A DNA stretch of 64,000 nt, from contig NZ_CP018835.1 of assembly GCF_002196515.1 (NCBI RefSeq), positions 682,001 to 746,000 of the forward strand, written 5' to 3'. Positions 1 to 64,000 of the stretch are shown here, in pieces (position 1 is the stretch's first letter; each line of letters begins with the position of its first letter). Both the position numbers and the translations under genes were made by a program. The notes beneath the pieces were generated by a model. That model saw only the letters and a list, made by a program, of their open reading frames with translations, was not told the origin of the DNA and searched no databases. Source of the DNA: Vibrio gazogenes (lineage in GTDB: Bacteria; Pseudomonadota; Gammaproteobacteria; Enterobacterales; Vibrionaceae).

Positions 1-497
1 AGATAGCGCATTAATATTAAACTAGCTCATAAATAACTGGCATTATTGAACGCATAAAACACATCTTTAATATAGCGCATGACATCTTATTTATCACTTA
101 ATAAATATCTCCGATATATTTATTAAAATCTCAAATAAAAACATGCCATACAGTAATTCATGATGATAGGCATATAAATTATAATCTTATTTTTTTCGAT
201 AAAAATAACAATTCGATAATTAATCCAAAAAATAACACAATCAAATTTTGACAGGTCATTGATCAGCCACTAATGGTTAATATGCTTGATGATCTTATTT
301 GAATTCAATTTATTTTCAGTTTTCTACTGATGACTTTATAGCTATCAATTTGTCACAAATGATAAGCAAATAAATCATCTCAGGAATTTATCTAAACTTA
401 TGGCGTCAGGGGGTAGATAGGCACTCATTTATGGATAGCAACAGATCATTTTCAGCAATAACAATAAATATTTTAAAATAATTCATAGGAGTAACAA
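1..497. other. AT-rich 5' flank of the cellulase gene, no gene seen
   Basis: No reading frame of convincing length or composition was found here. The stretch is strongly AT-rich, as is the upstream region of the GH6 gene at 20.4-21.2 kb. An AGGAG ribosome binding site lies just before the GH5 start. I could not identify a convincing -35/-10 pair, operator or terminator. Confidence 0.6.
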
Positions 498-2348
498 ATG
501 AGAAAACAGCAAGTTTTCAAAAATATCAGATGTAAGAAACAAACTCTAAGTCTTGGTATCAGTCTGGCTTTAGCCGCTTTATCCGGTTCTGCATATGCAG
601 AATGTACCTATGAAGTTCAGAGTGATTGGGGCTCAGGTTTCGTGGTGAACGTCACTGTAAAGAATGATACATCCAGCGCTGTATCAGCGTGGAATGTCGG
701 CTGGGAGTACACTCAAGGGGCAAAAATAACCAATAGTTGGAACACTGTCCTGTCAGGCAGTAACCCATATACAGCAAAAAATACGGCTTCAAACGGTAAC
801 TTACAACCTGGCTCTAGCACCTCGTTCGGCTTTCAAGGCACTGGTACGTCTGAAGTCCCAACGCTGACCGGTTCACTATGTGGTGATGGTGGCGATCCAG
901 GTGACCCCGGCGACCCAGGCGACCCAGGTGACCCAGGTGACCCAGGTGACCCAGGCGAAGGCAACCAAGTCGTCTTCCGTGTCAATGAAGATGGTCACAT
1001 CACTAAAGATGATGTCGTCAAACCGGTTCGCTGTGGCTCATGGTTCGGTCTGGAAGGTCGTCACGAACAGGCAAACGACGCTACCAACCCTAGCGGCGCA
1101 CCGATGGAACTCTATATGGGTAACACATTCTGGGCGAACAATAGTCAAGGAACAGGCCGGACGATCCAACAAACTATGGATGAAATCAAAGCGAAAGGGA
1201 TCAACCTGATTCGTCTGCCGATTGCACCACAAACACTCGATCCGGATGACCCGCAAGGTCAGCCTCGTGTCTTTAAAAACCACCCATCTGTACGTGCAAC
1301 CAGTGCACGTCAGGCGCTTGAAGACTTCATCAAGCTTGCTGATAAAAATGATCTCGATATCCTGCTCGATATTCACTCATGCTCGAATTATCTCGGCTGG
1401 CGTGCCGGACGTTTGGATGCAACCCCACCTTACTCAGATGCCAATCGTGATAACTACCCTTACAAACGTGAAGACTACGCCTGTGGTACAGATGTCGGCC
1501 CCGGTGTCACTGTTCAGGAATACAACGAACAGAAATGGCTGGAAGACCTCCGTCAACTGGCGCGTTTCGCAGACGAGCTGAAAGTAAACAACATTCTCGG
1601 TATCGATATCTTCAACGAACCATGGGATTACACTTGGACAGACTGGAAAACATTGGCTGAGCATGCATACGAAGCCATCAACGAAGAAAACAAAAATGTG
1701 TTGATCTGGGTTGAAGGGATCAGTGGCGGCACATCAGACGGCGCATCAAGCCCTCATGGTGATGAAGCAACCAATCCTAACTGGGGTGAAAACTTCTTCT
1801 CAATGGCGACAAGCCCACTGGACATTCCAAAAGATCGTTTAGTGCTGTCACCACATACTTACGGACCTTCCGTTTCTGTACAGAAACAGTTTATGGATCC
1901 TGCCCAACCAGAATGTGCTGGTTTGTCTGAAGAAGAAGCAGCCAAAGCCAAATGTAACATTGTGATTAACCCTGAACTACTCAGAGAAGGTTGGGAAGAA
2001 CACTTCGGTTACCTTAAAGATGAAGGCTATGCCATTGTGATCGGTGAATTCGGTGGTCACTATGACTGGCCGGAATCTGGCGCAGTTCGTATCCAAGACA
2101 TGTGGGGTTACCTCCCTCGTTCTGATTACGATAAAAAATGGCAAAATGCACTGGTTGACTACATGTCAGACAAAAACATCGAAGGCTGCTACTGGAGTAT
2201 CAACCCAGAATCAGACGACACCGGTGGTTTATATTCACACGCCTATGATGCACGGACCAACACATCTGGCTGGGGTGAATGGACTGGCTTCGAAACTGAG
2301 AAATGGGACATGTTACAACGGTTGTGGGATTCAAACACCGTTAAGTAA
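498..2348 (+). CDS. Secreted endoglucanase, CBM2 + GH5 (cellulase)
   Basis: Probable secreted endo-beta-1,4-glucanase of 616 aa. Domains in order: a Sec signal peptide (about residues 1-34, ending SAYA), a CBM2-type cellulose-binding module (about 35-128, opening with Cys and closing SLCG), a Gly-Asp-Pro repeat linker (about 131-153), then a GH5 catalytic domain. The acid/base Glu is visible in IFNEPWD (about residue 374) and the nucleophile Glu in IGEFGGHYD (about 517). The start is supported by AGGAG about 7 bases upstream. A GH43/lectin gene follows after 41 bases on the same strand, so they may be co-transcribed. The exact substrate (cellulose, glucomannan or mixed-linkage glucan) is inferred from the CBM2 module rather than proven. 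Confidence 0.93.
   Translation: MRKQQVFKNIRCKKQTLSLGISLALAALSGSAYAECTYEVQSDWGSGFVVNVTVKNDTSSAVSAWNVGWEYTQGAKITNSWNTVLSGSNPYTAKNTASNGNLQPGSSTSFGFQGTGTSEVPTLTGSLCGDGGDPGDPGDPGDPGDPGDPGDPGEGNQVVFRVNEDGHITKDDVVKPVRCGSWFGLEGRHEQANDATNPSGAPMELYMGNTFWANNSQGTGRTIQQTMDEIKAKGINLIRLPIAPQTLDPDDPQGQPRVFKNHPSVRATSARQALEDFIKLADKNDLDILLDIHSCSNYLGWRAGRLDATPPYSDANRDNYPYKREDYACGTDVGPGVTVQEYNEQKWLEDLRQLARFADELKVNNILGIDIFNEPWDYTWTDWKTLAEHAYEAINEENKNVLIWVEGISGGTSDGASSPHGDEATNPNWGENFFSMATSPLDIPKDRLVLSPHTYGPSVSVQKQFMDPAQPECAGLSEEEAAKAKCNIVINPELLREGWEEHFGYLKDEGYAIVIGEFGGHYDWPESGAVRIQDMWGYLPRSDYDKKWQNALVDYMSDKNIEGCYWSINPESDDTGGLYSHAYDARTNTSGWGEWTGFETEKWDMLQRLWDSNTVK
889..957 (+). repeat. 9-bp tandem repeat encoding the GDP linker
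   Basis: About seven imperfect copies of a 9-base unit (GACCCAGGT and variants) encode the Gly-Asp-Pro linker between the CBM2 and GH5 domains. Several copies are base-identical, so the linker can plausibly change length by slippage. Confidence 0.85.
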
Positions 2349-2389
2349 TAGTTGATAATTGACCTCTCATGATCGTGAAAGGAGTTTCG

Positions 2390-3793
2390 ATGAGAACACT
2401 CTACATTATATTTCTTGCGGGCGTCACGCTCGCAGGAACTGTACAGGCAAGCGTCAAGAATGGTGTTTATACAATTCAGTCAAAAGTCAGTGGTAAGTTA
2501 GTCGAAGTCGCAAATGCTGACAAAAGTAATGGCGCTAATATTAGTCAATGGCCGGATAACGGCCATAACACACAACGTTGGCTCATTACGCAACGCGATG
2601 ATGGCTATTACTCCATCATTAACCTTAACAGTGCGAAAGCAATGGAAGTCTATAACGCTGGTAAGGCAAATGGCGACAATGTCTCACAATGGCAGTATTG
2701 GGGTGGTGATACCCAAAAGTGGGATATTCGGGATCTGAATAATAACTACCATGTGCTGGTGAATAAAAACAGCGGTAAAGCGCTGGATTTATGGGACTGG
2801 GACACATCTGACGGTGCCAATCTTGATCAGTGGGAGGTCAATAATCTCGATGTTCAGCAATTTCGCTTAAGTTTAATCAAAGCCTCTGGTGGTAAGCCGG
2901 TGGATACCTCATCCACCAATGGCAGAACCAATCATTGGCCACTCAGCGGTAACTTAGGCACACACGATCCAACGATTGCCTATGAAAACGGAACTTGGTG
3001 GGAATATCAGACTGGTAAAGGTATCTATGGCAAAGTCAGTTATAACGGCTTGGACTGGAATCCGCTGCCATCTGTTTTCCCCAATGGCTTACGTTGGTGG
3101 TACACCTATGTTCCCGGCTTGAAAAACGATGACGTATGGGCGCCGGATGTGAAGCATTATAACGGCCGGGTATGGCTCTACTATGCTGTTTCAACATTTG
3201 GCTCCCGCGTATCAGCGATTGGTTTGGCTTCGGCTTCAAGTTTAGCCTCCGGAGACTGGCAAGATCACGGGATGGTGATTCATACCACTGCTGCCAATAA
3301 CTACAATGCCATTGATCCTGACTTAGTGATTGATAAAGACGGTGATCCGTGGCTGACATTTGGTTCTTTTGGCTCGGGTATCAAGCTCGTCCGCCTCAAC
3401 CCCATCACCATGAAACCGATGGGTGATGTATTGAGTCTGGCAAGTCGTTCCGGTGGGATTGAAGCCCCCAGCATTGTGTATCGTCGCGGTTACTATTATC
3501 TGTTTGTATCCACGGGTATCTGTTGTCGTGGCGTCGACAGTACCTACCAGATCCGTTATGGCCGGGCGACCGATATTACGGGTCCGTATCTGGATAAAAG
3601 TGGAAAAAATATGATGAATGGTGGCGGGACTTTACTTGATAAAGGCAGCAACAGATGGATTGGCCCCGGTGGTCAGGACATTGCCAACACCGATGTGATC
3701 GTCCGTCATAGCTATGATGCGACTGATGGCGGTAATAGTAAGCTGCTGATTAGCACACTCAACTGGGATAGCAACGGCTGGCCGAGATATTAA
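2390..3793 (+). CDS. Secreted ricin-B lectin + GH43 arabinanase
   Basis: Likely extracellular endo-1,5-alpha-L-arabinanase or related GH43 enzyme, 467 aa. A signal peptide (about residues 1-20) is followed by a ricin-type beta-trefoil lectin (about 25-165) with three QxW-like repeats (NTQRW, DTQKW, DVQQF), then a five-bladed propeller GH43 domain. The three GH43 carboxylates are visible: base Asp in GTHDPTI, Asp in NAIDPDLVI, and acid Glu in GGIEAPSIV. I chose the ATG at 2390 because AAAGGAG sits five bases upstream and it gives a clean signal peptide; an in-frame ATG at 2369 lacks this. It lies just downstream of the GH5 gene and is followed by a terminator. The lectin probably binds the polysaccharide substrate. 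Confidence 0.9.
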   Translation: MRTLYIIFLAGVTLAGTVQASVKNGVYTIQSKVSGKLVEVANADKSNGANISQWPDNGHNTQRWLITQRDDGYYSIINLNSAKAMEVYNAGKANGDNVSQWQYWGGDTQKWDIRDLNNNYHVLVNKNSGKALDLWDWDTSDGANLDQWEVNNLDVQQFRLSLIKASGGKPVDTSSTNGRTNHWPLSGNLGTHDPTIAYENGTWWEYQTGKGIYGKVSYNGLDWNPLPSVFPNGLRWWYTYVPGLKNDDVWAPDVKHYNGRVWLYYAVSTFGSRVSAIGLASASSLASGDWQDHGMVIHTTAANNYNAIDPDLVIDKDGDPWLTFGSFGSGIKLVRLNPITMKPMGDVLSLASRSGGIEAPSIVYRRGYYYLFVSTGICCRGVDSTYQIRYGRATDITGPYLDKSGKNMMNGGGTLLDKGSNRWIGPGGQDIANTDVIVRHSYDATDGGNSKLLISTLNWDSNGWPRY

Positions 3794-3816
3794 GTTAAGC
3801 CAGCATATCACTCAAC

Positions 3817-3850
3817 ACGGGTCACTTTCATGAGTGGCCCGTTCTTTTTC
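3817..3850 (+). terminator. Rho-independent terminator after GH43 gene
   Basis: A 10-bp stem (ACGGGTCACT with AGTGGCCCGT, one G-T pair) and a six-base loop are followed by TCTTTTTC. It closes the GH5-GH43 unit. Confidence 0.8.
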
Positions 3851-3920
3851 AACGCCTTCCGCTGCATCACCCACTCCTGTCTCAAAGCACAAATCGATAA
3901 AACATCTCATTTCGCCAAAG

Positions 3921-3969
3921 ATATAACAATTGCAAAATAAAAACAGATCGCATTTTGCAATTGTTATAT
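3921..3969. promoter_or_regulatory. Perfect 18-bp inverted repeat containing LuxO-like sites upstream of qrr
   Basis: Two perfect 18-base arms (3921-3938 and 3952-3969) surround a 13-base spacer. The right part reads TCGCATTTTGCAA, one mismatch from the LuxO site TTGCA-W3-TGCAA; the left part carries TTGCAAAAT. It lies 76-124 bases upstream of the sigma-54 promoter, where LuxO activator sites are expected. There is no T-tract, so it is not a normal terminator. Confidence 0.65.
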
Positions 3970-4044
3970 GAGTACAACTGTATTGAATTCTGATTAATAT
4001 TTAATCAAACTAATAAAAATCAAATGGTTATAAAAAATCAAAAG

Positions 4045-4061
4045 TTGGCACACATAGTGCA
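4045..4061 (+). promoter_or_regulatory. Sigma-54 promoter of qrr
   Basis: TTGGCAC-N5-GTGCA matches the -24/-12 consensus with the invariant GG-N10-GC spacing. The -12 GC places the transcription start at about 4071-4072, exactly at the first base of the Qrr stem. Confidence 0.9.
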
Positions 4062-4071
4062 ATAATTACAG

Positions 4072-4172
4072 TGACCCTTATTAAGCCGAGGGTCACCTAG
4101 CCAACTGACGTTGTTAGTGAACCAAATTGTTCATATCGATAGCCAATCACACCTTTGTGATTGGCTTTTTTT
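4072..4172 (+). ncRNA. qrr: Qrr quorum-regulatory small RNA
   Basis: About 101 nt. The 5' stem pairs TGACCCT with AGGGTCA, and the conserved Qrr core (CACCTAGCCAACTGACG and the bases after it, through GTTAGTGAA) follows immediately. This is the segment that base-pairs with luxR/hapR-type, luxM, luxO and aphA mRNAs in other vibrios, with Hfq. The extended first loop (TTATTAAGCCGA) resembles the Qrr2-4 type rather than the short-loop Qrr1. Transcription should depend on sigma-54 and phosphorylated LuxO. No luxO gene is adjacent, again unlike Qrr1. A strong terminator ends the RNA. Confidence 0.95.
4141..4172 (+). terminator. Terminator of qrr
   Basis: Perfect 10-bp stem AGCCAATCAC / GTGATTGGCT with a six-base loop and a run of seven T. 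It forms the 3' end of the Qrr RNA. Confidence 0.95.
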
Positions 4173-4193
4173 ATTGATGAGCACAAGGATTGT

Positions 4194-4379
4194 CTATGCC
4201 AATTGAATTTCTTCTGACGTCACTGATCTAATCTCACCCAACACTGTAAACAAAGAAGAAGTTAGTAGACCATGATTAGTCTCGGTGAAGTTAGCATCCG
4301 ATAAATGAGCTAGTTCTTCCAATGAAAGTTGTTCTAACCTTTTATTTTTCACTGCGTTGAAAAATTCGACTCTGGTCAT
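4194..4379 (-). CDS. Small cassette-borne hypothetical protein
   Basis: 61 aa, not recognised. It is acidic and probably soluble, rich in Leu, Glu and Ser, with no membrane segment. I chose the ATG at 4379; a GTG two codons upstream is possible. The gene starts right after an attC site, as the first ORF of an integron cassette would. No attC is seen after its stop, and the qrr terminator begins 22 bases further on, so this looks like the distal edge of the cassette cluster. Confidence 0.5.
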   Translation of the reverse strand: MTRVEFFNAVKNKRLEQLSLEELAHLSDANFTETNHGLLTSSLFTVLGEIRSVTSEEIQLA

Positions 4380-4393
4380 TGCCACTTCATAAA

Positions 4394-4448
4394 TTTAACA
4401 CCTCAATCAGCCGACGAGTTAGCGGTCGGCTGGATTGATTTGTTAGCG
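4394..4448 (-). other. Integron attC site (short type)
   Basis: On the minus strand the site opens with GCTAACAAATC and ends GAGGTGTTAAAT, with an internal inverted repeat (CAGCCGAC / GTCGGCTG) around a short spacer containing GCTAACTC. This is the imperfect palindrome of an attC recombination site. The stop codon of the upstream membrane-protein gene lies inside it. Confidence 0.85.
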
Positions 4449-4876
4449 CATGCAACTTTAATAACGAATTCGAAACCAAATACAACACAAAATGACATCA
4501 GCAACCAAACAAGCCATTTAAAGAAATTTTGAACCAAGATAACGTGAATTGGGTTTCCAACCACATAGTCCATAAACGGCTGCCTAAGAAACGCACCATG
4601 GATAGCCATAAGCAAGACAGAAAACACTAAAGATGCTTTAAATTTACCAAAGCCAATGAGTTTATTGCGTCCAAGATAATACAGCGCAATTGCAGCAATT
4701 CCGTATTCTAGAGAAGTAACTCCAGCAATATAGCGTACATCCCAGGACGGCTGGATTGATAGCCTCTCCATCTGACTACTGACCCAAGAGGGAAGCCACT
4801 CCACGGTTGCCACATGAACAATAAAACTACTTGCAGAGGCAACTACAGCAACGATGAAAATAAGAAAAAATTTCAT
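4403..4876 (-). CDS. Cassette-encoded membrane protein with attC-derived C-terminus
   Basis: 157 aa, no family recognised. It has an N-terminal hydrophobic segment (about residues 2-25) and roughly three more membrane segments (about 52-68, 80-98 and 112-140). The start at 4876 has AAGGAGAG just upstream. The last twelve or so residues, NKSIQPTANSSAD, come from reading into the attC site; this tail is a well-known signature of integron cassette proteins. With attC sites on both sides it is a complete cassette. Function unknown. Confidence 0.75.
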   Translation of the reverse strand: MKFFLIFIVAVVASASSFIVHVATVEWLPSWVSSQMERLSIQPSWDVRYIAGVTSLEYGIAAIALYYLGRNKLIGFGKFKASLVFSVLLMAIHGAFLRQPFMDYVVGNPIHVILVQNFFKWLVWLLMSFCVVFGFEFVIKVACANKSIQPTANSSAD

Positions 4877-4891
4877 AACTCTCCTTGTGCG

Positions 4892-4949
4892 ATAACACCT
4901 CAAGAAGAAGTGCGCGCTTTTTGCGCGTCTTTCTTACTTGAATTGTTAC
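4892..4949 (-). other. Integron attC site
   Basis: On the minus strand the site runs from GTAACAATTCAAG to CTTGAGGTGTTATC, with a long inner stem (AAGTAAGAAAGACGCGC paired imperfectly with GCGCGCACTTCTTCTT). It is the recombination site upstream of the membrane-protein cassette. Confidence 0.85.
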
Positions 4950-5049
4950 GTGTTTTACCTGTTGGAAAAAACTGATTCAAAAAATCTGCACATGACGATA
5001 TGTAGTGCAGACAATCACCAGTGGGTTCTACCCCGTTTTCACGGACGGT

Positions 5050-5875
5050 TCTGTGCGTGTAATCGGGGGCGGATTGATTCGCTCCTGCTTAGCTCTTTTG
5101 TTAGGGAATTGCTTAAAATTCATTTATGAATTTTACCCTGAGTCCAGTGAATTATCTTCCTGCCTCTCTGCAAAAAAATTAATGAAATCGAATCATTAGG
5201 GAGAAAACCTCAGGACGAGGTTTTCAGGATTTTCCGGATAGGGACATCCGTAAAATCCGTGCCCAGACAGTACGTGACCAAGCCAAACAAAAAAGATTTT
5301 CTGGTTCGTCTTTCATCTCTGAAAGATGAACTGGCGCACAGAACACCGATGCCTCTGAAACCAAAAAACGTAACTGTGCGTCAAACTGCAACGCCGATGG
5401 CTGGAAAAGTAAAAAGATGATGCTGAGTTTGGGACGCAATCACTTTCCTCGATTTCGTTAGCATCTCCGACTGCGCCCCAGGTACTTTTTCACGGCAGAA
5501 AAAGTACCCCAAAATGCCTAGGGTTTGAGTTCAGCGCACGTAATCAGGGTCGGATTGATTCGCATCCTGCTCAAGCAATCCTGAAAAATCGTCCTGATTT
5601 TTCACCCTGAGCGCATCGATCAAGTTAGCTTCTAAAATGTCTCACTGAATTCAAATCAACCCCTCAACAAAGAAAACCATTCAAGGAAGAATGGTTAGGC
5701 TTTTTCGGGCAGGACGCCCGTAAAAGCCGGTTCTGGAAAGCGATCACCTCAGCCAAACAAAAAAGATTTTCTGGTTCGTCTTTCATCTCTGAAAGATGAA
5801 CTGACGCACAGAGCTCAGAAGCCTCTGAAACCAAAAAACGTAACTGTGCGTCAAATTCCAGAGCCAAAGGCTGGG
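5050..5875. repeat. Tandem pair of about 470-bp repeat units with hairpin-forming core
   Basis: Two copies lie head to tail about 470 bases apart. The best core is 105 bases (5281-5385 and 5751-5855) with only five mismatches. Each core holds a hairpin (GTTCGTCTTTC / GAAAGATGAAC) and flanking arms GCGCACAG / CTGTGCGTC. The 5' parts also match (GGATTGATTCGC followed by TCCTGCT, near 5070 and 5551). Short minus-strand ORFs across the copies (5224-5439, 5664-5885) have near-identical internal sequence only because the DNA is repeated. Partial relatives occur at 11978-12045 and 15775-15895. No transposase is present. Confidence 0.8.
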
Positions 5876-5908
5876 ATAAAGGCAATGGCTGCCCTCAGGC
5901 AGAATAAA

Positions 5909-6784
5909 TCAATCTATCCGCGCTAAACAAACCCGTTCAACCACTGCTTTTAACTGCAACACCCGCCCTTCGAGGTAAGCTAACTCTTCTGCGGTGATTT
6001 CATAATGCTCCGAATAACGGGCTTCGATATAGGCGCGTTGCAGGCGGCGGAAGCTACGACGGTGGAATTTATTGTCGAGCGGAAAAATCGTCTTAAACTC
6101 TGGCTCGATTTGTGCGCACAGTTTACTCAGCTTTTCGATATTGTGGGATTTGGGTAAGTAATTCGTACAGACAAGTAACGCGCAGGCGAAAAACTTTTCT
6201 GCGGATTGATGAAGTTCACAAGCAGCTTGCTCAATACGTTTATCTTTCATGGCGTAACCGAACATCGCGAAACTATCATGTGCACTTTTAACCCATCGCA
6301 TAAAATACTTTTGTGCAATTTCCCGTTTTTCGGTCTCGGTTAAATCCCCCGGCTCAATCAGTGGCTTCGGTGTCGCGGCAAACAGTTCAATCCCTTCATC
6401 ACAGATATCCTTAAAGAAATAATGCCCCTGCTGCAATCGTTCATTTACTTCCTGCAAATCATGAACAATCAAACCAAGCGGTGCGGATTTTACTTTGCGA
6501 TCAATTTGCTCTTCCGCCCGCTGCCAGACCACATAATCTTCCACCAAGGCGGCTTTGTTGACGATCACCAGAATATCGTAATCGCTGATGTAACCATTGA
6601 CCGGATCGCTGACCCAATTGCCTTTGGCGTGGCTGCCGAACAGAATGATTTTCAGGATGCGAAACTCGCTTTTACTCCCCGTTTTGCCTTGAAGATAGTC
6701 GTCCAACGTATCGCGCAGAATGGTCGAGATTGTCGCAAGCTCTTGCTGTTTATATTCAGGCAGGTGATCAAGGGAGGTTTTCAT
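5909..6784 (-). CDS. Nucleotidyltransferase-HEPN fusion protein (copy 1)
   Basis: 291 aa. The N-terminal half is a minimal nucleotidyltransferase of the MNT/pol-beta type: GSHAKG, then SDYDILVIV, about residues 49-75. The C-terminal half is a HEPN domain (LHQSAEKFFACALLV helix, then RRSFRRLQRAYIEARYSEH). In other bacteria MNT and HEPN pairs act as toxin-antitoxin modules in which the nucleotidyltransferase AMPylates the HEPN ribonuclease; whether this single-chain version does so is inference. A close paralog is encoded at 51.6 kb on the opposite strand. The two are nearly identical except for a block at residues 157-198. The start is the only ATG in register with the paralog. Confidence 0.85.
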   Translation of the reverse strand: MKTSLDHLPEYKQQELATISTILRDTLDDYLQGKTGSKSEFRILKIILFGSHAKGNWVSDPVNGYISDYDILVIVNKAALVEDYVVWQRAEEQIDRKVKSAPLGLIVHDLQEVNERLQQGHYFFKDICDEGIELFAATPKPLIEPGDLTETEKREIAQKYFMRWVKSAHDSFAMFGYAMKDKRIEQAACELHQSAEKFFACALLVCTNYLPKSHNIEKLSKLCAQIEPEFKTIFPLDNKFHRRSFRRLQRAYIEARYSEHYEITAEELAYLEGRVLQLKAVVERVCLARID

Positions 6785-6985
6785 AATCGCGCTTCGCTTT
6801 GGTGGATAACATGGCTATAGCATAAAAGAAGCGTTCAGCAAAAAATACTGTTTATCATAGTTTTAGCATTGTGGGCGGATAAAATGCGACGCGGTTCTTT
6901 TTTATTTCGTTCCCCGATGATCGTCTCAGGTTTCGGCTTCGAGGCATCACACATGGCGATTGGCTATACTTGAGCGAAGCGAAAC

Positions 6986-7024
6986 TGCCAAGCGTTGCGA
7001 ATCACTCTTAAATGCTTTGTATGG
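6986..7024 (-). other. Degenerate half attC site after the MFS cassette
   Basis: On the minus strand, ATACAAAGCATTTAAGAGTG followed by ATTCGCAACGCTTGGCA is the 5' half of a long Vibrio attC, like that at 8319-8439. The complementary 3' half (CCTTAATTGGGCGTTAT) is missing, so the site is probably not recombinogenic. Confidence 0.6.
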
Positions 7025-7028
7025 GAAA

Positions 7029-8282
7029 TTATCCCCCATTAATCGACCGGTTTCGGGTAATGTGAGATCCAGGCTTATTTCGAACTGTCATTAGGTAGAG
7101 CCCAATAGAAGCGGCAATTGAAATTGCAATGATACTAGACCAAGTAAAACTGTAGCCATAACTGTCAATAAGATAACCGACCACGATAAAACTTGGCATA
7201 ACTAAAACGCTTCGTAGTGTAACTAGAACCCCCTGAATACGCCCTCGGTGACTAGAGGGTGAGTTATTAGCTAAATATATGCTTTCTTTCGTCAATAAGA
7301 GAACCTCACCTGCTGATAGAAATAGCCAAGCTATAAAGTGTATGGGAATACTAGGAAAGAACATGACTAGTGCGTAGCCAAAAGCAAACATAAACCCGGC
7401 ATATGCCAAACTAATTGTTTCAGCTTTACCTGACGTAAATTTCATTAAAACTGGCGTAATAAGCACAACAATTACACACGCATAAGTCATCAGTTGACCA
7501 AATACAATTGGACCTTCTTCACCAAATATATGACTTAAATATAATGGACTTGCCATTGTCATTTGGTTTAATGAATACCACAACAACCCACAAAGGAATG
7601 TAAAGAATAAGAGTCTAGGTCTTGACCTCAATACTGCCCAGACAGAACCAGAAACGGGCATTTCTAACTCATTACCAGTTGTGCGGTCAATTTCTGGCTG
7701 CACCTTAATAAACATAGCCACAATCACAACACCAAGTAATGCAGCAAAACCATTACCAAAGAATATCCATTCTGTGTGGCTCCAAAACAAATACCCAGCC
7801 ATAATTGGACCTAGAGCTGAGCCAAAATTATAGGCAAGATAGCTCAACGACATGACTGCGTCGCGATTATTCTTATTAGATAAGTCTGCGACTAAAGCAT
7901 TACTTGCCGGTAATGCCAAACCAATAAAGAAATATGCACCAAATAAAAACGCTGGTACTAAAAAAGTATTATCAGGAAAGAAGCCACATGAAATAAGCAA
8001 TAAAGCACCGGAACATTCTCCAAATACCATGACTCGCTTATGCCCTAAAACATCGGATAATTTACCACCAATAAAGCTACCTAATAGATAAGTTCCAGTA
8101 ACCCCCATAGCTAAAGAGCCCGCGACTGTTGCTGAGTAACCTAACTTATCTGTTAATAGTAAAACGAGAAATGGAATAATAAAATTACCCATACCTAAGA
8201 TCATTCTAGCTACAGCTAGATAATAAATATTCGCTGGCAAACCCCGATAAATCGAAATTGTGGATGAAAACTTCTGGAACAT
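7029..8282 (-). CDS. MFS efflux transporter (integron cassette)
   Basis: 417 aa with about 12 membrane segments, a major facilitator superfamily exporter in the inner membrane. The loop 2-3 signature GGKLSDVLGHKR is visible near residue 70. I chose the ATG at 8282 (preceded by TAGGAG); the longer frame would translate through the attC site. The gene is AT-rich compared with the housekeeping genes of the window, consistent with cassette acquisition. An attC lies upstream and a degenerate one downstream. Substrate unknown; drug export is plausible given the neighbouring APH-like gene but unproven. Confidence 0.85.
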   Translation of the reverse strand: MFQKFSSTISIYRGLPANIYYLAVARMILGMGNFIIPFLVLLLTDKLGYSATVAGSLAMGVTGTYLLGSFIGGKLSDVLGHKRVMVFGECSGALLLISCGFFPDNTFLVPAFLFGAYFFIGLALPASNALVADLSNKNNRDAVMSLSYLAYNFGSALGPIMAGYLFWSHTEWIFFGNGFAALLGVVIVAMFIKVQPEIDRTTGNELEMPVSGSVWAVLRSRPRLLFFTFLCGLLWYSLNQMTMASPLYLSHIFGEEGPIVFGQLMTYACVIVVLITPVLMKFTSGKAETISLAYAGFMFAFGYALVMFFPSIPIHFIAWLFLSAGEVLLLTKESIYLANNSPSSHRGRIQGVLVTLRSVLVMPSFIVVGYLIDSYGYSFTWSSIIAISIAASIGLYLMTVRNKPGSHITRNRSINGG

Positions 8283-8318
8283 GAAACTCCTAAAATATTG
8301 TATATGATACGTATATTC

Positions 8319-8439
8319 ATAACGCCCAATTAAGGCGTGAAGCACGCGACCACGACACTCAATTTGACCACCATAATCACTGAACTCAACCCAAACCAAA
8401 AATGCCAAGCGTGCTGAATCACTCTTAAATTGTTAGTTG
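8319..8439 (-). other. Integron attC site (long Vibrio type, about 120 bp)
   Basis: On the minus strand it begins AACTAACAATTTAAGAGTG, continues CAGCACGCTTGGCATTTTTG, and ends GCGTGCTTCACGCC, then TTAATTGGGCGTTATG. This is a near-canonical V. parahaemolyticus-type repeat with matching outer and inner arms. The stop codon of the APH-like cassette gene is in its first bases. Confidence 0.92.
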
Positions 8440-9206
8440 CACAATGCGCACTGAATTTTTTGTTTATTTTCAATGATATATTCTATGTCATTTAGGTAAG
8501 CTTGAAGATGACCTTGCTCTATGTTTTCAGCAAAGGATTCATTATCATTTTCAGCCTCACTTCGCATGAACGAGACTAAAGCCTCTAATCTCTGAACCAT
8601 TGCATCGGCTAATTGATTTCTTTCGGACTCACTTGCACCGTAACTATCACAGAACAACTTAGCTCTAACCACCTGTTCTGAGATTGAGCCTAGCTTGTCA
8701 TTATTGTCCGTTTTGAAAGGAGACCAACAATAAACTGAATAAGCTAGATCCCATATTCTTGGGGCTGGGTGTGCAGTATCAAAGTCAAATACACCAACAA
8801 CGGTGCTCTCTGACAGAGCAACATTGTATGGAGTAAAGTCACCATGGCAGATAACCTCAAAAGGTTCTCTTGGCTCTAGCATCCACTCGTTGGCATTAAC
8901 ATCAATTTGCTCTAAAAGTGGCACTGTTGAGTCATGTATTTTACGTAATAATTTACCCGCAGAAATGAGGGCATCAGCTGTGGCGATTGCACCGACTAGC
9001 GGATAATTATAAGTATGACCGACGACAAAACTTAAGATTTCCTGATCTTGATTTACACCAAGGAATCTTGGACATTCAGCCACATTCTCTTGCTCAAGGT
9101 GCTTCAAAATAAGGTGAATTGTAGGACTCCACGGTTGAAGAGGTCGATAGACAACTTCACCATCTCGATATATTGCGGATTCTCTTCCGCCTGATAATTC
9201 TTCCAC
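8433..9206 (-). CDS. APH-family phosphotransferase (integron cassette)
   Basis: 257 aa, member of the aminoglycoside phosphotransferase / choline kinase-like fold. The catalytic loop HGDFTPYNVAL (about residues 120-130) and the metal-binding FDFDTAHPAPRIWDLAY are intact. The N-terminal ATP-binding part is shorter than in classical APH enzymes. It is a discrete cassette: attC upstream (9221-9290) and attC overlapping the stop codon. Its substrate cannot be told from sequence; similar cassette proteins include both antibiotic and metabolite kinases. The GTG just upstream in GAGGTTTCGTGGAAG could serve as the real start. Confidence 0.85.
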   Translation of the reverse strand: MEELSGGRESAIYRDGEVVYRPLQPWSPTIHLILKHLEQENVAECPRFLGVNQDQEILSFVVGHTYNYPLVGAIATADALISAGKLLRKIHDSTVPLLEQIDVNANEWMLEPREPFEVICHGDFTPYNVALSESTVVGVFDFDTAHPAPRIWDLAYSVYCWSPFKTDNNDKLGSISEQVVRAKLFCDSYGASESERNQLADAMVQRLEALVSFMRSEAENDNESFAENIEQGHLQAYLNDIEYIIENKQKIQCALCN

Positions 9207-9220
9207 GAAACCTCCCTGTG

Positions 9221-9290
9221 CAACTAACGCCCCAATAAGCCGCCGAAAGAAGCGCAGCGTATTGAGGTCGGATTAATTGGTTTGTTAGCC
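9221..9290 (-). other. Integron attC site (70 bp)
   Basis: On the minus strand it runs from GGCTAACAAACC to TTATTGGGGCGTTAGTTG, with paired inner arms (AATCCGACCTCAATACGC and GCGCTTCTTTCGGCGG, imperfect). It separates the LysE remnant from the APH cassette. The LysE frame terminates inside it. Confidence 0.85.
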
Positions 9291-9630
9291 GTTTTTCATT
9301 AACGCCAATTTAGAACCGAATCCAATAAATACAATACCTGTCATTGAATTTGGCCACTTCTTAAACTGAGCATTGTTTGCAGATTTTTTATGCGAGACAA
9401 CATAAATACCATTGCAGAATACCACATAAAGTTAACTATAGAGTGTGCAGTGACCAACGCATATGCATTCATCGCACCCTCGTTTGTGGATATGAATTGT
9501 GGAAAAGCCGACAAATAAAACATTGATACCTTGGGGTTGAGTACGTTTGTTAAGAACCCTTCTGAAAATGCAGTACACATCGAAACAGGCTTAATATCTT
9601 TCTGAGCTAAATTTGAAGTAGAAGCAAAAA
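9285..9630 (-). pseudogene. LysE/RhtB family exporter fragment, truncated and frameshifted
   Basis: The C-terminal part of a LysE-type amino acid exporter is visible (motif GFLTNVLNPKVSMFYLSAF). The N-terminal half is missing: the frame emerges directly from a half attC site. A one-base loss in an A6 run (T run at 9384-9389 on the plus strand) shifts the frame. After correction the protein continues KKSANNAQFKKWPNSMTG and GFGSKLALMKNG, and ends in the attC as expected for a cassette gene. Confidence 0.8.
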
Positions 9631-9710
9631 TGCCAAGCGTTGTGGATCCCTCTTAAATTGCTTGTATGGATAATAAGTACTCCAATCGGGTAAGGTGAGA
9701 CCCAGACTTT
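9631..9710 (-). other. Half attC plus decayed duplicate of the MFS cassette 3' end
   Basis: Bases 9631-9669 repeat the same half attC as at 6986-7024 (ATACAAGCAATTTAAGAGGG followed by ATCCACAACGCTTGGCA on the minus strand). The adjoining 9670-9705 stretch (GTCTGGGTCTCACCTTACCC) matches the last codons of the MFS gene (CCTGGATCTCACATTACCC). This looks like the scar of a duplicated and then lost cassette. The remaining bases to 9863 show nothing recognisable. Confidence 0.6.
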
Positions 9711-9863
9711 AGCTGCAACTAAAGCTTTCTATGTAGCAGCGTAGCAGCTCACTGCAGCATTGGCTCCTCTATCGAGATAGCAGTAAGCCAATTTGCCTTT
9801 TGTGATTGTCAATCCGATTCACATAAAACGCTTTGCCGGAGCAAGTTTAATAACTTGGCCCGA

Positions 9864-11216
9864 TTATTTTTTGTCGTAATAAGTTAATAATTTATCCCCT
9901 TCTTCAGGGTTTACCCGGGAAATAGCCTCAAGCATATTGCGCAGCACTTCTCTATCGTAGTGATTATCAATATTTTTATTTATATCGCTTATGATGGCAT
10001 ATAAATAGCGATATATTTCCTCACTAACCAACCCCTCACCATTAGTAACAAATAGCATGTTTTTAAATGCTTCCAATATGTTTTCCATTACAAAAGCATC
10101 ACCTCTTGCATAATGCCTAATCGGTGTGAAATTATCATGCAGTAGTTCGCTTATTGAAACCTCATGGAAAAACAATCTACTGTTTGCATTTTTTTGCATG
10201 CTAGAAACACTAATATTTTTTAATTCCATGCGTTTAATTAACAATAGACTTAGCATGTCAATGGCTTTAACTGCCGAGCCCGGATCGTTAATGCCTGGGC
10301 TCATTGCTTTAACAGCAATTTCCGATATTTGCGTCATTCCATAGCTGTAATGATCACTAATATATTCTTCCACATAAAAAATGAAGCAAGATAAAATTTC
10401 TTCAACTAATTGTGTGTCATTTTTTATTGGCTTATTACAACGCAGAAACGGGTAACCTTCAACCGTAAAGTAGCCCTGCTTTACACAAACATAAAGGGAT
10501 AACGCTTCACGTTCCAATATATTACATAACTGCTTAGTCTTAACCCCTTTAAAGTATCCGCTAGTATTACTTTGTAGTTCATGCCACTGTTCAAACTTAC
10601 TTGAACTCACCTCATCTTGATTTTGGTGCAGTTCAACTAACGCATTCATTTCATTCTTTGTTCTTGAAAATAGACTATTTAACACTCTATCCACTTGAAT
10701 CGTTTGTGAAATAGAGTGAATAAAATACACAAAACATACAAGGGATGTTAGCCCCTGTAAAAGTGCGAATAAAATACCTAAAGCGGGAATATCTAAAATG
10801 GTATGGTTACTTGATACATCATCAATATTTATCAGCATAATTGTGGAATAAATGATACTCCCCAAATAGAACCCTAACACCAACTGATGTGACTTTTTTG
10901 ATATCAGCCCAGGCACGAGACGTGGCGAAAGATTCATGCTGGCAGTATTCAGTACAACCATCACCATTGAAAAACTAAAAACGGTGAGTGATATAATACT
11001 ACCAATTAAAATACCTAGAATTTTACGGGCATTTTCGACACTATCAACCAGAACATATGAGAAATGCAGTTCAAACAGTTTAACTGGTTCTAAGTACTCA
11101 AAAAACAATGTAATTAATGCAGAAATTAAAAATACAATGGCAATTAAAGAAGGGTAAAATGCAATACTGTTAATAACTTTTCGATATGATTGACTTACGC
11201 TATGAAACTCTATCAT
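9864..11216 (-). CDS. DUF2254 predicted membrane protein
   Basis: 450 aa. Four hydrophobic segments occupy the N-terminal third (about residues 18-42, 66-92, 112-132 and 145-170), followed by a long cytoplasmic region. The segment LTVFSFSMVMVVLNTASM and the following SPRLVPGLI are typical of DUF2254, whose function is not established. The start ATG is preceded by only weak Shine-Dalgarno pairing. It lies at the proximal end of the cassette region but no attC was found immediately after its stop, so its cassette status is unclear. Confidence 0.8.
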   Translation of the reverse strand: MIEFHSVSQSYRKVINSIAFYPSLIAIVFLISALITLFFEYLEPVKLFELHFSYVLVDSVENARKILGILIGSIISLTVFSFSMVMVVLNTASMNLSPRLVPGLISKKSHQLVLGFYLGSIIYSTIMLINIDDVSSNHTILDIPALGILFALLQGLTSLVCFVYFIHSISQTIQVDRVLNSLFSRTKNEMNALVELHQNQDEVSSSKFEQWHELQSNTSGYFKGVKTKQLCNILEREALSLYVCVKQGYFTVEGYPFLRCNKPIKNDTQLVEEILSCFIFYVEEYISDHYSYGMTQISEIAVKAMSPGINDPGSAVKAIDMLSLLLIKRMELKNISVSSMQKNANSRLFFHEVSISELLHDNFTPIRHYARGDAFVMENILEAFKNMLFVTNGEGLVSEEIYRYLYAIISDINKNIDNHYDREVLRNMLEAISRVNPEEGDKLLTYYDKK

Positions 11217-11377
11217 TTTTATCCTTACATAGGCTAAATGTATATTATCACTGACTTATGCTATGTTTTTTCTGTCTTTCATCCCTATGTGATAAGATTC
11301 AAGTCATAGAAAAACCAAGTTCCCAACGGTGCTTAGATCCAACGCAATTTCATAACGCCTATACGCAACCGCCCCCC

Positions 11378-11522
11378 CTAAGCGCCAGTGAGCCAAATTC
11401 CAGTTGCCGTTCCCTCAACATGTGTATCGCTTTTGTAAATGGCCCCACCACCAATAAATCCAATGCCAGTCATAACCCTGTACACGACCCTCGCTTGAGC
11501 ATCACCTATAGAAAACAAATAC
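11378..11522 (-). pseudogene. MgtC/SapB family fragment
   Basis: An open stretch of about 48 codons reads GDAQARVVYRVMTGIGF, then IGGGAIYKSDTHVEGTATG, the conserved central segment of MgtC/SapB membrane proteins. It ends at TAG after LTGA. No N-terminal or C-terminal parts are present, so it is a relic. Just downstream on the same strand, TAGGCGTTATG at about 11350-11360 looks like the end of another decayed attC. The rest of 11217-11706 shows no gene. Confidence 0.65.
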
Positions 11523-11706
11523 CAAAGCAGTCGCAATCTGTATAAGATGACATAACACTAAGGCGATGTTGCTTTCGAAGTCTATCATTAACTAATGAAC
11601 TTAATCTCTATTCAAGGTATACAGTAAAGGCAAGTTTAGTTCCAATTCCACTGAATAGCATGAAAACTGCTGTAATAAAATACGATTTAACATATAAGGA
11701 ACCCCA

Positions 11707-11865
11707 ATGGACTTAATTCGAATCCTCTTCTCAATCTTATTACCACCACTTGGTGTGTTCTTACAAGTTGGCCTTGGCGGGGCTTTTTGGCTGAACATTA
11801 TTCTCACGTTATTTGGCTACATTCCCGGAATCATTCACGCAGTGTGGATTATCGCGAGAAGGTAA
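11707..11865 (+). CDS. Pmp3/YqaE (UPF0057) small membrane peptide
   Basis: 52 aa, two hydrophobic helices with the family motifs LLPPLGVFLQVG (residues 11-22) and LGGAFWLNIILTLFGYIPG (23-41), then HAVWIIARR. This family affects membrane potential and salt or stress tolerance in plants and yeast; the bacterial role is less clear. AAGGA lies seven bases before the ATG. The gene stands alone between a repeat relic and the convergent tyrS. Confidence 0.92.
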   Translation: MDLIRILFSILLPPLGVFLQVGLGGAFWLNIILTLFGYIPGIIHAVWIIARR

Positions 11866-11977
11866 GTAACCGCTCAGATTTGGAATAAGCGAGATTTGTC
11901 TAGGAATAGGAAAGCAGTGGCAGTCTACCACTCACTAAAAGGTGTCTATCAAGTCGGTGGCTATTCACACCCAACCA

Positions 11978-12045
11978 AGAAAACCATTCCGGGAGAATGG
12001 TCTGGCTGTTCCGGTTAGGACACCCGTCAAGCCGGTTTGGGGAAA
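11978..12045. repeat. Partial copy of the 5-kb repeat family
   Basis: AAGAAAACCATTC, AGAATGGT and AGGACACCCGTCAAGCCGGTT here align with 5677-5740 (AAGAAAACCATTC, AGAATGGT, AGGACGCCCGTAAAAGCCGGTT). It is a fragment of the same dispersed element, lying between the Pmp3 and tyrS genes. Confidence 0.6.
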
Positions 12046-12116
12046 CGTGCGACAAATGTACCCCGCTCTGTATACGACAAAGCAGAGGCACATTACTTGT
12101 TGCTACTTTATCGACT

Positions 12117-13367
12117 TCATTTGCGTTTGACTAAACAAAAGTGCTTCTTACCGCGCTGAATTAACCAATATTGATCAAACAGTGGAAAATCAAGCTGTGA
12201 ACTTTCTGGTGTTATCTTTTCACTATTGACGCGAATCGCATTGCCCTCGATAAGCTCTCTTGCGATACGTTTTGATTTAGCGAGTCGTGACTCGACCAGC
12301 AATTCTACAATGTCTTGCTCAGTGCTCTCGATGCTGGGGATTCCATCTAACTCTAACTGTTTGATTTCACTTAAACTTAGATTCTCGACACTCCCTGTGA
12401 ACAAAGCTTGCGTAATACGTTCTGCGCTATGTAATCCCGATTCACCATGAACAAAACGTGTCATATTTTGAGCCAGAATTTTTTGCGCCTCGGGTTTACC
12501 GTCGCTAGCTTTATCCTTCAATTCAATCTTCTCAATCTCATCGCAGGATAAGAATGTGTAGTAACGCAGCAGGTTGTATACATCAGAATCTTCAGTAGAC
12601 AACCAAAACTGGTAAAACATGTACGGTGATGTTTTTTCCGGATCAAGCCAAACGGCTCCGCCTTCTGTTTTACCAAATTTGGTGCCATCCGATTTCGTGA
12701 TCAACGGTAGGGTTAAACCAAACACTTGCTCGCCATTCTGACGACGGGTTAAATCAATACCGCTAACGATATTTCCCCATTGGTCATTACCACCAATTTG
12801 TAAGCGGCAACCATAGTTACGATTAAGCACAGCAAAGTCATAAGACTGCAGTAGACTGTAGCTAAATTCGGTAAATGAAATCCCTTGATCAGGTCTTTGC
12901 AATCGTTGCTTCACAGACTCCCGACAGATCATCGTGTTGATTGAAAAATGCTTACCGACATCTCGGAAAAAATCGATGACGTTGATTTCTTTCATCCAAT
13001 CAGCATTGTTGACGATTGTCATTGGCTTGCTGATATGAGGTGCTAATAACTGCTCAATTTGAGTGGTGAGATCTTTGACCCAGCCGTTTACCGTTTCTTC
13101 GGTATTCAAACTGCGCTCTGCTGCTTTGAAGCTAGGGTCGCCAATCTTACCTGTCGCGCCACCAATCAGCGCTAATGCCTGATGCCCGGCATCCTGAAAA
13201 CGTTTGAGCATAATGAGTGGCACTAAATGTCCAATATGTAGGCTACCGGCTGTCGGATCGAAACCACAGTAAACCGTTTGAGGCTGGCTAAATTGTTGCT
13301 CTATTTGCTCTAAGTCACTGGCTTGAGCAATTAAACCACGCGTCTGTAATTCCTGAATCAATGTCAT
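12117..13367 (-). CDS. tyrS: Tyrosyl-tRNA synthetase
   Basis: 416 aa, class I aminoacyl-tRNA synthetase charging tRNA-Tyr in the cytoplasm. Visible: HIGHL (the HIGH motif, about residue 46), [11 protein letters not shown], the tyrosine-binding [11 protein letters not shown], the KMSKS equivalent KFGKT (about 232), and a C-terminal S4 RNA-binding domain (about 350-416). Length and motifs fit the E. coli-type TyrRS. Vibrios often have two tyrS genes; which one this is cannot be decided here. No T-box leader is seen. Confidence 0.95.
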
Positions 13368-13457
13368 CTATAACGTCTTATCTGTATCAATCATGTGTGT
13401 ACAGATTACGAATAGAAACGGATGTGCGATATATCCCTAAAGGGACAGTCGGTACAT

Positions 13458-14258
13458 TTATCGGGTAATAATATGGTTGAGGAAAACTTGGAAAAGTTCA
13501 CTGAGGGATGTCACCCGTAATTGAGCATAGATACGCTTTCGGTGATTTTTTACCGTGCCTTCCGTAATATCCAACTGTTGTGCGATTTCTTTCGTATCAA
13601 GCCCTTGCACGACTAAGCGGGCGATTTGTTTCTCTCGGGTTGAAAGCAAGTCGTTGCCAAAAGAATGCAGGCCATCCTCGATGAACTCACGTCTTTTTAC
13701 TGAGTAGGATTCAGGAGAAAAAACTGGTTCTGCAAGAAGGAATTCCGTTTGTTGCCAATGTTGCTGACATAATGATTGAATGACTGCAAAGTATGACTTT
13801 AACGTTTCAACCTTGAATGGCGAAAATACATTGTCGGCATCAGTGCACCCCAAATAGATAACGACCCAGCGCGTTGCTTCAACTTCAATGAGAATACTTA
13901 ATTCATCTTTCCAGCCAGTTTGCAGGTAGAATTGATTACAGTATGTCTGGTAATCCATATCTCGTTTGATGACGTCTTTTAATGAGAAAATGCCCTGCTG
14001 CTCATGAATAATGAGCATTTTGTAGAATGGATCATCTTGAAATGCGGAGGTGAGGTAACGGTCAAAAAGCAATTCTCGGTTATTTTCAATGGAATCGTAA
14101 AGATAAATAGGATGTTTGCCTTTACGTAGGCCGAGAATCACTGCGCAGTCATAGCTCAATATCGAAGCGATAAGAGCCATTAACTTCGGTGTAAAACTCG
14201 GTGATTTCAAAGCAGAAATAGATTCTGCGAGTAAATGATTAAATTGAGATTCAGCCAT
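13458..14258 (-). CDS. LuxR-family transcriptional regulator
   Basis: 266 aa. The C-terminal 60 residues form a LuxR/GerE helix-turn-helix (LLSTREKQIARLVVQGLDTK, then EIAQQLDITEGTVKNHRK). The N-terminal 190 residues show no receiver domain and no clear autoinducer-binding signature, so the signal is unknown. It is transcribed alone on the minus strand, upstream of tyrS. Confidence 0.85.
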   Translation of the reverse strand: MAESQFNHLLAESISALKSPSFTPKLMALIASILSYDCAVILGLRKGKHPIYLYDSIENNRELLFDRYLTSAFQDDPFYKMLIIHEQQGIFSLKDVIKRDMDYQTYCNQFYLQTGWKDELSILIEVEATRWVVIYLGCTDADNVFSPFKVETLKSYFAVIQSLCQQHWQQTEFLLAEPVFSPESYSVKRREFIEDGLHSFGNDLLSTREKQIARLVVQGLDTKEIAQQLDITEGTVKNHRKRIYAQLRVTSLSELFQVFLNHIITR

Positions 14259-14382
14259 ATCGGATAAGACGAATGATAAAGGCTTAAAGCATAACGGAAT
14301 TACCCAAAATGCTCAAAACTGGATGATATGAACTAGGTTACTTTCACCTTCATTTATGTCTTATCATCGTTTTAACGCTTTT

Positions 14383-14847
14383 TTAGCTAAATTTCTCCAT
14401 GACAAAGTTCTGGAGCTTTTCGCCACGCATCTCTACCGTTTGCTCTTTCACGACGGTAAAGCCAAGCTTCTCATAAAACGGACGTGCGGTAATGCTGACT
14501 TCTGAGTAGAATCGAGTGATTCCCTTTGCTTTCCCGACCGCAATGATGTGCTCCATCAAACAGCGTCCAATACCTTTACCTTGATGTTCATGGTGACAAA
14601 AGAAATGGTCAATCAAACCGCTACTTTGAATATCGGTATATCCCACAATTTCACCATCGATTTCCGCAATGACGGGTAATATAGAATCCATTTTGCGCTG
14701 CCATATAGCAAAATCAAATCTGTCTGGCGCCCAAGCCGATACTTGAGCCTGAGAATAGTCTCGAATGTTCACATTGTGGATCGTGTGATAAAAAATCTTC
14801 CACAAGGCTTGTGCATCTGATTCTTTATAATTTCGAATTTTGATCAT
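14383..14847 (-). CDS. GNAT family N-acetyltransferase
   Basis: 154 aa, Gcn5-related N-acetyltransferase. The acetyl-CoA binding signature is HQGKGIGRCLMEHI (about residues 90-104), preceded by the beta strand DHFFCHHEH and followed by FYEKLGF. Similar small proteins acetylate amines or protein N-termini; the substrate here is unknown. Monocistronic by spacing. Confidence 0.85.
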   Translation of the reverse strand: MIKIRNYKESDAQALWKIFYHTIHNVNIRDYSQAQVSAWAPDRFDFAIWQRKMDSILPVIAEIDGEIVGYTDIQSSGLIDHFFCHHEHQGKGIGRCLMEHIIAVGKAKGITRFYSEVSITARPFYEKLGFTVVKEQTVEMRGEKLQNFVMEKFS

Positions 14848-14980
14848 GCTAATATTTCCGCGATTTCGTTAAAACCTATTTAGGATGGCTCGTTACACTT
14901 TTTACCTTGGTTAGAGTGCAAAGCTTCACAGGGCGCGGCCATCTTTGCCATTATCCCCTGCAAGCTCTGATTCGATCTTT

Positions 14981-15709
14981 TCACCATGGTACCTGTCCAT
15001 TTTCATCAAAAAATCCACCTGTGGGACCGGATTCTGGCAAAGACGCAAGTTTCACGACAATCTGTGCGGCCTGTTCAACGGTACGTGTACCACTGTGATT
15101 ATTGAGATCAGTCGCGGTAAAGCCGGGGTCCGCTGAATTGATCTTAATGGATGTGTTTTGTAACTCATAGGCAAACTGAACTGTCAAAGCGTTGATCGCC
15201 GTTTTGGATGAGTTATAGGCAAGCGGTTTTACATGCGCAAACTCGTAATTTGGATCACTGTTTTGTGTCAACGAGCCAAGTCCGGATGACATATTGACGA
15301 TTCGTCCTGCTTCAGATTTGCGAAGTAACGGAAGCATGGTTTGTATCACCGCGAAAGCGCCAAATACATTTGTTTCGAAGGTCTTCCGAAGTGATTCCAC
15401 GCTTACTTGACTTGGCGGCATTCCGGCGTCTAAAGCAATACCTGCATTGTTGATCAACACATCGAGTCTGCCAAAACGCTTTCCAATCAGACTCGCTGCT
15501 GCCTCGATCGTGTTGTGATCGGTGACATCAATCGGAACAAACACAGCGCTTAAACCCTCTTCGGTGAATTTTTTTTCGACTTCAGTCCCAAGGGTCTTGG
15601 AACGAGCGCCAATCAGGACCGTATAACCCAACAGAGCAAGTTCTCGTGATACTTGCAGACCAATTCCCTTGTTTGCTCCAGTGATAAGTGCGATCCGTTT
15701 AGAGTTCAT
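14981..15709 (-). CDS. Short-chain dehydrogenase/reductase
   Basis: 242 aa NAD(P)-dependent oxidoreductase. The Rossmann motif TGANKGIG lies at residues 9-16, NNAG at about 85, and the catalytic Ser and YNSSK near 143-163. I placed the start at 15709 (MNSKRIALITG); the longer open frame to 15877 only runs through a dispersed repeat. The closest recognisable class is the carbonyl reductase-like SDR with a long insert after the second strand. Substrate unknown. Confidence 0.88.
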   Translation of the reverse strand: MNSKRIALITGANKGIGLQVSRELALLGYTVLIGARSKTLGTEVEKKFTEEGLSAVFVPIDVTDHNTIEAAASLIGKRFGRLDVLINNAGIALDAGMPPSQVSVESLRKTFETNVFGAFAVIQTMLPLLRKSEAGRIVNMSSGLGSLTQNSDPNYEFAHVKPLAYNSSKTAINALTVQFAYELQNTSIKINSADPGFTATDLNNHSGTRTVEQAAQIVVKLASLPESGPTGGFFDENGQVPW

Positions 15710-15774
15710 GTATGAATGTTCCTCAATGTCTAACGCCGTAAGACACGGCAAATAGCTTGGTGATGTTTTTGCAG

Positions 15775-15895
15775 TTTTTTCTTTTAGCAAAAACAGTGAC
15801 AAAAAAAGATTTTCGGGTAACGCACAGAACATCAACGTCCCTGAAACCGAACAATGCAATGATGCGTCAACCCACAATACCCTAGGGCTAACGAG
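15775..15895. repeat. Degenerate copy of the dispersed repeat
   Basis: ACAAAAAAAGATTTTCGGG, ACGCACAGAACATC, CCTGAAACCGAACAATGC and ATGCGTCAA follow the order of the core repeat at 5281-5385, with several changes. It ends in TACCCTAGGG, resembling ATGCCTAGGG next to the first copy near 5516. It lies between the MOSC and SDR genes. Confidence 0.6.
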
Positions 15896-15904
15896 GCGCT
15901 AAAA

Positions 15905-16444
15905 TTAAACCCTCTCTAATGCCTCAAATGGCTCATGAGGGAAAACAACCTCAATATCATCTCCTGCGTTCACCTGCCCTCCGACGGTCACAATCCCCAT
16001 GATACCGGCCTTACGGACCACCTGTCCTGACTCATCTCGGCTGAGCACCGCAGACAATAATCCTTTTTTATAATTTTCTATTTGCGGACACGGATTGCGA
16101 AGACCAGTGATAGAGACTTCAGCGCCACTCGGAAATTGTAATAATGAACCTTTGGGCAGGGATAATAAATCAATGCCGCATGTCGTGATATTTTCGCCCA
16201 ACGCGGCGGGTTCGATATCAAATCCCTGCTCGTGCAACTCATCGAATAATTCAGCATGAATCAAGTGGACTTGTCTTAAATTTGGCTGAGTTGGATCCGC
16301 TTTAACTCTGGAGCGATGCTGGACGGTTTTCCCTCTGTGTCCATCATCTTCAACCCCTTCACCTTGAATTAAGGTAATTGATCGCACCACCGATTTAGAA
16401 AAATGGTGACCTTCTCTTTTACTGACCGATATAACCTTTGCCAA
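15905..16444 (-). CDS. MOSC domain protein
   Basis: 179 aa. MOSC domains bind sulfur carriers via a conserved Cys and occur in molybdenum cofactor sulfurase-type enzymes and detoxifying N-hydroxyl reductases. Conserved pieces are visible: HRSRVKADPTQPNLRQVHLI, GENITT and GLRNPCPQIE with the key Cys. I assign a TTG start at 16444 because AAGGAGG lies five bases upstream and the protein then begins AKVISVSKREGHHFSK, as in homologs. An upstream ATG lacks a ribosome site. It lies 64 bases after the gap following the methyltransferase gene's stop region but has its own spacing. Confidence 0.82.
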   Translation of the reverse strand: MAKVISVSKREGHHFSKSVVRSITLIQGEGVEDDGHRGKTVQHRSRVKADPTQPNLRQVHLIHAELFDELHEQGFDIEPAALGENITTCGIDLLSLPKGSLLQFPSGAEVSITGLRNPCPQIENYKKGLLSAVLSRDESGQVVRKAGIMGIVTVGGQVNAGDDIEVVFPHEPFEALERV

Positions 16445-16543
16445 AATTTCCTCCTTGAGGGCTAACAACATCACCGCCAAATGTTAGCTGTCCCTTTTAA
16501 GCACTTTGTTCAGTTTATAAGATAGACTTCTTAATGACTAACG

Positions 16544-17320
16544 CTAATTCTTCTGGGTTCTCCCACGCCATTGAATGGCCGGCATTAGCGCAAACACCCC
16601 CCACCCCAAATACTCCCGCGTGTAGGTTGCGTGACGTACAGGCTCTGTACTCAGTTTGGCGCGGATCTCTTCAGCCAATTCATCGTTAGGGTTTTCTTCA
16701 AGCCAGCGCCGCATTGTGAGCCACTTGGCCGCTTCGTAGCGGTCCCAACCATCTTGATTGGCGAGAACCATCTCCACCACGTCATAACCGAGGTGGCCAA
16801 TCGACGCAAGAAACTCTGGCAGACTGAGAAAATCGGAGATTGAGTTAGCAAAACACTTTTTGGCGATCTCTTCCGTTGGCGGCACCTGTCGCCAGTAAGG
16901 TTCACCAATCAGAATGATACCGCGAGGGCGCAAACTTTTTGCCAGAAGTTCGATGGTTCCGGCGACACCGCCACCAATCCATGTGGCACCGACACAAGCT
17001 GCCACATCAACTTGCTCGTCAGAGACGTAACCTGCGGCATCGTTGTGGAAAAACTTAACTTGATGGGCAACGCTAAGTGCTTCAGCTCGCTGCTGCGCCT
17101 GTGTCGTAAACAACGGGCTCATGTCGATGCCGGTACCAACAATACCGTAGTCACGAGCCCAGGTACAAAGCATCTCCCCCGAGCCACTGCCGAGATCCAG
17201 AATGCGGTCTTTCGGTGAGAGCCGTAACGCAGCACCGAGAGTCGCGAACTTGTCAGGCGTGAATGGATTGTGGATGCGGTGTGCGCTTTCTGTAATATTG
17301 AAAATCCGTGGAATGTCCAA
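16544..17320 (-). CDS. SAM-dependent class I methyltransferase
   Basis: 258 aa. Motif I ILDLGSGSGEML (about residues 41-52) and the acidic residue after the second strand (GTGID) indicate an S-adenosylmethionine-binding Rossmann fold; DVAACVGATWIGGG and LRPRGIILIGEPYW follow. The family is often annotated generically, and the substrate (small molecule rather than nucleic acid, judging from the fold variant) is unknown. Confidence 0.85.
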   Translation of the reverse strand: MDIPRIFNITESAHRIHNPFTPDKFATLGAALRLSPKDRILDLGSGSGEMLCTWARDYGIVGTGIDMSPLFTTQAQQRAEALSVAHQVKFFHNDAAGYVSDEQVDVAACVGATWIGGGVAGTIELLAKSLRPRGIILIGEPYWRQVPPTEEIAKKCFANSISDFLSLPEFLASIGHLGYDVVEMVLANQDGWDRYEAAKWLTMRRWLEENPNDELAEEIRAKLSTEPVRHATYTREYLGWGVFALMPAIQWRGRTQKN

Positions 17321-17356
17321 TGCTTGAATTCCTTAAAGATTGCGAATCACTTGAGC

Positions 17357-17380
17357 AAAAGGGCCAACTGTGCCCCTTTT
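17357..17380. terminator. Short A/T-flanked hairpin between methyltransferase and AraC genes
   Basis: AAAAGGG and CCCTTTT pair across a ten-base loop. This could terminate the AraC transcript on the minus strand, although the T-run is only four bases. The rest of 17321-17562 holds no convincing gene. Confidence 0.4.
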
Positions 17381-17562
17381 CGCTCGCCATCATCTGTATG
17401 ATGCTGGCAGACCCTACCGTATCTCAATTGATATTAATTCGTTTCATCTCACAGAACGGTATGAACAAGGTAGCATTGACAGATAAAGGTGACGAACACA
17501 CCCTGCAACGAGCAATGAACCCCAACAAATTGATGACGTCATGACTTGCAGACAAAGCGCGC

Positions 17563-18486
17563 TTAAAAAAACTTCACCGGCAGATAAAAATCCAACTCAA
17601 ACTGTTCATCAGGGTGAAGAAAATGATTTTGCTGGTAGTGAACATAAGCCGGTGTCGAGCGCAGCTTAAACCCTGAAGTCGGTAACCACTGTTCCATAAT
17701 CAGGCTGATATACGGCAGCAGATCGCCATAGACGCCCTGTAAATGAAAAACCGCATGTAAACCACCGGGGATCATCATTTGATTGACCACTCCCCGAAAC
17801 GACAGCGGTCGGTCGATTTCAAGGCAGGCAACGTAACGACATTTATCCAATGCGACCCAAGCAGGATTCGAATGATGTAATCCAAACTGAGTGGAAAAAT
17901 CCCGCCCTTCGCTCTCCGCCCATGCTTTCAGCACTAACCACGCATGGCGAATCGAACGATTGTATCCCGTATGCCGCACATAAGCGGCCATACGATCCGG
18001 CACATCGAGAATTTTCGCAGGTTGGAGCAGGCGAGTCGCGACGCGCTGGTATCCGGCCGCTATTTCAGGGTCTTTGAGATAAGGTTTTGCAGCAACATCC
18101 ATATCATGCTGTCGCCACTGTCCGGGATACATATGAAAAGTCGCCTTAAACGCTCGGCTAAACGAGGATGCCGAACTGAAACCGCAGTTACTGGCGATTT
18201 CGGACACAGATGACGTGGGATCAAACATCAGTTGGTTGGCTGCATACTCCATCCGCGTGCGCCGGATGTATTGATGAATTGACTCACCCACCGTTTGCTT
18301 AAACACGCGGTGAAAATGCTGCTCAGAATAAGCGGCAACCTCGGCCAGGGTCTTGGCTGACAGTTCTCTACTGATATCTTTATGAATATAAAAAAGAATA
18401 TCATTGATACGGGAAATATGATGGGGGTTCACGGCAGACAAATAGCATAAATGGACATATTGTTCAGCATAAATGGACATTTGCAT
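17563..18486 (-). CDS. AraC-type regulator with GyrI-like effector domain
   Basis: 307 aa (or about 289 if the GTG at 18432 is used). Two AraC helix-turn-helix motifs occupy residues 25-125 (LAEVAAYSEQHFHRVFKQTV and VSEIASNCGFSSASSFSRAFK). The C-terminal half (about 140-307) is a GyrI-like small-molecule-binding domain as in Rob and BmrR-type regulators. It is divergent from an aminotransferase gene 87 bases away, which it may control. Two 15-base direct repeats 22 bases apart overlap the first codons, hinting that the true start is internal. Confidence 0.88.
   Translation of the reverse strand: MQMSIYAEQYVHLCYLSAVNPHHISRINDILFYIHKDISRELSAKTLAEVAAYSEQHFHRVFKQTVGESIHQYIRRTRMEYAANQLMFDPTSSVSEIASNCGFSSASSFSRAFKATFHMYPGQWRQHDMDVAAKPYLKDPEIAAGYQRVATRLLQPAKILDVPDRMAAYVRHTGYNRSIRHAWLVLKAWAESEGRDFSTQFGLHHSNPAWVALDKCRYVACLEIDRPLSFRGVVNQMMIPGGLHAVFHLQGVYGDLLPYISLIMEQWLPTSGFKLRSTPAYVHYQQNHFLHPDEQFELDFYLPVKFF
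18444..18480. promoter_or_regulatory. Paired 15-bp direct repeats, candidate AraC operator
   Basis: AGCATAAATGGACAT occurs at 18444-18458 and again at 18466-18480, exactly 22 bases apart (about two helical turns on one DNA face), as expected for a tandem AraC-type site. A small palindrome TGCATTTATGCA follows at 18482-18493. Confidence 0.5.
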
Positions 18487-18573
18487 TTATGCAATCCCCT
18501 GTACTATCTCTCCCTAGAGGCTGTGCTCCAGTAGAAAACAGCCCGACACAACAAACACCAAACAGGAACAGAC

Positions 18574-19728
18574 ATGGAAATTGCGCATTCATTACAACAG
18601 ACCCGTTCATCTTATATTCGGGAAATCCTTAGTGCCGCCACTGATAAAAATGTCATCTCGCTGGCCGGTGGTCTGCCAGACGAGCAGACCTTTCCGATTG
18701 ACCTGATGCAACCGATGCTGGGGCAACTGGCGCATATGCCGGAAGTCTTTCAATATGGTGCAACCGCTGGTTATGCACCGTTGCTCGACTACCTGCACGA
18801 TCTGTATCAATTACCCGATACGCACGCTGCCATGATCTGTACCGGGTCACAACAAGGCTTGGATCTGATTGCCAGAGCTTACTTTAACCCTCAAGACACC
18901 ATTGCGATGGAAGCCCCGAGTTATTTGGGTGCTATGCAGGTTTTCAATTTGGTTCAGGCCAATATTGTCACCGTGCCTCAAACCGAAGACGGCCCGGATG
19001 TCGCGTTACTTGAACAGTGCTTTCAGCAACAAAAGCCAAAAGCCTTTTATGCCGTGCCTGATTTCCACAACCCGACCGGCGTCTGCTGGACACTGGCCGT
19101 CCGCCAGCAAGTTGCGGCACTTTGCTGCCAATACAACGTTGTTTTGATTGAAGATGCGCCTTATCGAGAGCTACGTTTCAGCGGTGAAGCGCTGCCGCTG
19201 GTGTCTGATTTCTGCCCGAATCATTCAATCGTGTTACGTTCATTCTCAAAAATTGCCTCCCCGGGGCTGAGAATTGGCGTAGTCACAGGAAAGCACACCG
19301 ATCTCGAACCATTAATTAAAGTCAAACAGGGTGCGGATCTACATTCCAGTGTACCAATGCAAGCGCTGCTGCTCGGACTGCTGCAACACCCCGATTTTGA
19401 TCAACATCTCCAACGGATTCGTCACTTGTATCAGTCACGTTATGACTGTCTGTATACAGCGCTACGTCAACAACTGCCGGAACGTTGTCATATCAAGCCT
19501 ATCGCTGGCGGCATGTTCATCTGGCTTTCGTTACCGGATTGCGACACCTTTGCGCTGGCAAAAGCAATGTTAGAGAAAGGTGTCGCGGTCGTCCCAAGCC
19601 CGGTATTTTATCCCAATGCGGCACCATCGCCGGCAGCATTGCGCTTGAATTTTACCAATGCCAGCCCGGAAGAACTGACCGAAGCCGTCAAACGTTTGGT
19701 TGATGGGCTAAAAGCTTATCTGGACTAA
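18574..19728 (+). CDS. PLP-dependent aminotransferase, class I/II (2-aminoadipate-type)
   Basis: 384 aa fold-type I pyridoxal-phosphate enzyme. The PLP lysine is in SFSKIASPGLRIG (about residue 228). Other marks are GGLPDEQTFP, GSQQGLDL, FHNPTG and EDAPYRELRF. The set resembles LysN / MocR-associated aminotransferases acting on aromatic, branched or aminoadipate substrates. It is divergently transcribed from the AraC-GyrI regulator. No partner gene follows. Exact substrate is not decidable from sequence. Confidence 0.88.
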   Translation: MEIAHSLQQTRSSYIREILSAATDKNVISLAGGLPDEQTFPIDLMQPMLGQLAHMPEVFQYGATAGYAPLLDYLHDLYQLPDTHAAMICTGSQQGLDLIARAYFNPQDTIAMEAPSYLGAMQVFNLVQANIVTVPQTEDGPDVALLEQCFQQQKPKAFYAVPDFHNPTGVCWTLAVRQQVAALCCQYNVVLIEDAPYRELRFSGEALPLVSDFCPNHSIVLRSFSKIASPGLRIGVVTGKHTDLEPLIKVKQGADLHSSVPMQALLLGLLQHPDFDQHLQRIRHLYQSRYDCLYTALRQQLPERCHIKPIAGGMFIWLSLPDCDTFALAKAMLEKGVAVVPSPVFYPNAAPSPAALRLNFTNASPEELTEAVKRLVDGLKAYLD

Positions 19729-19887
19729 ACGCTCTCGCACCAATCACGATTCATTGGCACTCCCGCGGCTCTCTGAAATGACGTGGAATAACGGGGGTCG
19801 GTGGGATAAAGAACAAACACTCCGTCGAATGAGGAAGTCAGCGTGATTCAATAAAGTGCTGCACACGTCCAAAAAAACCATCCTTTT

Positions 19888-19915
19888 ACAGTCATGACAA
19901 TCGGGTCATGACTGT
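19888..19915. terminator. Perfect 11-bp hairpin between convergent genes
   Basis: ACAGTCATGAC and GTCATGACTGT pair perfectly with a six-base loop, between the convergent aminotransferase and NYN genes. On the plus strand no T-run follows, so it would be a weak terminator or structural element. Confidence 0.45.
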
Positions 19916-19950
19916 ACTCCCGCTCTCAACCGAGCGTCATCCGCCAAGTC

Positions 19951-20427
19951 TTATGCCATCAACAATGCTGCATCAATCGGAAAATATTGACTGGCCGCTT
20001 GCATCAGCGTCACAGAGGTCAGCTCCGGGACACCATATACTTCAACCCATTTCTCTTTGTCACCGGATAACTTTTTCACCAACACATCAAAGTCACCATC
20101 TCCGGAAACCAACACGACAATATCAACATCCGCTGCATACTCCATTGCATCGATGGTAATCCCGACATCCCAGTCCCCTTTCGCGGAACCATCCGCCCGT
20201 TGAATAAAAGGTTTCAGTTTGACCTCAAAACCGATCGCTCTCAGGATATTCTGAAATTCCTGTTGCTTCGGATCTCCCCGGTCAATCGCATAAGCAATCG
20301 CCTTGACCACTTGTCTGTTTTCAGTCGATTTCGCCCACAATTTGTTGTAATTCAGGTGACGTTGATAGGCTTGTCGAGTGGTGTAATACACATTTTGTAC
20401 ATCAACAAGTAACAGAACTTTTTTCAT
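19951..20427 (-). CDS. NYN-domain (LabA/DUF88-like) putative nuclease
   Basis: 158 aa, PIN-like fold. The acidic residues typical of NYN domains are visible: LLVDVQNVYY at the N-terminus, DVGITIDAME in the middle, and VSGDGDFDVLVKKL towards the C-terminus. Such proteins are predicted metal-dependent ribonucleases. I chose the ATG at 20427 (MKKVLLLVD) since the longer frame adds an unrelated N-terminus. Confidence 0.85.
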   Translation of the reverse strand: MKKVLLLVDVQNVYYTTRQAYQRHLNYNKLWAKSTENRQVVKAIAYAIDRGDPKQQEFQNILRAIGFEVKLKPFIQRADGSAKGDWDVGITIDAMEYAADVDIVVLVSGDGDFDVLVKKLSGDKEKWVEVYGVPELTSVTLMQAASQYFPIDAALLMA

Positions 20428-21207
20428 CTGGCTGGCCTTTGATTGCTGGTCGTGTTTCTGAAGCCGCAGTGTAATATGAAATGCAGCGCTGACCCAGAGA
20501 AAATCGTGGCACGCCATTCATATCGCGACCATGCACAACCATTCGATAAACGATCATCCTGCTGAATGATGCTGTGAATCGGCTTATTTAAATACTAAAC
20601 TAATTGCATAAATAGTAGGCTTGCCCTATCTTCTCTTTTATTTAAAAAAGGACTCCGTAATAGTTTATAGCAATTAAAATACTCAGTGATCATCATTCCA
20701 AATACATGGAATAATTACTTACAACAAACTCCAAAACATTCTTGATTATTAAATAAATCATCAATATATAGCATGTCATATTATAATATTGAATCATTAT
20801 AAATTTAGCTATAAATATCATTTTGAAATACAACAAATTTAAATAAAAAAACCAAAAAACATAATAAGAATAATAAAAAAGTAAAACATTAAAAATCAAT
20901 TACTTAAAAATAAAACACCAATAATTAAAATTTTATTTCAATTTCATATCAAATTTTTAAAAGAGCTGACCATTTACTTATTCCTCACTCTTTATTTCGT
21001 GGATAGCCTCACAATAAATAAAACTATTCACATTATTTCATCGTGATTTCTTGACGTTAATACGAGTGCCATCTAGATCCAAATAGTATGAATATTTGTT
21101 AGTCATACATTCTTAATAAATAACATTTCAATCAATAGCAATAAAAAGCAATTCTTAATCAGGAGGATTGAGAAAATATGTATAAAACTAACCGTAGGAG
21201 GCTAGAA
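20428..21207. other. 780-bp AT-rich intergenic region upstream of GH6
   Basis: No gene is convincing here. Bases about 20690-21010 are extremely AT-rich, with homopolymer-like A and T runs, which often marks H-NS-bound or horizontally acquired DNA. The region also serves as the leader of the GH6 gene. A short low-complexity ORF on the minus strand (20693-20899) is rejected. Confidence 0.6.
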
Positions 21208-23421
21208 ATGAGGAAAAGGCAGAAACAACTCCGGTTGTTACCGCTGGTCTTTGCACTGGGGGCGGCATTGTCGTCAGTTGGTGCACAAGCTGCATCCTGT
21301 TCGTATTCATTAACCAATGAATGGGACGGCGGATTTCAAGGTGTTGTCACCATCACGAATGACGAAAGTGCCGATATTAATGGCTGGCAAATCGGGATGA
21401 AATACCCAGCTGGCGTGGTGGTCACACAATCTTGGAGTGGCGAACTTTCAGGGAATAACCCCTATTACATTGTGAACAAAGAGTGGAACGGAACGATTAA
21501 ACAAGGCCAAAGCTTGGCTGTTAACTTTATGGGAAGCCGCAACGCGACCAGTGCCGCGAATGTCGAATTAATGGGTTCAACCTGTACTGGCGGCGACACC
21601 CCACCACCCAATAACTTACCTGACGCAGTTGCTGATGCGACACCGGTCTCCGGTATTGCGCCACTCGAAGTCAGCTTCAGTGCCAGTGGCTCAAGCGACG
21701 CTGACGGGGATGCGTTAACCTACGTCTGGGATTTCGGTGATGGTGAAACCGGTACAGGCAAAGATGTACTACATACCTACACTGAACCCGGTGAGTACAC
21801 CGCGAAACTAACCGTCAGTGATGGCACAGGCGTCGATACTGCCAATGTAGTGATCAATGTCACGACCGAATCCGGCAATACCCCCCCTGTGGCAGCGATG
21901 ACTGTGACACCGGCATCCGGGCAAGCACCGTTACTGGTTAACTTTGATGCATCTGCGTCAAGCGATGCAGATAACGATGTTCTCACCTATATCTGGGACT
22001 TCGGTGATGGCGCAACCGGTTCAGGCGTGACTACGTCACACACATATGCCGATCCCGGTAAATATACGGTCTCGCTCATTGTCAGCGACGGCATGGATAC
22101 CAGCAAAATTGTCAAAACCGTCAATGTCACCGATGATGATGTCCCGCCAACCGTTGAACGTGTGGACAACCCATTCCGTGATGCAACTTGGTATGTCAAC
22201 CCTGAGTGGTCTGCGTTAGCCGCATCAGAACCGGGCGGTAGCGCAATCGCTGACCAAAACACAGGGGTCTGGCTCGATCGCATTGGTGCGATTGAAGGGA
22301 CAGACAGCAAAATGGGTCTGCGGGCACACTTAGATGAAGCTCTCGAGCAAGGCGCAAATCTGTTCACTGTGGTGGTATATGACTTACCAAACCGTGACTG
22401 TAAAGCTCTGGCATCGAATGGTGAGTTGCTCATTTCCAGAGGCGACATCGTTCGCTATAAAAATGAGTTTATCGACCCAATTGCAGAAATCTTTGCCGAT
22501 CCGAAATATCAGAGCATCCGTATTGCTGCGGTTATCGAGATTGACTCTTTGCCAAACCTCGTCACCAATCTGGACATTCCAAAATGTGCAGAAGCAAATG
22601 GCCCTGGCGGCTATCGTGAAGGGATCACCTACGCACTGAATAAGTTCGCACCAATCAAAAACGTGTATTCATACATTGATGCGGCTCACTCAGGTTGGCT
22701 AGGCTGGGATAGTAACTTTGATCCGGCGATTACCCTGATTTCCAACGTGATCAAAGGCACCGATGCAAGCTGGGATAGTGTTGCTGGTTTCGTGACCAAC
22801 ACCGCCAACTACAGTCCGTTGGTTGAAACCTACCTTCCAAATCCAGACAAGAATGTCGGTGGCGGCCCGATTCGAAGTGCCGATTTCTATGAATGGAACC
22901 CGAACTTTGATGAGAAAGACTATGCGATTGAATTCCGTAAACGGATGATAACCAAAGGGGCACCAACCACCATCGGGATGTTGATTGATACGGGTCGCAA
23001 CGGCTGGGGTGGTCCTGAACGACCAACACATGTCAGTTCTTCATCGGATAAGAACACCTATGTTGATGAATCACGGATCGATCGTCGTTATCACCGTGGT
23101 AACTGGTGTAACCAACCGAGTGGTATTGGCTACAAACCATGGGCTGACCCTTATGCCGGCGTTGATGCTTTTGTTTGGGTGAAACCACCGGGTGAATCCG
23201 ATGGTATCTCTGAACCAGACTTCCAGCCTGATCCAGATGACCCAGCGAAGCAATACGATGCAATGTGTGACCCAGATAAAATGAGCACTTCTGCACCACT
23301 CCCCACTGGGGCAATGGATAATGCACCACACGCAGGTCGCTGGTACTCCGCAGGGTTCCAATATCTGTTGGAGAATGCATATCCACCGGTTGATCAGCCA
23401 GCAGGTCCCCCAGCTGAGTAA
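21208..23421 (+). CDS. Secreted GH6 cellobiohydrolase, CBM2 + two PKD domains
   Basis: 737 aa. Order: signal peptide (about 1-28, ending GAQA), CBM2 cellulose-binding module (about 29-130), two PKD domains (about 139-215 and 224-305, each with YxWDFGDG), then a GH6 catalytic domain. GH6 marks are VVYDLPNRDC, IEIDSLPNLVTN with the catalytic-acid Asp (about 445), DAAHSGWLGW, LIDTGRNGWGG and VKPPGESDG. The enzyme should release cellobiose from cellulose chain ends and complement the GH5 endoglucanase. Two starts have good ribosome sites: 21178 (AGGAGG, 11-base spacing) and 21208 (AGGAGG, 6-base spacing); the second gives a cleaner signal peptide. Confidence 0.93.
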   Translation: MRKRQKQLRLLPLVFALGAALSSVGAQAASCSYSLTNEWDGGFQGVVTITNDESADINGWQIGMKYPAGVVVTQSWSGELSGNNPYYIVNKEWNGTIKQGQSLAVNFMGSRNATSAANVELMGSTCTGGDTPPPNNLPDAVADATPVSGIAPLEVSFSASGSSDADGDALTYVWDFGDGETGTGKDVLHTYTEPGEYTAKLTVSDGTGVDTANVVINVTTESGNTPPVAAMTVTPASGQAPLLVNFDASASSDADNDVLTYIWDFGDGATGSGVTTSHTYADPGKYTVSLIVSDGMDTSKIVKTVNVTDDDVPPTVERVDNPFRDATWYVNPEWSALAASEPGGSAIADQNTGVWLDRIGAIEGTDSKMGLRAHLDEALEQGANLFTVVVYDLPNRDCKALASNGELLISRGDIVRYKNEFIDPIAEIFADPKYQSIRIAAVIEIDSLPNLVTNLDIPKCAEANGPGGYREGITYALNKFAPIKNVYSYIDAAHSGWLGWDSNFDPAITLISNVIKGTDASWDSVAGFVTNTANYSPLVETYLPNPDKNVGGGPIRSADFYEWNPNFDEKDYAIEFRKRMITKGAPTTIGMLIDTGRNGWGGPERPTHVSSSSDKNTYVDESRIDRRYHRGNWCNQPSGIGYKPWADPYAGVDAFVWVKPPGESDGISEPDFQPDPDDPAKQYDAMCDPDKMSTSAPLPTGAMDNAPHAGRWYSAGFQYLLENAYPPVDQPAGPPAE

Positions 23422-23484
23422 GGTCAATCCGATATCCCCCATCTGAACACCGACGCAGTTTCGGTCAGTCAGATAAACCTAACC

Positions 23485-23515
23485 GCCGGATCCTGTCGCT
23501 GGATCCGGCTTTCTC
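23485..23515 (+). terminator. Terminator of the GH6 gene
   Basis: GCCGGATCC and GGATCCGGC form a perfect nine-base stem with a seven-base loop, followed by TTTCTC. It directly abuts the cioA-cioB remnant that starts at 23522. Confidence 0.85.
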
Positions 23516-23521
23516 GGTGTA

Positions 23522-24505
23522 ATGCTATTCGGCTGGAACCGTATCGGTAACAAGCTACATTTCTTTGCAACCTCGATGGTTGCCCTCGGTATCCTGATGC
23601 CGTTTGTCAACAATGAAAGACACAAAGATGTGATGGTCAATTCAGTCGCCCCAGTCTGGGACGGTAACGAAACTTGGATTGTACTTGGCGGTGCTGCGCT
23701 GTTCGGGGCATTTCCTCTCGCATATTCGGTGATTATTGAAGCGTTAACGATTCCATTAACACTGATGCTCATTGCTTTAATTTTCCGCGGTGTCGCATTT
23801 GAATTTCGATTTAAAGCGGTGGCAAACCATCTGCAATTTTGGGATCGTTCATTCATGGTCGGTTCAATCGGTACGACGTTCTTCCAAGGGATCGTGGTCG
23901 GGGCGGTGATTCAGGGCTTTGATGTTGAAAACCGTGTTTTCGTCGGCGGACAGCTGGATTGGATCACACCATTCCCGATTTTCTGCGGTTTCGCACTGAT
24001 CGCAACCTATGCCCTACTCGGCAGTACATGGCTCATCATGAAAACTGAAGGTGAGTTACAACGCTCGATGTTCGCTTTCACCCATAAAGCCCTGCTTGCA
24101 GTCGTCGTAGCGTTGGTGATGGTTAGTGTATGGACCCCCCTTGAATTTCCGGCAATTGCGACGCGTTGGTTCTCAACACCCAATTTGTTCTATTTGCTGC
24201 CAATTCCGGTCATCACCGGTCTGGTCTGTTTGAAAATGGCCGATGCCGTTAAAAAACACCAAGAACGGAGTCCGTTCGTGATGGCGCTGATCATCATCAT
24301 TCTTGGCTTTGCCGGGCTTGGTATCAGTATCTGGCCAAATATCATTCCACCGAATATTTCTATCTGGGAAGCCGCGGCACCAGCCAGTAGCCAGCGCTTC
24401 ATGTTGTACGGCGCTGTCTTGATTTTACCGATGATCCTCGCTTACACATTCTGGAGCTACTCAGTCTTCACCGGCAAAGTGAAAGAAGGTGAAGCGTACC
24501 ACTAA
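23522..24505 (+). pseudogene. Chimera of cioA fragment and N-terminally truncated cioB (bd-type quinol oxidase)
   Basis: Open frame of 327 codons. The first 23 or so ([20 protein letters not shown]) are a piece from within subunit I (CioA/CydA). From [15 protein letters not shown] on, the sequence is subunit II (CioB/CydB) with [11 protein letters not shown] intact and seven or so membrane segments. Normal CioB would start about 25 residues earlier with a membrane helix containing DGFDLG. The junction is in frame, within the similar stretches VALG and DLGIG. Almost all of cioA, including its heme ligands, is absent, so a working oxidase cannot form. No ribosome site is seen before the ATG. 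Confidence 0.85.
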
Positions 24506-24538
24506 CCGAATACGACTCAGCAATCATGGGGGCTGAAT

Positions 24539-24667
24539 ATGAAGATTAAACGTGGCATTGAACAATGGGCTTGGATGATTGGCATCTGGGCACTGAGTGT
24601 GGTGGCATTAGGGGCCGTATCGATGGGCTTTCGTCTGTTAATGACTGCCGCAGGATTCAAGTCTTAA
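24539..24667 (+). CDS. DUF2474 small membrane protein (bd oxidase accessory)
   Basis: 42 aa with a single membrane helix. The pattern WMIGIWALSVVALGAVSM followed by RLLMTAAGFKS is that of DUF2474, which typically follows cioB genes and resembles CydX in role. It lies 33 bases after the cioB remnant, so it is the tail of the original cioAB operon and probably orphaned by the deletion. Confidence 0.85.
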   Translation: MKIKRGIEQWAWMIGIWALSVVALGAVSMGFRLLMTAAGFKS

Positions 24668-24693
24668 ACTCTTTTGTGTCGTGCTTAAACTCA

Positions 24694-24726
24694 ATATCCC
24701 CGTCATCCACTGAATGACGGGGATAT
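24694..24726. terminator. Perfect 13-bp hairpin after the cio remnant
   Basis: ATATCCCCGTCAT and ATGACGGGGATAT pair perfectly across seven bases. The following CTATATTC is only moderately U-rich. It is probably the terminator of the former cioAB operon. Nothing else is seen in 24668-24907. Confidence 0.6.
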
Positions 24727-24907
24727 CTATATTCGCCATGAGTCATTGTCAAAACTGAAACGACTCACTGATGATGATCAGTCAGATACGTATGATTCAT
24801 TTGCTTCGATTTAAAGTTTTCAGTGAAAACCTGACCATACTAATACGCAAACACATTCATATTTGAGACTTTTGTTTATGAAGTCTGTGGGATGAACGCT
24901 GGTATGC

Positions 24908-25243
24908 TCACTGTTCAGACACTGATGATTCGGAGATGGATTGCTCAGGAGCCGCCTGACCCGCAACGAATTGCTCAGCAAACTGGCGGCTCAGATCCAT
25001 GGTGCCACCGAATAATACACTGATAGATGAGATTGAAGACATCATGCCGGAAAGCCCCTTCACTCTGCTGACCGCCAGTACAGCACATGCACTGATGCCA
25101 AGTGTGGTCCACGGGTTTTCCCGCACAAATCGGGTTGCGGTGAACTGAAGGGTTTGCTTATCCAACTGGCATTGCGCCAGCGCTGCTTTACCCTCGGTCC
25201 TTTTGATTTGCATCGCCCGATTGAGTTTTGTTAGATAAGACAT
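24908..25243 (-). CDS. YqjK-like small protein of the DUF883 operon
   Basis: 111 aa, no catalytic motif. One hydrophobic segment lies near residues 45-60 (ENPWTTLGISACAVLAVSR). The position third after a DUF883 and a holin-like gene matches the E. coli yqjD-yqjE-yqjK order. I chose the ATG at 25243 because AGGAGG lies just upstream; it overlaps the preceding gene by 56 bases in another frame. Function unknown, presumably membrane stress. Confidence 0.65.
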   Translation of the reverse strand: MSYLTKLNRAMQIKRTEGKAALAQCQLDKQTLQFTATRFVRENPWTTLGISACAVLAVSRVKGLSGMMSSISSISVLFGGTMDLSRQFAEQFVAGQAAPEQSISESSVSEQ

Positions 25244-25694
25244 CCCATCCCTCCTGCAATTGAACCGTCGTATTTTTAAAACCAAGAAAGCGCGTCAGTC
25301 GTAGCTGCCACCAGGCTACCCCCACCAATGCCAGTCCCAACGACACAATAAACACACCGGCACCGAACAATACATTCGCTGTCAGGGAATAAGTTACGAC
25401 ACCGGCTGTCAGGCAAAAGCTAAAGATAAATAGCACGGATAGCAAAGTGAAAATGATGCTACACAGGACGATTTGACGCGCTGCCTCGACATTGACTTTC
25501 ACCTCAAGCAGAAACAAATCCAGCGTCGCGTCTGACCACGTTTTCACGGATGTCGACAGTGTTCCAAGCTGCGATAGAATCGCCCGCAGCCTATGCATGG
25601 CTTGTTCAACTTGCTGTGTTTCAGCCCCGTCCGGGGCCCGGCTTGCTGTCGCCGGGCCTTGATGCTGATTGGTGGTATGCTCGGAATCATTCAT
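25188..25694 (-). CDS. Phage holin-like membrane protein (YqjE / DUF1469 type)
   Basis: 168 aa. Two strong membrane segments (about residues 75-100 and 106-130) are preceded by an amphipathic region (QAMHRLRAILSQLGTLSTSV). This fits the YqjE/holin superfamily III. It lies 43 bases after the DUF883 gene and overlaps the next gene, so the three form one operon. Confidence 0.75.
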   Translation of the reverse strand: MNDSEHTTNQHQGPATASRAPDGAETQQVEQAMHRLRAILSQLGTLSTSVKTWSDATLDLFLLEVKVNVEAARQIVLCSIIFTLLSVLFIFSFCLTAGVVTYSLTANVLFGAGVFIVSLGLALVGVAWWQLRLTRFLGFKNTTVQLQEGWDVLSNKTQSGDANQKDRG

Positions 25695-25737
25695 AGAACG
25701 CTTCCTTCCTGATTAAAGCGACATGTGAGAAGAGCGC

Positions 25738-25962
25738 TTATTTGATAAGCTTAGACACAGCCCAACCGGCAAGGAATGCACAACCGATACTGAGCAACGG
25801 GCGCTCTTTAATCACATTTTCTGCGGACTTGGTCGCTTGCTGGATGTTCTCTGCACCGGCTTCCAGTTTTTCTTTGGCGCTCTTTTTGATTGCATCTGCC
25901 GCTTCTTCAAGCTGCTCTTGTGTTTTTGCTGCGCTTTCTTTTGCTGTTGTAGTCGTCGCCAT
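25738..25962 (-). CDS. DUF883 (ElaB/YqjD) membrane-anchored ribosome-binding-like protein
   Basis: 74 aa. A charged, Ala/Lys/Glu-rich helix (about residues 8-50) is followed by a C-terminal membrane anchor (RPLLSIGCAFLAGWAVSKLIK). In E. coli, ElaB and YqjD are tail-anchored, bind ribosomes in stationary phase and are RpoS-controlled. Here a sigma-54 promoter lies about 82 bases upstream. First gene of a three-gene operon. Confidence 0.88.
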   Translation of the reverse strand: MATTTTAKESAAKTQEQLEEAADAIKKSAKEKLEAGAENIQQATKSAENVIKERPLLSIGCAFLAGWAVSKLIK

Positions 25963-26043
25963 AACGAGCCTCCGTTAGTTTAGATTGCGTTGATGAGTAA
26001 CTTGGTCAGAATCAAATGATTCCGTTTACTCTATTCACTACAT

Positions 26044-26060
26044 TGCGATTACCATGCCAA
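26044..26060 (-). promoter_or_regulatory. Sigma-54 promoter of the DUF883 operon
   Basis: On the minus strand TTGGCATGGTAATCGCA has the invariant GG-N10-GC spacing (-24/-12); the -12 box is TCGC instead of TTGC. It lies 82 bases before the DUF883 start. Confidence 0.75.
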
Positions 26061-26253
26061 GTTATTAAGTGACTGATTTTATTATAATAATATAAAACAA
26101 CCGTCATCAACTTCAAAATAACGGGTAATTATTTCCTGTTTGTTCACTCCTCTTTGTAATTTTTTCTTATTCCTGCCAAGCAATGCGCTCAATGACTCAT
26201 CACAATGTTCGTAACACCTTATATTCATTGGTATAAATGAAACAAAGGCCCTC

Positions 26254-26269
26254 TGGCATATAAAATGCT
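26254..26269 (+). promoter_or_regulatory. Sigma-54 promoter upstream of the 138-aa gene
   Basis: TGGCATATAAAATGCT has GG-N10-GC spacing and the same TGGCAT -24 box as the two other sigma-54 promoters of the locus. It lies 122 bases before the ATG. The intergenic 25963-26390 carries no gene. Confidence 0.65.
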
Positions 26270-26390
26270 TAATTCATATCAGTCATATTTGATGAGGATT
26301 AAACGATTATCAAAATCACAAATGTGATCAACAAATGGACGTGTATCAGAATACAAAAGTATGAATATTAAATAATCAAAAGAGGCTAGT

Positions 26391-26807
26391 ATGACGTTTA
26401 GTAATACGCTAGTGAAAGAGTTTACGCGGGTGAGAGCGTTGCTGAAAAAGATAGCCAACCACCGACAAACGTGTTTACCGCTTGTCGATCCTCATTCACA
26501 TCAGAATATTGATCGTTCCGCCTCTCGGTTTGTGAAAATAGAGAAAGTGATGATCAGCAAGATAGCCGATCTATTATTTGATCAAAGCGGGGATGATTTC
26601 ATCGCAGAACAGACCAATAAAACCAATGTGACAGCACTCAGCAATTATCAAGAGATGCATTTTATGAATGCACAACTCCTGAGAGAGTTAAAACAGCAAC
26701 TCAACGATCTGGATGATACCCGTCTGGCGACGTTGATTTCTTACTGGATCGCTGCATTGCAAGTCGAAAACGATGAACTTGAAAAATGTCTGCCTCAAGG
26801 TGAGTAG
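26391..26807 (+). CDS. Hypothetical helical protein in the stress locus
   Basis: 138 aa, no family recognised with confidence. It is predicted all-helical and soluble. Histidines and acidic residues are scattered but do not form a clear hemerythrin ligand set. It carries its own sigma-54 promoter and converges on the phosphatase-kinase gene, so it is likely part of the same regulon. Confidence 0.6.
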   Translation: MTFSNTLVKEFTRVRALLKKIANHRQTCLPLVDPHSHQNIDRSASRFVKIEKVMISKIADLLFDQSGDDFIAEQTNKTNVTALSNYQEMHFMNAQLLRELKQQLNDLDDTRLATLISYWIAALQVENDELEKCLPQGE

Positions 26808-26871
26808 CGCCCTCTACTCACCCCTTGTCAGGTTGACCAACTCTATCAGTTCAATCAGGTACAAAAACACT

Positions 26872-28515
26872 TCATTTAGGTACAAAAACACTAAGCGACT
26901 GAGGGTGAATCTCAATCTCTAAGCAACTATCGGAATACAACTCACCATCAATCACATAATCGATCGGCTTCGGCGACTTAATGGTCACCTGGGTCGCTTT
27001 GGCAGACTGAAATAGATTCGACTGCTCCTGCCCACCAATACCGGTTAAAGTCAGATCCGACAGCGCGACCAGACGCCCGCCAAGAGACTCCGTGTTATCA
27101 AGATAAGTAATATGCAGTTGCCCGTCATCAGGCTGCGGCTGCCCTCCTCCTTGCGCCAGTACGGTACTGAACGGCGCTGTATTGGCAACAACAAAACTGT
27201 GTACTTCAATGGCCTGCCCGTCAAATGGCTGTTCATGCGGTGCTTGCCCTCCCCCTTCCATCTCAACATGCAGGGTTTGCGTCTCTTCTGAGATCAGGGC
27301 ATTAAAGAAGCCGGTTAAATACGCTATCTGCCCGAAGGTATTTTTTTCTTCCCGCTGGGCATGTTCGACCATCTTCTGTTCCAGACCAATACCGAGCACC
27401 ATCAGGATTAATCGCTGGTTACATGCAGCGGTATCGATGCGTTGGCTATTTCCCGAGAGAATCGCTTCACACGCTTTTTCAACCGGAGATAACTTCGAAC
27501 CAATGCCATACAACACATGACACAGCGAATTCGCGGTCCCCAACGGAATAATCCCCAGTTTGATCTCTGTATCAACAAGCTGGCTTGCAACTTCTGTCAC
27601 CGTCCCGTCACCACCGGAAACCATCACCTGACTCACATCATTCTCTTTCGCTTGCTCGGTGAGCATTTCAGCACTGGTTGTTTCGTCTGTTTGATGGATA
27701 CTGAGGCAATACTTCTTCGTCAGTTCGCGAATGACTTGCTGTTCATATTGCTGCCATTTTCCGCCTCCTGCGACAGGATTGACCACCAGCCAGGCCGTAT
27801 CTCCGAGAGCCAGCACGCCTTTTTCACTGATAGCTTGCAGCACTTTCATCTGTAAATGATTGAGCCTTGCTGTCTGACGGACACTGCTAATTTTTTGCAT
27901 CACCGATTCTACGGACAGTGATGGGTCTTTACTGAGCAGATAAGCGGCCACCACAAATACGGAACGACCACGCCCCAGCGCGCAGTGAACGACCACCGAA
28001 CGTCCGCATGTCACTTGTGTATCGATCCAATTTATCGCGTGACGTAAACGCGCTAAGGTTGGCGTTTTATGATCCAGAACGGGAATAGAAAGGTAGTTGA
28101 ACTGCTTGTCAGTCGTGGCACTTTCTAATCCGGCAAACTCTGCCGTAACATCGACGATGCAGGAGATATCATGAGATTCGAGAAATTCTAAATCACTGGG
28201 GAATAAACGACGGGAAAGATAGAGTTGGTCACGGACTTGCTGAATAGGCGGCACTGAGTCATGCCGCCTTTCCCAGGCATTGTAGGCTCGGGCCCCCAGT
28301 AAGAAAGGAATGAATGCCCATCGTATCCACCAAACAATTTTGCCGTCCTGACTCTTTCTGAACAAGGATGGAAAATCGAACAGATAAGCGACGCTGACTA
28401 AGGCCAATGAGAGTGAAACCCAAAGCAGTAATATGCTGACCATCATTGGCGGGGTGTAGATAGCAGCAAGCAGCGATACAACTGCGCCAAGCAGATAATA
28501 TTTAACGATGAACAT
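26872..28515 (-). CDS. Dual-specificity phosphatase / diacylglycerol kinase-like fusion
   Basis: 547 aa. Two or three N-terminal membrane segments (about residues 1-80) lead into a dual-specificity phosphatase with the CX5R loop HCALGRGRS (about 175), then a lipid/sphingosine kinase catalytic domain: NPVAGGGK, SGGDGTVTEVA and PLGTANSLC (about 245-335), with the typical C-terminal beta sandwich. The protein probably handles a membrane lipid or phosphatidylglycerol-phosphate-like substrate. It follows the hemerythrin gene after 35 bases on the same strand. A 15-base direct repeat (AGGTACAAAAACACT) spans its stop region. Confidence 0.88.
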   Translation of the reverse strand: MFIVKYYLLGAVVSLLAAIYTPPMMVSILLLWVSLSLALVSVAYLFDFPSLFRKSQDGKIVWWIRWAFIPFLLGARAYNAWERRHDSVPPIQQVRDQLYLSRRLFPSDLEFLESHDISCIVDVTAEFAGLESATTDKQFNYLSIPVLDHKTPTLARLRHAINWIDTQVTCGRSVVVHCALGRGRSVFVVAAYLLSKDPSLSVESVMQKISSVRQTARLNHLQMKVLQAISEKGVLALGDTAWLVVNPVAGGGKWQQYEQQVIRELTKKYCLSIHQTDETTSAEMLTEQAKENDVSQVMVSGGDGTVTEVASQLVDTEIKLGIIPLGTANSLCHVLYGIGSKLSPVEKACEAILSGNSQRIDTAACNQRLILMVLGIGLEQKMVEHAQREEKNTFGQIAYLTGFFNALISEETQTLHVEMEGGGQAPHEQPFDGQAIEVHSFVVANTAPFSTVLAQGGGQPQPDDGQLHITYLDNTESLGGRLVALSDLTLTGIGGQEQSNLFQSAKATQVTIKSPKPIDYVIDGELYSDSCLEIEIHPQSLSVFVPK

Positions 28516-28550
28516 GTTACCTCCTGAAAACCGAACCTATGCCATAAATC

Positions 28551-28982
28551 TTAGCGGGTCATCTCTTTGAGATAGTCATTCGCTAACTGCTGTTTTTGTT
28601 GGTCTGACATCACTTTACCGGCCATAGGGAAAAAGCGTTGTTCTTCCTCTTCCAGATGGTGCAACACTTTGTGACGCAGCGTCTTCATTTTGGCCAGCCA
28701 AGCCGGTGAGCCGTTATCGGTTTCATCGAGCTGCGCAAGCAGTTTGTCAATGGTATGGTGTTCCGCAATCCCGTGACGTGACAGTTCAATCGTCTGATCA
28801 CTTTCAATCAGTGGTGCGTAAAAATAGCGCTCTTCCGCGGCAGAATGCTGCTCAAGCTCTTGTTTCAGATTGTCATAAAATTCTCGGCGAATTGGAGAAT
28901 CTCCGGAAGTTTCGACTAATGAATCGAGTAAAAGGCGCTGTTTTTCATGACTCTCTTTTAGCGCATCAAATATGTTCTTCAT
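28551..28982 (-). CDS. Hemerythrin HHE-domain protein
   Basis: 143 aa. The His/Glu ligands of the four-helix HHE fold are visible: LKESHEKQR, HSAAEERYFY, HGIAEHHTID and HKVLHHLEEEEQRFF. Such proteins bind di-iron and deal with oxygen or reactive nitrogen species. The ATG at 28982 has AAGGAG upstream; a longer open frame to 29222 crosses a terminator and is rejected. First gene of a two-gene unit with the phosphatase-kinase. Confidence 0.9.
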   Translation of the reverse strand: MKNIFDALKESHEKQRLLLDSLVETSGDSPIRREFYDNLKQELEQHSAAEERYFYAPLIESDQTIELSRHGIAEHHTIDKLLAQLDETDNGSPAWLAKMKTLRHKVLHHLEEEEQRFFPMAGKVMSDQQKQQLANDYLKEMTR

Positions 28983-29014
28983 CGTTGACTCCTTATTCAA
29001 TTCAGAATTCTTAG

Positions 29015-29046
29015 TATAATAAAGGGCGGTAATAACGCCGCCCTTT
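29015..29046 (-). terminator. Terminator after the lipoprotein gene
   Basis: AAAGGGCGG and CCGCCCTTT pair perfectly across eight bases, and ATTAT follows on the minus strand. It separates the DUF1328-lipoprotein unit from the hemerythrin gene. Confidence 0.75.
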
Positions 29047-29094
29047 GATATTGCTATACATTGATATTTTGCTATAGAACAGAGAGGTGAACGT

Positions 29095-29292
29095 TTAACA
29101 ATCTTTGTCTTGCGCGTCCAAATTCTCTTTGATGTTTTCACAACTGTCTTCAATCGCATTTTGCGTGTCTTGCGCGGTTTCATCCAACTTTTTACCGGCT
29201 TTCTCCATAGGACCTTCATCACTACATGCTGCTAACGCAAATACCAAACCAAATACAGCTGCAATACGATAAATTGATGACGTAACTCGCAT
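29095..29292 (-). CDS. Small lipoprotein
   Basis: 65 aa. The signal peptide ends with the lipobox LAAC at residues 20-23, so the mature protein starts at that Cys. The rest is Asp/Glu/Lys-rich with repeated helical heptads (KAGKKLDETAQDTQNAIED). It resembles small stress lipoproteins such as entericidin-like proteins, but not closely enough to name. It lies 16 bases after the DUF1328 gene, so the two are co-transcribed. Confidence 0.8.
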   Translation of the reverse strand: MRVTSSIYRIAAVFGLVFALAACSDEGPMEKAGKKLDETAQDTQNAIEDSCENIKENLDAQDKDC

Positions 29293-29308
29293 ATAAACTC
29301 CTACCTAT

Positions 29309-29485
29309 CTATTTATTTATGTTTCTCTTTCCAAATATCGCCAATACAATTGAAACAATGAGTGACAATAAGAACAGATAAAATATCACTTGCGCGACGG
29401 CAGCGGCTGCACCAGCAATACCACCAAATCCAAGTACACCAGCCACGAGAGCTAAGACAAGGAAAATAAATATCCAACGAAGCAT
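29309..29485 (-). CDS. DUF1328 (YtjA family) small membrane protein
   Basis: 58 aa with two membrane helices: residues 4-25 ([20 protein letters not shown]) and 31-51. The Gly-rich FGGIAGAAA hinge is the DUF1328 signature. Members of this family are stress and biofilm associated in gamma-proteobacteria; no biochemical role is established. GGAGA precedes the ATG. It is too short for many gene finders. Confidence 0.9.
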
Positions 29486-29500
29486 TATCGTGTCTCCTTC

Positions 29501-29530
29501 ATGTTGAGGGCCCTGTTATGTTGAGAGCCC
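29501..29530. promoter_or_regulatory. Two 13-bp direct repeats in the DUF1328 leader
   Basis: ATGTTGAGGGCCC (29501-29513) and ATGTTGAGAGCCC (29518-29530) differ at one base and lie directly ahead of the ribosome site on the minus strand. They could be a regulator binding site or part of the 5' leader. Confidence 0.35.
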
Positions 29531-29632
29531 TTCATATTTAAGGAAAGCGGCGTGATAACTCGTCTACGTATATACAGCGAACTGTATTCATGCTTTCCCG
29601 TCTCACGCCAGTGAAATTACAACTGTTCGCGA

Positions 29633-30184
29633 TTACTGAACCACTTCAAGCTTATCGACAACTTTATTGACATCATCGGTGTTATTGGCAATCGATAAAG
29701 CAAGATCATGTTCAGCATCTGAGCCAACTTTACCGGTTAACGTAACGGTTTGATGGTCTGTGGTCACCTTAATGTCTGTGCCGCTGACATTGGTATTCAT
29801 GAGTAAGCGGGTTTTTACCACGGTGGTAATTTTAGAATCCGTTAATACAACGGATGCATCAGAATCGTTATTCTGCGTCTTTGGATTCACAACCGTCAGC
29901 TCATTATTGACTTTCTTCACCCCATCAAGACCTGAGACCAACTCACCTGCTAACGACTTTTCTAAATCGTTGTTCACTGAACCTGTCAGCGTCACCACCT
30001 GATCTTCAACATCAGTATTGATATCAAACGAGTTCAAATTGGTATTGAGCAGTAATGTTGTTTCGGCTTTACCATCTAACCAAGCGTCCATGGATTCTTT
30101 TTCCCATTTATCACTGGCTAATACTGTGGCAGATGACGTTGCAAGAACTGTAGTCAGTACAATTTTAGCTGCGATGTTTTTCAT
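29633..30184 (-). CDS. OsmY-like periplasmic protein with two BON domains
   Basis: 183 aa. The signal peptide ends at about residue 23 (TVLAS). Two BON domains follow (about 45-110 and 115-183), each with TDVEDQVVTLTGSVN or TTDHQTVTLTGKVG. BON proteins such as OsmY associate with membranes and respond to osmotic shock. The start at 30184 has GAGGAG seven bases upstream; an ATG six bases earlier is too close to the ribosome site. A strong sigma-54 promoter lies 37 bases upstream. Confidence 0.9.
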   Translation of the reverse strand: MKNIAAKIVLTTVLATSSATVLASDKWEKESMDAWLDGKAETTLLLNTNLNSFDINTDVEDQVVTLTGSVNNDLEKSLAGELVSGLDGVKKVNNELTVVNPKTQNNDSDASVVLTDSKITTVVKTRLLMNTNVSGTDIKVTTDHQTVTLTGKVGSDAEHDLALSIANNTDDVNKVVDKLEVVQ

Positions 30185-30220
30185 GGTCATTCTCCTCTAT
30201 TGACGTTGCAAATCTAATAA

Positions 30221-30237
30221 AGCAATGTACATGCCAA
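30221..30237 (-). promoter_or_regulatory. Sigma-54 promoter of the BON gene
   Basis: On the minus strand TTGGCATGTACATTGCT matches the consensus TGGCAC-N5-TTGCT at all but one position with exact spacing. This is the best of the three promoters in the locus. Confidence 0.85.
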
Positions 30238-30580
30238 CTTTTTAACTAACTGTTTTTATTAAATTAAACACAAATTTACCGTTTTCCCGGTGATGAATGC
30301 ATTACCTATCCGTGAATTATTTACAGAGCAGAAATGTAATTTTTAATCATGACATTCACGTTCAATATCGCGATCCAATTTCAGCGACTGGAAACGATCT
30401 GCAATGTGTGCATTAAAAACGAGTGAGCCAGCAACTTATGACAAAGAACAGACTGGGCGGGTCATAAAATAAGCTAAACTAATATCAACTATACAATAAA
30501 TAGACTTTGACAATATTCTAGCTTGTACTGTTGAGGCAATACACGTACATTCTTTCTGTCATAGTGAAGAGGACATTTCT

Positions 30581-31921
30581 ATGTCAGGACCAAGCCTGTT
30601 TCTCAGCATACAAGATCCAAAACTCAAAGCAGCCATCACGGCTTGTCAGGAATTACATCAATTTCGTTTGTATGATGCGGAAGCAGAAGACGATTGGATT
30701 GAACCCTTTATCGATATTCGACCCGATGTTGCTATCGTAGAAGTCATTGATTTCACTCATGCTGACTATCAACAGCTGTCTGATATCGACGCTATCTATG
30801 ACATGGACCTCATTATCATCAGCTCAGGCGCTCCCAACGAGAACCTTGATAAACTGATGAGTCTCGGTGCAATTTTTCATTACAGAAAGCCGGTCGATTT
30901 TACAACCTTGTCCCACACACTGACAGAAGTCAGTCAGTATTATCAACACAAGCAAGAACAAGGTCGTAAAGTCGCCACCAGCGATTTGGATCAGTTTGGG
31001 CTGTTAGTCGGCTCTTCCTCACCAATGCACCAGCTTTATCGAATGATTCGCCGTGTCGCACGAACCGAAGCCAATGTCTTGATCGTTGGTGAGAGTGGCT
31101 CTGGTAAAGAGCTTGTGGCGCAAACGATTCATTTAGCCAGCAACCGCCAGCAACAACCCTTTATTGCCATCAACTGTGGCGCAATCAGCCCGGAATTAGT
31201 TGATAGCGAGCTATTCGGTCATGAAAAAGGCGCGTTCACCGGTGCCAATAAAACCCACCAAGGGGTATTTAAACAAGCCGAAGGTGGCACGCTGTTTCTC
31301 GATGAGATCACCGAAATGCCGATCGAGCACCAGGTCAAACTGCTGCGCGTGCTGGAAACGGGCGAATACCGCCCCGTTGGCAGTCACACGGCTCATATCG
31401 CCAACACTCGTATTGTTGCGGCCACGAACCGCGATCCCAAAGTCGCCATCGAAGAGCAATTTCTACGGGAAGATCTCTTTTTCAGACTATCGCATTTCCC
31501 ATTAACGGTTCCGCCCTTGCGTGAGCGCGGTGACGACATCGTCGGGTTAGCCAAACACTTTATTGCCCATCGCAACGCCAACGAATCAAAAGCAAAGACG
31601 ATTCTCGATTCTGCAATCCAGAAAATCGTCACGCACGATTGGCCCGGTAATGTCAGAGAGCTGAAACACACCATTGAACGAGCATTCATTCTGGCTGACG
31701 ATACCATCAAAGATGAACATTTGATTTACGATACGCCACCATTAGAAACCGGCACCAGTTTGGAAGACATTATCCCGACAGGAGTGCCGCTCGAAGAATT
31801 AGAAAAACATGCCATTCTGAACACACTGGAAAAGAATCAAGGCAACAAAACAGAATCGGCGCAGGAGCTCGGAATCAGCGTAAAAACACTGTACAACAAA
31901 CTAGAGAAGTATCAGGACTAG
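30581..31921 (+). CDS. Sigma-54-dependent response-regulator-like activator
   Basis: 446 aa, NtrC-type. The degenerate receiver domain (about 1-125) has Glu in the expected phosphoacceptor place (RPDVAIVEV), while the downstream KP pair is kept (RKPVDF). The AAA+ domain (about 140-375) is complete: GESGSGKE Walker A, GAFTGA loop contacting sigma-54, GGTLFLDE Walker B. The C-terminal Fis-type helix-turn-helix is [19 protein letters not shown]. No sensor kinase gene is adjacent. With three sigma-54 promoters in the preceding 4.5 kb it is probably the local activator. VpsR-like proteins share this layout, but I do not assign that name. Confidence 0.9.
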
Positions 31922-32127
31922 CGGGTTGTTGCTTTCAACACGAAGATAATGAGTGATATTTGGTATGTTGAATGTTTTCTATAATTAAAATAATCACCGT
32001 CTAATGTGCCTGCCATTAGCATAATTGAGGTATTCGACGGTGAATTTAAGGAATGGCTTAGTTGGAAAGGATATGAAGTGGTCGAGTAAAATTGGTGATC
32101 AAGCCCAATGTTTCACAGAGTATTTTA

Positions 32128-32164
32128 TATCGATTTAATTGCTGTTTAGGCAATTAAATCGATA
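32128..32164. other. Perfect 15-bp inverted repeat downstream of the porin gene
   Basis: TATCGATTTAATTGC and its exact reverse complement flank a 7-base loop (TGTTTAG). It lies after the porin stop. No T-run follows on either strand, so it is not a classic terminator. The rest of 31922-32202 shows no gene. Confidence 0.6.
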
Positions 32165-32202
32165 CTGTCAACGCTTAATTTTAGCTAGACGAATTCCCTA
32201 TA

Positions 32203-33348
32203 TTAAAATGAGTAATTCAATCCGCCGTAAAAAATATCTGAAGCATTTTTGTTGTGCGTGACTTGAGCAATGGTTATAAAGTTGTTAAAGACATTGTACG
32301 TCACGCCTAGTTTAAATGCTTCGGCATAGCGGATGTCATCATTTTTCGAGACATCTCCGGTGCCGGCGTTTGTAATTGTTGCTACGTCACTTTTTTGGTT
32401 ACCGTATGCATAACCAGTTGTGAACGTGAATTTGTCCATACTGTATGATGCTGCTACTTCATAACCATTGCGAGTCGTTGTGTTCTTACTGTCATCTTCA
32501 ACAGTACTCGTGTATACAGCAGCAACGTAAAGATTGCTAAGCATATAATCAACAGCTACGCCATAATTTGATTTAGTCGCTTGTTCAGTAAAGCTCTGAT
32601 GAGCATAACCAGCACGAAGGTTTAGAGCATCGCTAAGAGCATAAGCCGCAGCTGCACTATAAGCATTTCTTTGCGTGTTGAAATTTTCAGTATTTAGTCC
32701 TCCATAAAATACATCCACAACAGAACCAGTGTCTGAATCACCGCCCTTTTTTGTTTTGAATTGATAAGATGTCTGAACGGAAAGTTTGCCAAATGAGTTT
32801 GAGTAAAGAGCTAAGTTAGACGCACGAGTAGGAGTACCATATGTGTTAGCTGAAGCTTCAAGACCGTCATATTGAAAAATATCAGTCGTGCTAGTGACGA
32901 GACTGTAAAAAGGCGTGTCTGTTTGGCCAAATGTAAATTTGCCAATACCATCAAAGCTTAGTCCTACAAATTGATAGCGAGCTGAAATGTCGTCGCTGCT
33001 GCCAGATGATGTAAGAACATCATATCTTTCTGATTTATCCGTTGGTTTATCAGGATTTGCAACTTGTACAGTTTTAAAGTTATTCGATGCCGCTTTATCA
33101 GAAGAAGAGAGCATTTCCCAACTTGTCATAAAAAAGGCCTTAGTGCCGTTTTCGCTTTTAAGTTCTCCTTTAACACCTAAACGAGTGCTAAAATCGGACG
33201 AGTTACTGTCTTCAGAATCATTCTGCGCGGTAAATTTTGCACGACCAAAAATATCCAAGCTAGAGTTATCCAGCTTAATAATATTACTGGCGTTTGCTGT
33301 TGTGGCCAGAAGTAAAGAGGGAACCAAGGTAAATATCGCTTTCTTCAT
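32203..33348 (-). CDS. Outer-membrane porin (OmpU/OmpC-like)
   Basis: 381 aa. Signal peptide to about residue 21 (ATTANA), then amphipathic beta-strands of a 16-strand general porin, ending in the terminal Phe (FYGGLNYSF) that guides BAM insertion. It starts with the typical IKLDNSSLDIFGRAKF strand. It would form trimeric channels for small hydrophilic solutes. Transcribed alone with a long leader. Trp and Tyr girdle residues are spread as expected. Confidence 0.9.
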   Translation of the reverse strand: MKKAIFTLVPSLLLATTANASNIIKLDNSSLDIFGRAKFTAQNDSEDSNSSDFSTRLGVKGELKSENGTKAFFMTSWEMLSSSDKAASNNFKTVQVANPDKPTDKSERYDVLTSSGSSDDISARYQFVGLSFDGIGKFTFGQTDTPFYSLVTSTTDIFQYDGLEASANTYGTPTRASNLALYSNSFGKLSVQTSYQFKTKKGGDSDTGSVVDVFYGGLNTENFNTQRNAYSAAAAYALSDALNLRAGYAHQSFTEQATKSNYGVAVDYMLSNLYVAAVYTSTVEDDSKNTTTRNGYEVAASYSMDKFTFTTGYAYGNQKSDVATITNAGTGDVSKNDDIRYAEAFKLGVTYNVFNNFITIAQVTHNKNASDIFYGGLNYSF

Positions 33349-33988
33349 GAAATGTATTCCTTTATTGTTTATTGAATCCGGTGTATTGTTGCGCTGTAAA
33401 GTTCACTAAATAAGTAAAGTTGAATGTTAGTGTGAAATAACTAGTTGCATTTCAGATTGAAATGATTATTGTGTTCATATCTTTTGTTAAATAATGTTCA
33501 AGAACATCGATAGTTTTATACTAAATCAATAATATTATCAATATAATATTACAAAAATAATTATATGCCCAAACTTACACAATGTGTTTTCAATAAATAT
33601 TAAATTTTTTATTTTTCAATAACTTATAGTTAAGTTAAATAGTACCCCTCCCCTAATTAGTTATATCCATAATTAGATTTTTCTGGTTTTTTATGCTTCA
33701 TAAAATATTTTCATGATGTCAGAGAACTCAGAAAATGATGAGAACGTTCTTCGTTATATCCCTCTATCCATTTACAAGAAAAATCTCAATCAAATGATTA
33801 AGCAATTTGGCACAATCTTCCGGGTAAAATTCAAAAACAGGACATGATTTACTTTCTTGTACCAGAATCAGAGAAATACTCACTCATGAAGGTAAAAATG
33901 CCGGAAGATTTAATTCACTCAGCAAGTCAACAAAAATTCTGCGGGATGATTTAAAGAGAACATTACCGATTCATATTGTTGGATTAGC
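33349..33988. other. Porin leader and decayed intergenic DNA
   Basis: The first part is an AT-rich leader of the porin gene. From 33717 a 44-codon open frame (starting MSENSENDENV) is followed by several stops, and I could not assign it. It may be part of the decayed gene that continues into the racemase-like relic. Confidence 0.4.
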
Positions 33989-34255
33989 ATGTGTAACACT
34001 CAGCATATTGCTCATATTCCAGGTGAACAAAAAACCAAGACGATTGTGGAGTTATTAGATGCCAAAAATAATAATCTAGACGCGATCGTGCAATGTGGCA
34101 CAAATATTAGTTTTATCAATATAGCCAATAACTTAGAACCTCATGTTGGCATCCCTTTACTTAGTATTAATGCTGTCGTATTTTGACATGCACTTAGAAC
34201 CAATGGTATTGCAGATAAACTTATCAGTGCTACCCGTATTTTCCGCGATCATTAA
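33989..34255 (+). pseudogene. Asp/Glu racemase-superfamily (maleate isomerase / arylmalonate decarboxylase-like) relic
   Basis: The frame reads LLDAKNNNLDAIVQCGTNIS, LEPHVGIPLLSINAV and, after an in-frame TGA, HALRTNGIADKL to TAA. This matches the C-terminal half of the Asp/Glu racemase superfamily (catalytic Cys in CGTN, Trp expected at the TGA: VVFW-HALR). TGG to TGA would explain the stop. The N-terminal half cannot be found as an open frame. Confidence 0.6.
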
Positions 34256-34271
34256 CTAGGAGAAACCGGAA

Positions 34272-35168
34272 ATGAAGAACAAATATTTCCTGCTGGCATT
34301 AATAGGCTTGATTTGGGGATCTCAGTTTATATTCCAAAAAATCGCCCTCACGGCTTTCCCCCCTCAACTCATCGGTGTCGGCCGGGCTGTGGTCGGTTTC
34401 TTAACGCTTTTTATTCTCTGCAAAATACTCAAAGTTAATTCGAGAGGAACGACATCCTGGGTGATCTATATGCTGATCGGATTACTGGAAGCGTCGATAC
34501 CCTTTACCCTTATTCCATGGGGACAACAGTATGTATCTTCATCGATTGCCTCAGTGCTCATCGGTACGATCCCATTTTTTGTGATCTTGTTTACGCCACT
34601 GTTAACGCATGGAAGCAAGATTTCACGTTCAAGTATTCTCAGTGTCGTCGTCGGGTTTCTCGGTCTCGTCTCATTATTTGCGCCGGGAATCCTCGCCGGT
34701 GAAGGGTCAATCAACATTCTGGGGCCAATTGCGATTCTGGTCGGTGCCGCTTCTTTCGGTATCGCGCTGTTGCTACTGTCTAAATGCGGTGATGAGCATC
34801 CGCTGATTGTGGCAAGAAATGTCTTGGGTTCGGCCAGCCTGCAAATATTACTGATCACGCTAGTTACCGGCGTTAAACTGCCAAGCAGCTTGACCTCAGA
34901 TGCGATCCTGTCAGTCGCTTATCTGGGCGTCATGTGTGCCGGCATCGTCTACTTCCTATACATGATTTTGATTGCTGAAGCCGGTCCGATATTTACATCA
35001 CTGACCAATTACCTCGTCCCGACTTTTGGGGTATTCATTGGCTTTGTTTTCGCGCAAGAGAATGTGGGACTCAATACGTGGATAGCCCTGTTATTGATTT
35101 TGATAGCCGTTGCATTTAATCAAGGCTCAGGGTCAAACAAAACAGAAAGTAGTCAAGCGCATAGTTAA
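34272..35168 (+). CDS. EamA-family (DMT) transporter
   Basis: 298 aa with ten membrane segments in two EamA repeats (about 5-135 and 150-285), an inner-membrane drug/metabolite exporter. It starts MKNKYFLLALIGLIWGSQFI, typical of the first repeat. TAGGAG lies upstream. It follows the racemase relic by 16 bases, so it may once have been its operon partner. Substrate unknown. Confidence 0.88.
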   Translation: MKNKYFLLALIGLIWGSQFIFQKIALTAFPPQLIGVGRAVVGFLTLFILCKILKVNSRGTTSWVIYMLIGLLEASIPFTLIPWGQQYVSSSIASVLIGTIPFFVILFTPLLTHGSKISRSSILSVVVGFLGLVSLFAPGILAGEGSINILGPIAILVGAASFGIALLLLSKCGDEHPLIVARNVLGSASLQILLITLVTGVKLPSSLTSDAILSVAYLGVMCAGIVYFLYMILIAEAGPIFTSLTNYLVPTFGVFIGFVFAQENVGLNTWIALLLILIAVAFNQGSGSNKTESSQAHS

Positions 35169-35184
35169 AAAGCGTCACCTTGGT

Positions 35185-35207
35185 TGAAGGCGTGTACTGC
35201 GCCTTCA
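35185..35207. terminator. Small hairpin after the EamA gene
   Basis: TGAAGGCG and CGCCTTCA pair perfectly across seven bases. There is no T-run, so termination is uncertain. The remaining bases to 35430 serve as the leader of the mdc operon. Confidence 0.35.
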
Positions 35208-35430
35208 GCCCTCACCCCACCACAATACTCACTTGCTCGCGGCTGAGCGGACACCGCGCCAAAAATCCCCCATCACGCAACGTTATCACTTTTTGTATAT
35301 AAAGCGTTCATTCGTGCTGATTTTTCATCATCACCTGACTCGTATGATGGATATACAGAGTTACTGAGACCGGCCATCAATGACCGCACAATCAGTAATG
35401 TGTATTCATATCTCACAGAGAAGGTGTCTC

Positions 35431-37086
35431 ATGTCTACCAAACAATGGACAACCAAGAGAACAGAAAAGCTAGCGCGCATCGCTGCGGTAGCGTCTTTGG
35501 CAGATGGGAAAGTGCTACCAACCGATCAAATGGTTGACGCACTGGAACAATTGATTAAGCCGAATGACCGTGTCGTTCTTGAAGGGAATAACCAAAAACA
35601 AGCAGACTTCCTTGCTCGCGTTCTTGAGCAGGTCAACCCGGACAAAATTCATCATCTTCATATGATCATGCCAAGTGTGAGCTTGCCATCACATATGAAT
35701 ATTTTCGAAAAAGGCATTGCCAGCAAGCTGGACTTCGCCTTCGCCGGCTCACAAAGTGTGCGCGTGGCACAAATGCTCGAAGACGGCATTTTAGAAATCG
35801 GTGCCATTCACACATACATCGAACTGTATGCACGCCTCTACGCTGACCTGATTCCTAACGTGGCATTGGTTGCCGGCTATAAAGCCGACCGCAAAGGTAA
35901 CCTTTACACCGGAGCTTCGACTGAAGATACCCCCGGATTGGTTGAAGCTCCGGCCTTTAAAGATGGCTTGGTGATCGCGCAAGTGAACGAAATCGTGGAC
36001 AACACCGAAGATCTCGAACGTGTTGATATTCCGGGTGACTGGGTCGATTTCATTGTGCAAGCGGACCAACCTTTCTACATTGAACCGCTGTTTACCCGTG
36101 ACCCTCGCCTGATTAAAGACACGCATATTCTTATGGCGATGATGGCGATTAAAGGCATCTACGCCAAACACGGGGTGCAAACTCTGAACCACGGGATCGG
36201 TTTTAACACCGCAGCGATTGAACTGCTGCTGCCAACCTACGGTGAACAGCTTGGCCTGAAAGGCAAAATCTGTAAACACTGGACCCTGAACCCGCACCCA
36301 ACCTTAATCCCGGCCATCGAATCGGGCTGGGTAGAAACCGTGCACTCCTTCGGGGGCGAACTGGGGATGGAAGAGTATGCACGTGCACGTTCTGACGTAT
36401 TCTTCACCGGCCCTGATGGGTCAATGCGTTCCAACCGGACAATGTGTCAACTGGCCGGTCAATACGCTGCTGATATGTTCATCGGCTCAACCCTGCAAAT
36501 GGATCCGGAAGGTAACTCTTCAACCGTCACTCACGGTCGTCTGGCCGGTTTCGGTGGCGCACCAAACATGGGGCATGACCCACGCGGTCGTCGCCACGCA
36601 ACCGACGCATGGCTCAACATGATCACTGACGAAGAAAAACAACGCGACGTCGTCAAAGGGAAAAAACTGGTAGTTCAATCGGTTGAAACCTATCAAGACG
36701 GTTCGAAGTCGACCTTCGTTGATCGCTTAGATGCCGTGGACGTCGCACAAAAAGCCGGGATGCCGATCGCACCGATCATGATCTACGGTGACGACGTCAC
36801 TCACCTGCTGACAGAAGAAGGCATCGCTTACCTCTACATGGCAAAAGATCTTGAAGAGCGTAAAGAGATGATTGCCGCCGTTGCGGGCGTGTCCGAATTT
36901 GGTCAACGCGTGACCAAAGCGCGTGTTCAAGCACTGCGCGCTGCCGGTAAAGTCGCCACACCGGAAGATCTCGGCATCAAACGCAGCGATGCAAACCGTT
37001 CACTTCTGGCAGCGAAAAGCGTTGCTGATCTGGTGACTTGGTCAAACGGCTTATATCAGCCACCAGCCAAATATCGTAGCTGGTGA
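35431..37086 (+). CDS. mdcA: Malonate decarboxylase alpha subunit (acetyl-S-ACP:malonate ACP transferase)
   Basis: 551 aa. Exchanges acetyl for malonyl on the acyl-carrier subunit, the first step of the malonate decarboxylase cycle. The CoA-transferase-like fold shows FTGPDGSMRSNRTMCQLAGQ and the flanking GGAPNMGHDPRGRRH. The ATG at 35431 (MSTKQWTTKR) is chosen over one 51 bases earlier because AAGGTG lies just upstream and homologs begin this way. First gene of an eight-gene operon ending with mdcH. Confidence 0.95.
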   Translation: MSTKQWTTKRTEKLARIAAVASLADGKVLPTDQMVDALEQLIKPNDRVVLEGNNQKQADFLARVLEQVNPDKIHHLHMIMPSVSLPSHMNIFEKGIASKLDFAFAGSQSVRVAQMLEDGILEIGAIHTYIELYARLYADLIPNVALVAGYKADRKGNLYTGASTEDTPGLVEAPAFKDGLVIAQVNEIVDNTEDLERVDIPGDWVDFIVQADQPFYIEPLFTRDPRLIKDTHILMAMMAIKGIYAKHGVQTLNHGIGFNTAAIELLLPTYGEQLGLKGKICKHWTLNPHPTLIPAIESGWVETVHSFGGELGMEEYARARSDVFFTGPDGSMRSNRTMCQLAGQYAADMFIGSTLQMDPEGNSSTVTHGRLAGFGGAPNMGHDPRGRRHATDAWLNMITDEEKQRDVVKGKKLVVQSVETYQDGSKSTFVDRLDAVDVAQKAGMPIAPIMIYGDDVTHLLTEEGIAYLYMAKDLEERKEMIAAVAGVSEFGQRVTKARVQALRAAGKVATPEDLGIKRSDANRSLLAAKSVADLVTWSNGLYQPPAKYRSW

Positions 37087-37955
37087 TGACGATGCAACGT
37101 TGTCAGAACGCATGTTTCGCCCCAACCGAGTGTGTCGGCATTGGCGAGCTTGCCAAACAAGCCTTGATTGCAGAGGTCACTCTGACCCCAAAACCGGGGC
37201 TGGTCGATAACCGCAATACGGGCTCACACACCGATCTGACCGTCAACTTAATGCTGCGTTCCGCAAGCTGTTTAGCGCCCTTTTTTGCCGAAATGGCACA
37301 AGTGGCGCTGGGTCAGCCGGTATCCGTCTGGCTGCGAGAGCAAATTGGTGCCATTGGGCGTCACGCTGAAGTGGCGATGATGGCAACAACCCAAGGGGTC
37401 AATACTCATCGCGGCGCTATCTGGGCATTAGGGTTACTGAGTACCGCGGCCATGGTCACGGACTCGCAAGACAAAACGGCAGAGCGGCTATGCGCGCTCG
37501 CCGGACAGATCGCCAGCCTGACAGATCGTCATGCGCCGAACACCTTTAGCAAAGGAAAGTTAGCGAGCAATCACTTTCAGGTGAATGGCGCGAAACAACA
37601 GGCTCAGCTCGGTTTTCCTGCCGTGACTGACCATGCACTGCCAACGTTGCGTCTTAGTCGTCTGCGTGGCCATTCAGAAACAGAAGCACGCCTGAATGCG
37701 TTGCTGGCACTGACAGCTCATCTGACTGACACCTGTGTGTTAAGTCGGGCAGGCTTAGCCGGACAGACACACTTACAAACTCGCAGCCGCGATATTTTGG
37801 CGCTTGGCGGCGTCAGTCACCCGCAAGGCTACGCCCTGCTGGAACAACTGGATGCCGACATGATCGCCCTCAATGCTTCACCCGGCGGCGCCGCTGACCT
37901 ACTGGCTGCCACGCTGTTTGTCGACTGGGTTGAACACTCAGAACTATCCAAATAA
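37086..37955 (+). CDS. mdcB: Triphosphoribosyl-dephospho-CoA synthase
   Basis: 289 aa, CitG/MdcB family. Makes 2'-(5''-triphosphoribosyl)-3'-dephospho-CoA from ATP and dephospho-CoA, the precursor of the prosthetic group of MdcC. The motif TPKPGLVDNRNTGSHTDL (about residues 30-50) is diagnostic. The start ATG shares one base with the mdcA stop (TGATG), implying translational coupling. A GTG three bases earlier and an ATG two codons later are alternatives. Confidence 0.92.
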   Translation: MTMQRCQNACFAPTECVGIGELAKQALIAEVTLTPKPGLVDNRNTGSHTDLTVNLMLRSASCLAPFFAEMAQVALGQPVSVWLREQIGAIGRHAEVAMMATTQGVNTHRGAIWALGLLSTAAMVTDSQDKTAERLCALAGQIASLTDRHAPNTFSKGKLASNHFQVNGAKQQAQLGFPAVTDHALPTLRLSRLRGHSETEARLNALLALTAHLTDTCVLSRAGLAGQTHLQTRSRDILALGGVSHPQGYALLEQLDADMIALNASPGGAADLLAATLFVDWVEHSELSK

Positions 37956-37971
37956 TCGGGAGGTTCCACTT

Positions 37972-39126
37972 ATGGAACAACTACATTTTTCCTATCAGGG
38001 ACAACAATCTATCAACAAGATGGTCCGTGTAGGTAACGTCGGTTCTGGCGATTTAGAGATTTTGCTTGAACCGAATGAGCACAACGAAATTACTATCGAT
38101 TTAATGACTTCAGTCGATAACCGTCAGCCACTTTGGCAGGCTGTCTTTGACCGTCAATTCGACGCGCAGAGCGCAGGGATGACAGTGACCATCAACGATT
38201 TTGGTGCCACGCCGGGTGTGATTGGTCTACGGCTGATTCAAGCGCTGGAACAACTCAACAGCGAACCAACCCCGACGACAGCAACACCGCTCGGGAATAT
38301 TTCCTTTATCGAAATGGGCGCACGTGACCGTGCCAAATTCATCCTCGATAACGGCAGCTTCCGTGAGGTGCTGGGCAACGAATACCACTCATTCTCGCCA
38401 TGGCTTGTTCCGCAAGGTGTGGTGCCACAAACCGATGATGGTGCTGTGGTTGCCAAAGGCACCATTGACGGAAAACCAAGTGTGGTAATTGGTATTGACG
38501 GCACCTTCCAAGGCGGCGCTATCGGTGAAATTTCCGGTGCGAAAATGGCCGCCGCACTTGAGCTGGCCCTTGAAGATGCCAAAGCCGGTCACCCAACGCA
38601 GGTGGTGCTGCTGCTCGAAACCGGTGGTGTACGTCTGCAAGAAGCCAACCTTGGCTTGGCAGCGATCGCCGATATTCACGCTGGCATCATCGCGCTACGT
38701 CAATACGTGCCGGTCACCTGTGTGGTTGCAGGTACTGTCGGCTGTTTCGGCGGCATGTCTATCGCAGCCGGTCTGTGTAGCAAACTGATTTTGACCCAAG
38801 AAGCACGTTTGGGACTTAACGGCCCGCAAGTGATCGAACAAGAAGCGGGGATTGAAGAGTATGACTCTCGTAACCGTCCATTCATTTGGTCGTTTACCGG
38901 GGGAGCACCACGGGTTGCCACCGGTTTTGCCGATGTCTTCGTTGCAGACAACGCGGAGCAAATTCGTCGCGAGGTCGCCCAAATCATCAATCAACCGCTG
39001 CCAGAAACGGCACGTTGTGAGCAAGTGGAACACTTCCTGTCTGTATTCGCAGCGATGGATAAACAAGAACAAGCCACTCCGGAACTTGTTCGTCACTATT
39101 TTGCCAAAGGAGAATCCAATGCGTAA
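37972..39126 (+). CDS. MdcC-MdcD fusion: malonate decarboxylase acyl carrier + beta (carboxylase) subunit
   Basis: 384 aa. Residues 1-100 are the acyl-carrier delta subunit, with the modified Ser in GNVGSGDLEI (Ser25, the position used in Klebsiella) and MTVTINDFGATPGV. After a Pro/Thr-rich linker (about 100-112), residues 113-384 are the MdcD carboxylase subunit (GTFQGGAIGEISGAKMA, TGGVRLQEANLGLAAIA, GCFGGMSIAAGLCS). These are normally two genes. There is no stop or start between them. GGGAGG lies upstream, and the 3' end overlaps mdcE by 8 bases. Confidence 0.93.
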   Translation: MEQLHFSYQGQQSINKMVRVGNVGSGDLEILLEPNEHNEITIDLMTSVDNRQPLWQAVFDRQFDAQSAGMTVTINDFGATPGVIGLRLIQALEQLNSEPTPTTATPLGNISFIEMGARDRAKFILDNGSFREVLGNEYHSFSPWLVPQGVVPQTDDGAVVAKGTIDGKPSVVIGIDGTFQGGAIGEISGAKMAAALELALEDAKAGHPTQVVLLLETGGVRLQEANLGLAAIADIHAGIIALRQYVPVTCVVAGTVGCFGGMSIAAGLCSKLILTQEARLGLNGPQVIEQEAGIEEYDSRNRPFIWSFTGGAPRVATGFADVFVADNAEQIRREVAQIINQPLPETARCEQVEHFLSVFAAMDKQEQATPELVRHYFAKGESNA

Positions 39127-39916
39127 TCGTGGTCTGACTTGGCTTCAAGCCTTAACCGCTCACGGCACAGCAGCCGACGGTTTTACCCCATCAGTCAAAG
39201 TGGTTGATAGCACGCTCGGTGACCAAAAAGCCCGTTTTATCGCGGTTGTGACCGATGAAAACAACGCCTTTCCTCGCGCTCGTCAAGGCGAAGTCGGTTT
39301 GCTTGAAGGCTGGAACCTCGCAAAAGCCATCAGCGAAGTGGTGGCTCAAGAAAAAGAGAGCAACAACAAAACCGCTATCGTGGCCGTGATTGATGTGCCT
39401 TCACAAGCGTATGGGCGTCGTGAAGAAGCATATGGCATCCACCAAGCGCTCGCAGCAGCAGCCAATGCTTATGCCACGGCGCGTAACGCCGGGCACCCGG
39501 TGATTGGTCTTATCGTCGGTAAAGCGATGTCCGGGGGCTTCCTTGCACACGGCTATCAGGCCAACCGCCTTATCGCGCTCGATGATGAAGGCTGTATGGT
39601 ACACGCCATGGGCAAAGCGTCAGCCGCGCGTATCACGCTACGCTCTGTCGCTGAACTGGAAAAACTGGCCGCGACCATTCCCCCCATGGCCTACGATATC
39701 CAAAACTACAGCACACTGGGTCTGCTCTGGAAAAAAGTAGCCGTAACGGACGCACAAGCACCGACGGCTCAGGATATCGACAGCATCAATACGGTTCTGA
39801 CTGAGGCACTGGCAGACATCGCTCAAGACAGCCAACGCGATCTGTCCGGACGCCTGAATGACGGTAACCGTCGTGCTTCACTCGATGTTCGTCAGCAGAT
39901 GGCGAAAGCTTGGTAA
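39119..39916 (+). CDS. mdcE: Malonate decarboxylase gamma subunit
   Basis: 265 aa. Together with MdcD it decarboxylates malonyl-S-ACP to acetyl-S-ACP and carbon dioxide. The crotonase-like fold shows VIDVPSQAYGRREEAYGI and GKAMSGGFLAHGYQANRLIA (about 85-150). Starts inside the end of the fused mdcCD gene with AAAGGAG upstream, so expression is coupled. The longer open frame upstream is a shadow of mdcD. Confidence 0.94.
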   Translation: MRNRGLTWLQALTAHGTAADGFTPSVKVVDSTLGDQKARFIAVVTDENNAFPRARQGEVGLLEGWNLAKAISEVVAQEKESNNKTAIVAVIDVPSQAYGRREEAYGIHQALAAAANAYATARNAGHPVIGLIVGKAMSGGFLAHGYQANRLIALDDEGCMVHAMGKASAARITLRSVAELEKLAATIPPMAYDIQNYSTLGLLWKKVAVTDAQAPTAQDIDSINTVLTEALADIAQDSQRDLSGRLNDGNRRASLDVRQQMAKAW

Positions 39917-39992
39917 TATTCCCCCTCGCAGCATAACCCGAAGCATCCCGGAGTGGATAACAGGGTTATGCTGCCCTTAAAGGTAAATGATT

Positions 39993-40946
39993 ATGTTTCA
40001 TGCTGTTTTGAATGCCATTGCCCCCATTTTTGTTGTGTTAGGTTTGGGTTATTTTTGTGGCTACCGCAAAATCGCGGATAATAAGAATGTGTCTGTCCTG
40101 AACGTGTTTGTCATGCGCTTTGCGCTGCCAACCGCTCTCTTTACTGCGACTTGGCATACCCCTGTCGCCGGCTTCATCGCTAAATTGCCTTTGATTGTTA
40201 TCTTAGTGCTGGCGATGTGGGTCCTGTGGGCATTCACCTACTACATTGCCCGTAACGTCTTCCATAAAGAACCGGCTCAGGCAGCGGTTTACGCGCTGAC
40301 TATTTCACTGCCCAACTACGCGGCACTCGGTGTGCCAATCTTAAGTGAAACCATCAGCGGTGCTACCGGGAGTGATATTGCACTCAACGTTGCGATTGCA
40401 ATTGCGTGCGGTTCAATCTTCCTTTCGCCACTGACTTTAATGGTCTTGGAAAAAGAAACCAAAGCAGAATTTAAAGATGCACCGATGAGTGCATTGATTG
40501 TGCCTCTGCTGATGAAAGCACTGAAAAACCCGATTGTGTTATGGCCGATTTTGGGGACGATTTTCTCTTGCTTTGGGACAACAATGCCCGACTTGCTGAC
40601 CCATGCTTTAAAACCTTTGGCCGCTGCCGCAGGTGGTGGTGCGCTGTTCCTCACCGGTCTTATCGTTTCAGCACGTCAGCTCAAAATCAATGGTGCGGTT
40701 ATCTTTGGCTTCGTCCTCAAGAACTTGATTCAACCGGTGATTGCATACGGGATTGCCATCGCCTTTGGCCTGCCAGCGGCCTTACTTGCAGCGTCGGTGT
40801 TCCTCATTGCATTGGCAACAGGTTTCTTCGGGGTGATGTTCGGAAACGGCTTTGGTGTTCAGGACGAAGATTCAGAAGGTACATTGCTGCTGTCAACGAT
40901 TCTCTTTGCGATCACAATGCCGCTGTTTATGTACTGCTTACTGTAA
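39993..40946 (+). CDS. mdcF: Malonate transporter, AEC family
   Basis: 317 aa with about ten membrane segments, an auxin efflux carrier-type permease. The MdcF proteins of this operon import malonate. The second ATG (39993) has AAAGG nine bases upstream and is preferred to the one six bases earlier. The operon position between mdcE and mdcG matches Klebsiella mdcABCDEFGH. Confidence 0.88.
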   Translation: MFHAVLNAIAPIFVVLGLGYFCGYRKIADNKNVSVLNVFVMRFALPTALFTATWHTPVAGFIAKLPLIVILVLAMWVLWAFTYYIARNVFHKEPAQAAVYALTISLPNYAALGVPILSETISGATGSDIALNVAIAIACGSIFLSPLTLMVLEKETKAEFKDAPMSALIVPLLMKALKNPIVLWPILGTIFSCFGTTMPDLLTHALKPLAAAAGGGALFLTGLIVSARQLKINGAVIFGFVLKNLIQPVIAYGIAIAFGLPAALLAASVFLIALATGFFGVMFGNGFGVQDEDSEGTLLLSTILFAITMPLFMYCLL

Positions 40947-40955
40947 GAGGTGATA

Positions 40956-41582
40956 ATGAAACTCGTCTATCAACCCCACGACCTACTTTGGGTGAACCAC
41001 TTATCTGATGATGAACAACCACCCGCGTGGTTTCACCTGACAGACCTGATTTCACGGCCAGTCGTGGTGAGACGAGCCCCATACCAAGCCGACCGCATTG
41101 CGGTCGGTATCCGCGGTTTCAGCCGTTCACAACGTCACGCCAGCTTGGTGACTCCGCAAGCAATTGTTCGCCATCTCACACCGGAGCAATTAGTCGAACA
41201 ACAGGGCTGGTACACGCAGTATCAAAACCATCCCCTGCCTCATTGGCAAACACTCGCAGACATCGACGATATTTTCCGTTCTTATTCACTCGCATGGGGT
41301 ATCACCGGCAGTCTTGCCTTTGAACTGGCAACCGGCATGCATACCGCCAATCCGCAAAGTGATATTGACCTGCGGATTTTGGCACCGACACCATTGGATA
41401 AACAACAAGCCAGCGAACTGGCGCAACAATTGGCAACACTCGCCCAAAGGCCGGATGTGCAAATTGAAACAGCGCTGGGGGCGTTTGCACTATCCGAGTG
41501 GTTGCAAACCTCTGGCAGCGTAATGATCAAAAGTAACCAAGGGCCGTTTTTAAGCGCGAACCCTTGGCAAACAGACGCTTAA
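40956..41582 (+). CDS. mdcG: Phosphoribosyl-dephospho-CoA transferase
   Basis: 208 aa. Transfers the phosphoribosyl-dephospho-CoA group made by MdcB to the acyl carrier. The nucleotidyltransferase motif is GSLAFELATG, then QSDIDLRI with the paired Asp (about residues 115-140). It starts ten bases after mdcF with AGAGGTG upstream; a GTG start six bases earlier is less likely. Confidence 0.92.
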   Translation: MKLVYQPHDLLWVNHLSDDEQPPAWFHLTDLISRPVVVRRAPYQADRIAVGIRGFSRSQRHASLVTPQAIVRHLTPEQLVEQQGWYTQYQNHPLPHWQTLADIDDIFRSYSLAWGITGSLAFELATGMHTANPQSDIDLRILAPTPLDKQQASELAQQLATLAQRPDVQIETALGAFALSEWLQTSGSVMIKSNQGPFLSANPWQTDA

Positions 41583-41597
41583 TGAAGGCACGTTTTT

Positions 41598-42521
41598 ATG
41601 GCAACTCTCTTCACTTATCCCGGTCAGGGAACTCAAAAAGCAGGCATGCTCACCGAGCTCAATGCATTTCCTCTCGGTCAGCAAATCTTACAACAAGCCA
41701 GTGACCATTTAGCCCAGGATATCCTCAGTTTGGATAACGAAACGGCACTGCTGAATAACCGCAATACGCAAGTCGCATTAACAGTGTGCAGTTACGCCTG
41801 CTCACAGATTCTGCGCGACCTTGGCATTGAACCCGATTATGTTTTGGGTCTGTCTATTGGTGCATTTCCTGCGGCCATCTCCGCCGGTATTCTCACCTTC
41901 GAACAAGGGCTGGACTTAGTGGCACGCCGCGGTGAATTAATGGCAAGTGCCTATCCGCAAGATTACGGTATGGCCGCGGTGATTGGGTTAAGTCTACCGG
42001 TATTACAAACACTGTTGCGTCAGGCACAGGCACAAGGTCACCCAGTGTTTATCGCCAACATCAACACCGAATCGCAAGTGGTCATCTCCGGCAGTGTCGC
42101 GGCGCTCAATGCTGTGTGCGAACTCGCGTTAGCCAAACAGGCCACCAGCGCAAAACTGCTCAAAGTGAATGTACCGTCACACTGTGAGCTGCTTGCGCCT
42201 CAGGCTGAAATATTTAACCAAGCCTTTGATGGTATTGACCTTGCGCGCCCGAAAATTACCTATGTGAGTGCCAATGCGGCCCGCGTGCTCTACCCGACCG
42301 ACCGTATCCGTGACGACTTAGCTCATAATATGGCCAGACAGGTGCACTGGTGGGAAACGGTTGCAATGCTCAAAGAACGCGGTGTGACCTTAGCGATTGA
42401 GATGAAGCCGGGCAGCGTACTGACCAACTTGTGTAAAGCCAGTATGCCGGATACTATCGCAGTAGCGATGGCATCAGAAAACCTGAATAATCTCGTGGCC
42501 CTGATGCGTCAATATGGTTAA
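41598..42521 (+). CDS. mdcH: Malonyl-CoA:ACP transacylase of malonate decarboxylase
   Basis: 307 aa. Loads malonyl onto the carrier subunit to start the cycle. It carries YPGQGTQKAGM at the N-terminus, the nucleophile Ser in GLSIGAFPAAISAG (about residue 85), and the conserved His in NVPSHCELL (about 198). FabD-type fold. It is 15 bases after mdcG and the last enzyme of the operon. Confidence 0.93.
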   Translation: MATLFTYPGQGTQKAGMLTELNAFPLGQQILQQASDHLAQDILSLDNETALLNNRNTQVALTVCSYACSQILRDLGIEPDYVLGLSIGAFPAAISAGILTFEQGLDLVARRGELMASAYPQDYGMAAVIGLSLPVLQTLLRQAQAQGHPVFIANINTESQVVISGSVAALNAVCELALAKQATSAKLLKVNVPSHCELLAPQAEIFNQAFDGIDLARPKITYVSANAARVLYPTDRIRDDLAHNMARQVHWWETVAMLKERGVTLAIEMKPGSVLTNLCKASMPDTIAVAMASENLNNLVALMRQYG

Positions 42522-42548
42522 AAAATCCAGCGATATCAATGAGACATT

Positions 42549-43505
42549 ATGAACAGACGTATACCGACCACGATTAAACGGTTAGAGATTTTCATCAACT
42601 ACATGGAACAGACCAACATGAACCAAGTGGCGGAAACGATGGATATCAACACCCTCTCGGTATATCGCGCCATTCATGCATTAGAAGAAGATTTAGGCTG
42701 TGTGCTGTTTGAAAAACGTGGCCGCAGCCTCGTGCCATTGCAGGCAGCGCAGATCCTCTATCAACAGTGTGTCACAACACTCAGCGACCTTTCCCGTGCA
42801 ATTGACAACACCCAGATCGCCGCAGGGATCACGCCGAAGAAAATACGCGTCGGCTCCGTCAATTCACTGACCATCGACTTAGTGCCCCATCTGTTGACCG
42901 CTTATCGCGAGCGCCGCCCTGATGTCCAACTGGAGTTTCATTCCGGCTCGAACTGCGAGCTGCTTGATAAACTCAAACGTTCAGAGCTCGATGTACTGAT
43001 GATTTATGGCGACCAACTGCTGGAACACAACACCAGCTACACCGCGATGAAACTGTTCGATGACCAAATCAGCTTTTCTGTCGCCATAACCAGTGAACAA
43101 CCCAAACCATCGCAGGTGCCGATTCAGGCAGACTACCTCCGTCGTCAGTCTTACATGACCCTCACCAAAGGTTTTGGCCTACGGGAGGCCTTCGATAGAG
43201 TGCTCGCCAAACTGGATGGCAAAGTCGAGATTCACTCTGAGTTTTCCAGCATCTTCGGCTTGAGCTTCGCTTTAAAAGCCGGGGCTTATGCCGCGCTATT
43301 ACCGACCCGCATGAGCGAAGTGTCTGCTCAAATTGGCTTGAAGTTTTACCCGCTGGCTCCAGAGCTCGCCGAATCACACGGTATCTATCTATTAATGAAC
43401 CGCGCCAGCGAACATAACCCGGCAATTCGGGCCTTAATTGCCGAGTGTCGGATGTACAGCCTACGCTGGCAGAAGTCGGCGCATCCGGCAGACAGTGCGC
43501 ACTAA
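42549..43505 (+). CDS. mdcR: LysR-type regulator of malonate utilisation
   Basis: 318 aa. The N-terminal winged helix-turn-helix (NQVAETMDINTLSVYRAIHA, residues 23-42) is followed by a substrate-binding domain (about 95-300). It lies 27 bases after mdcH on the same strand, so it is likely co-transcribed and activates the operon in response to malonate. Slightly unusual for LysR regulators is the same-strand location. Confidence 0.88.
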   Translation: MNRRIPTTIKRLEIFINYMEQTNMNQVAETMDINTLSVYRAIHALEEDLGCVLFEKRGRSLVPLQAAQILYQQCVTTLSDLSRAIDNTQIAAGITPKKIRVGSVNSLTIDLVPHLLTAYRERRPDVQLEFHSGSNCELLDKLKRSELDVLMIYGDQLLEHNTSYTAMKLFDDQISFSVAITSEQPKPSQVPIQADYLRRQSYMTLTKGFGLREAFDRVLAKLDGKVEIHSEFSSIFGLSFALKAGAYAALLPTRMSEVSAQIGLKFYPLAPELAESHGIYLLMNRASEHNPAIRALIAECRMYSLRWQKSAHPADSAH

Positions 43506-43528
43506 AGTCGCGTTGACAACTTTAGTGC
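43499..43528. terminator. Perfect 10-bp hairpin overlapping the mdcR stop
   Basis: GCACTAAAGT and ACTTTAGTGC pair perfectly across ten bases; the first arm contains the mdcR stop codon. The following AGTTCTC is only weakly U-rich. Probably the operon terminator. Confidence 0.5.
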
Positions 43529-43593
43529 AGTTCTCATGTCAACCATCCCTGAATGAAGGCATATCATGTTCCGTTAACCATTCAAAACCCTGC

Positions 43594-44757
43594 TCAGGCT
43601 TTTTCACTTTCCGGTAACGGTAATCGACGTTCGTTGTACACGACCAAATACACGAAGAATAGTATGCAGAGACTACACAAAGTCAGGACTATACCTAAAT
43701 GCTGAGACAACCCTACCAAGACCAAACCACCACCTACCATCAAGTAGTACATCAAGCCCAAGATCGCACCGGCAGTCCCCATACACTCTTTATAATTGCG
43801 CAGAGCGCGCGCTAGTATGTTCGGTATCGCTATACCGTACGCCATGACCACTAACATCATCGGCAATACGAACCATACGGTCTCCTCAAACAATAACAAC
43901 AAGACACCGCCACTCAGGGAAAGAATACACGCCAACGTGAGTTGCGACGAAAACTGCCAGTGTTTGCTAACCAAAAATTTGTTGATCACCGCACCGATAC
44001 CGACACCTGCTGCCAGAATCATACCGGTATAACCAAACCACGCATCCGGAACGTCAAGCTTAGAGAAAAGGAACGGTGCCAGCTGGTAGTAACTAAACAT
44101 GCAAATGTTAAATAACGCGACTAGCGATGCGCTGAGCCAAATATCGCCGTCCTTCAACATTTTAACCAAAGTTCCTCCAAACGAACTCGCCGATATCTGC
44201 TTTGGGCATGTTTCCGGTAGTTTCAAATACGCATACCCCAAAAGTACAGCAGCCAACACGGCCAAGCCTCCGAATACGCCTTGATATCCCCAATAATACG
44301 TCAGCAATGCACCACTTAAGACCCCCACAGCAGGACTAACGGCCATCGCCATCCCCATGAGCGAAAAAATTTTTGCCAATTCAAGACCGTCAAAGCGATC
44401 TCGTATCGCAGTTTGCGTCCCCACGGATCCAACAGATGCACCAAACGCCGCCAACATACGTGCGGCTAACAACACGATGAAACGACTGCTTAATAAAGCA
44501 ACGATTGAAGCGATTAAATAGAGTATGAGACCCAACAAAATGGTAGGACGCCGCCCAATGACATCGCACATACGTCCCCAAAACACCACGCCCAATGCAA
44601 AGGCGAAGAAGTAACATGATAGTGTTTGTGCTGCTATTGCCGCGCTAACTTGGAATCCATCAGCAATATAGGTCAAAGCCGGACTGTATATCGTTTCAAC
44701 CACTTGGGGAAACATCATCAATGACGTTGCCAGAGTCAGGGTCAGTCTACGTTTCAT
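43594..44757 (-). CDS. MFS exporter, Bcr/CflA type (NimT-like pairing)
   Basis: 387 aa with twelve membrane segments. The first conserved loop WGRMCDVIGRRPTILLG is the MFS motif A (about residues 55-72). The overall pattern resembles the Bcr/CflA drug-resistance group. I chose ATG 44757 (MKRRLTLTLA); one thirty bases earlier is possible. A divergent AraC regulator starts 99 bases away, and such pairs (for example NimR-NimT in E. coli) export toxic compounds. Confidence 0.85.
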   Translation of the reverse strand: MKRRLTLTLATSLMMFPQVVETIYSPALTYIADGFQVSAAIAAQTLSCYFFAFALGVVFWGRMCDVIGRRPTILLGLILYLIASIVALLSSRFIVLLAARMLAAFGASVGSVGTQTAIRDRFDGLELAKIFSLMGMAMAVSPAVGVLSGALLTYYWGYQGVFGGLAVLAAVLLGYAYLKLPETCPKQISASSFGGTLVKMLKDGDIWLSASLVALFNICMFSYYQLAPFLFSKLDVPDAWFGYTGMILAAGVGIGAVINKFLVSKHWQFSSQLTLACILSLSGGVLLLLFEETVWFVLPMMLVVMAYGIAIPNILARALRNYKECMGTAGAILGLMYYLMVGGGLVLVGLSQHLGIVLTLCSLCILFFVYLVVYNERRLPLPESEKA

Positions 44758-44856
44758 AAAAAATCCAGATCCAAAAATAAGATGCATACGGTAGCATCTT
44801 ACCCATAGAGACGATTACAATAAGAAAGACAATAAATTTACAAAATAGGACACAAT

Positions 44857-45624
44857 ATGGCATGGCTTCAGGCACAGGATAGTTTTAATCCTGATGCCTT
44901 AGACAATCGTGTATTGGGAATTGCTGCCGAATTGGCACAGCACGACTCTGGCGTCCATTATCATGACAAAGGGCAGTTATTATTCTGCAAACAAGGCAGT
45001 ATGCGGATCACGCTAGATAACAGCCTTTGCCTGCTCCCTCCGGTAAGGGTTGCTTGGATTCCACCTCAGATAGAACATCGTGTTAAAGTGAATGACGTCG
45101 TTGGCTATCGTTCCATTTATATAGATTGCAATCACTATGATGGCATGCCTGAACAGGTTACCGTATTCACCGCCTCACCACTTTTGCGTGAGGCTCTGGA
45201 ACGTATTGCGTTAGCACCATTCAACACGAACTGGCAAGATGGCGCTTACGCTAATATTCTGGCCGTCTGCCTTGACGAAATCACATCAGCACCGCTTGAA
45301 GTAACGTTACTCCCACTGCCCACTGATCGGCGTCTACGCCACCTCGTTGCTCAAGAAGCGCTCCCACCGCTGAACAGACTTTCACATCGTATAGGCGCTT
45401 CCGAAAAAACGATTAGCCGAATATTTCAACGCGAAACGGGTTTGAGTTACCAGCAATGGCGTCAACAATGGCGATTGAATAAAGCGATTGAAATGCTCTC
45501 TCTTGGGTGGAGCCAATCTGAAGTGGCCTCTCAATTGGCGTTCTCCAGCGACAGCGCCTTCACTACTTTTTTCAAGAATAGGGTTGGTTGCCCACCGAAA
45601 ACCTATATGGAAAGGCGAAAATAA
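44857..45624 (+). CDS. AraC-family regulator, cupin-type N-terminus (NimR-like)
   Basis: 255 aa. A cupin-like sensor (about 1-100, HYHDKGQLLFCKQGSM) is followed by a two-helix-turn-helix AraC domain (about 170-255, LSHRIGASEKTISRIFQRET). It is divergent from the Bcr-type exporter it probably controls. It ends at MERRK. The intergenic 45625-45940 downstream is AT-rich with no gene seen. Confidence 0.87.
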   Translation: MAWLQAQDSFNPDALDNRVLGIAAELAQHDSGVHYHDKGQLLFCKQGSMRITLDNSLCLLPPVRVAWIPPQIEHRVKVNDVVGYRSIYIDCNHYDGMPEQVTVFTASPLLREALERIALAPFNTNWQDGAYANILAVCLDEITSAPLEVTLLPLPTDRRLRHLVAQEALPPLNRLSHRIGASEKTISRIFQRETGLSYQQWRQQWRLNKAIEMLSLGWSQSEVASQLAFSSDSAFTTFFKNRVGCPPKTYMERRK

Positions 45625-45940
45625 ACGCTGTTTGGGACAAAAAAACTGTCGGGTATCACACTGAAATTCGGCTGACGAATCAGAAATCCCCTAAAAAAAT
45701 AGGCATGCGAAATGTTTCATTTATAAGCCTTTTTATTCCCATTACTTATAAATAACATAAATAATACCCATTTATTTTTATACAGACCTCGAATAAAACA
45801 TAGATAAACGACATATACAATATTCAATTGTTGAAAAAACGAGCAATTCCCCTAGCTTTTATAATGGAACACATATGCACCCAAACGCATTATTGGTGGT
45901 GCCAATGTGCTGTTAAGGCTCAAAACACAATGGAGTGATT

Positions 45941-46834
45941 ATGAATGTTTTAACAAAATGTAAGCTAGCATTGGGAATCATAGCGATATTTTTTTCATTG
46001 CCAAGTTTTGCGGTACCGTGTTCGGACTGTTCAAATGGATTTGAACGGGGCCAAGTTCCTCGGGTTGATCAGTTAGAATCCAGTAGAGGACCTTATTCGG
46101 TAAAAACTATCAACGTTTCTAGACTTGCCAGAGGGTTTGGTGGTGGCACGATCCATTACTCGACGGAATCAGGAGGCCAGCAAGGTATCATTGCGGTCGT
46201 TCCGGGCTATGTTTCTTTAGAAGGTAGTATTAAATGGTGGGGCCCACGTTTGGCATCTTGGGGCTTTACGGTGATTACGATCGATACAAATACGATTTAT
46301 GATCAACCTGACAGTCGAGCAAGTCAGCTCAGTGCAGCAATCGATTATGTCATTGATAAAGGTAACGATCGAAGCTCTCCGATTTATGGATTAGTGGATC
46401 CAAATCGAGTCGGCGTCATTGGCTGGTCTATGGGCGGTGGCGGCTCCCTCAAACTGGCAACAGACAGAAAGATTGATGCAGTGATCCCTCAAGCCCCTTG
46501 GTATCTTGGATTGAGTCGTTTTTCTAGTATTACTTCACCAACGATGATCATTGCATGCCAAGCCGATGTTGTGGCACCAGTGAGCGTACACGCTTCTCGC
46601 TTTTATAATCAAATCCCGGGAACCACCCCAAAAGCATATTTTGAAATTGCGTTAGGCAGTCATTTTTGTGCCAATACAGGGTACCCTAGCGAAGATATCT
46701 TGGGGCGGAATGGTGTTGCATGGATGAAGCGCTTTATTGATAAAGATGAACGCTATACTCAATTTTTATGTGGACAAAATTTTGATAGCAGTCTTCGCGT
46801 CAGTGAATACCGAGACAACTGTAGTTACTATTAG
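45941..46834 (+). CDS. Secreted polyester hydrolase, PETase-like (type II)
   Basis: 297 aa alpha/beta hydrolase with signal peptide to about residue 24. It is close to Ideonella PETase along most of its length. Triad: Ser163 (GWSMGGGGS), Asp209 (CQADVVAPV) and His241 (GSHFCAN). Substrate-cleft residues Tyr90, Met164 and Trp187 are kept. Cys206 and Cys243 match the second, PETase-type disulfide. The positions corresponding to Ideonella Ser214 and Ile218 are His217 and Phe221, as in ordinary cutinases. Extra Cys27 and Cys30 lie near the mature N-terminus. The natural substrate is probably cutin-like or aliphatic polyester. GGAG precedes the ATG; a terminator follows. Confidence 0.92.
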   Translation: MNVLTKCKLALGIIAIFFSLPSFAVPCSDCSNGFERGQVPRVDQLESSRGPYSVKTINVSRLARGFGGGTIHYSTESGGQQGIIAVVPGYVSLEGSIKWWGPRLASWGFTVITIDTNTIYDQPDSRASQLSAAIDYVIDKGNDRSSPIYGLVDPNRVGVIGWSMGGGGSLKLATDRKIDAVIPQAPWYLGLSRFSSITSPTMIIACQADVVAPVSVHASRFYNQIPGTTPKAYFEIALGSHFCANTGYPSEDILGRNGVAWMKRFIDKDERYTQFLCGQNFDSSLRVSEYRDNCSYY

Positions 46835-46872
46835 TGATACATATAATTCATAGTAAATCAGCAATTCTTGTC

Positions 46873-46902
46873 AAGTCAGAGCAAGTATGTTCTGACTTTT
46901 TT
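46873..46902 (+). terminator. Terminator of the polyesterase gene
   Basis: AAGTCAGA and TCTGACTT pair perfectly, followed by six T. Loop about ten bases. Confidence 0.8.
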
Positions 46903-46986
46903 ATGTGCTGAATGAATCGGATTTTAGTACCTGCTGTTTTTGATAAATGATCGCTGAAAATCGAAGAACTCTAAAATGGTGTACCG

Positions 46987-47329
46987 CTAGTTCAGGGGGA
47001 GATTTACACATGAACCATCCACTACTACAAACCCTTTGAATTTAAAAAACTCAACGAATGAATACGCAAAAAAAGAAGCTGACAATATAAATCGATAATT
47101 TGTCTTAAAGAACGGAATCCAATCAATATACTGAGATCTAACTGTGTGTATCCTTCCTTTCAATTGCAATTTTTTTATTCTTTTTTAGGGAAGAGGCATC
47201 AATATACTGGGTAAGTTCCTTAATCTGCTTCGAATAAGATTTACTAAAGCCTATATCCTTGAAAACTCGAGTCCATAGGAAAAAGAACAAGATCGCAGAA
47301 GTGTAGTATTGTCTTCTTATTCTGTACAT
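46987..47329 (-). pseudogene. Small membrane protein split by a frameshift, next to the NTPase gene
   Basis: Two overlapping minus-strand frames (47329-47138 and 47169-46987, +1 apart) overlap around an A7 run near 47175. The first begins MYRIRRQYYTSAILFF with one hydrophobic segment; the second continues with a further hydrophobic segment (NYRFILSASFFAYSFVEFF). It starts six bases after the NTPase stop, so it was the second gene of that operon. Whether this is a mutation or programmed slippage is unknown. No family was recognised. Confidence 0.45.
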
Positions 47330-47334
47330 ATTAT

Positions 47335-50300
47335 TCAGCGCCTATAGAGATTCACTTTTATTTCATCCTTGAAGTAGCTCTCACTCCATGACGAAATAAT
47401 ATTTCTTGAATTAAGCCATTTAACCAATTCCTGATTCTCAGATGTGTTTTGTAGTCTCGGCGTGTTGTACCCCGTTTTTATTTCGGAAAAGGGTTCAGGA
47501 AGATTAGCCAAAACGTGACGTACTTCATCATCATCATCCATTAAATCGTGATATTTGTTAAAGAGTGAAATTTGAGTCCCAATAGGCTGAGAGTGTATGA
47601 CCAGAGATTGAACAATATTTCCATCAAGGTTGGATATCTTGGCATCGGTACTGTTAATAATAGGGCCGACAAGGGCAGCTCGCTCTGGAAGGTTCACGAG
47701 CGCATCCAGATCCATCAATTTGATTACTCCCAGCTTAGCTACGTTATCAATTTCAGATTGAAGAAGCACTTCCAGGAAGTCATCGTCGAGTTCAAAGTTG
47801 TCTGGATTAGCCAAGTATGTGTTGATATTAGCCACTACGAATCGTACCTGTAAATCCCTACTATCAGAGAGCTCTTCCAAACTCTCCTTAGTGAATGTAA
47901 TTTTTCCTTCATCTATAAGAATTCGAAGTTTTGATAGCTCAAAACCTGTAGGAAACTCTTTGAAAAATTCAGGTAAAGCGCTCACATATTCTTTATAGCT
48001 GATATCAGACAGCGAGCCCGCGTTAAATAGGAACACACGCAGTTTCTGTGAATCAGAGTCGCTGGGTATAGACTCTTTCAGGATAATTTTACGAACATCA
48101 TCTCGATCCAGATACCCAACCAAGATATCCACCTCAAATCCTTCACTTTCCATAAAAGCAAGACAATTCAACCAAGTTGGTTCGATCATGCATAGCTTAA
48201 ACAGCATTTCATACAATCTTTCAGGAACATCCTCTAAAGATGGAAGCTGTATTGTCTGCCGCTCAAGAAATGTTCTCAGATCATCTTGCTCAAGCTCATC
48301 GTGACAAATCACAGCCAGAATAGTGGAAGCATCCTCTTCTGAATTCTCTTGAATTACCAAAAGAATATCACGTAAATAGCGGTCAAAATCGCGTTCAACT
48401 CTCTGCAATAAAATTGGGCTATGCATCGATCGTATGGTCGTGAAGTTCTTCTTATGTAGCGGCTCAAAATCGCTCTCTCCCTCAAATGCCTGATAAATGT
48501 ATTCCATATTTGCAAGCGTGAGTTCGAAAAGTCCCCGCTCGAACATGACGTTTACGACTTCATGATGTCCTTTTATTGCGGCCAGATCTTTAACTTCAAA
48601 ACCAAGGCAAACAAGTCGTTCTGATGCCAGGCCAGGTACATTCAGCAGAATCTCAGGAAGGTTTTCCGCAACAAACGTCGGAAATTCTGCAAACTCCATT
48701 GCAAGCTTTTTGAGTAAATTTTCCGGTAAGTTCGAAACTATCTGGATAACGTGAGAAATATTATTGGCGATGGCCGTTAGAACAAAATCATCCCAACTAT
48801 TAGCCAGCCCCGAAAGTAAACCCGCAACATTTTGGCCACTACTGTAATAGGCATCGAAAAAGTTTTCACAGCTTTCGAATTCTGACGAAAGAAATTTAAA
48901 GAGCTTTTTCGTTTGCTCAAAGTAAAGCGTCCGGTCACTCAGAAGATTATCGACAAGTTTGACGTTTAAGACATAACTTTGCCGGAAATCCTCATCTCGC
49001 ATCGCAGCGATGACCTCTTTGGGATTGTCGAGCGGAAAACTCGGTTCAGGCGTGACAAATGCCCGAATCTGGATCAAAAATTTGTTGTCATTGGGAGATA
49101 AACGACCTGAGTGAAAGAGTGATGTGTATTGGTAATAGCTATCGTCAAGATAACCTTCCAGAATCAGAAAACGGGCAAGATCCCCATTTTCCCCAAAATT
49201 CTCAAAAAGATCCCGTATGCGGTCAGTATTCACTCGTAATAACTCGTTCAACTTTGTTGTACGAAGTGTTGGGAGTTTAACTCTTAGATCTCGTATTTGG
49301 CTTAAGATCTTGTTTTTATTATCAGTAGTCTTGCTTTCGAGCTCTTCCTTGCGCTGCTGGTAGGATTTTTGAGAATCTATCTCTTTTTGCCATTGGGACA
49401 CATTGACTCGGCTCGAATGACCTCTTCTGCCTGAGTAGTAGTAGTTTAATTGAGACGCTTCTATCAATTGCTCAAACTCATCATGGCTAACAAGATTTTT
49501 AAGTGGAATCCAACCGTAACCGTGATTTAAACTAACACCGGCAATGTCCTCTGGAAGCTTCTCAATCAGTGCCATAGCATAAATTTGCCGTAATTCTTTC
49601 AGGTCTGATGGCGTCTGCCGCTCAGCGGCTTCAAGCTGCGCTTCAAGTTCCGAGATCTCCGCTTTATACGTTGCCTCGCCCTGTTCAATCAGTTCATTCT
49701 TGTGGTGCAATATATTGGCGAGCATCCCCTCTCCACGGTGTAGTTGCTCAAAATCTCTTGGGTAAACATTTTTATAGATCAGGATTGCGAGGAGCTTGTT
49801 AGCGTCGAGCAGGTTCTCTTCATCTTTTTCTAAATTAGCAACATAAATGGCATATTCATTAAAGATGTTCTGAATCAATCTCAGATCGTTCAGGTATCGT
49901 GAAACCTCTCTCAGGAACTGCCGATTCAGACGGCCATCCAGTTTAAGCCTGTTTCCCTCAGCCAATACCATATCGATTGAATTCGATGTATTGATAATCG
50001 GTATAACAGGTATAATAAATTCAAAGAACTTAGTGCGATCCGTGTTGACAAACATATCGTCGCGCAAAGCATAAAGGAATCGGATGGTGCGTTTTACCCC
50101 TGCATTCTCGTTCACAAGGCTATTAATTTCACGCAGTGTGACGAAAATATCGGCATTATTAAATCGATCTAAATCCTCAATGATGACAAGATCGTAATCG
50201 GTTGACTGGAAGAAATAGACTATTTCGTCTAAGTGACGATTTAGTATGGAAGTCTGATCCTCATGTGCTGGCTTTATCTCTACGCTTTTCAACGAAATAC

Positions 50301-50961
50301 TCTTGAGTGATAAGCCAAAACTGGCAACATACAAGTGATGTAGTATCACCCAAAAGAATATGACCGCGAACCCAAAAATCCCTAAATTAAGCCAATTACT
50401 GAGGGTCAGAGGTTCGAAAAAAGTGCCGCTGATAATTTTTTCTCGCTGATGAAATACAAACCAAAGCGAGACAATGCCAAGCATCATATAAAAAGATTTC
50501 AAAATCGACCAAACGCCGGGCGACTGAATTCTTTTGAACCGTGATAATGGCAGCTTATTAGCGTCTGCACCATAGAGCATTTGCTGAAGAATGCTTCTTT
50601 CAATCTCTTGACGGCTCACCTTTCTCTCATCTGCTTCATCATCTACGTCAATTTCAGGAACAAACGCAGCGAGAGAAATATGAAGCGCAGGCCGCCGATA
50701 CTTTTTCAAGAAGGATTGAATGATGCTGCTCTTACCTGAACCATAAGGGCCAGTCAGAGCAATATTGGAGACTTTCTCATTGTTTGTCGCAAACAGAATC
50801 GCTTCGGAATATACGCCATCTTTGTCTGCTTCATCAGTAGGCGCAAGGTCTACGAATTTTGATTGGCTGCTGGCAGAGTTATCTTTGCTTTCGAGCCATA
50901 ACGCAATACTATTCATGCTGTTGGCAAGCCAACGAGTTAGGGAAATGATGGTCTTTGTCAT
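47335..50961 (-). CDS. YobI/KAP-type P-loop NTPase with membrane segments
   Basis: 1208 aa. The Walker A motif GPYGSGKSS lies at residues 71-79 and the Walker B LVIIEDLDRF near 275. A pair of membrane helices (about 150-170 and 190-215) is inserted between them, as in KAP and YobI-like NTPases. A coiled-coil stretch follows (about 430-560), then some 600 residues of helical repeats with no recognised domain. KAP-type NTPases include phage-exclusion proteins, so a defence role is plausible but inferred. Flanked by an interrupted ORF upstream and a frameshifted small membrane protein downstream. Confidence 0.85.
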   Translation of the reverse strand: MTKTIISLTRWLANSMNSIALWLESKDNSASSQSKFVDLAPTDEADKDGVYSEAILFATNNEKVSNIALTGPYGSGKSSIIQSFLKKYRRPALHISLAAFVPEIDVDDEADERKVSRQEIERSILQQMLYGADANKLPLSRFKRIQSPGVWSILKSFYMMLGIVSLWFVFHQREKIISGTFFEPLTLSNWLNLGIFGFAVIFFWVILHHLYVASFGLSLKSISLKSVEIKPAHEDQTSILNRHLDEIVYFFQSTDYDLVIIEDLDRFNNADIFVTLREINSLVNENAGVKRTIRFLYALRDDMFVNTDRTKFFEFIIPVIPIINTSNSIDMVLAEGNRLKLDGRLNRQFLREVSRYLNDLRLIQNIFNEYAIYVANLEKDEENLLDANKLLAILIYKNVYPRDFEQLHRGEGMLANILHHKNELIEQGEATYKAEISELEAQLEAAERQTPSDLKELRQIYAMALIEKLPEDIAGVSLNHGYGWIPLKNLVSHDEFEQLIEASQLNYYYSGRRGHSSRVNVSQWQKEIDSQKSYQQRKEELESKTTDNKNKILSQIRDLRVKLPTLRTTKLNELLRVNTDRIRDLFENFGENGDLARFLILEGYLDDSYYQYTSLFHSGRLSPNDNKFLIQIRAFVTPEPSFPLDNPKEVIAAMRDEDFRQSYVLNVKLVDNLLSDRTLYFEQTKKLFKFLSSEFESCENFFDAYYSSGQNVAGLLSGLANSWDDFVLTAIANNISHVIQIVSNLPENLLKKLAMEFAEFPTFVAENLPEILLNVPGLASERLVCLGFEVKDLAAIKGHHEVVNVMFERGLFELTLANMEYIYQAFEGESDFEPLHKKNFTTIRSMHSPILLQRVERDFDRYLRDILLVIQENSEEDASTILAVICHDELEQDDLRTFLERQTIQLPSLEDVPERLYEMLFKLCMIEPTWLNCLAFMESEGFEVDILVGYLDRDDVRKIILKESIPSDSDSQKLRVFLFNAGSLSDISYKEYVSALPEFFKEFPTGFELSKLRILIDEGKITFTKESLEELSDSRDLQVRFVVANINTYLANPDNFELDDDFLEVLLQSEIDNVAKLGVIKLMDLDALVNLPERAALVGPIINSTDAKISNLDGNIVQSLVIHSQPIGTQISLFNKYHDLMDDDDEVRHVLANLPEPFSEIKTGYNTPRLQNTSENQELVKWLNSRNIISSWSESYFKDEIKVNLYRR

Positions 50962-51124
50962 ACAATGCTTAACTTTTTAAAACTTCTTTAATTAATGGCA
51001 ATATTGCTTCTGGAAAAACTAATTCTGCTAGCGGGTTGAACTTAATGAATGGGAAAGCAATTATGTTTTCAATCTCTGTTATTATAAATACAGTCTAAAA
51101 AAACTCAGTAGCGATTATTGATTT

Positions 51125-51448
51125 CTAACAACTTTGACTAAAAAGGACAAGCAATAAGTTCAAGTTCCGTCGGTGATCAATTCGAGAAAGTATTTGTACT
51201 GAGGGCTTTTGCATCTTATTTATGGAAAAAGGAAGCTGAAAACCTGATTCCGGCAACTCTATATAATCCTCTGTCCCAGTCTTACCTGTTATTAGCATCG
51301 ACGGTGTAAAATTTCCAGATTGACTACGACGTACAATCCAATCCAGACCATCGAATATCTGCTGTACATCTGAATAATTAACAAACGAATCATGGTCGTG
51401 GGTTAATAGATCATCGATAGAAATTTATTGTTCACCAGATAGGTTCAT
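51125..51448 (-). pseudogene. Interrupted ORF upstream of the NTPase gene
   Basis: A 107-codon frame begins MNLSGEQ and has one in-frame TAA at codon 8. It then continues ISIDDLLTHDHDSFVNYSD, VQQIFDGLDWIVRR, MLITGKTGTEDYIELPESG and so on to TAG. The amino acid composition looks like real protein. No family recognised. It may be a decayed partner of the NTPase, or translation may start internally. The rest of 50962-51648 shows no gene. Confidence 0.4.
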
Positions 51449-51648
51449 TGTTTACGCGCTTATCAGGACACACACCTTAAAGTACGTCATATTTCGGAAT
51501 CGGAGGCTACAACAAGACAAACTACTAAAACCGAACCCTGTCGCATTTCCCTAGGCAACACCACTAAAACCATGACAAACAGTGTTTTTTGCCGCTCGCT
51601 TCTTTTATCCTATGAGCCATTCAATCCACACCGACCAAACATTGCTTT

Positions 51649-52527
51649 ATGAAAACATCTCTCGACCATTTGCCTGAATCCAAACAGCAGGAGCTTGCTA
51701 CCATATCGACTATTCTGCGCGATACGCTGGAAGACTATCTTCAGGGCAAAACAGCGAGTAAAAGCGAGTTTCGTATTGTGAAAATCATCCTGTTCGGCAG
51801 CCACGCCAAAGGCACTTGGGTCAACGATCCGGTCAATGGCTATATCAGTGACTACGATATTCTGGTGATTGTGAATAAAGCCGCACTGGTTGAAGAAGAT
51901 GTCGTCTGGCAACGCGCCAAAGAGCAAATCGACCGTAAAGTCACTTCCGCACCGCTGGGATTGATTGTCCATGATTTGCAGGAAGTGAACGAACGGCTAC
52001 AACAAGGGCATTATTTCTTCAAAGATATCTGCGAAGAAGGGATTGAACTGTTTGCCGCCACACCAAAACCGCTGGCAGAGCCGGGGGATTTAACCGAAGC
52101 AGAGCAACGGGAGATCGCTCGTAAGCATTATGAACAGTGGTTTACGAGTGCCAACGAATTCTTTATGTGTTTTGAACTCATGACTGCGAATCATCATCTG
52201 AAGACTGCGGCATTTCAGCTTCACCAAGTCACGGAAAAATTGTTTGCCTGTACCCTGCTCACCTGCACCAATTATTTACCCAAATCCCACAACATCGAAA
52301 AGCTGGGGAAACTATGCGCCCAAATCGATGCTGAATTTGCAACCATTTTCCCGCTCGACAACAAATTCCACCGCCGCAGCTTCCGCCGCCTGCAACGCGC
52401 CTATATCGAAGCCCGCTACTCGGAGCATTATGAGATCACCGAAGAAGAATTGGCATATCTGGAAACAGAAGTGCAGCGGTTGAAAGGATTGGTGGAACGG
52501 GGTTGTTTGAAAAGAATAATTAACTAA
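51649..52527 (+). CDS. Nucleotidyltransferase-HEPN fusion protein (copy 2)
   Basis: 292 aa, same design as the protein at 5.9-6.8 kb: nucleotidyltransferase (GSHAKGTWVNDPVNG, SDYDILVIV) then HEPN domain ending in RRSFRRLQRAYIEARYSEH. Residues 1-155 and 199-280 are nearly identical to copy 1, but residues 157-198 (KHYEQWFTSANEFFMCFELM onward) differ at most positions. An RNA 2'-phosphotransferase gene follows after 30 bases on the same strand, so the pair is probably one RNA-acting operon. No promoter was pinned down. Confidence 0.86.
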   Translation: MKTSLDHLPESKQQELATISTILRDTLEDYLQGKTASKSEFRIVKIILFGSHAKGTWVNDPVNGYISDYDILVIVNKAALVEEDVVWQRAKEQIDRKVTSAPLGLIVHDLQEVNERLQQGHYFFKDICEEGIELFAATPKPLAEPGDLTEAEQREIARKHYEQWFTSANEFFMCFELMTANHHLKTAAFQLHQVTEKLFACTLLTCTNYLPKSHNIEKLGKLCAQIDAEFATIFPLDNKFHRRSFRRLQRAYIEARYSEHYEITEEELAYLETEVQRLKGLVERGCLKRIIN

Positions 52528-52557
52528 CTTGAATATGTAATAGAGAAAATAAAATAT

Positions 52558-53127
52558 ATGACTTCCCAAAATCAACTCAAGCAGATCAGTAAATTTTTAA
52601 GCTTTGTGCTACGCCACAAACCAGAAGCGATTGACCTAACGCTCGACCCACATGGATGGGCTAATATTGATGAGCTGATTGATAAAGCATCTACTTCAAA
52701 TGAAATCGAAGATATTGACAGAAATTTAATTCAAGACGTTGTAGATACCAATGATAAAAAGCGTTTCATTATCTCTGAAGATGGTCAGCATATTCGAGCT
52801 AACCAAGGACATTCGATTCATGTCGATTTACAACTACAACCTTCTGTTCCACCAGAATTTTTATATCATGGTACTGCGACCCGATTTTTAGATAGTATTC
52901 TCGAAGAAGGATTAAAACCACAGCAACGCCAGCATGTCCATTTATCTGCAGATAAGGAAACAGCTGTCACTGTTGGCCAGCGATACGGTAAACCTGTTAT
53001 TTTAAAAATAAAATCCCAACTCATGTATGAGCAAGGTTTTGAATTCTATATTTCTGAGAATGGTGTTTGGTTAACGAGTTATGTGCCTTCGAAGTTTATA
53101 ATCGACAAATGTCTGATCGAAGTTTGA
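52558..53127 (+). CDS. kptA: RNA 2'-phosphotransferase (Tpt1/KptA)
   Basis: 189 aa. Removes an internal 2'-phosphate from RNA using NAD+, giving ADP-ribose 1'',2''-cyclic phosphate. The N-terminal winged helix carries LSFVLRHKPE (catalytic Arg-His pair) and PHGWANIDELI; the C-terminal ADP-ribosyltransferase-like lobe has IRANQGHS, FLYHGT and HVHLSADKETA. Bacteria do not need it for tRNA splicing, so it may serve RNA repair or defence. It forms a putative operon with the preceding nucleotidyltransferase-HEPN gene. Confidence 0.92.
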   Translation: MTSQNQLKQISKFLSFVLRHKPEAIDLTLDPHGWANIDELIDKASTSNEIEDIDRNLIQDVVDTNDKKRFIISEDGQHIRANQGHSIHVDLQLQPSVPPEFLYHGTATRFLDSILEEGLKPQQRQHVHLSADKETAVTVGQRYGKPVILKIKSQLMYEQGFEFYISENGVWLTSYVPSKFIIDKCLIEV

Positions 53128-53238
53128 AATTTGTCTGTTGTAGACGACAGCACCCATGCGTTTGTGAATCTCTATTTCATGTTCTTGACCCGTCCTAACT
53201 AAGGTTGACACTTTTCCAGCCACAAATTGGAGAATGTC

Positions 53239-53640
53239 ATGAAATCAATAGGTAAACGTACACAGCAAGATTATTCCCTTGCCTTTAAATTGGCGGTTGT
53301 TGAGCAAGTTGAAAAAGGTGAAATGACTTATCAACAGGCTCAAGAGCGGTATGGTATTCAAGGTCGCTCGACTGTTTTAGTTTGGCTTCGTAAGCATGGT
53401 CAACTAGATTGGTCTTTAGGCGCCTCTGAATTAAAGGGAAAAGGTATCGCTATGTCTCAGTCATCTTCCCCACAAACACCTGAACAACGCATTAAAGAGC
53501 TTGAACAACAATTAGAAGAAACTCAGCTAAAAGCCGATTTTTTCGAGGCTGTTGTAAAAGTCATGGACAGAGACTTCGGAGTCCGTCTTTCAAAAAAGCG
53601 CAAAGCCGAATTATTGAGGAAAAAACGCTTTCAAAGTTAA
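53239..53640 (+). CDS. IS3-family transposase OrfA
   Basis: 133 aa. N-terminal helix-turn-helix (YSLAFKLAVVEQVEKGEMTY, then QQAQERYGIQGRSTVLVWLR) binds the element ends; a leucine-zipper-like coil (EQRIKELEQQLEETQLKADF) follows. GGAG precedes the ATG. The frame ends RKKRFQS at an A6 run where ribosomes may slip back one base into OrfB. Confidence 0.92.
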   Translation: MKSIGKRTQQDYSLAFKLAVVEQVEKGEMTYQQAQERYGIQGRSTVLVWLRKHGQLDWSLGASELKGKGIAMSQSSSPQTPEQRIKELEQQLEETQLKADFFEAVVKVMDRDFGVRLSKKRKAELLRKKRFQS

Positions 53641-53642
53641 CC

Positions 53643-54446
53643 GTGACAAAAGCTTGCTTGTTTATCGGGATTTCACGCCAAGCATACTACAAGCGCTGCG
53701 AAGCAGAAAAAGAACGAGTCTCCCATGAGACTCATGTGCTCATTGCTGTGAAGAAAGAGCGTCTGGTACAACCTAGAATAGGTGTCAGAAAACTAAAATA
53801 TATTTTGTCACAAAAGTGTTTAATCATCGGCCGAGACCACTTGTTTGCTCTTCTTAAAGCGAACCAACTTCTTGTTCCAACAAGGCAAGCATACCATCGC
53901 ACGACGAACAGCCATCATCGATTTCATTGTCACCCTAACATCATAAAATCGGGTTATGCGCCTGAGCGTCCCGAGCAGTTGTGGGTTGCAGATATTACTT
54001 ATCTACCGACTCGTGAGGGAGAAACTTATCTCAGTTTAGTCACGGATGCTTACTCTCGGAAAATCGTTGGTTATCACGTTGATGACAACATGAAAACTCA
54101 ATCCGTTAAGCAAGCGTTTATTCATGCGCTTAAAAGTAGAAGAACTCACCAACCACTCATTCATCACTCAGATAGAGGGTTACAGTATTGTTCGGCAGAG
54201 TATCAAACGCTTCACCAACAGAATGGCGTCAGTTGCTCAATGACAGATGGGTATGATTGTTACCAGAATGCGTTGGCAGAACGAGTCAATGGAATACTCA
54301 AAAATGAATATCTTCTTAACAAGCCTGCGAATTTAGAAGAAGCACGAAAGATGGTTGCAGAGTCGGTAAAAATCTATAATCAATATAGGCCACACACAGC
54401 TTTAAAATACAAAACGCCCGATGAAGTACATCGAGCGTTTTACTAA
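53643..54446 (+). CDS. IS3-family transposase OrfB (DDE integrase domain)
   Basis: 267 aa from the GTG. The DDE triad is visible: Asp in WVADITYLPT, Asp in HHSDRGLQY, Glu in NALAERVNGILK, with the K/R seven residues later. In the -1 frame, upstream codons read EEKTLSKL across the A6 run GAGGAAAAAACG, so the active transposase is expected as an OrfAB frameshift product. The HTH_21 region (PRIGVRKLKYIL) precedes the core. Confidence 0.92.
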   Translation: MTKACLFIGISRQAYYKRCEAEKERVSHETHVLIAVKKERLVQPRIGVRKLKYILSQKCLIIGRDHLFALLKANQLLVPTRQAYHRTTNSHHRFHCHPNIIKSGYAPERPEQLWVADITYLPTREGETYLSLVTDAYSRKIVGYHVDDNMKTQSVKQAFIHALKSRRTHQPLIHHSDRGLQYCSAEYQTLHQQNGVSCSMTDGYDCYQNALAERVNGILKNEYLLNKPANLEEARKMVAESVKIYNQYRPHTALKYKTPDEVHRAFY

Positions 54447-54691
54447 AATGTGTCAACCCATATCAGGACGGGTCATCTAACGCAAGCAATCTAGCAGAGC
54501 TTTTGTCAATAAACCCGAAATTTCGTTTGTATTCGCATTTATGATCCGTAGTTCGCGAAACTGCGCCGGAACCTGAAATCTAAACTGCCAAGAGCCTTTT
54601 TTTAATTGGGATCAATAGCGTATTTTAGTACCTGAGCAAGCATAAATAGATGAAACGTGAGGGATTGATTTTTCTCAGGAAAGAGACAATT

Positions 54692-54799
54692 GGGTGGAAG
54701 CCCCAGCCACATCCCGGCACACACGTCATTCGCTGTGGCTGCTACCTTCCGGTCCTGACCAGGTTCACGAATTAGTGTTGCGGGAGGACCAGGGCCTCC
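54692..54799 (-). ncRNA. ffs: 4.5S RNA, signal recognition particle RNA
   Basis: About 108 nt on the minus strand. The universally conserved apical part is present: GGTCAGGACCGGAAGGTAGCAG. The 5' arm TGGAGGCCCTGGTCCTCCCG pairs with the 3' arm CCGGGATGTGGC / GGGGCTTCCA. It partners Ffh in co-translational targeting. The downstream atl-ybaY-tesB order matches E. coli. An ORF over it (54602-54868) is spurious. Confidence 0.95.
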
Positions 54800-55066
54800 A
54801 TAGATAAGGGCTTTGATGGTGAGCATCGAAAGCGAGGTGATTATCAAGGATTGAGATCGGCATTGCAAGCCCCTTTCTGATAAAAGTGGACAGAGACCGA
54901 CTGAGTGCGCAGGGATTAATCAGCTTTGCTCGTTTTACGCCATAAAGCCGCTTCTGCTCAATGCATGATGCTCATCAAGTACCTGACAGACAGGCGTTTT
55001 GATCATACACTGATATGCATCAATTCAAGTTATCAACGTATGACATAGACTTTTCTGACGGATTCA

Positions 55067-55399
55067 ATGATGGCTCACTCCGATGATAAACAGCAGTTTC
55101 TCGCTCAGGTATTTACCGTGATTCACCAAATCCCGGCCGGTAAAGTCAGCACCTATGGTGATGTGGCTAAAATGGCAGGTTATCCGGGCTACGCGCGCCA
55201 TGTCGGTAAAGCGCTGGGGCAACTGCCCAAAGGCTCGACACTCCCTTGGTTTCGGGTGATTAATAGTAAGGGTGAGATTTCACTGTCCGGTCCGGATTAC
55301 GAACGACAACGCGCTGAATTAGTCGCAGAAGGGATACCAATCAGCAGCCGCGGCAAGATTTCACTGCGCAGCTACCGCTGGCAACCCGGTTCAATGTGA
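55067..55399 (+). CDS. Alkyltransferase-like protein (Atl, MGMT family)
   Basis: 110 aa, DNA-binding domain of O6-alkylguanine-DNA alkyltransferases with Trp in place of the acceptor Cys: LPWFRVINSKG instead of PCHR. Such proteins flag O6-alkylguanine lesions for nucleotide excision repair rather than reversing them. The helix-turn-helix GKVSTYGDVAKMAG and RHVGKALGQLP is intact. Same place as E. coli ybaZ (atl) after ffs. A second ATG one codon later is equally good. The 3' end overlaps the convergent ybaY-like gene by 9 bases. Confidence 0.92.
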   Translation: MMAHSDDKQQFLAQVFTVIHQIPAGKVSTYGDVAKMAGYPGYARHVGKALGQLPKGSTLPWFRVINSKGEISLSGPDYERQRAELVAEGIPISSRGKISLRSYRWQPGSM

Positions 55400-55828
55400 T
55401 GATGCACTTTTCACCGCTGTCATTTGGATCTGACCATCATAGACGGACGGTTCAAGCGCAAGCTCTGTTGCCATCCCCGTACCGAAATACCGGACATTGC
55501 CTCGTTCAAAAATCTTCGCCTGAATGCAATAGCGATGATTTGGTCGGATGTTCGAATCGGAATAAGCGAGTTGAAAGTCAATCGGCAATGTTAAACCATC
55601 ACCATGAAACTGGTATTTCGCAATGACTTGATCATGTTGCGTTTGATCATTGAGGGTCACCACCACGAACACATTTTTCGGTAATGGATAATCACCGAGT
55701 AATGTGCCCGTCATATGTTCAATACGAGGTTCATGGGCTTGAGTTTGTGAGTGTGCCTGTCCCGCACTGCTGAGAAAAACACAGAGAAGGGACAACAAAA
55801 GGCACCATTGATTGTTAGGTTTCATCAT
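55391..55828 (-). CDS. YbaY-family periplasmic protein
   Basis: 145 aa. A cleavable signal peptide (about residues 1-26) precedes a beta-sandwich domain related to YbaY/YscW pilotins (GDYPLPKNVFVVVTL, PIDFQLAYSDSNIRPNHRYC, ATELALEPS). Gene order with atl and tesB is the same as in E. coli. The typical lipobox is not evident: the signal ends near SSAGQAHSQ, so it may be a soluble periplasmic form. Function unclear. Confidence 0.8.
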   Translation of the reverse strand: MMKPNNQWCLLLSLLCVFLSSAGQAHSQTQAHEPRIEHMTGTLLGDYPLPKNVFVVVTLNDQTQHDQVIAKYQFHGDGLTLPIDFQLAYSDSNIRPNHRYCIQAKIFERGNVRYFGTGMATELALEPSVYDGQIQMTAVKSASSH

Positions 55829-55953
55829 TATAAGTTTTATATATCTTCCATTTTGACCCCATAATTATAGAGATAAATATCAATGGGGCAAAACTTGATT
55901 TTTGATTTGTAACAGCGTCTGATGTCGGTGTGTAAATAACATAGTGAGGTAGT

Positions 55954-56862
55954 ATGAGCGAAGCTCTCAATAATTTACTCGAACTTTTACAATTAGAAAA
56001 ACTAGAGGAAGGACTCTACCGGGGCAACAGTGAACATCTCGGGTTACCTCAGGTTTATGGTGGACAAGTGATCGGTCAGGCGCTCTCTGCTGCCCGCTAT
56101 ACCGTCGATCCTGAGCGGACAGTCCATTCATTTCATAGCTACTTTCTTCATCCGGGTGATCCGGAAAAACCGATTGTTTATGATGTAGAAAAGCTCAGAG
56201 ACGGGCGTAATTTCAGTACCCGACGCGTGAAAGCGATTCAAAATGGCCGACCGATTTTTTATCTGACCGCGTCATACCACGGTGAAGGAACCGGCTTCGA
56301 ACACCAAAACACGATGCCTGACATTCCCGGTCCGGAAAATTATGCTTCTGAAACTGAGTTGATGAATCAAATTGCCCATCGCATCTCCGAACCTGCCAAG
56401 AAGATGTTTTGTCGAGAGAAACCGATTGAAATTCGTCCGGTGCATGTGGTGAACCCGTTCAAGCCGGAAAAAATCGAACCCAAGCAGTATCTGTGGATCC
56501 GGGCTAACAGCAAGTTACCGAGTGATCAATTGCTCCATCAATACCTGCTCGCCTACGCCTCTGACTGGGGCTTTTTGATCACAGCATTGCAGCCACATGC
56601 TGTCACGATGATGACACCGGGATTTCAAGTCGCAACCATTGACCACTCGATGTGGTATCACCGCCCGTTCAATATGGATGAGTGGCTATTGTTTGTGATT
56701 GAGAGTCCGAGTGCTACCTATGGCCGTGGATTGGTACGGGGTGAAATCTACAATCAGCAAGGTGATTTGGTTGCCAGTGCGGTACAAGAAGGTGTGATGC
56801 GCTTTCTCGATCACGCCAGTCCAAAGCAATCCGATGACAGTGATCAATCCAATAACACTTAA
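55954..56862 (+). CDS. tesB: Acyl-CoA thioesterase II
   Basis: 302 aa, double hot-dog fold. TesB marks are visible: [17 protein letters not shown] (about residues 30-46), [13 protein letters not shown], and the C-terminal SAVQEGVMR. Hydrolyses medium- and long-chain acyl-CoA in the cytoplasm. It starts with a GTGAGG ribosome site and completes the E. coli-like ffs-atl-ybaY-tesB cluster. Confidence 0.94.
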
Positions 56863-56971
56863 TTGAACGCCATCACATCCAGATAAAAGAGTTTATGACG
56901 ACAGACTTTACTTTCCCCCAAGGGGAAGCTTTATGATACGGATGTCTTCACCATGAGCACCGGAGGTCAGC

Positions 56972-57085
56972 ATGGGATGTTGTAATACCCCCCCACCGGG
57001 AGGGAGTAAAAATGTGAGTCTCTTCTTGAAATATATTGGCGTTTTGTTTGCCGCTATTGTCTTGATTACATTGTTATTTGGTTAA
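56972..57085 (+). CDS. Tiny Cys-rich membrane peptide
   Basis: 37 aa: an N-terminal GCCNTPPPGGSKN segment and one membrane helix (LFLKYIGVLFAAIVLITLLFG). GGAGGTCAGC precedes the ATG with good spacing. I recall similar uncharacterised peptides in other marine gamma-proteobacteria but cannot name a family. The adjacent Cys residues suggest a metal- or thiol-related role, which is a guess. Confidence 0.65.
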   Translation: MGCCNTPPPGGSKNVSLFLKYIGVLFAAIVLITLLFG

Positions 57086-57135
57086 TTGTTATTGAGTGAA
57101 TGAGCATTTGGTTAACTGACCGCTCTCACACTAAA

Positions 57136-57173
57136 ATGGCCTGCCCACAAGTTTTCCAATGTTGACAGGCCAT
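57136..57173. terminator. Inverted repeat between the small peptide and decR
   Basis: ATGGCCTG and CAGGCCAT pair across 22 bases, between convergent genes. No T-run, so a weak terminator at best. Confidence 0.3.
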
Positions 57174-57232
57174 GATGGTTGATCATGCTTACTCACCGAA
57201 TCTTCAGCATCGTCATGATCATTTATCACCAT

Positions 57233-57694
57233 TCATGATAAGGGCAGCTCCGTGGTATATTTCAGTGACTCCATCGCAAAGGTTGAGGTCACATCACTCA
57301 ATCCTTCAACACGATTGACCAGCTGTTTGTAAAATTCATCAAAGCAACGCATATCTTTCACCACAACTTTCATCATATAGTCGTACTCCCCCGCCATCCG
57401 GTAAAACTCCATCACTTCAGGAAACTCTGAGGCAATTTCAACAAAACGGACATACCACTCATGCGAGTGATTACTGGTTTTGAGCATCACGTAGGCTGTG
57501 AAGTTTAATCCCAGTTTTTCCGGATCCAGCAATGCGACTCGCTTGTGAATCACACCCATTTCTTCAAGCTTCTTTAACCGTTTCCAGCATGGTGTCGTTG
57601 TCAGATGAACCGCCTCGGCAAGTTCATTCAAAGACCAATCCGCATTCTGCTGTAACAGTCGCAGTAAGTGTTTATCGGTTTTATCCAACTGCAT
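57233..57694 (-). CDS. decR: Lrp-family regulator DecR (YbaO)
   Basis: 153 aa. The HTH ([21 protein letters not shown]) and the RAM domain ([41 protein letters not shown]) align closely with E. coli DecR, the cysteine-responsive activator of cysteine detoxification. It is divergent from a cysteine desulfhydrase-like gene 140 bases away, which fits that role. I use the ATG at 57694 (MQLDKTDKH), as in homologs. Confidence 0.9.
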
Positions 57695-57834
57695 ACTCCA
57701 CAACCTCAACTTGAGAGAAAATTTTTCTACTATTTAGCCAATAAACAGTAAAAAATGAAACCTTTTTCTCTCAGAATACGGTTATTTTTATTCTAGTCGT
57801 TCATTCATCTTATCCGCTTAGAGGAAGTATTCAT

Positions 57835-58953
57835 ATGTCCAGTAATCATGGTTGGATTAAGCAGGCAATTCATCAAATTATGGCCGAAGAAGCCCATCAC
57901 CCAGAGACGCCGCTCATCAAACTGCCTGTCCCCGGTTTGCAGAACATCGATATTTACCTCAAAGATGAAAGCCGCCACCCGACCGGTTCACTGAAACACC
58001 GTTTGGCGCGATCACTATTTTTGTATGCTTTAACCAATGGATTGATCGGACCGGATACGCCGATTATTGAATCCTCTTCCGGTAGTACTGCCATCTCCGA
58101 AGCCTATTTTGCCCGGATGCTGGGCCTGCCGTTCTATGCCGTTATGCCACGAACCACTGCGCGTAAGAAAATTGAGCTGATCGAACAATATGGAGGCCAG
58201 GCCCACTTTGTCGATCGTGCTGGTGATATTTATCCGGCAGCCCGACAACTGGCTGAGACACTCAATGGATACTATATCGACCAGTTCACCTATGCAGAGC
58301 GGGCATCTGACTGGCGTGGCAGCGATAATGTCGCGCATGCGATTTTTGATCAGATGGCCCAAGAACGTTTCCCGCTACCAAGCTGGCTGGTGATGTCAGC
58401 CGGTACCGGCGGCACCTCTGCCACGCTGGGACGCCATATTCATTACCGCCAATATCCAACCCAACTGTGTGTAGCGGATTGTGAAAACTCCGTCTTTTAC
58501 GATGCATTTGTCCACAATAATGCCCAACTGACTTGCCAACACAGTAGCCGGATTGAAGGGATTGGCCGCCCCAGAGTGGAGCCTAGCTTTATTCCCGGTG
58601 TAATCGACACCATGATGGCTGTCCCTGATGCTGCCAGTATCGCAACCATTTATTGGCTGGAAAAACAAACCGGCCGTAAAGCTGGTCCGTCAACAGGGAC
58701 TAACCTCTATGCGACACTCAAACTCGCCCAGAAAATGCAACGTAACGGTGAAAGCGGCTCTCTCGTCACACTGTGGTGTGATGATGGTGAACGCTATCTG
58801 GACTGCTATTACAATCCAGCTTGGGTGCGTCAACATTTCGGTGATATCACACCTTATCTGACACAACTGGATTCATTTGAACGAAATGGGAATTTTTCTG
58901 CGGATCAGCAATCCAAGATCACACCTCAACCTGAATTACAGGCTGGGGCGTAA
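57835..58953 (+). CDS. PLP-dependent cysteine desulfhydrase (Cds1-like)
   Basis: 372 aa fold-type II PLP enzyme of the cysteine synthase superfamily. The Lys is in SLKHRLARSLFLYAL (about residue 54) and the phosphate loop is SAGTGGTSAT (about 190). Long stretches such as TYAERASDWRG and IEGIGRPRVEPSFIPGVID match the mycobacterial L-cysteine desulfhydrase Cds1, which makes pyruvate, ammonia and sulfide. GAGGAAG lies upstream. Divergent from decR. Confidence 0.87.
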   Translation: MSSNHGWIKQAIHQIMAEEAHHPETPLIKLPVPGLQNIDIYLKDESRHPTGSLKHRLARSLFLYALTNGLIGPDTPIIESSSGSTAISEAYFARMLGLPFYAVMPRTTARKKIELIEQYGGQAHFVDRAGDIYPAARQLAETLNGYYIDQFTYAERASDWRGSDNVAHAIFDQMAQERFPLPSWLVMSAGTGGTSATLGRHIHYRQYPTQLCVADCENSVFYDAFVHNNAQLTCQHSSRIEGIGRPRVEPSFIPGVIDTMMAVPDAASIATIYWLEKQTGRKAGPSTGTNLYATLKLAQKMQRNGESGSLVTLWCDDGERYLDCYYNPAWVRQHFGDITPYLTQLDSFERNGNFSADQQSKITPQPELQAGA

Positions 58954-58982
58954 TCTCTGATTCTCATTCATTCAAGGAAACT

Positions 58983-59549
58983 ATGATGCTGACATTGAAT
59001 CCTCATGAAACCGCATTGATTCTGATCGATTTACAACATGGCATACTCGCACCGCAACGCTATCCACATCCCTCAGATGACATACTAACCCGGTGTCAAT
59101 CTCTGGCAGCGCGTTTTCGCCAGCACGGTGCAACAGTTGTCGGCGTCAATGTCGGTTGGTCTGCCGACCAACAGGATTACCCACCCGGCGTGGTTGATGA
59201 ACCGACACCGGCACCGGACGCAATGGCGCACTGGATGACACTGGCTGATGGCGTGGTTCAAGACGGTGATTTACGGATCACCAAACGGCAATGGGGCGCA
59301 TTTACCGGAACAGAGCTGGATATGCAGCTCCGCAGACGTGGGATTCGTCATCTTGTTGTCGTTGGTATCGCCACCAATATGGGTGTGGAATCAACCCTGC
59401 GTCACGGTTGGGAGCTCGGATATAACATGATCACCATCGAAAATGCTTGTAGCTCATTCTCGGCTGAATTTCACCACATGGCTTTTGAAACCATTTTCCC
59501 GCGACTGGCCCGGGTTCTACCTAGCGGTGATGTCCTGCACTTCGCTTAA
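58983..59549 (+). CDS. Isochorismatase-like hydrolase
   Basis: 188 aa, cysteine-hydrolase fold. Asp in LILIDLQHGIL and Lys in TKRQWGAFTGTEL are present, but the usual catalytic Cys position reads TNMGVEST (Gly). A subgroup of this family shares that change; their reaction is uncertain. It lies 29 bases after the desulfhydrase gene, so it is probably co-regulated by DecR. A second ATG at 58986 is possible. Confidence 0.82.
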   Translation: MMLTLNPHETALILIDLQHGILAPQRYPHPSDDILTRCQSLAARFRQHGATVVGVNVGWSADQQDYPPGVVDEPTPAPDAMAHWMTLADGVVQDGDLRITKRQWGAFTGTELDMQLRRRGIRHLVVVGIATNMGVESTLRHGWELGYNMITIENACSSFSAEFHHMAFETIFPRLARVLPSGDVLHFA

Positions 59550-59646
59550 ATAATGTTCTTATCAAGGAGAATGATTAGCTGATTTGATCGATATAGTATT
59601 AAATCACGAGGTTCTCGCTTTGCTTCTAAGAATACCAATGAGTCTT

Positions 59647-60189
59647 TCACAATAATAAGGCGGCATCTGTTGCCTTATTATTTAAAACAACTTCATTATT
59701 TGAAACAGCTTGAACGGTCAGCTCTTCATCTAACGGGATAATACGATTATATCCAACAGCCAGATGTCGCTCCGGTACAGACTTGGTTATTGTTGAATTT
59801 GCTCCAATAATCGAGCCCGCACCAATAGTAATACCACCAAGCAACTTTGCTCCAGCGTAAATCTTCACGTTCTCCTTGATAACTGGCATTTCGTTACCAA
59901 CCATTTTTGAACCAATCGTGACTTGTTGATATATTCTGACGTTCTCACTAATCACTGCTTTATCACCTATAATTATCCCCAATGGATGATGAAAAGTGAC
60001 GGATTTATCTATTTTTGAAGTACAACTAATGTCACACGAATGATTGTAATATATTTTCCGCTGAAAATATTTTCTTAGCCTTTTCTGGCCCTTTCCTTGA
60101 CAAAACAACATGAGCTGAACATTGTAGCGTATTCGTTTTTCTGGATGTTGAGTTGTTAGCCAACGAAAAAACAATTGAATGAACTTCAT
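59647..60189 (-). CDS. Serine O-acetyltransferase-like hexapeptide protein
   Basis: 180 aa. Left-handed beta-helix repeats run from about residue 55 to 150 (KIDKSVTFHHPLGIIIGDKA, IYQQVTIGSK, KNVKIYAGAKLLGGITIGAG with the usual I/V-G spacing). The His and Gly pattern of CysE-type serine acetyltransferases is present but the N-terminal helical domain is short. It converges on the isochorismatase gene, so the two are not in one operon. It may make O-acetylserine or acetylate a sugar. The gene is AT-rich. A start three codons upstream is possible. Confidence 0.75.
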   Translation of the reverse strand: MKFIQLFFRWLTTQHPEKRIRYNVQLMLFCQGKGQKRLRKYFQRKIYYNHSCDISCTSKIDKSVTFHHPLGIIIGDKAVISENVRIYQQVTIGSKMVGNEMPVIKENVKIYAGAKLLGGITIGAGSIIGANSTITKSVPERHLAVGYNRIIPLDEELTVQAVSNNEVVLNNKATDAALLL

Positions 60190-60352
60190 ATATAACAATT
60201 TACCTTCTATCTATCATAGTGAAACTACCTTTCAAGGCGAGCGGCTATAGTATATACCTTTCTATAATTCACCTAAAATAGTAGGTATGAGATCATTGTT
60301 CATTATCGATTCAACAAAGGGATAATGGTTAAACTGGCCGTCCGTTGAACAG

Positions 60353-60383
60353 AAAAATGCCTCCGCAAACGGAGGCATTTTTT
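60353..60383. terminator. Strong bidirectional terminator
   Basis: AATGCCTCCG and CGGAGGCATT pair perfectly with a four-base loop, flanked by AAAA on one side and TTTT on the other. It serves the Tim44-domain gene on the minus strand. Confidence 0.9.
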
Positions 60384-60447
60384 ATCGAACAACTTGTTTT
60401 TATCAATCAACTGGTTTCTATCAATCAACAAGCTAGCTGGTCGATAA

Positions 60448-61311
60448 TTAACCTTGAATACCGACAATCAGCCAAGGTGCATTCGGCACGGTTAAGTCCC
60501 GTTCAAGATGCCAGATATCCTGAATCTCTTCTTCAGTGCCTTCTACCGCATCACGGTAACGCCCTGAGAATTGTAAGCTTAACTGGGCGCGGTTTGCATC
60601 GTAGTCAGCCCGGACAAATTCAGCGTCGACATACATCACATCAGTATGTTGCTCACCGATAAGCTTCTCCCGTTCTGCTTTCAAGTCTTCAAACAAACTG
60701 ACAGAAACATATTCACGAATGGTGTCTAACTCATTGTGATTCCATGCCCCCTGCAAGATGCGATAGTGTTCCCGGGCACCATTGAGAAAGGCCGTCCGGT
60801 CAAACTCTGGCGGATAACGGTGTGGTACATCGCTGGCAGCATCGGCACCAAATCCACGACCACCTGCGGCATAATCAGGTTGTTCAAAGCTGTGCACATG
60901 AGACTGTCGATGAGCGTTTCCGCCAAATGCCGGTTGCTGCTGATTCATACTGCCCTGCTTGGCCGCCAGCACCCCGCGCAATAGTTTGAAGATAAAATAC
61001 GCCACTAACCCGATAATCAGGATATCCATGAACTGGATACCTTCGAAAGCACCACCAAAGAAGGCTGCTAACAGACCACCAGCCAGCAAACCACCCATGA
61101 GTCCCCCCATCAGTCCTTTGCGTCCGGCATTTTGAGTCTGCCCTGCCTTATTGTTCTGTGTGTTGGTGTTGCTGTACTGTTGCTTTGATGCTGGCGCTGT
61201 TTTGAAGCTATTGCCTAAAGAGCGACCACCACCGAATTTTTTTGCATCAGCAACCGGCATGACCGCCACTGAAACAATGATTAGAGTCATCAACGATAAA
61301 AAACGTTTCAT
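60448..61311 (-). CDS. Tim44-like domain membrane protein
   Basis: 287 aa. Signal or anchor at residues 1-25, a Gly-rich membrane patch (GLMGGLMGGLLAGGLLAAFF, about 70-90) plus a helix at 100-115, a Gln/Gly-rich linker, then a C-terminal Tim44-like domain (about 165-285). Such proteins are common in proteobacteria; the Tim44 fold binds membranes or lipids, but the function is not known. The ATG at 61311 (MKRFLSLMT) is chosen for the signal peptide. Confidence 0.85.
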   Translation of the reverse strand: MKRFLSLMTLIIVSVAVMPVADAKKFGGGRSLGNSFKTAPASKQQYSNTNTQNNKAGQTQNAGRKGLMGGLMGGLLAGGLLAAFFGGAFEGIQFMDILIIGLVAYFIFKLLRGVLAAKQGSMNQQQPAFGGNAHRQSHVHSFEQPDYAAGGRGFGADAASDVPHRYPPEFDRTAFLNGAREHYRILQGAWNHNELDTIREYVSVSLFEDLKAEREKLIGEQHTDVMYVDAEFVRADYDANRAQLSLQFSGRYRDAVEGTEEEIQDIWHLERDLTVPNAPWLIVGIQG

Positions 61312-61469
61312 GTCTATCCTGTATTTTGTCAAAAGGGATCACAAGTATCATAGACACTCCCTCTCGCCAAAGAAACACTGTACATGTATCAGAATATTGC
61401 AGGCTTTGATTGACGCTCAGACAAGGGAACAATAATATATTGAACGTTGTTCATTAACGATTACAGATC

Positions 61470-62060
61470 ATGGCCAGAAGAAACGATCACACGCGAGAAG
61501 AGCTCATTCAACTGACATTGGAACATGTCAAAACATTTCTAACCAATCACTCCTATCATGAGCTGAGCTTACGCAAAGTCGCTGCTATGATTGGGTATGT
61601 CCCCAGTACATTAGTCAATGTGTTCGGTAACTATAACCTCCTGTTATTACACGCTGTCGCTCAAACACTCGATGAGCTGATTGAAGACGCCCGACAAGCC
61701 GTCGGTCAGAGTACCGATCACCGCGACGCCTTGTTTCAGCTCGCCTACTGCTATCACGATTTTGCCCAACGCCATACCTTCCGCTGGCAACTGATTTTTG
61801 AACACAATATGAATGGCGAAGATCTGCCCGAATGGCAGACTCAAAGAATCGATCACATGACAGACATACTGGAAACCCTCTTACAACAGTTGGCACCACA
61901 ACGTTCAGCAGAAGAGATTACCACCACCAGTCGTGTATTGTGGGCCGGTGTCCACGGCATCACGTTACTGAGTGTCGATGATAAATTCTTTGCTTCCTCA
62001 CCAATTGATGGCAATGAACTGATTCATAATCTACTGACTCATTATCTCAAGGCTTGGTAA
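61470..62060 (+). CDS. TetR-family repressor
   Basis: 196 aa. The N-terminal HTH is LSLRKVAAMIGYVPSTLVNV (about residues 32-51); the rest is a helical ligand-binding domain with a WHG-like turn (VLWAGVHGITLLS). It lies 55 bases before the lysophospholipid transporter-acyltransferase gene, so it may regulate lipid turnover. No ligand can be inferred. Confidence 0.85.
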   Translation: MARRNDHTREELIQLTLEHVKTFLTNHSYHELSLRKVAAMIGYVPSTLVNVFGNYNLLLLHAVAQTLDELIEDARQAVGQSTDHRDALFQLAYCYHDFAQRHTFRWQLIFEHNMNGEDLPEWQTQRIDHMTDILETLLQQLAPQRSAEEITTTSRVLWAGVHGITLLSVDDKFFASSPIDGNELIHNLLTHYLKAW

Positions 62061-62115
62061 CCAAACCCGCCAGAATAGCGTTAACTCAATCGCACTGGGT
62101 AAAAAGGATGCTCCC

Positions 62116-63987
62116 ATGTCTCATACGACTTCATCACTGCTCTCTTCCCGGCGTTTTTTGCCTTATTTTATCACCCAGTTTTTCGGGGCGTTTAACGACA
62201 ATGTGTTTAAAAATACCCTGTTGTTGTTTGTTGCATTCAGCAGTGCCGGACAACTGGCGATTTCAAGCACTCTGTTTATTAATCTCGCGGCCGGTTTATT
62301 TATTCTGCCTTTCTTTTTATTTTCTGCATCTTCCGGTGTGCTTGCGGATCAACTGGAAAAAAGCCAACTGATCCGAAAAATTAAGATGTTAGAAGTGGTC
62401 ATCATGAGTCTGGCCGCTATCGGATTCATCACCCATAGTTATCTTATTCTGCTCTTGCTGCTTTTTCTGATGGGGACGCAGTCTGCCTTATTCGGCCCGG
62501 TCAAATATGCTTTACTGCCACAACAACTCAAACCAGATGAACTGATGAGCGGCAATGCGCTGGTTGAAACCGGAACGTTTTTAGCCATCTTGCTGGGCAC
62601 CTTACTGGCCGGTGTGATAGCTTCAACCCCGAGCGCAGAATACATCGCGGCGGGAGCCGTCGTGATCGTCGCCCTGTGCGGCTATCTGGCAAGTTGCTAC
62701 ATTCCCAATGCCCCGGCAACCGCGCCGAGTCAACGGTTTCAGTGGCGTCCTATCTCACAGACACGTAACACGCTGCGGATTGCCAAACAGGATCCCGTGA
62801 TCCACCGGACCATTCTGATCATCAGCTGGTTCTGGTTTATGGGAGCGACGTATCTGACCCAGTTTCCCAACTTCACACGCGATTTCCTCCACGGCAACGA
62901 AGGCGCGGTCTCTTGGCTGTTGACGCTGTTCTCCGTAGGTATTGCACTCGGCTCACTCCTATGTGACCGTCTTTCACGCCATCGTATTGAACTCGGACTT
63001 GTGCCACTGGCCTGCTTGGGAATCTCACTCTTTGGTTACGGTTTGGCCGACGGCGTGCCGGACGCACTCCCCCACACGATGGACTTTACAACCTTTATTA
63101 CCCACACCGGGCTGTGGCCGCTCTTTGTGAGTCTATTATTACTGGGCGTCTCCGGTGGGATGTTTATCGTCCCCTTATACACGTTATTGCAACAACGCGC
63201 CCATCCGGACCAACGTGCTCAAGTGATTGCAGCCCTCAATATCTACAACGCACTGTTTATGGTCATCAGCGCGATTTTAGCTATTGTCGTCCTGTCATTG
63301 CTGCAATGGTCAATCCCCGAGCTGTTTTTGTTACTCTCGCTGATCAATCTGGGCGTTGCCGTTTATTTACTGTACAAGCGACCGATTGAGACACTACGTT
63401 TCGTGCTGGCATGTCTGGCAAAGCTATGCTACCGCGTTCGTTACCGCAATCTGCATCATCTCCCGCCGCAAGGAGGTGCTCTGATTATCTGTAACCACGT
63501 TACGTATCTGGACGCGCTGATTCTCAGTGCCGCTTCACCGCGCTTGATCCGCTTTGTGATGGAAGCCGATTACACCACTGTGCCGCTGATTCGGCCAGTC
63601 TTGAATCGTGCAGGCGTTATCCCGATCTGTGCTTCACACGGCAAAACGATTCGCAAAGCGTTTGTCCAGATTGAACAGGCACTTCAACAAGGAGAGCTGG
63701 TCTGTATTTTTCCTGAAGGACGCCTTTCGTCAGACGGTGAAATCGGGCCATTTCTACGCGGTCTGGACCACATTATTCAACACACCAGCGCTCCGATCAT
63801 TCCGATGGCACTGAAAGGAATGTGGGGCAGTTATTTCAGTCGTCACCGCGGCCGTGCTTGTCGTGGGTTCCCCCAACGCTTCAGAGCCAAGATTGAAGTA
63901 GAAGCGGCACCGCCAATCGTTGCGACCGACACCAGCAGTGAGCAGTTACAGCAACACGTTGCGCAGTTAAGAGGGGCATGGCGGTAG
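62116..63987 (+). CDS. MFS lysophospholipid transporter fused to PlsC acyltransferase
   Basis: 623 aa. Residues 1-410 are an LplT-type MFS transporter (FITQFFGAFNDNVFKNTLLL at the start, twelve segments). Residues about 430-623 are a PlsC/1-acyl-glycerol-3-phosphate acyltransferase with the HX4D motif in NHVTYLDAL (about 458) and FPEGRLSSDG. The full Aas system also has an acyl-ACP synthetase domain; here the frame stops after the acyltransferase 13 bases before the window end, so the ligase may be the next gene. Likely role: import and re-acylation of lysophospholipids. Confidence 0.9.
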   Translation: MSHTTSSLLSSRRFLPYFITQFFGAFNDNVFKNTLLLFVAFSSAGQLAISSTLFINLAAGLFILPFFLFSASSGVLADQLEKSQLIRKIKMLEVVIMSLAAIGFITHSYLILLLLLFLMGTQSALFGPVKYALLPQQLKPDELMSGNALVETGTFLAILLGTLLAGVIASTPSAEYIAAGAVVIVALCGYLASCYIPNAPATAPSQRFQWRPISQTRNTLRIAKQDPVIHRTILIISWFWFMGATYLTQFPNFTRDFLHGNEGAVSWLLTLFSVGIALGSLLCDRLSRHRIELGLVPLACLGISLFGYGLADGVPDALPHTMDFTTFITHTGLWPLFVSLLLLGVSGGMFIVPLYTLLQQRAHPDQRAQVIAALNIYNALFMVISAILAIVVLSLLQWSIPELFLLLSLINLGVAVYLLYKRPIETLRFVLACLAKLCYRVRYRNLHHLPPQGGALIICNHVTYLDALILSAASPRLIRFVMEADYTTVPLIRPVLNRAGVIPICASHGKTIRKAFVQIEQALQQGELVCIFPEGRLSSDGEIGPFLRGLDHIIQHTSAPIIPMALKGMWGSYFSRHRGRACRGFPQRFRAKIEVEAAPPIVATDTSSEQLQQHVAQLRGAWR

Positions 63988-64000
63988 TTGTTCAGTTTTA

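Follow-up and report, generated by a model that had tools for sequence, protein, structure and literature searches.

A PET6 orthologue of the type IIa PET hydrolases in a variable chromosomal slot of Vibrio gazogenes

The closest described relative of the protein reported here is PET6 of Vibrio gazogenes DSM 21264, for which a crystal structure (7Z6B) and activity data have already been published (PMC9679969). According to that report, PET6 carries the triad Ser163/Asp209/His241 and the disulfides 277–294, 206–243 and 27–30, and acts on PET with an optimum at 1–1.5 M NaCl and 45–50 °C; at 50 mM NaCl, PET6 variants gave 0.02–0.2 μM product, compared with 21–45 μM (extrapolated) from IsPETase. 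Among pNP esters, PET6 is reported to favour C2–C4 (PMC5881046). IsPETase of Ideonella sakaiensis (6EQD, 6QGC) belongs to type IIb. A review describes type IIa as a hybrid of types I and IIb, and its definition of type IIa includes Trp at IsPETase position 159 and Phe or Tyr at position 238 (PMC11219463). Ser214 and Ile218 have been called “unique to IsPETase”, with His and Phe “otherwise strictly conserved” at these positions (PMC10080609).

The window analysed here, a 64,000-nucleotide stretch of the V. gazogenes genome, contains on its plus strand an open frame (45941–46834, stop included) that runs from an ATG at 45941 to a TAG ending at 46834 and encodes an α/β-hydrolase of 297 residues with a signal peptide. 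The ORF listing also gives an in-frame GTG start at 45935, which overlaps a ribosome-binding-site-like GGAG (45932–45935, +); this putative site lies 5 nt before the ATG and suits a start at 45941. Residues 1–24 (45941–46012, +) would form a Sec-type signal peptide, with the cut placed from the sequence between SFA and VPC, inside a region (residues 1–33) where the structural model has pLDDT values below 50; the published PET6 construct begins at the same Val (primer PET6_for, PMC5881046). Inspection by eye for a sign of lipoprotein export found no lipobox before Cys27 (SFAVPC).

The sole Pfam match of the protein is PF12740 (PETase; 337 bits, E 9.4e-101). In a phmmer search of solved structures 7Z6B ranked first (E 1.3e-181), and the best 60 of 179 matches were PET hydrolases, cutinases and their relatives. 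An AlphaFold model, computed with an input alignment of 38 window and locus proteins, reached a mean pLDDT of 84.6 and a pTM of 0.84, with residues 1–33 unreliable, and its best Foldseek match was again 7Z6B (TM 0.89/0.95, 95% identity, rmsd 1.4 Å). Vibrio homologues are reported to share more than 79% identity at full coverage with V. gazogenes PET6 (Weigert et al., PMC9679969), and at 95% the window protein falls within this group. The NCBIfam equivalog model for BHET hydrolases, NF051441, scored 278.7 bits, far under its cut-off of 520, and thus does not claim the protein. A frame of 297 codons that resembles PET6 so closely is not a chance one. We conclude, with a probability of roughly 0.95, that the window protein is a PET6 orthologue and a type IIa PET hydrolase, that is, a serine esterase that is presumably Sec-exported and disulfide-stabilised. 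The gene is an ordinary one of an already known kind. The initial annotation, which had proposed a PETase-type polyesterase similar to V. gazogenes PET6, named the right family and the right relative; polyesterase activity would follow by orthology to PET6. The comparison it had suggested with PET6 and IsPETase gave 95% and about 50% identity, respectively.

DNA comparison shows that pet6 is a single-gene unit. The DNA that stays with the gene in related Vibrio genomes covers 45742–46943 (+): the shared stretch is 45742–46941 in the V. gazogenes-like genome G060 (92.0%), 45742–46943 in V. ruber (84.2%), 45782–47008 in G201 (90.2%) and only 46011–46837 in G109 (75.1%). Behind the gene lies an intrinsic terminator-like hairpin (46873–46898, +) with an 11 bp stem, a 4 nt loop and a T run, one of three such sites found in 45600–47400 compared with 1.3 expected in shuffles; the other two are inside pet6. 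To the left of pet6, the window has a malonate decarboxylase cluster with a LysR gene, followed by an MFS gene (43594–44787) and an AraC gene (44857–45624), and to the right a gene for a 1208-residue YobI-type NTPase. Beside its pet6, G060 lacks the AraC, MFS and YobI/Tmn-type NTPase genes that adjoin the gene in the window; going upstream from pet6 in G060, the first ORF of 90 aa or more is the LysR gene, with no MFS or AraC gene between them. Other genes flank pet6 in V. ruber and G201.

The AraC gene shares its strand with pet6 and ends 316 bp upstream of the pet6 ATG, which could suggest that pet6 forms an operon or regulon with this regulator and the MFS transporter. Such an arrangement is very unlikely: the 20 kb surrounding each of the other four Vibrio copies of pet6 hold no counterpart of either gene; AraC relatives (E ≤ 1e-60) occur in 88 of 227 Vibrio genomes but, among the five pet6 carriers, in the window's genome only; and the shared DNA begins at 45742, with the terminator-like hairpin following pet6. 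The first of these grounds led us to discard an operon with the upstream genes.

Further out, G060, G201 and V. ruber preserve the order of the flanks, the exception being a multi-copy gene at 51649, whose best copy in G201 is about 90 kb from pet6. In a further relative, G130, which has no pet6, both outer flanks are also present and are separated by about 15.5 kb of different DNA. In the window, G060, V. ruber and G201, pet6 stands alone as a unit, in a variable slot common to all four. As to marks of an integration site, no tRNA was found across the window and no Rfam match in 42000–54000; a search of 43400–51700 for repeats bounding pet6 as a mobile unit gave only imperfect pairs or triplets of 20–30 nt, none of them close on both sides.

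The neighbours of pet6 deserve a short description of their own. The YobI-type P-loop NTPase gene (47335–50961, −; 1208 aa) has a Pfam score of 412 bits and matches the PADLOC model of the anti-phage system Tmn (E 5e-88). The slot may hold exchangeable defence genes, because no counterpart of this Tmn-matching NTPase lies in the 20 kb surrounding the other four Vibrio copies of pet6. The malonate decarboxylase cluster (35380–43505) encodes an alpha subunit, CitG, MdcD/carboxyltransferase, a membrane transporter, MdcG and an acyltransferase, then LysR, and is 97% identical in G060; for its part at 41598–43505, V. ruber gave no match, G201 one of 57 bp, and G109 one of 69% on its second contig.

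The gene at 51649–52527 encodes a 292-residue protein with nucleotidyltransferase and HEPN domains (Pfam), and another such gene lies at 5909–6784. This protein has 44 matches in the window's genome, 27 of which cover at least residues 1–287 (one with a stop), and many copies stand in a tandem-like array on chromosome 2 at 811–882 kb. At 834–854 kb, copies, some of them truncated, are interspersed with numerous small ORFs whose appearance, judged by eye, is that of possible toxin/immunity modules. At E ≤ 1e-40 the family is present in 8 of 227 Vibrio genomes, each with at least 10 matches; G001, G127, G130 and G153 are the genomes concerned outside the five pet6 carriers. Directly after the window copy comes a gene for an RNA 2'-phosphotransferase of the Tpt1/KptA family (52558–53127; Pfam, 178.8 bits). 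The same gene order recurs in V. ruber, and on chromosome 2 what looks by eye like the start of a similar protein comes after one of the array copies (842133).

Matches to pet6 at E ≤ 1e-30 were found in 5 of 227 Vibrio genomes, the window's own included, and Weigert et al. list homologues from V. gazogenes, V. spartinae, V. ruber, V. zhugei and V. palustris (PMC9679969). The five Vibrio proteins group together in a 91-row tree (support 100/100), and within their clade the window protein pairs with that of G060 (100/95). Compared with the window at the DNA level, the pet6 unit and its flanks are 92.0% versus 94.7–97.2% identical in G060, 90.2% versus 90.4–90.8% in G201, and 84.2% versus 73.3–85.4% in V. 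ruber, where one flanking piece reaches 94.8%. Divergence of pet6 across the four genomes of this gazogenes group is about that of the flanks or slightly more, a pattern that fits common descent. The more distant copy in G109 sits elsewhere, not in the slot of the gazogenes group. It is 80% identical to the window protein, compared with 63% for one flanking acyltransferase-like protein; at the DNA level, pet6 stands at 75% and part of the malonate decarboxylase region at 69%. The 80% against 63% could reflect a recent transfer between two Vibrio lineages, or merely slow change. This slot comparison bears on the suggestion of Weigert et al. that PETase genes have moved horizontally within Vibrio (PMC9679969).

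Several observations would be compatible with a common secreted esterase or lipase that only looks like a PETase and lacks polyesterase activity: short pNP esters are the preferred ones for PET6 (PMC5881046), neither PET powder nor the natural polymers tested are reported to have strongly activated pet6 (PMC12211005), and some of the top structure matches are deposited as “lipase” (8AIS, 7EC8). The Foldseek titles of these two entries, however, name a cutinase and a PET-hydrolysing enzyme, PET is reported to be degraded by the 95% identical PET6 (PMC9679969), and PET6 is listed among the clones reported to produce clearing on PET-nanoparticle or PCL plates. A mere lipase or esterase is highly improbable.

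The assignment as a type IIa PET hydrolase was examined residue by residue. The protein has C27, C30, S163, W187, C206, D209, H217, F221, H241, C243, C277 and C294, so that the triad and all six disulfide cysteines stand at PET6's residue numbers, the pairing itself being predicted. Window protein and PET6 further share the loop motif TGYPSE, V91/S92/Y248 and sodium-site residues. Conservation was read from an alignment of 91 rows, namely the window protein, IsPETase and 89 homologues; these are the best 80 of 114 confirmed loci, 6 further copies from those loci and 3 Vibrio copies (G060, G201, G109), after 6 duplicate rows had been dropped (L001, L083–L086, L089). The sample was picked by likeness to the query and is heavy in Pseudomonadaceae, Psychrobacter and actinomycetes. 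All 89 homologues have the nucleophile Ser163 (46427–46429, +) and the triad residue Asp209 (46565–46567, +). At the aromatic clamp Trp187 (46499–46501, +; IsPETase W185), 62 of the 89 have Trp, 26 Tyr and one Phe. Cys206 (46556–46558, +), one half of the active-site disulfide DS2, is conserved in 72 of 89; the other half, Cys243, follows the triad residue His241 and the type IIa mark Phe242 (46661–46669, +). The extended loop of residues 244–252, ANTGYPSED (46670–46696, +), has 9 residues compared with 6 in the 17 homologues that lack DS2. These features separate cleanly: all 72 rows with DS2 have Trp at 162 and a loop of 8–12 residues, whereas in the 17 rows lacking DS2 position 162 is always His and the loop always has 6 residues.

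The window protein combines the Ser-His-Asp triad and a G-W-S-M-G motif with the second pair of cysteines by the active site (C206/C243), Trp162 and Phe242 at IsPETase positions 159 and 238, and the extended β8–α6 loop of 9 residues. It departs from type I cutinases, which have His at IsPETase 159, one disulfide and a short loop, and also from type IIb, where Ser or Thr would be expected in place of Phe242. By these residues the protein is type IIa, because it belongs to the larger DS2 set and has Phe242, which decides. The fold is like that of the marine type IIa enzymes Ple628, Ple629 and PE-H and the cutinases PsCut and PbauzCut (52–56% identity to the window protein). IsPETase superimposes with an rmsd of about 1.4 Å and shares the second disulfide, Trp at 159 and 185 and the extended loop; it differs in S214/I218 and S238, where the window protein has H217/F221 and F242, and it lacks the tail cysteine pair.

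The initial annotation had read the segment His217 to Phe221 (46589–46603, +; IsPETase S214 to I218) as making a mixed active site, with cutinase-like residues beside a PETase-type second disulfide. Each residue, including the triad and Trp187, is where it had been placed, and the combination is real; its supposed singularity did not survive the alignment. Position 217 is His in 69, Tyr in 18 and Phe in 2 of the 89 homologues, which makes His not quite universal, and position 221 is Phe in 86, Leu in 2 and Ser in one. The Ser/Ile pair of IsPETase, here a reference only in a sample that holds no known type IIb enzyme, occurs in none of the 89 and is absent from all 72 rows with the second disulfide. 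The reading suggested by the title of the initial annotation, in which the enzyme is truly specialised for PET and its active site is a new hybrid of the cutinase and IsPETase ones, is hardly credible: DS2 and Trp187 do co-occur with His217/Phe221, but DS2 with Phe221 is the common state (His/Phe in 50/89, Tyr/Phe in 18/89, Ser/Ile in 0/89), type IIa is in the review's terms already a hybrid of I and IIb (PMC11219463), S214/I218 are described as unique to IsPETase (PMC10080609), and the PET6 variants are reported far below IsPETase at 50 mM NaCl (PMC9679969). By sequence, His217/Phe221 with DS2 is the rule for the enzyme type and IsPETase the exception; comparison with IsPETase alone made a family rule seem an oddity.

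The additional cysteines pointed out in the initial annotation, Cys27 and Cys30, are present as Cys27-Ser-Asp-Cys30 (46019–46030, +) and correspond to the third disulfide (DS3, 27–30) of the PET6 crystal 7Z6B. In the window model the N-terminal tail with C27/C30 has pLDDT values below 50, and the proposed bond in the window protein therefore rests on 7Z6B. According to the PET6 authors, such a bond has not often been described (PMC9679969); it belongs to the description of PET6 and not to those of Ple628, Ple629, PE-H, PsCut and PbauzCut, which are set apart on the basis of these descriptions. Mors1 of Moraxella sp., a type IIa-like enzyme, has a third disulfide Cys60–Cys109 that a review equates with that of PET6 (PMC11509169). 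The two bonds are not the same, and the only cysteines after residue 30 in the window protein are 206, 243, 277 and 294. A CX2-4C pair in the tail before Arg-Gly 36–37 occurs in at least 19 of the 89 homologues, a lower bound, since row starts were set by a simple rule and some may miss the true N-terminus. Carriers are the other four Vibrio proteins, together with 15 rows that include Ketobacter, Aestuariicella and Marinobacter; 17 of the 19 come from gammaproteobacterial records or families and 2 from one “Proteobacteria bacterium” of unstated class. The 21 Psychrobacter rows have one extra cysteine in the domain and no tail pair. The 25-residue N-terminus alone gave no phmmer match among solved structures.

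The window protein differs from that of G060 at 15 of 297 positions, 2 in the signal peptide and 13 in the mature chain. By eye, the same 13 separate it from 7Z6B, and for this reason G060 is taken as V. gazogenes or very near. The substitutions relative to PET6 include Y93L, S95G, Q98K and A210V. Leu93-Glu94-Gly95 (46217–46225, +), where PET6 has Tyr93 and Ser95, lies near Tyr90 (IsPETase Y87); Leu93 is unique to the window protein among the 91 rows, and Gly95 occurs in 2 of the 89 homologues. A210V affects a residue of the chloride pocket described in PMC9679969. With three substitutions by the active site or chloride pocket (Y93L, S95G and A210V), activity may differ from that of PET6. The published sodium-site residues R61 and A63, and D282, S284 and V287, are present. 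The first sodium site is given in PMC9679969 as Arg61, Ala63 and Phe65; the window protein has Gly65 followed by Phe66 and agrees at the other numbers checked, and “Phe 65” may be a slip in that text. It is conceivable, but unlikely, that the tail CX2-4C is characteristic of a gammaproteobacterial lineage of type IIa enzymes and has a periplasmic or extracellular role, such as tail anchoring or redox-dependent folding, and that at the same time Y93L/S95G, close to the tyrosine of the oxyanion hole, and A210V make the substrate range or salt dependence differ from that of PET6.

For the type IIa PET hydrolase proposed here, Ser163, activated by His241 and Asp209, would attack the ester carbonyl to give an acyl-enzyme from which water frees the acid, with the substrate chain in the Tyr90/Trp187 cleft. 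By orthology with PET6, esters with short acyl chains should be its preferred substrates; it should also hydrolyse BHET and polycaprolactone, degrade amorphous PET slowly and be most active near 1 M salt. His217 and Phe221 would pack against the Trp187 region and should limit its side-chain motion, which would fit a weak action on PET at low salt. Against a generally low PET activity stands the report that PET6 gave 1.1 μM product at 1 M NaCl and 50 °C, compared with 0.9 μM (extrapolated) from IsPETase (PMC9679969). In nature the enzyme probably acts on some other ester or polyester, and PET hydrolysis would be a side activity: pet6 is reported to be weakly transcribed, if raised by BHET, and its host to show no growth when BHET, TPA or ethylene glycol is the sole carbon source (PMC12211005). 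The window enzyme is a further natural variant of a crystallised and assayed marine PET hydrolase, useful for comparison of salt dependence.
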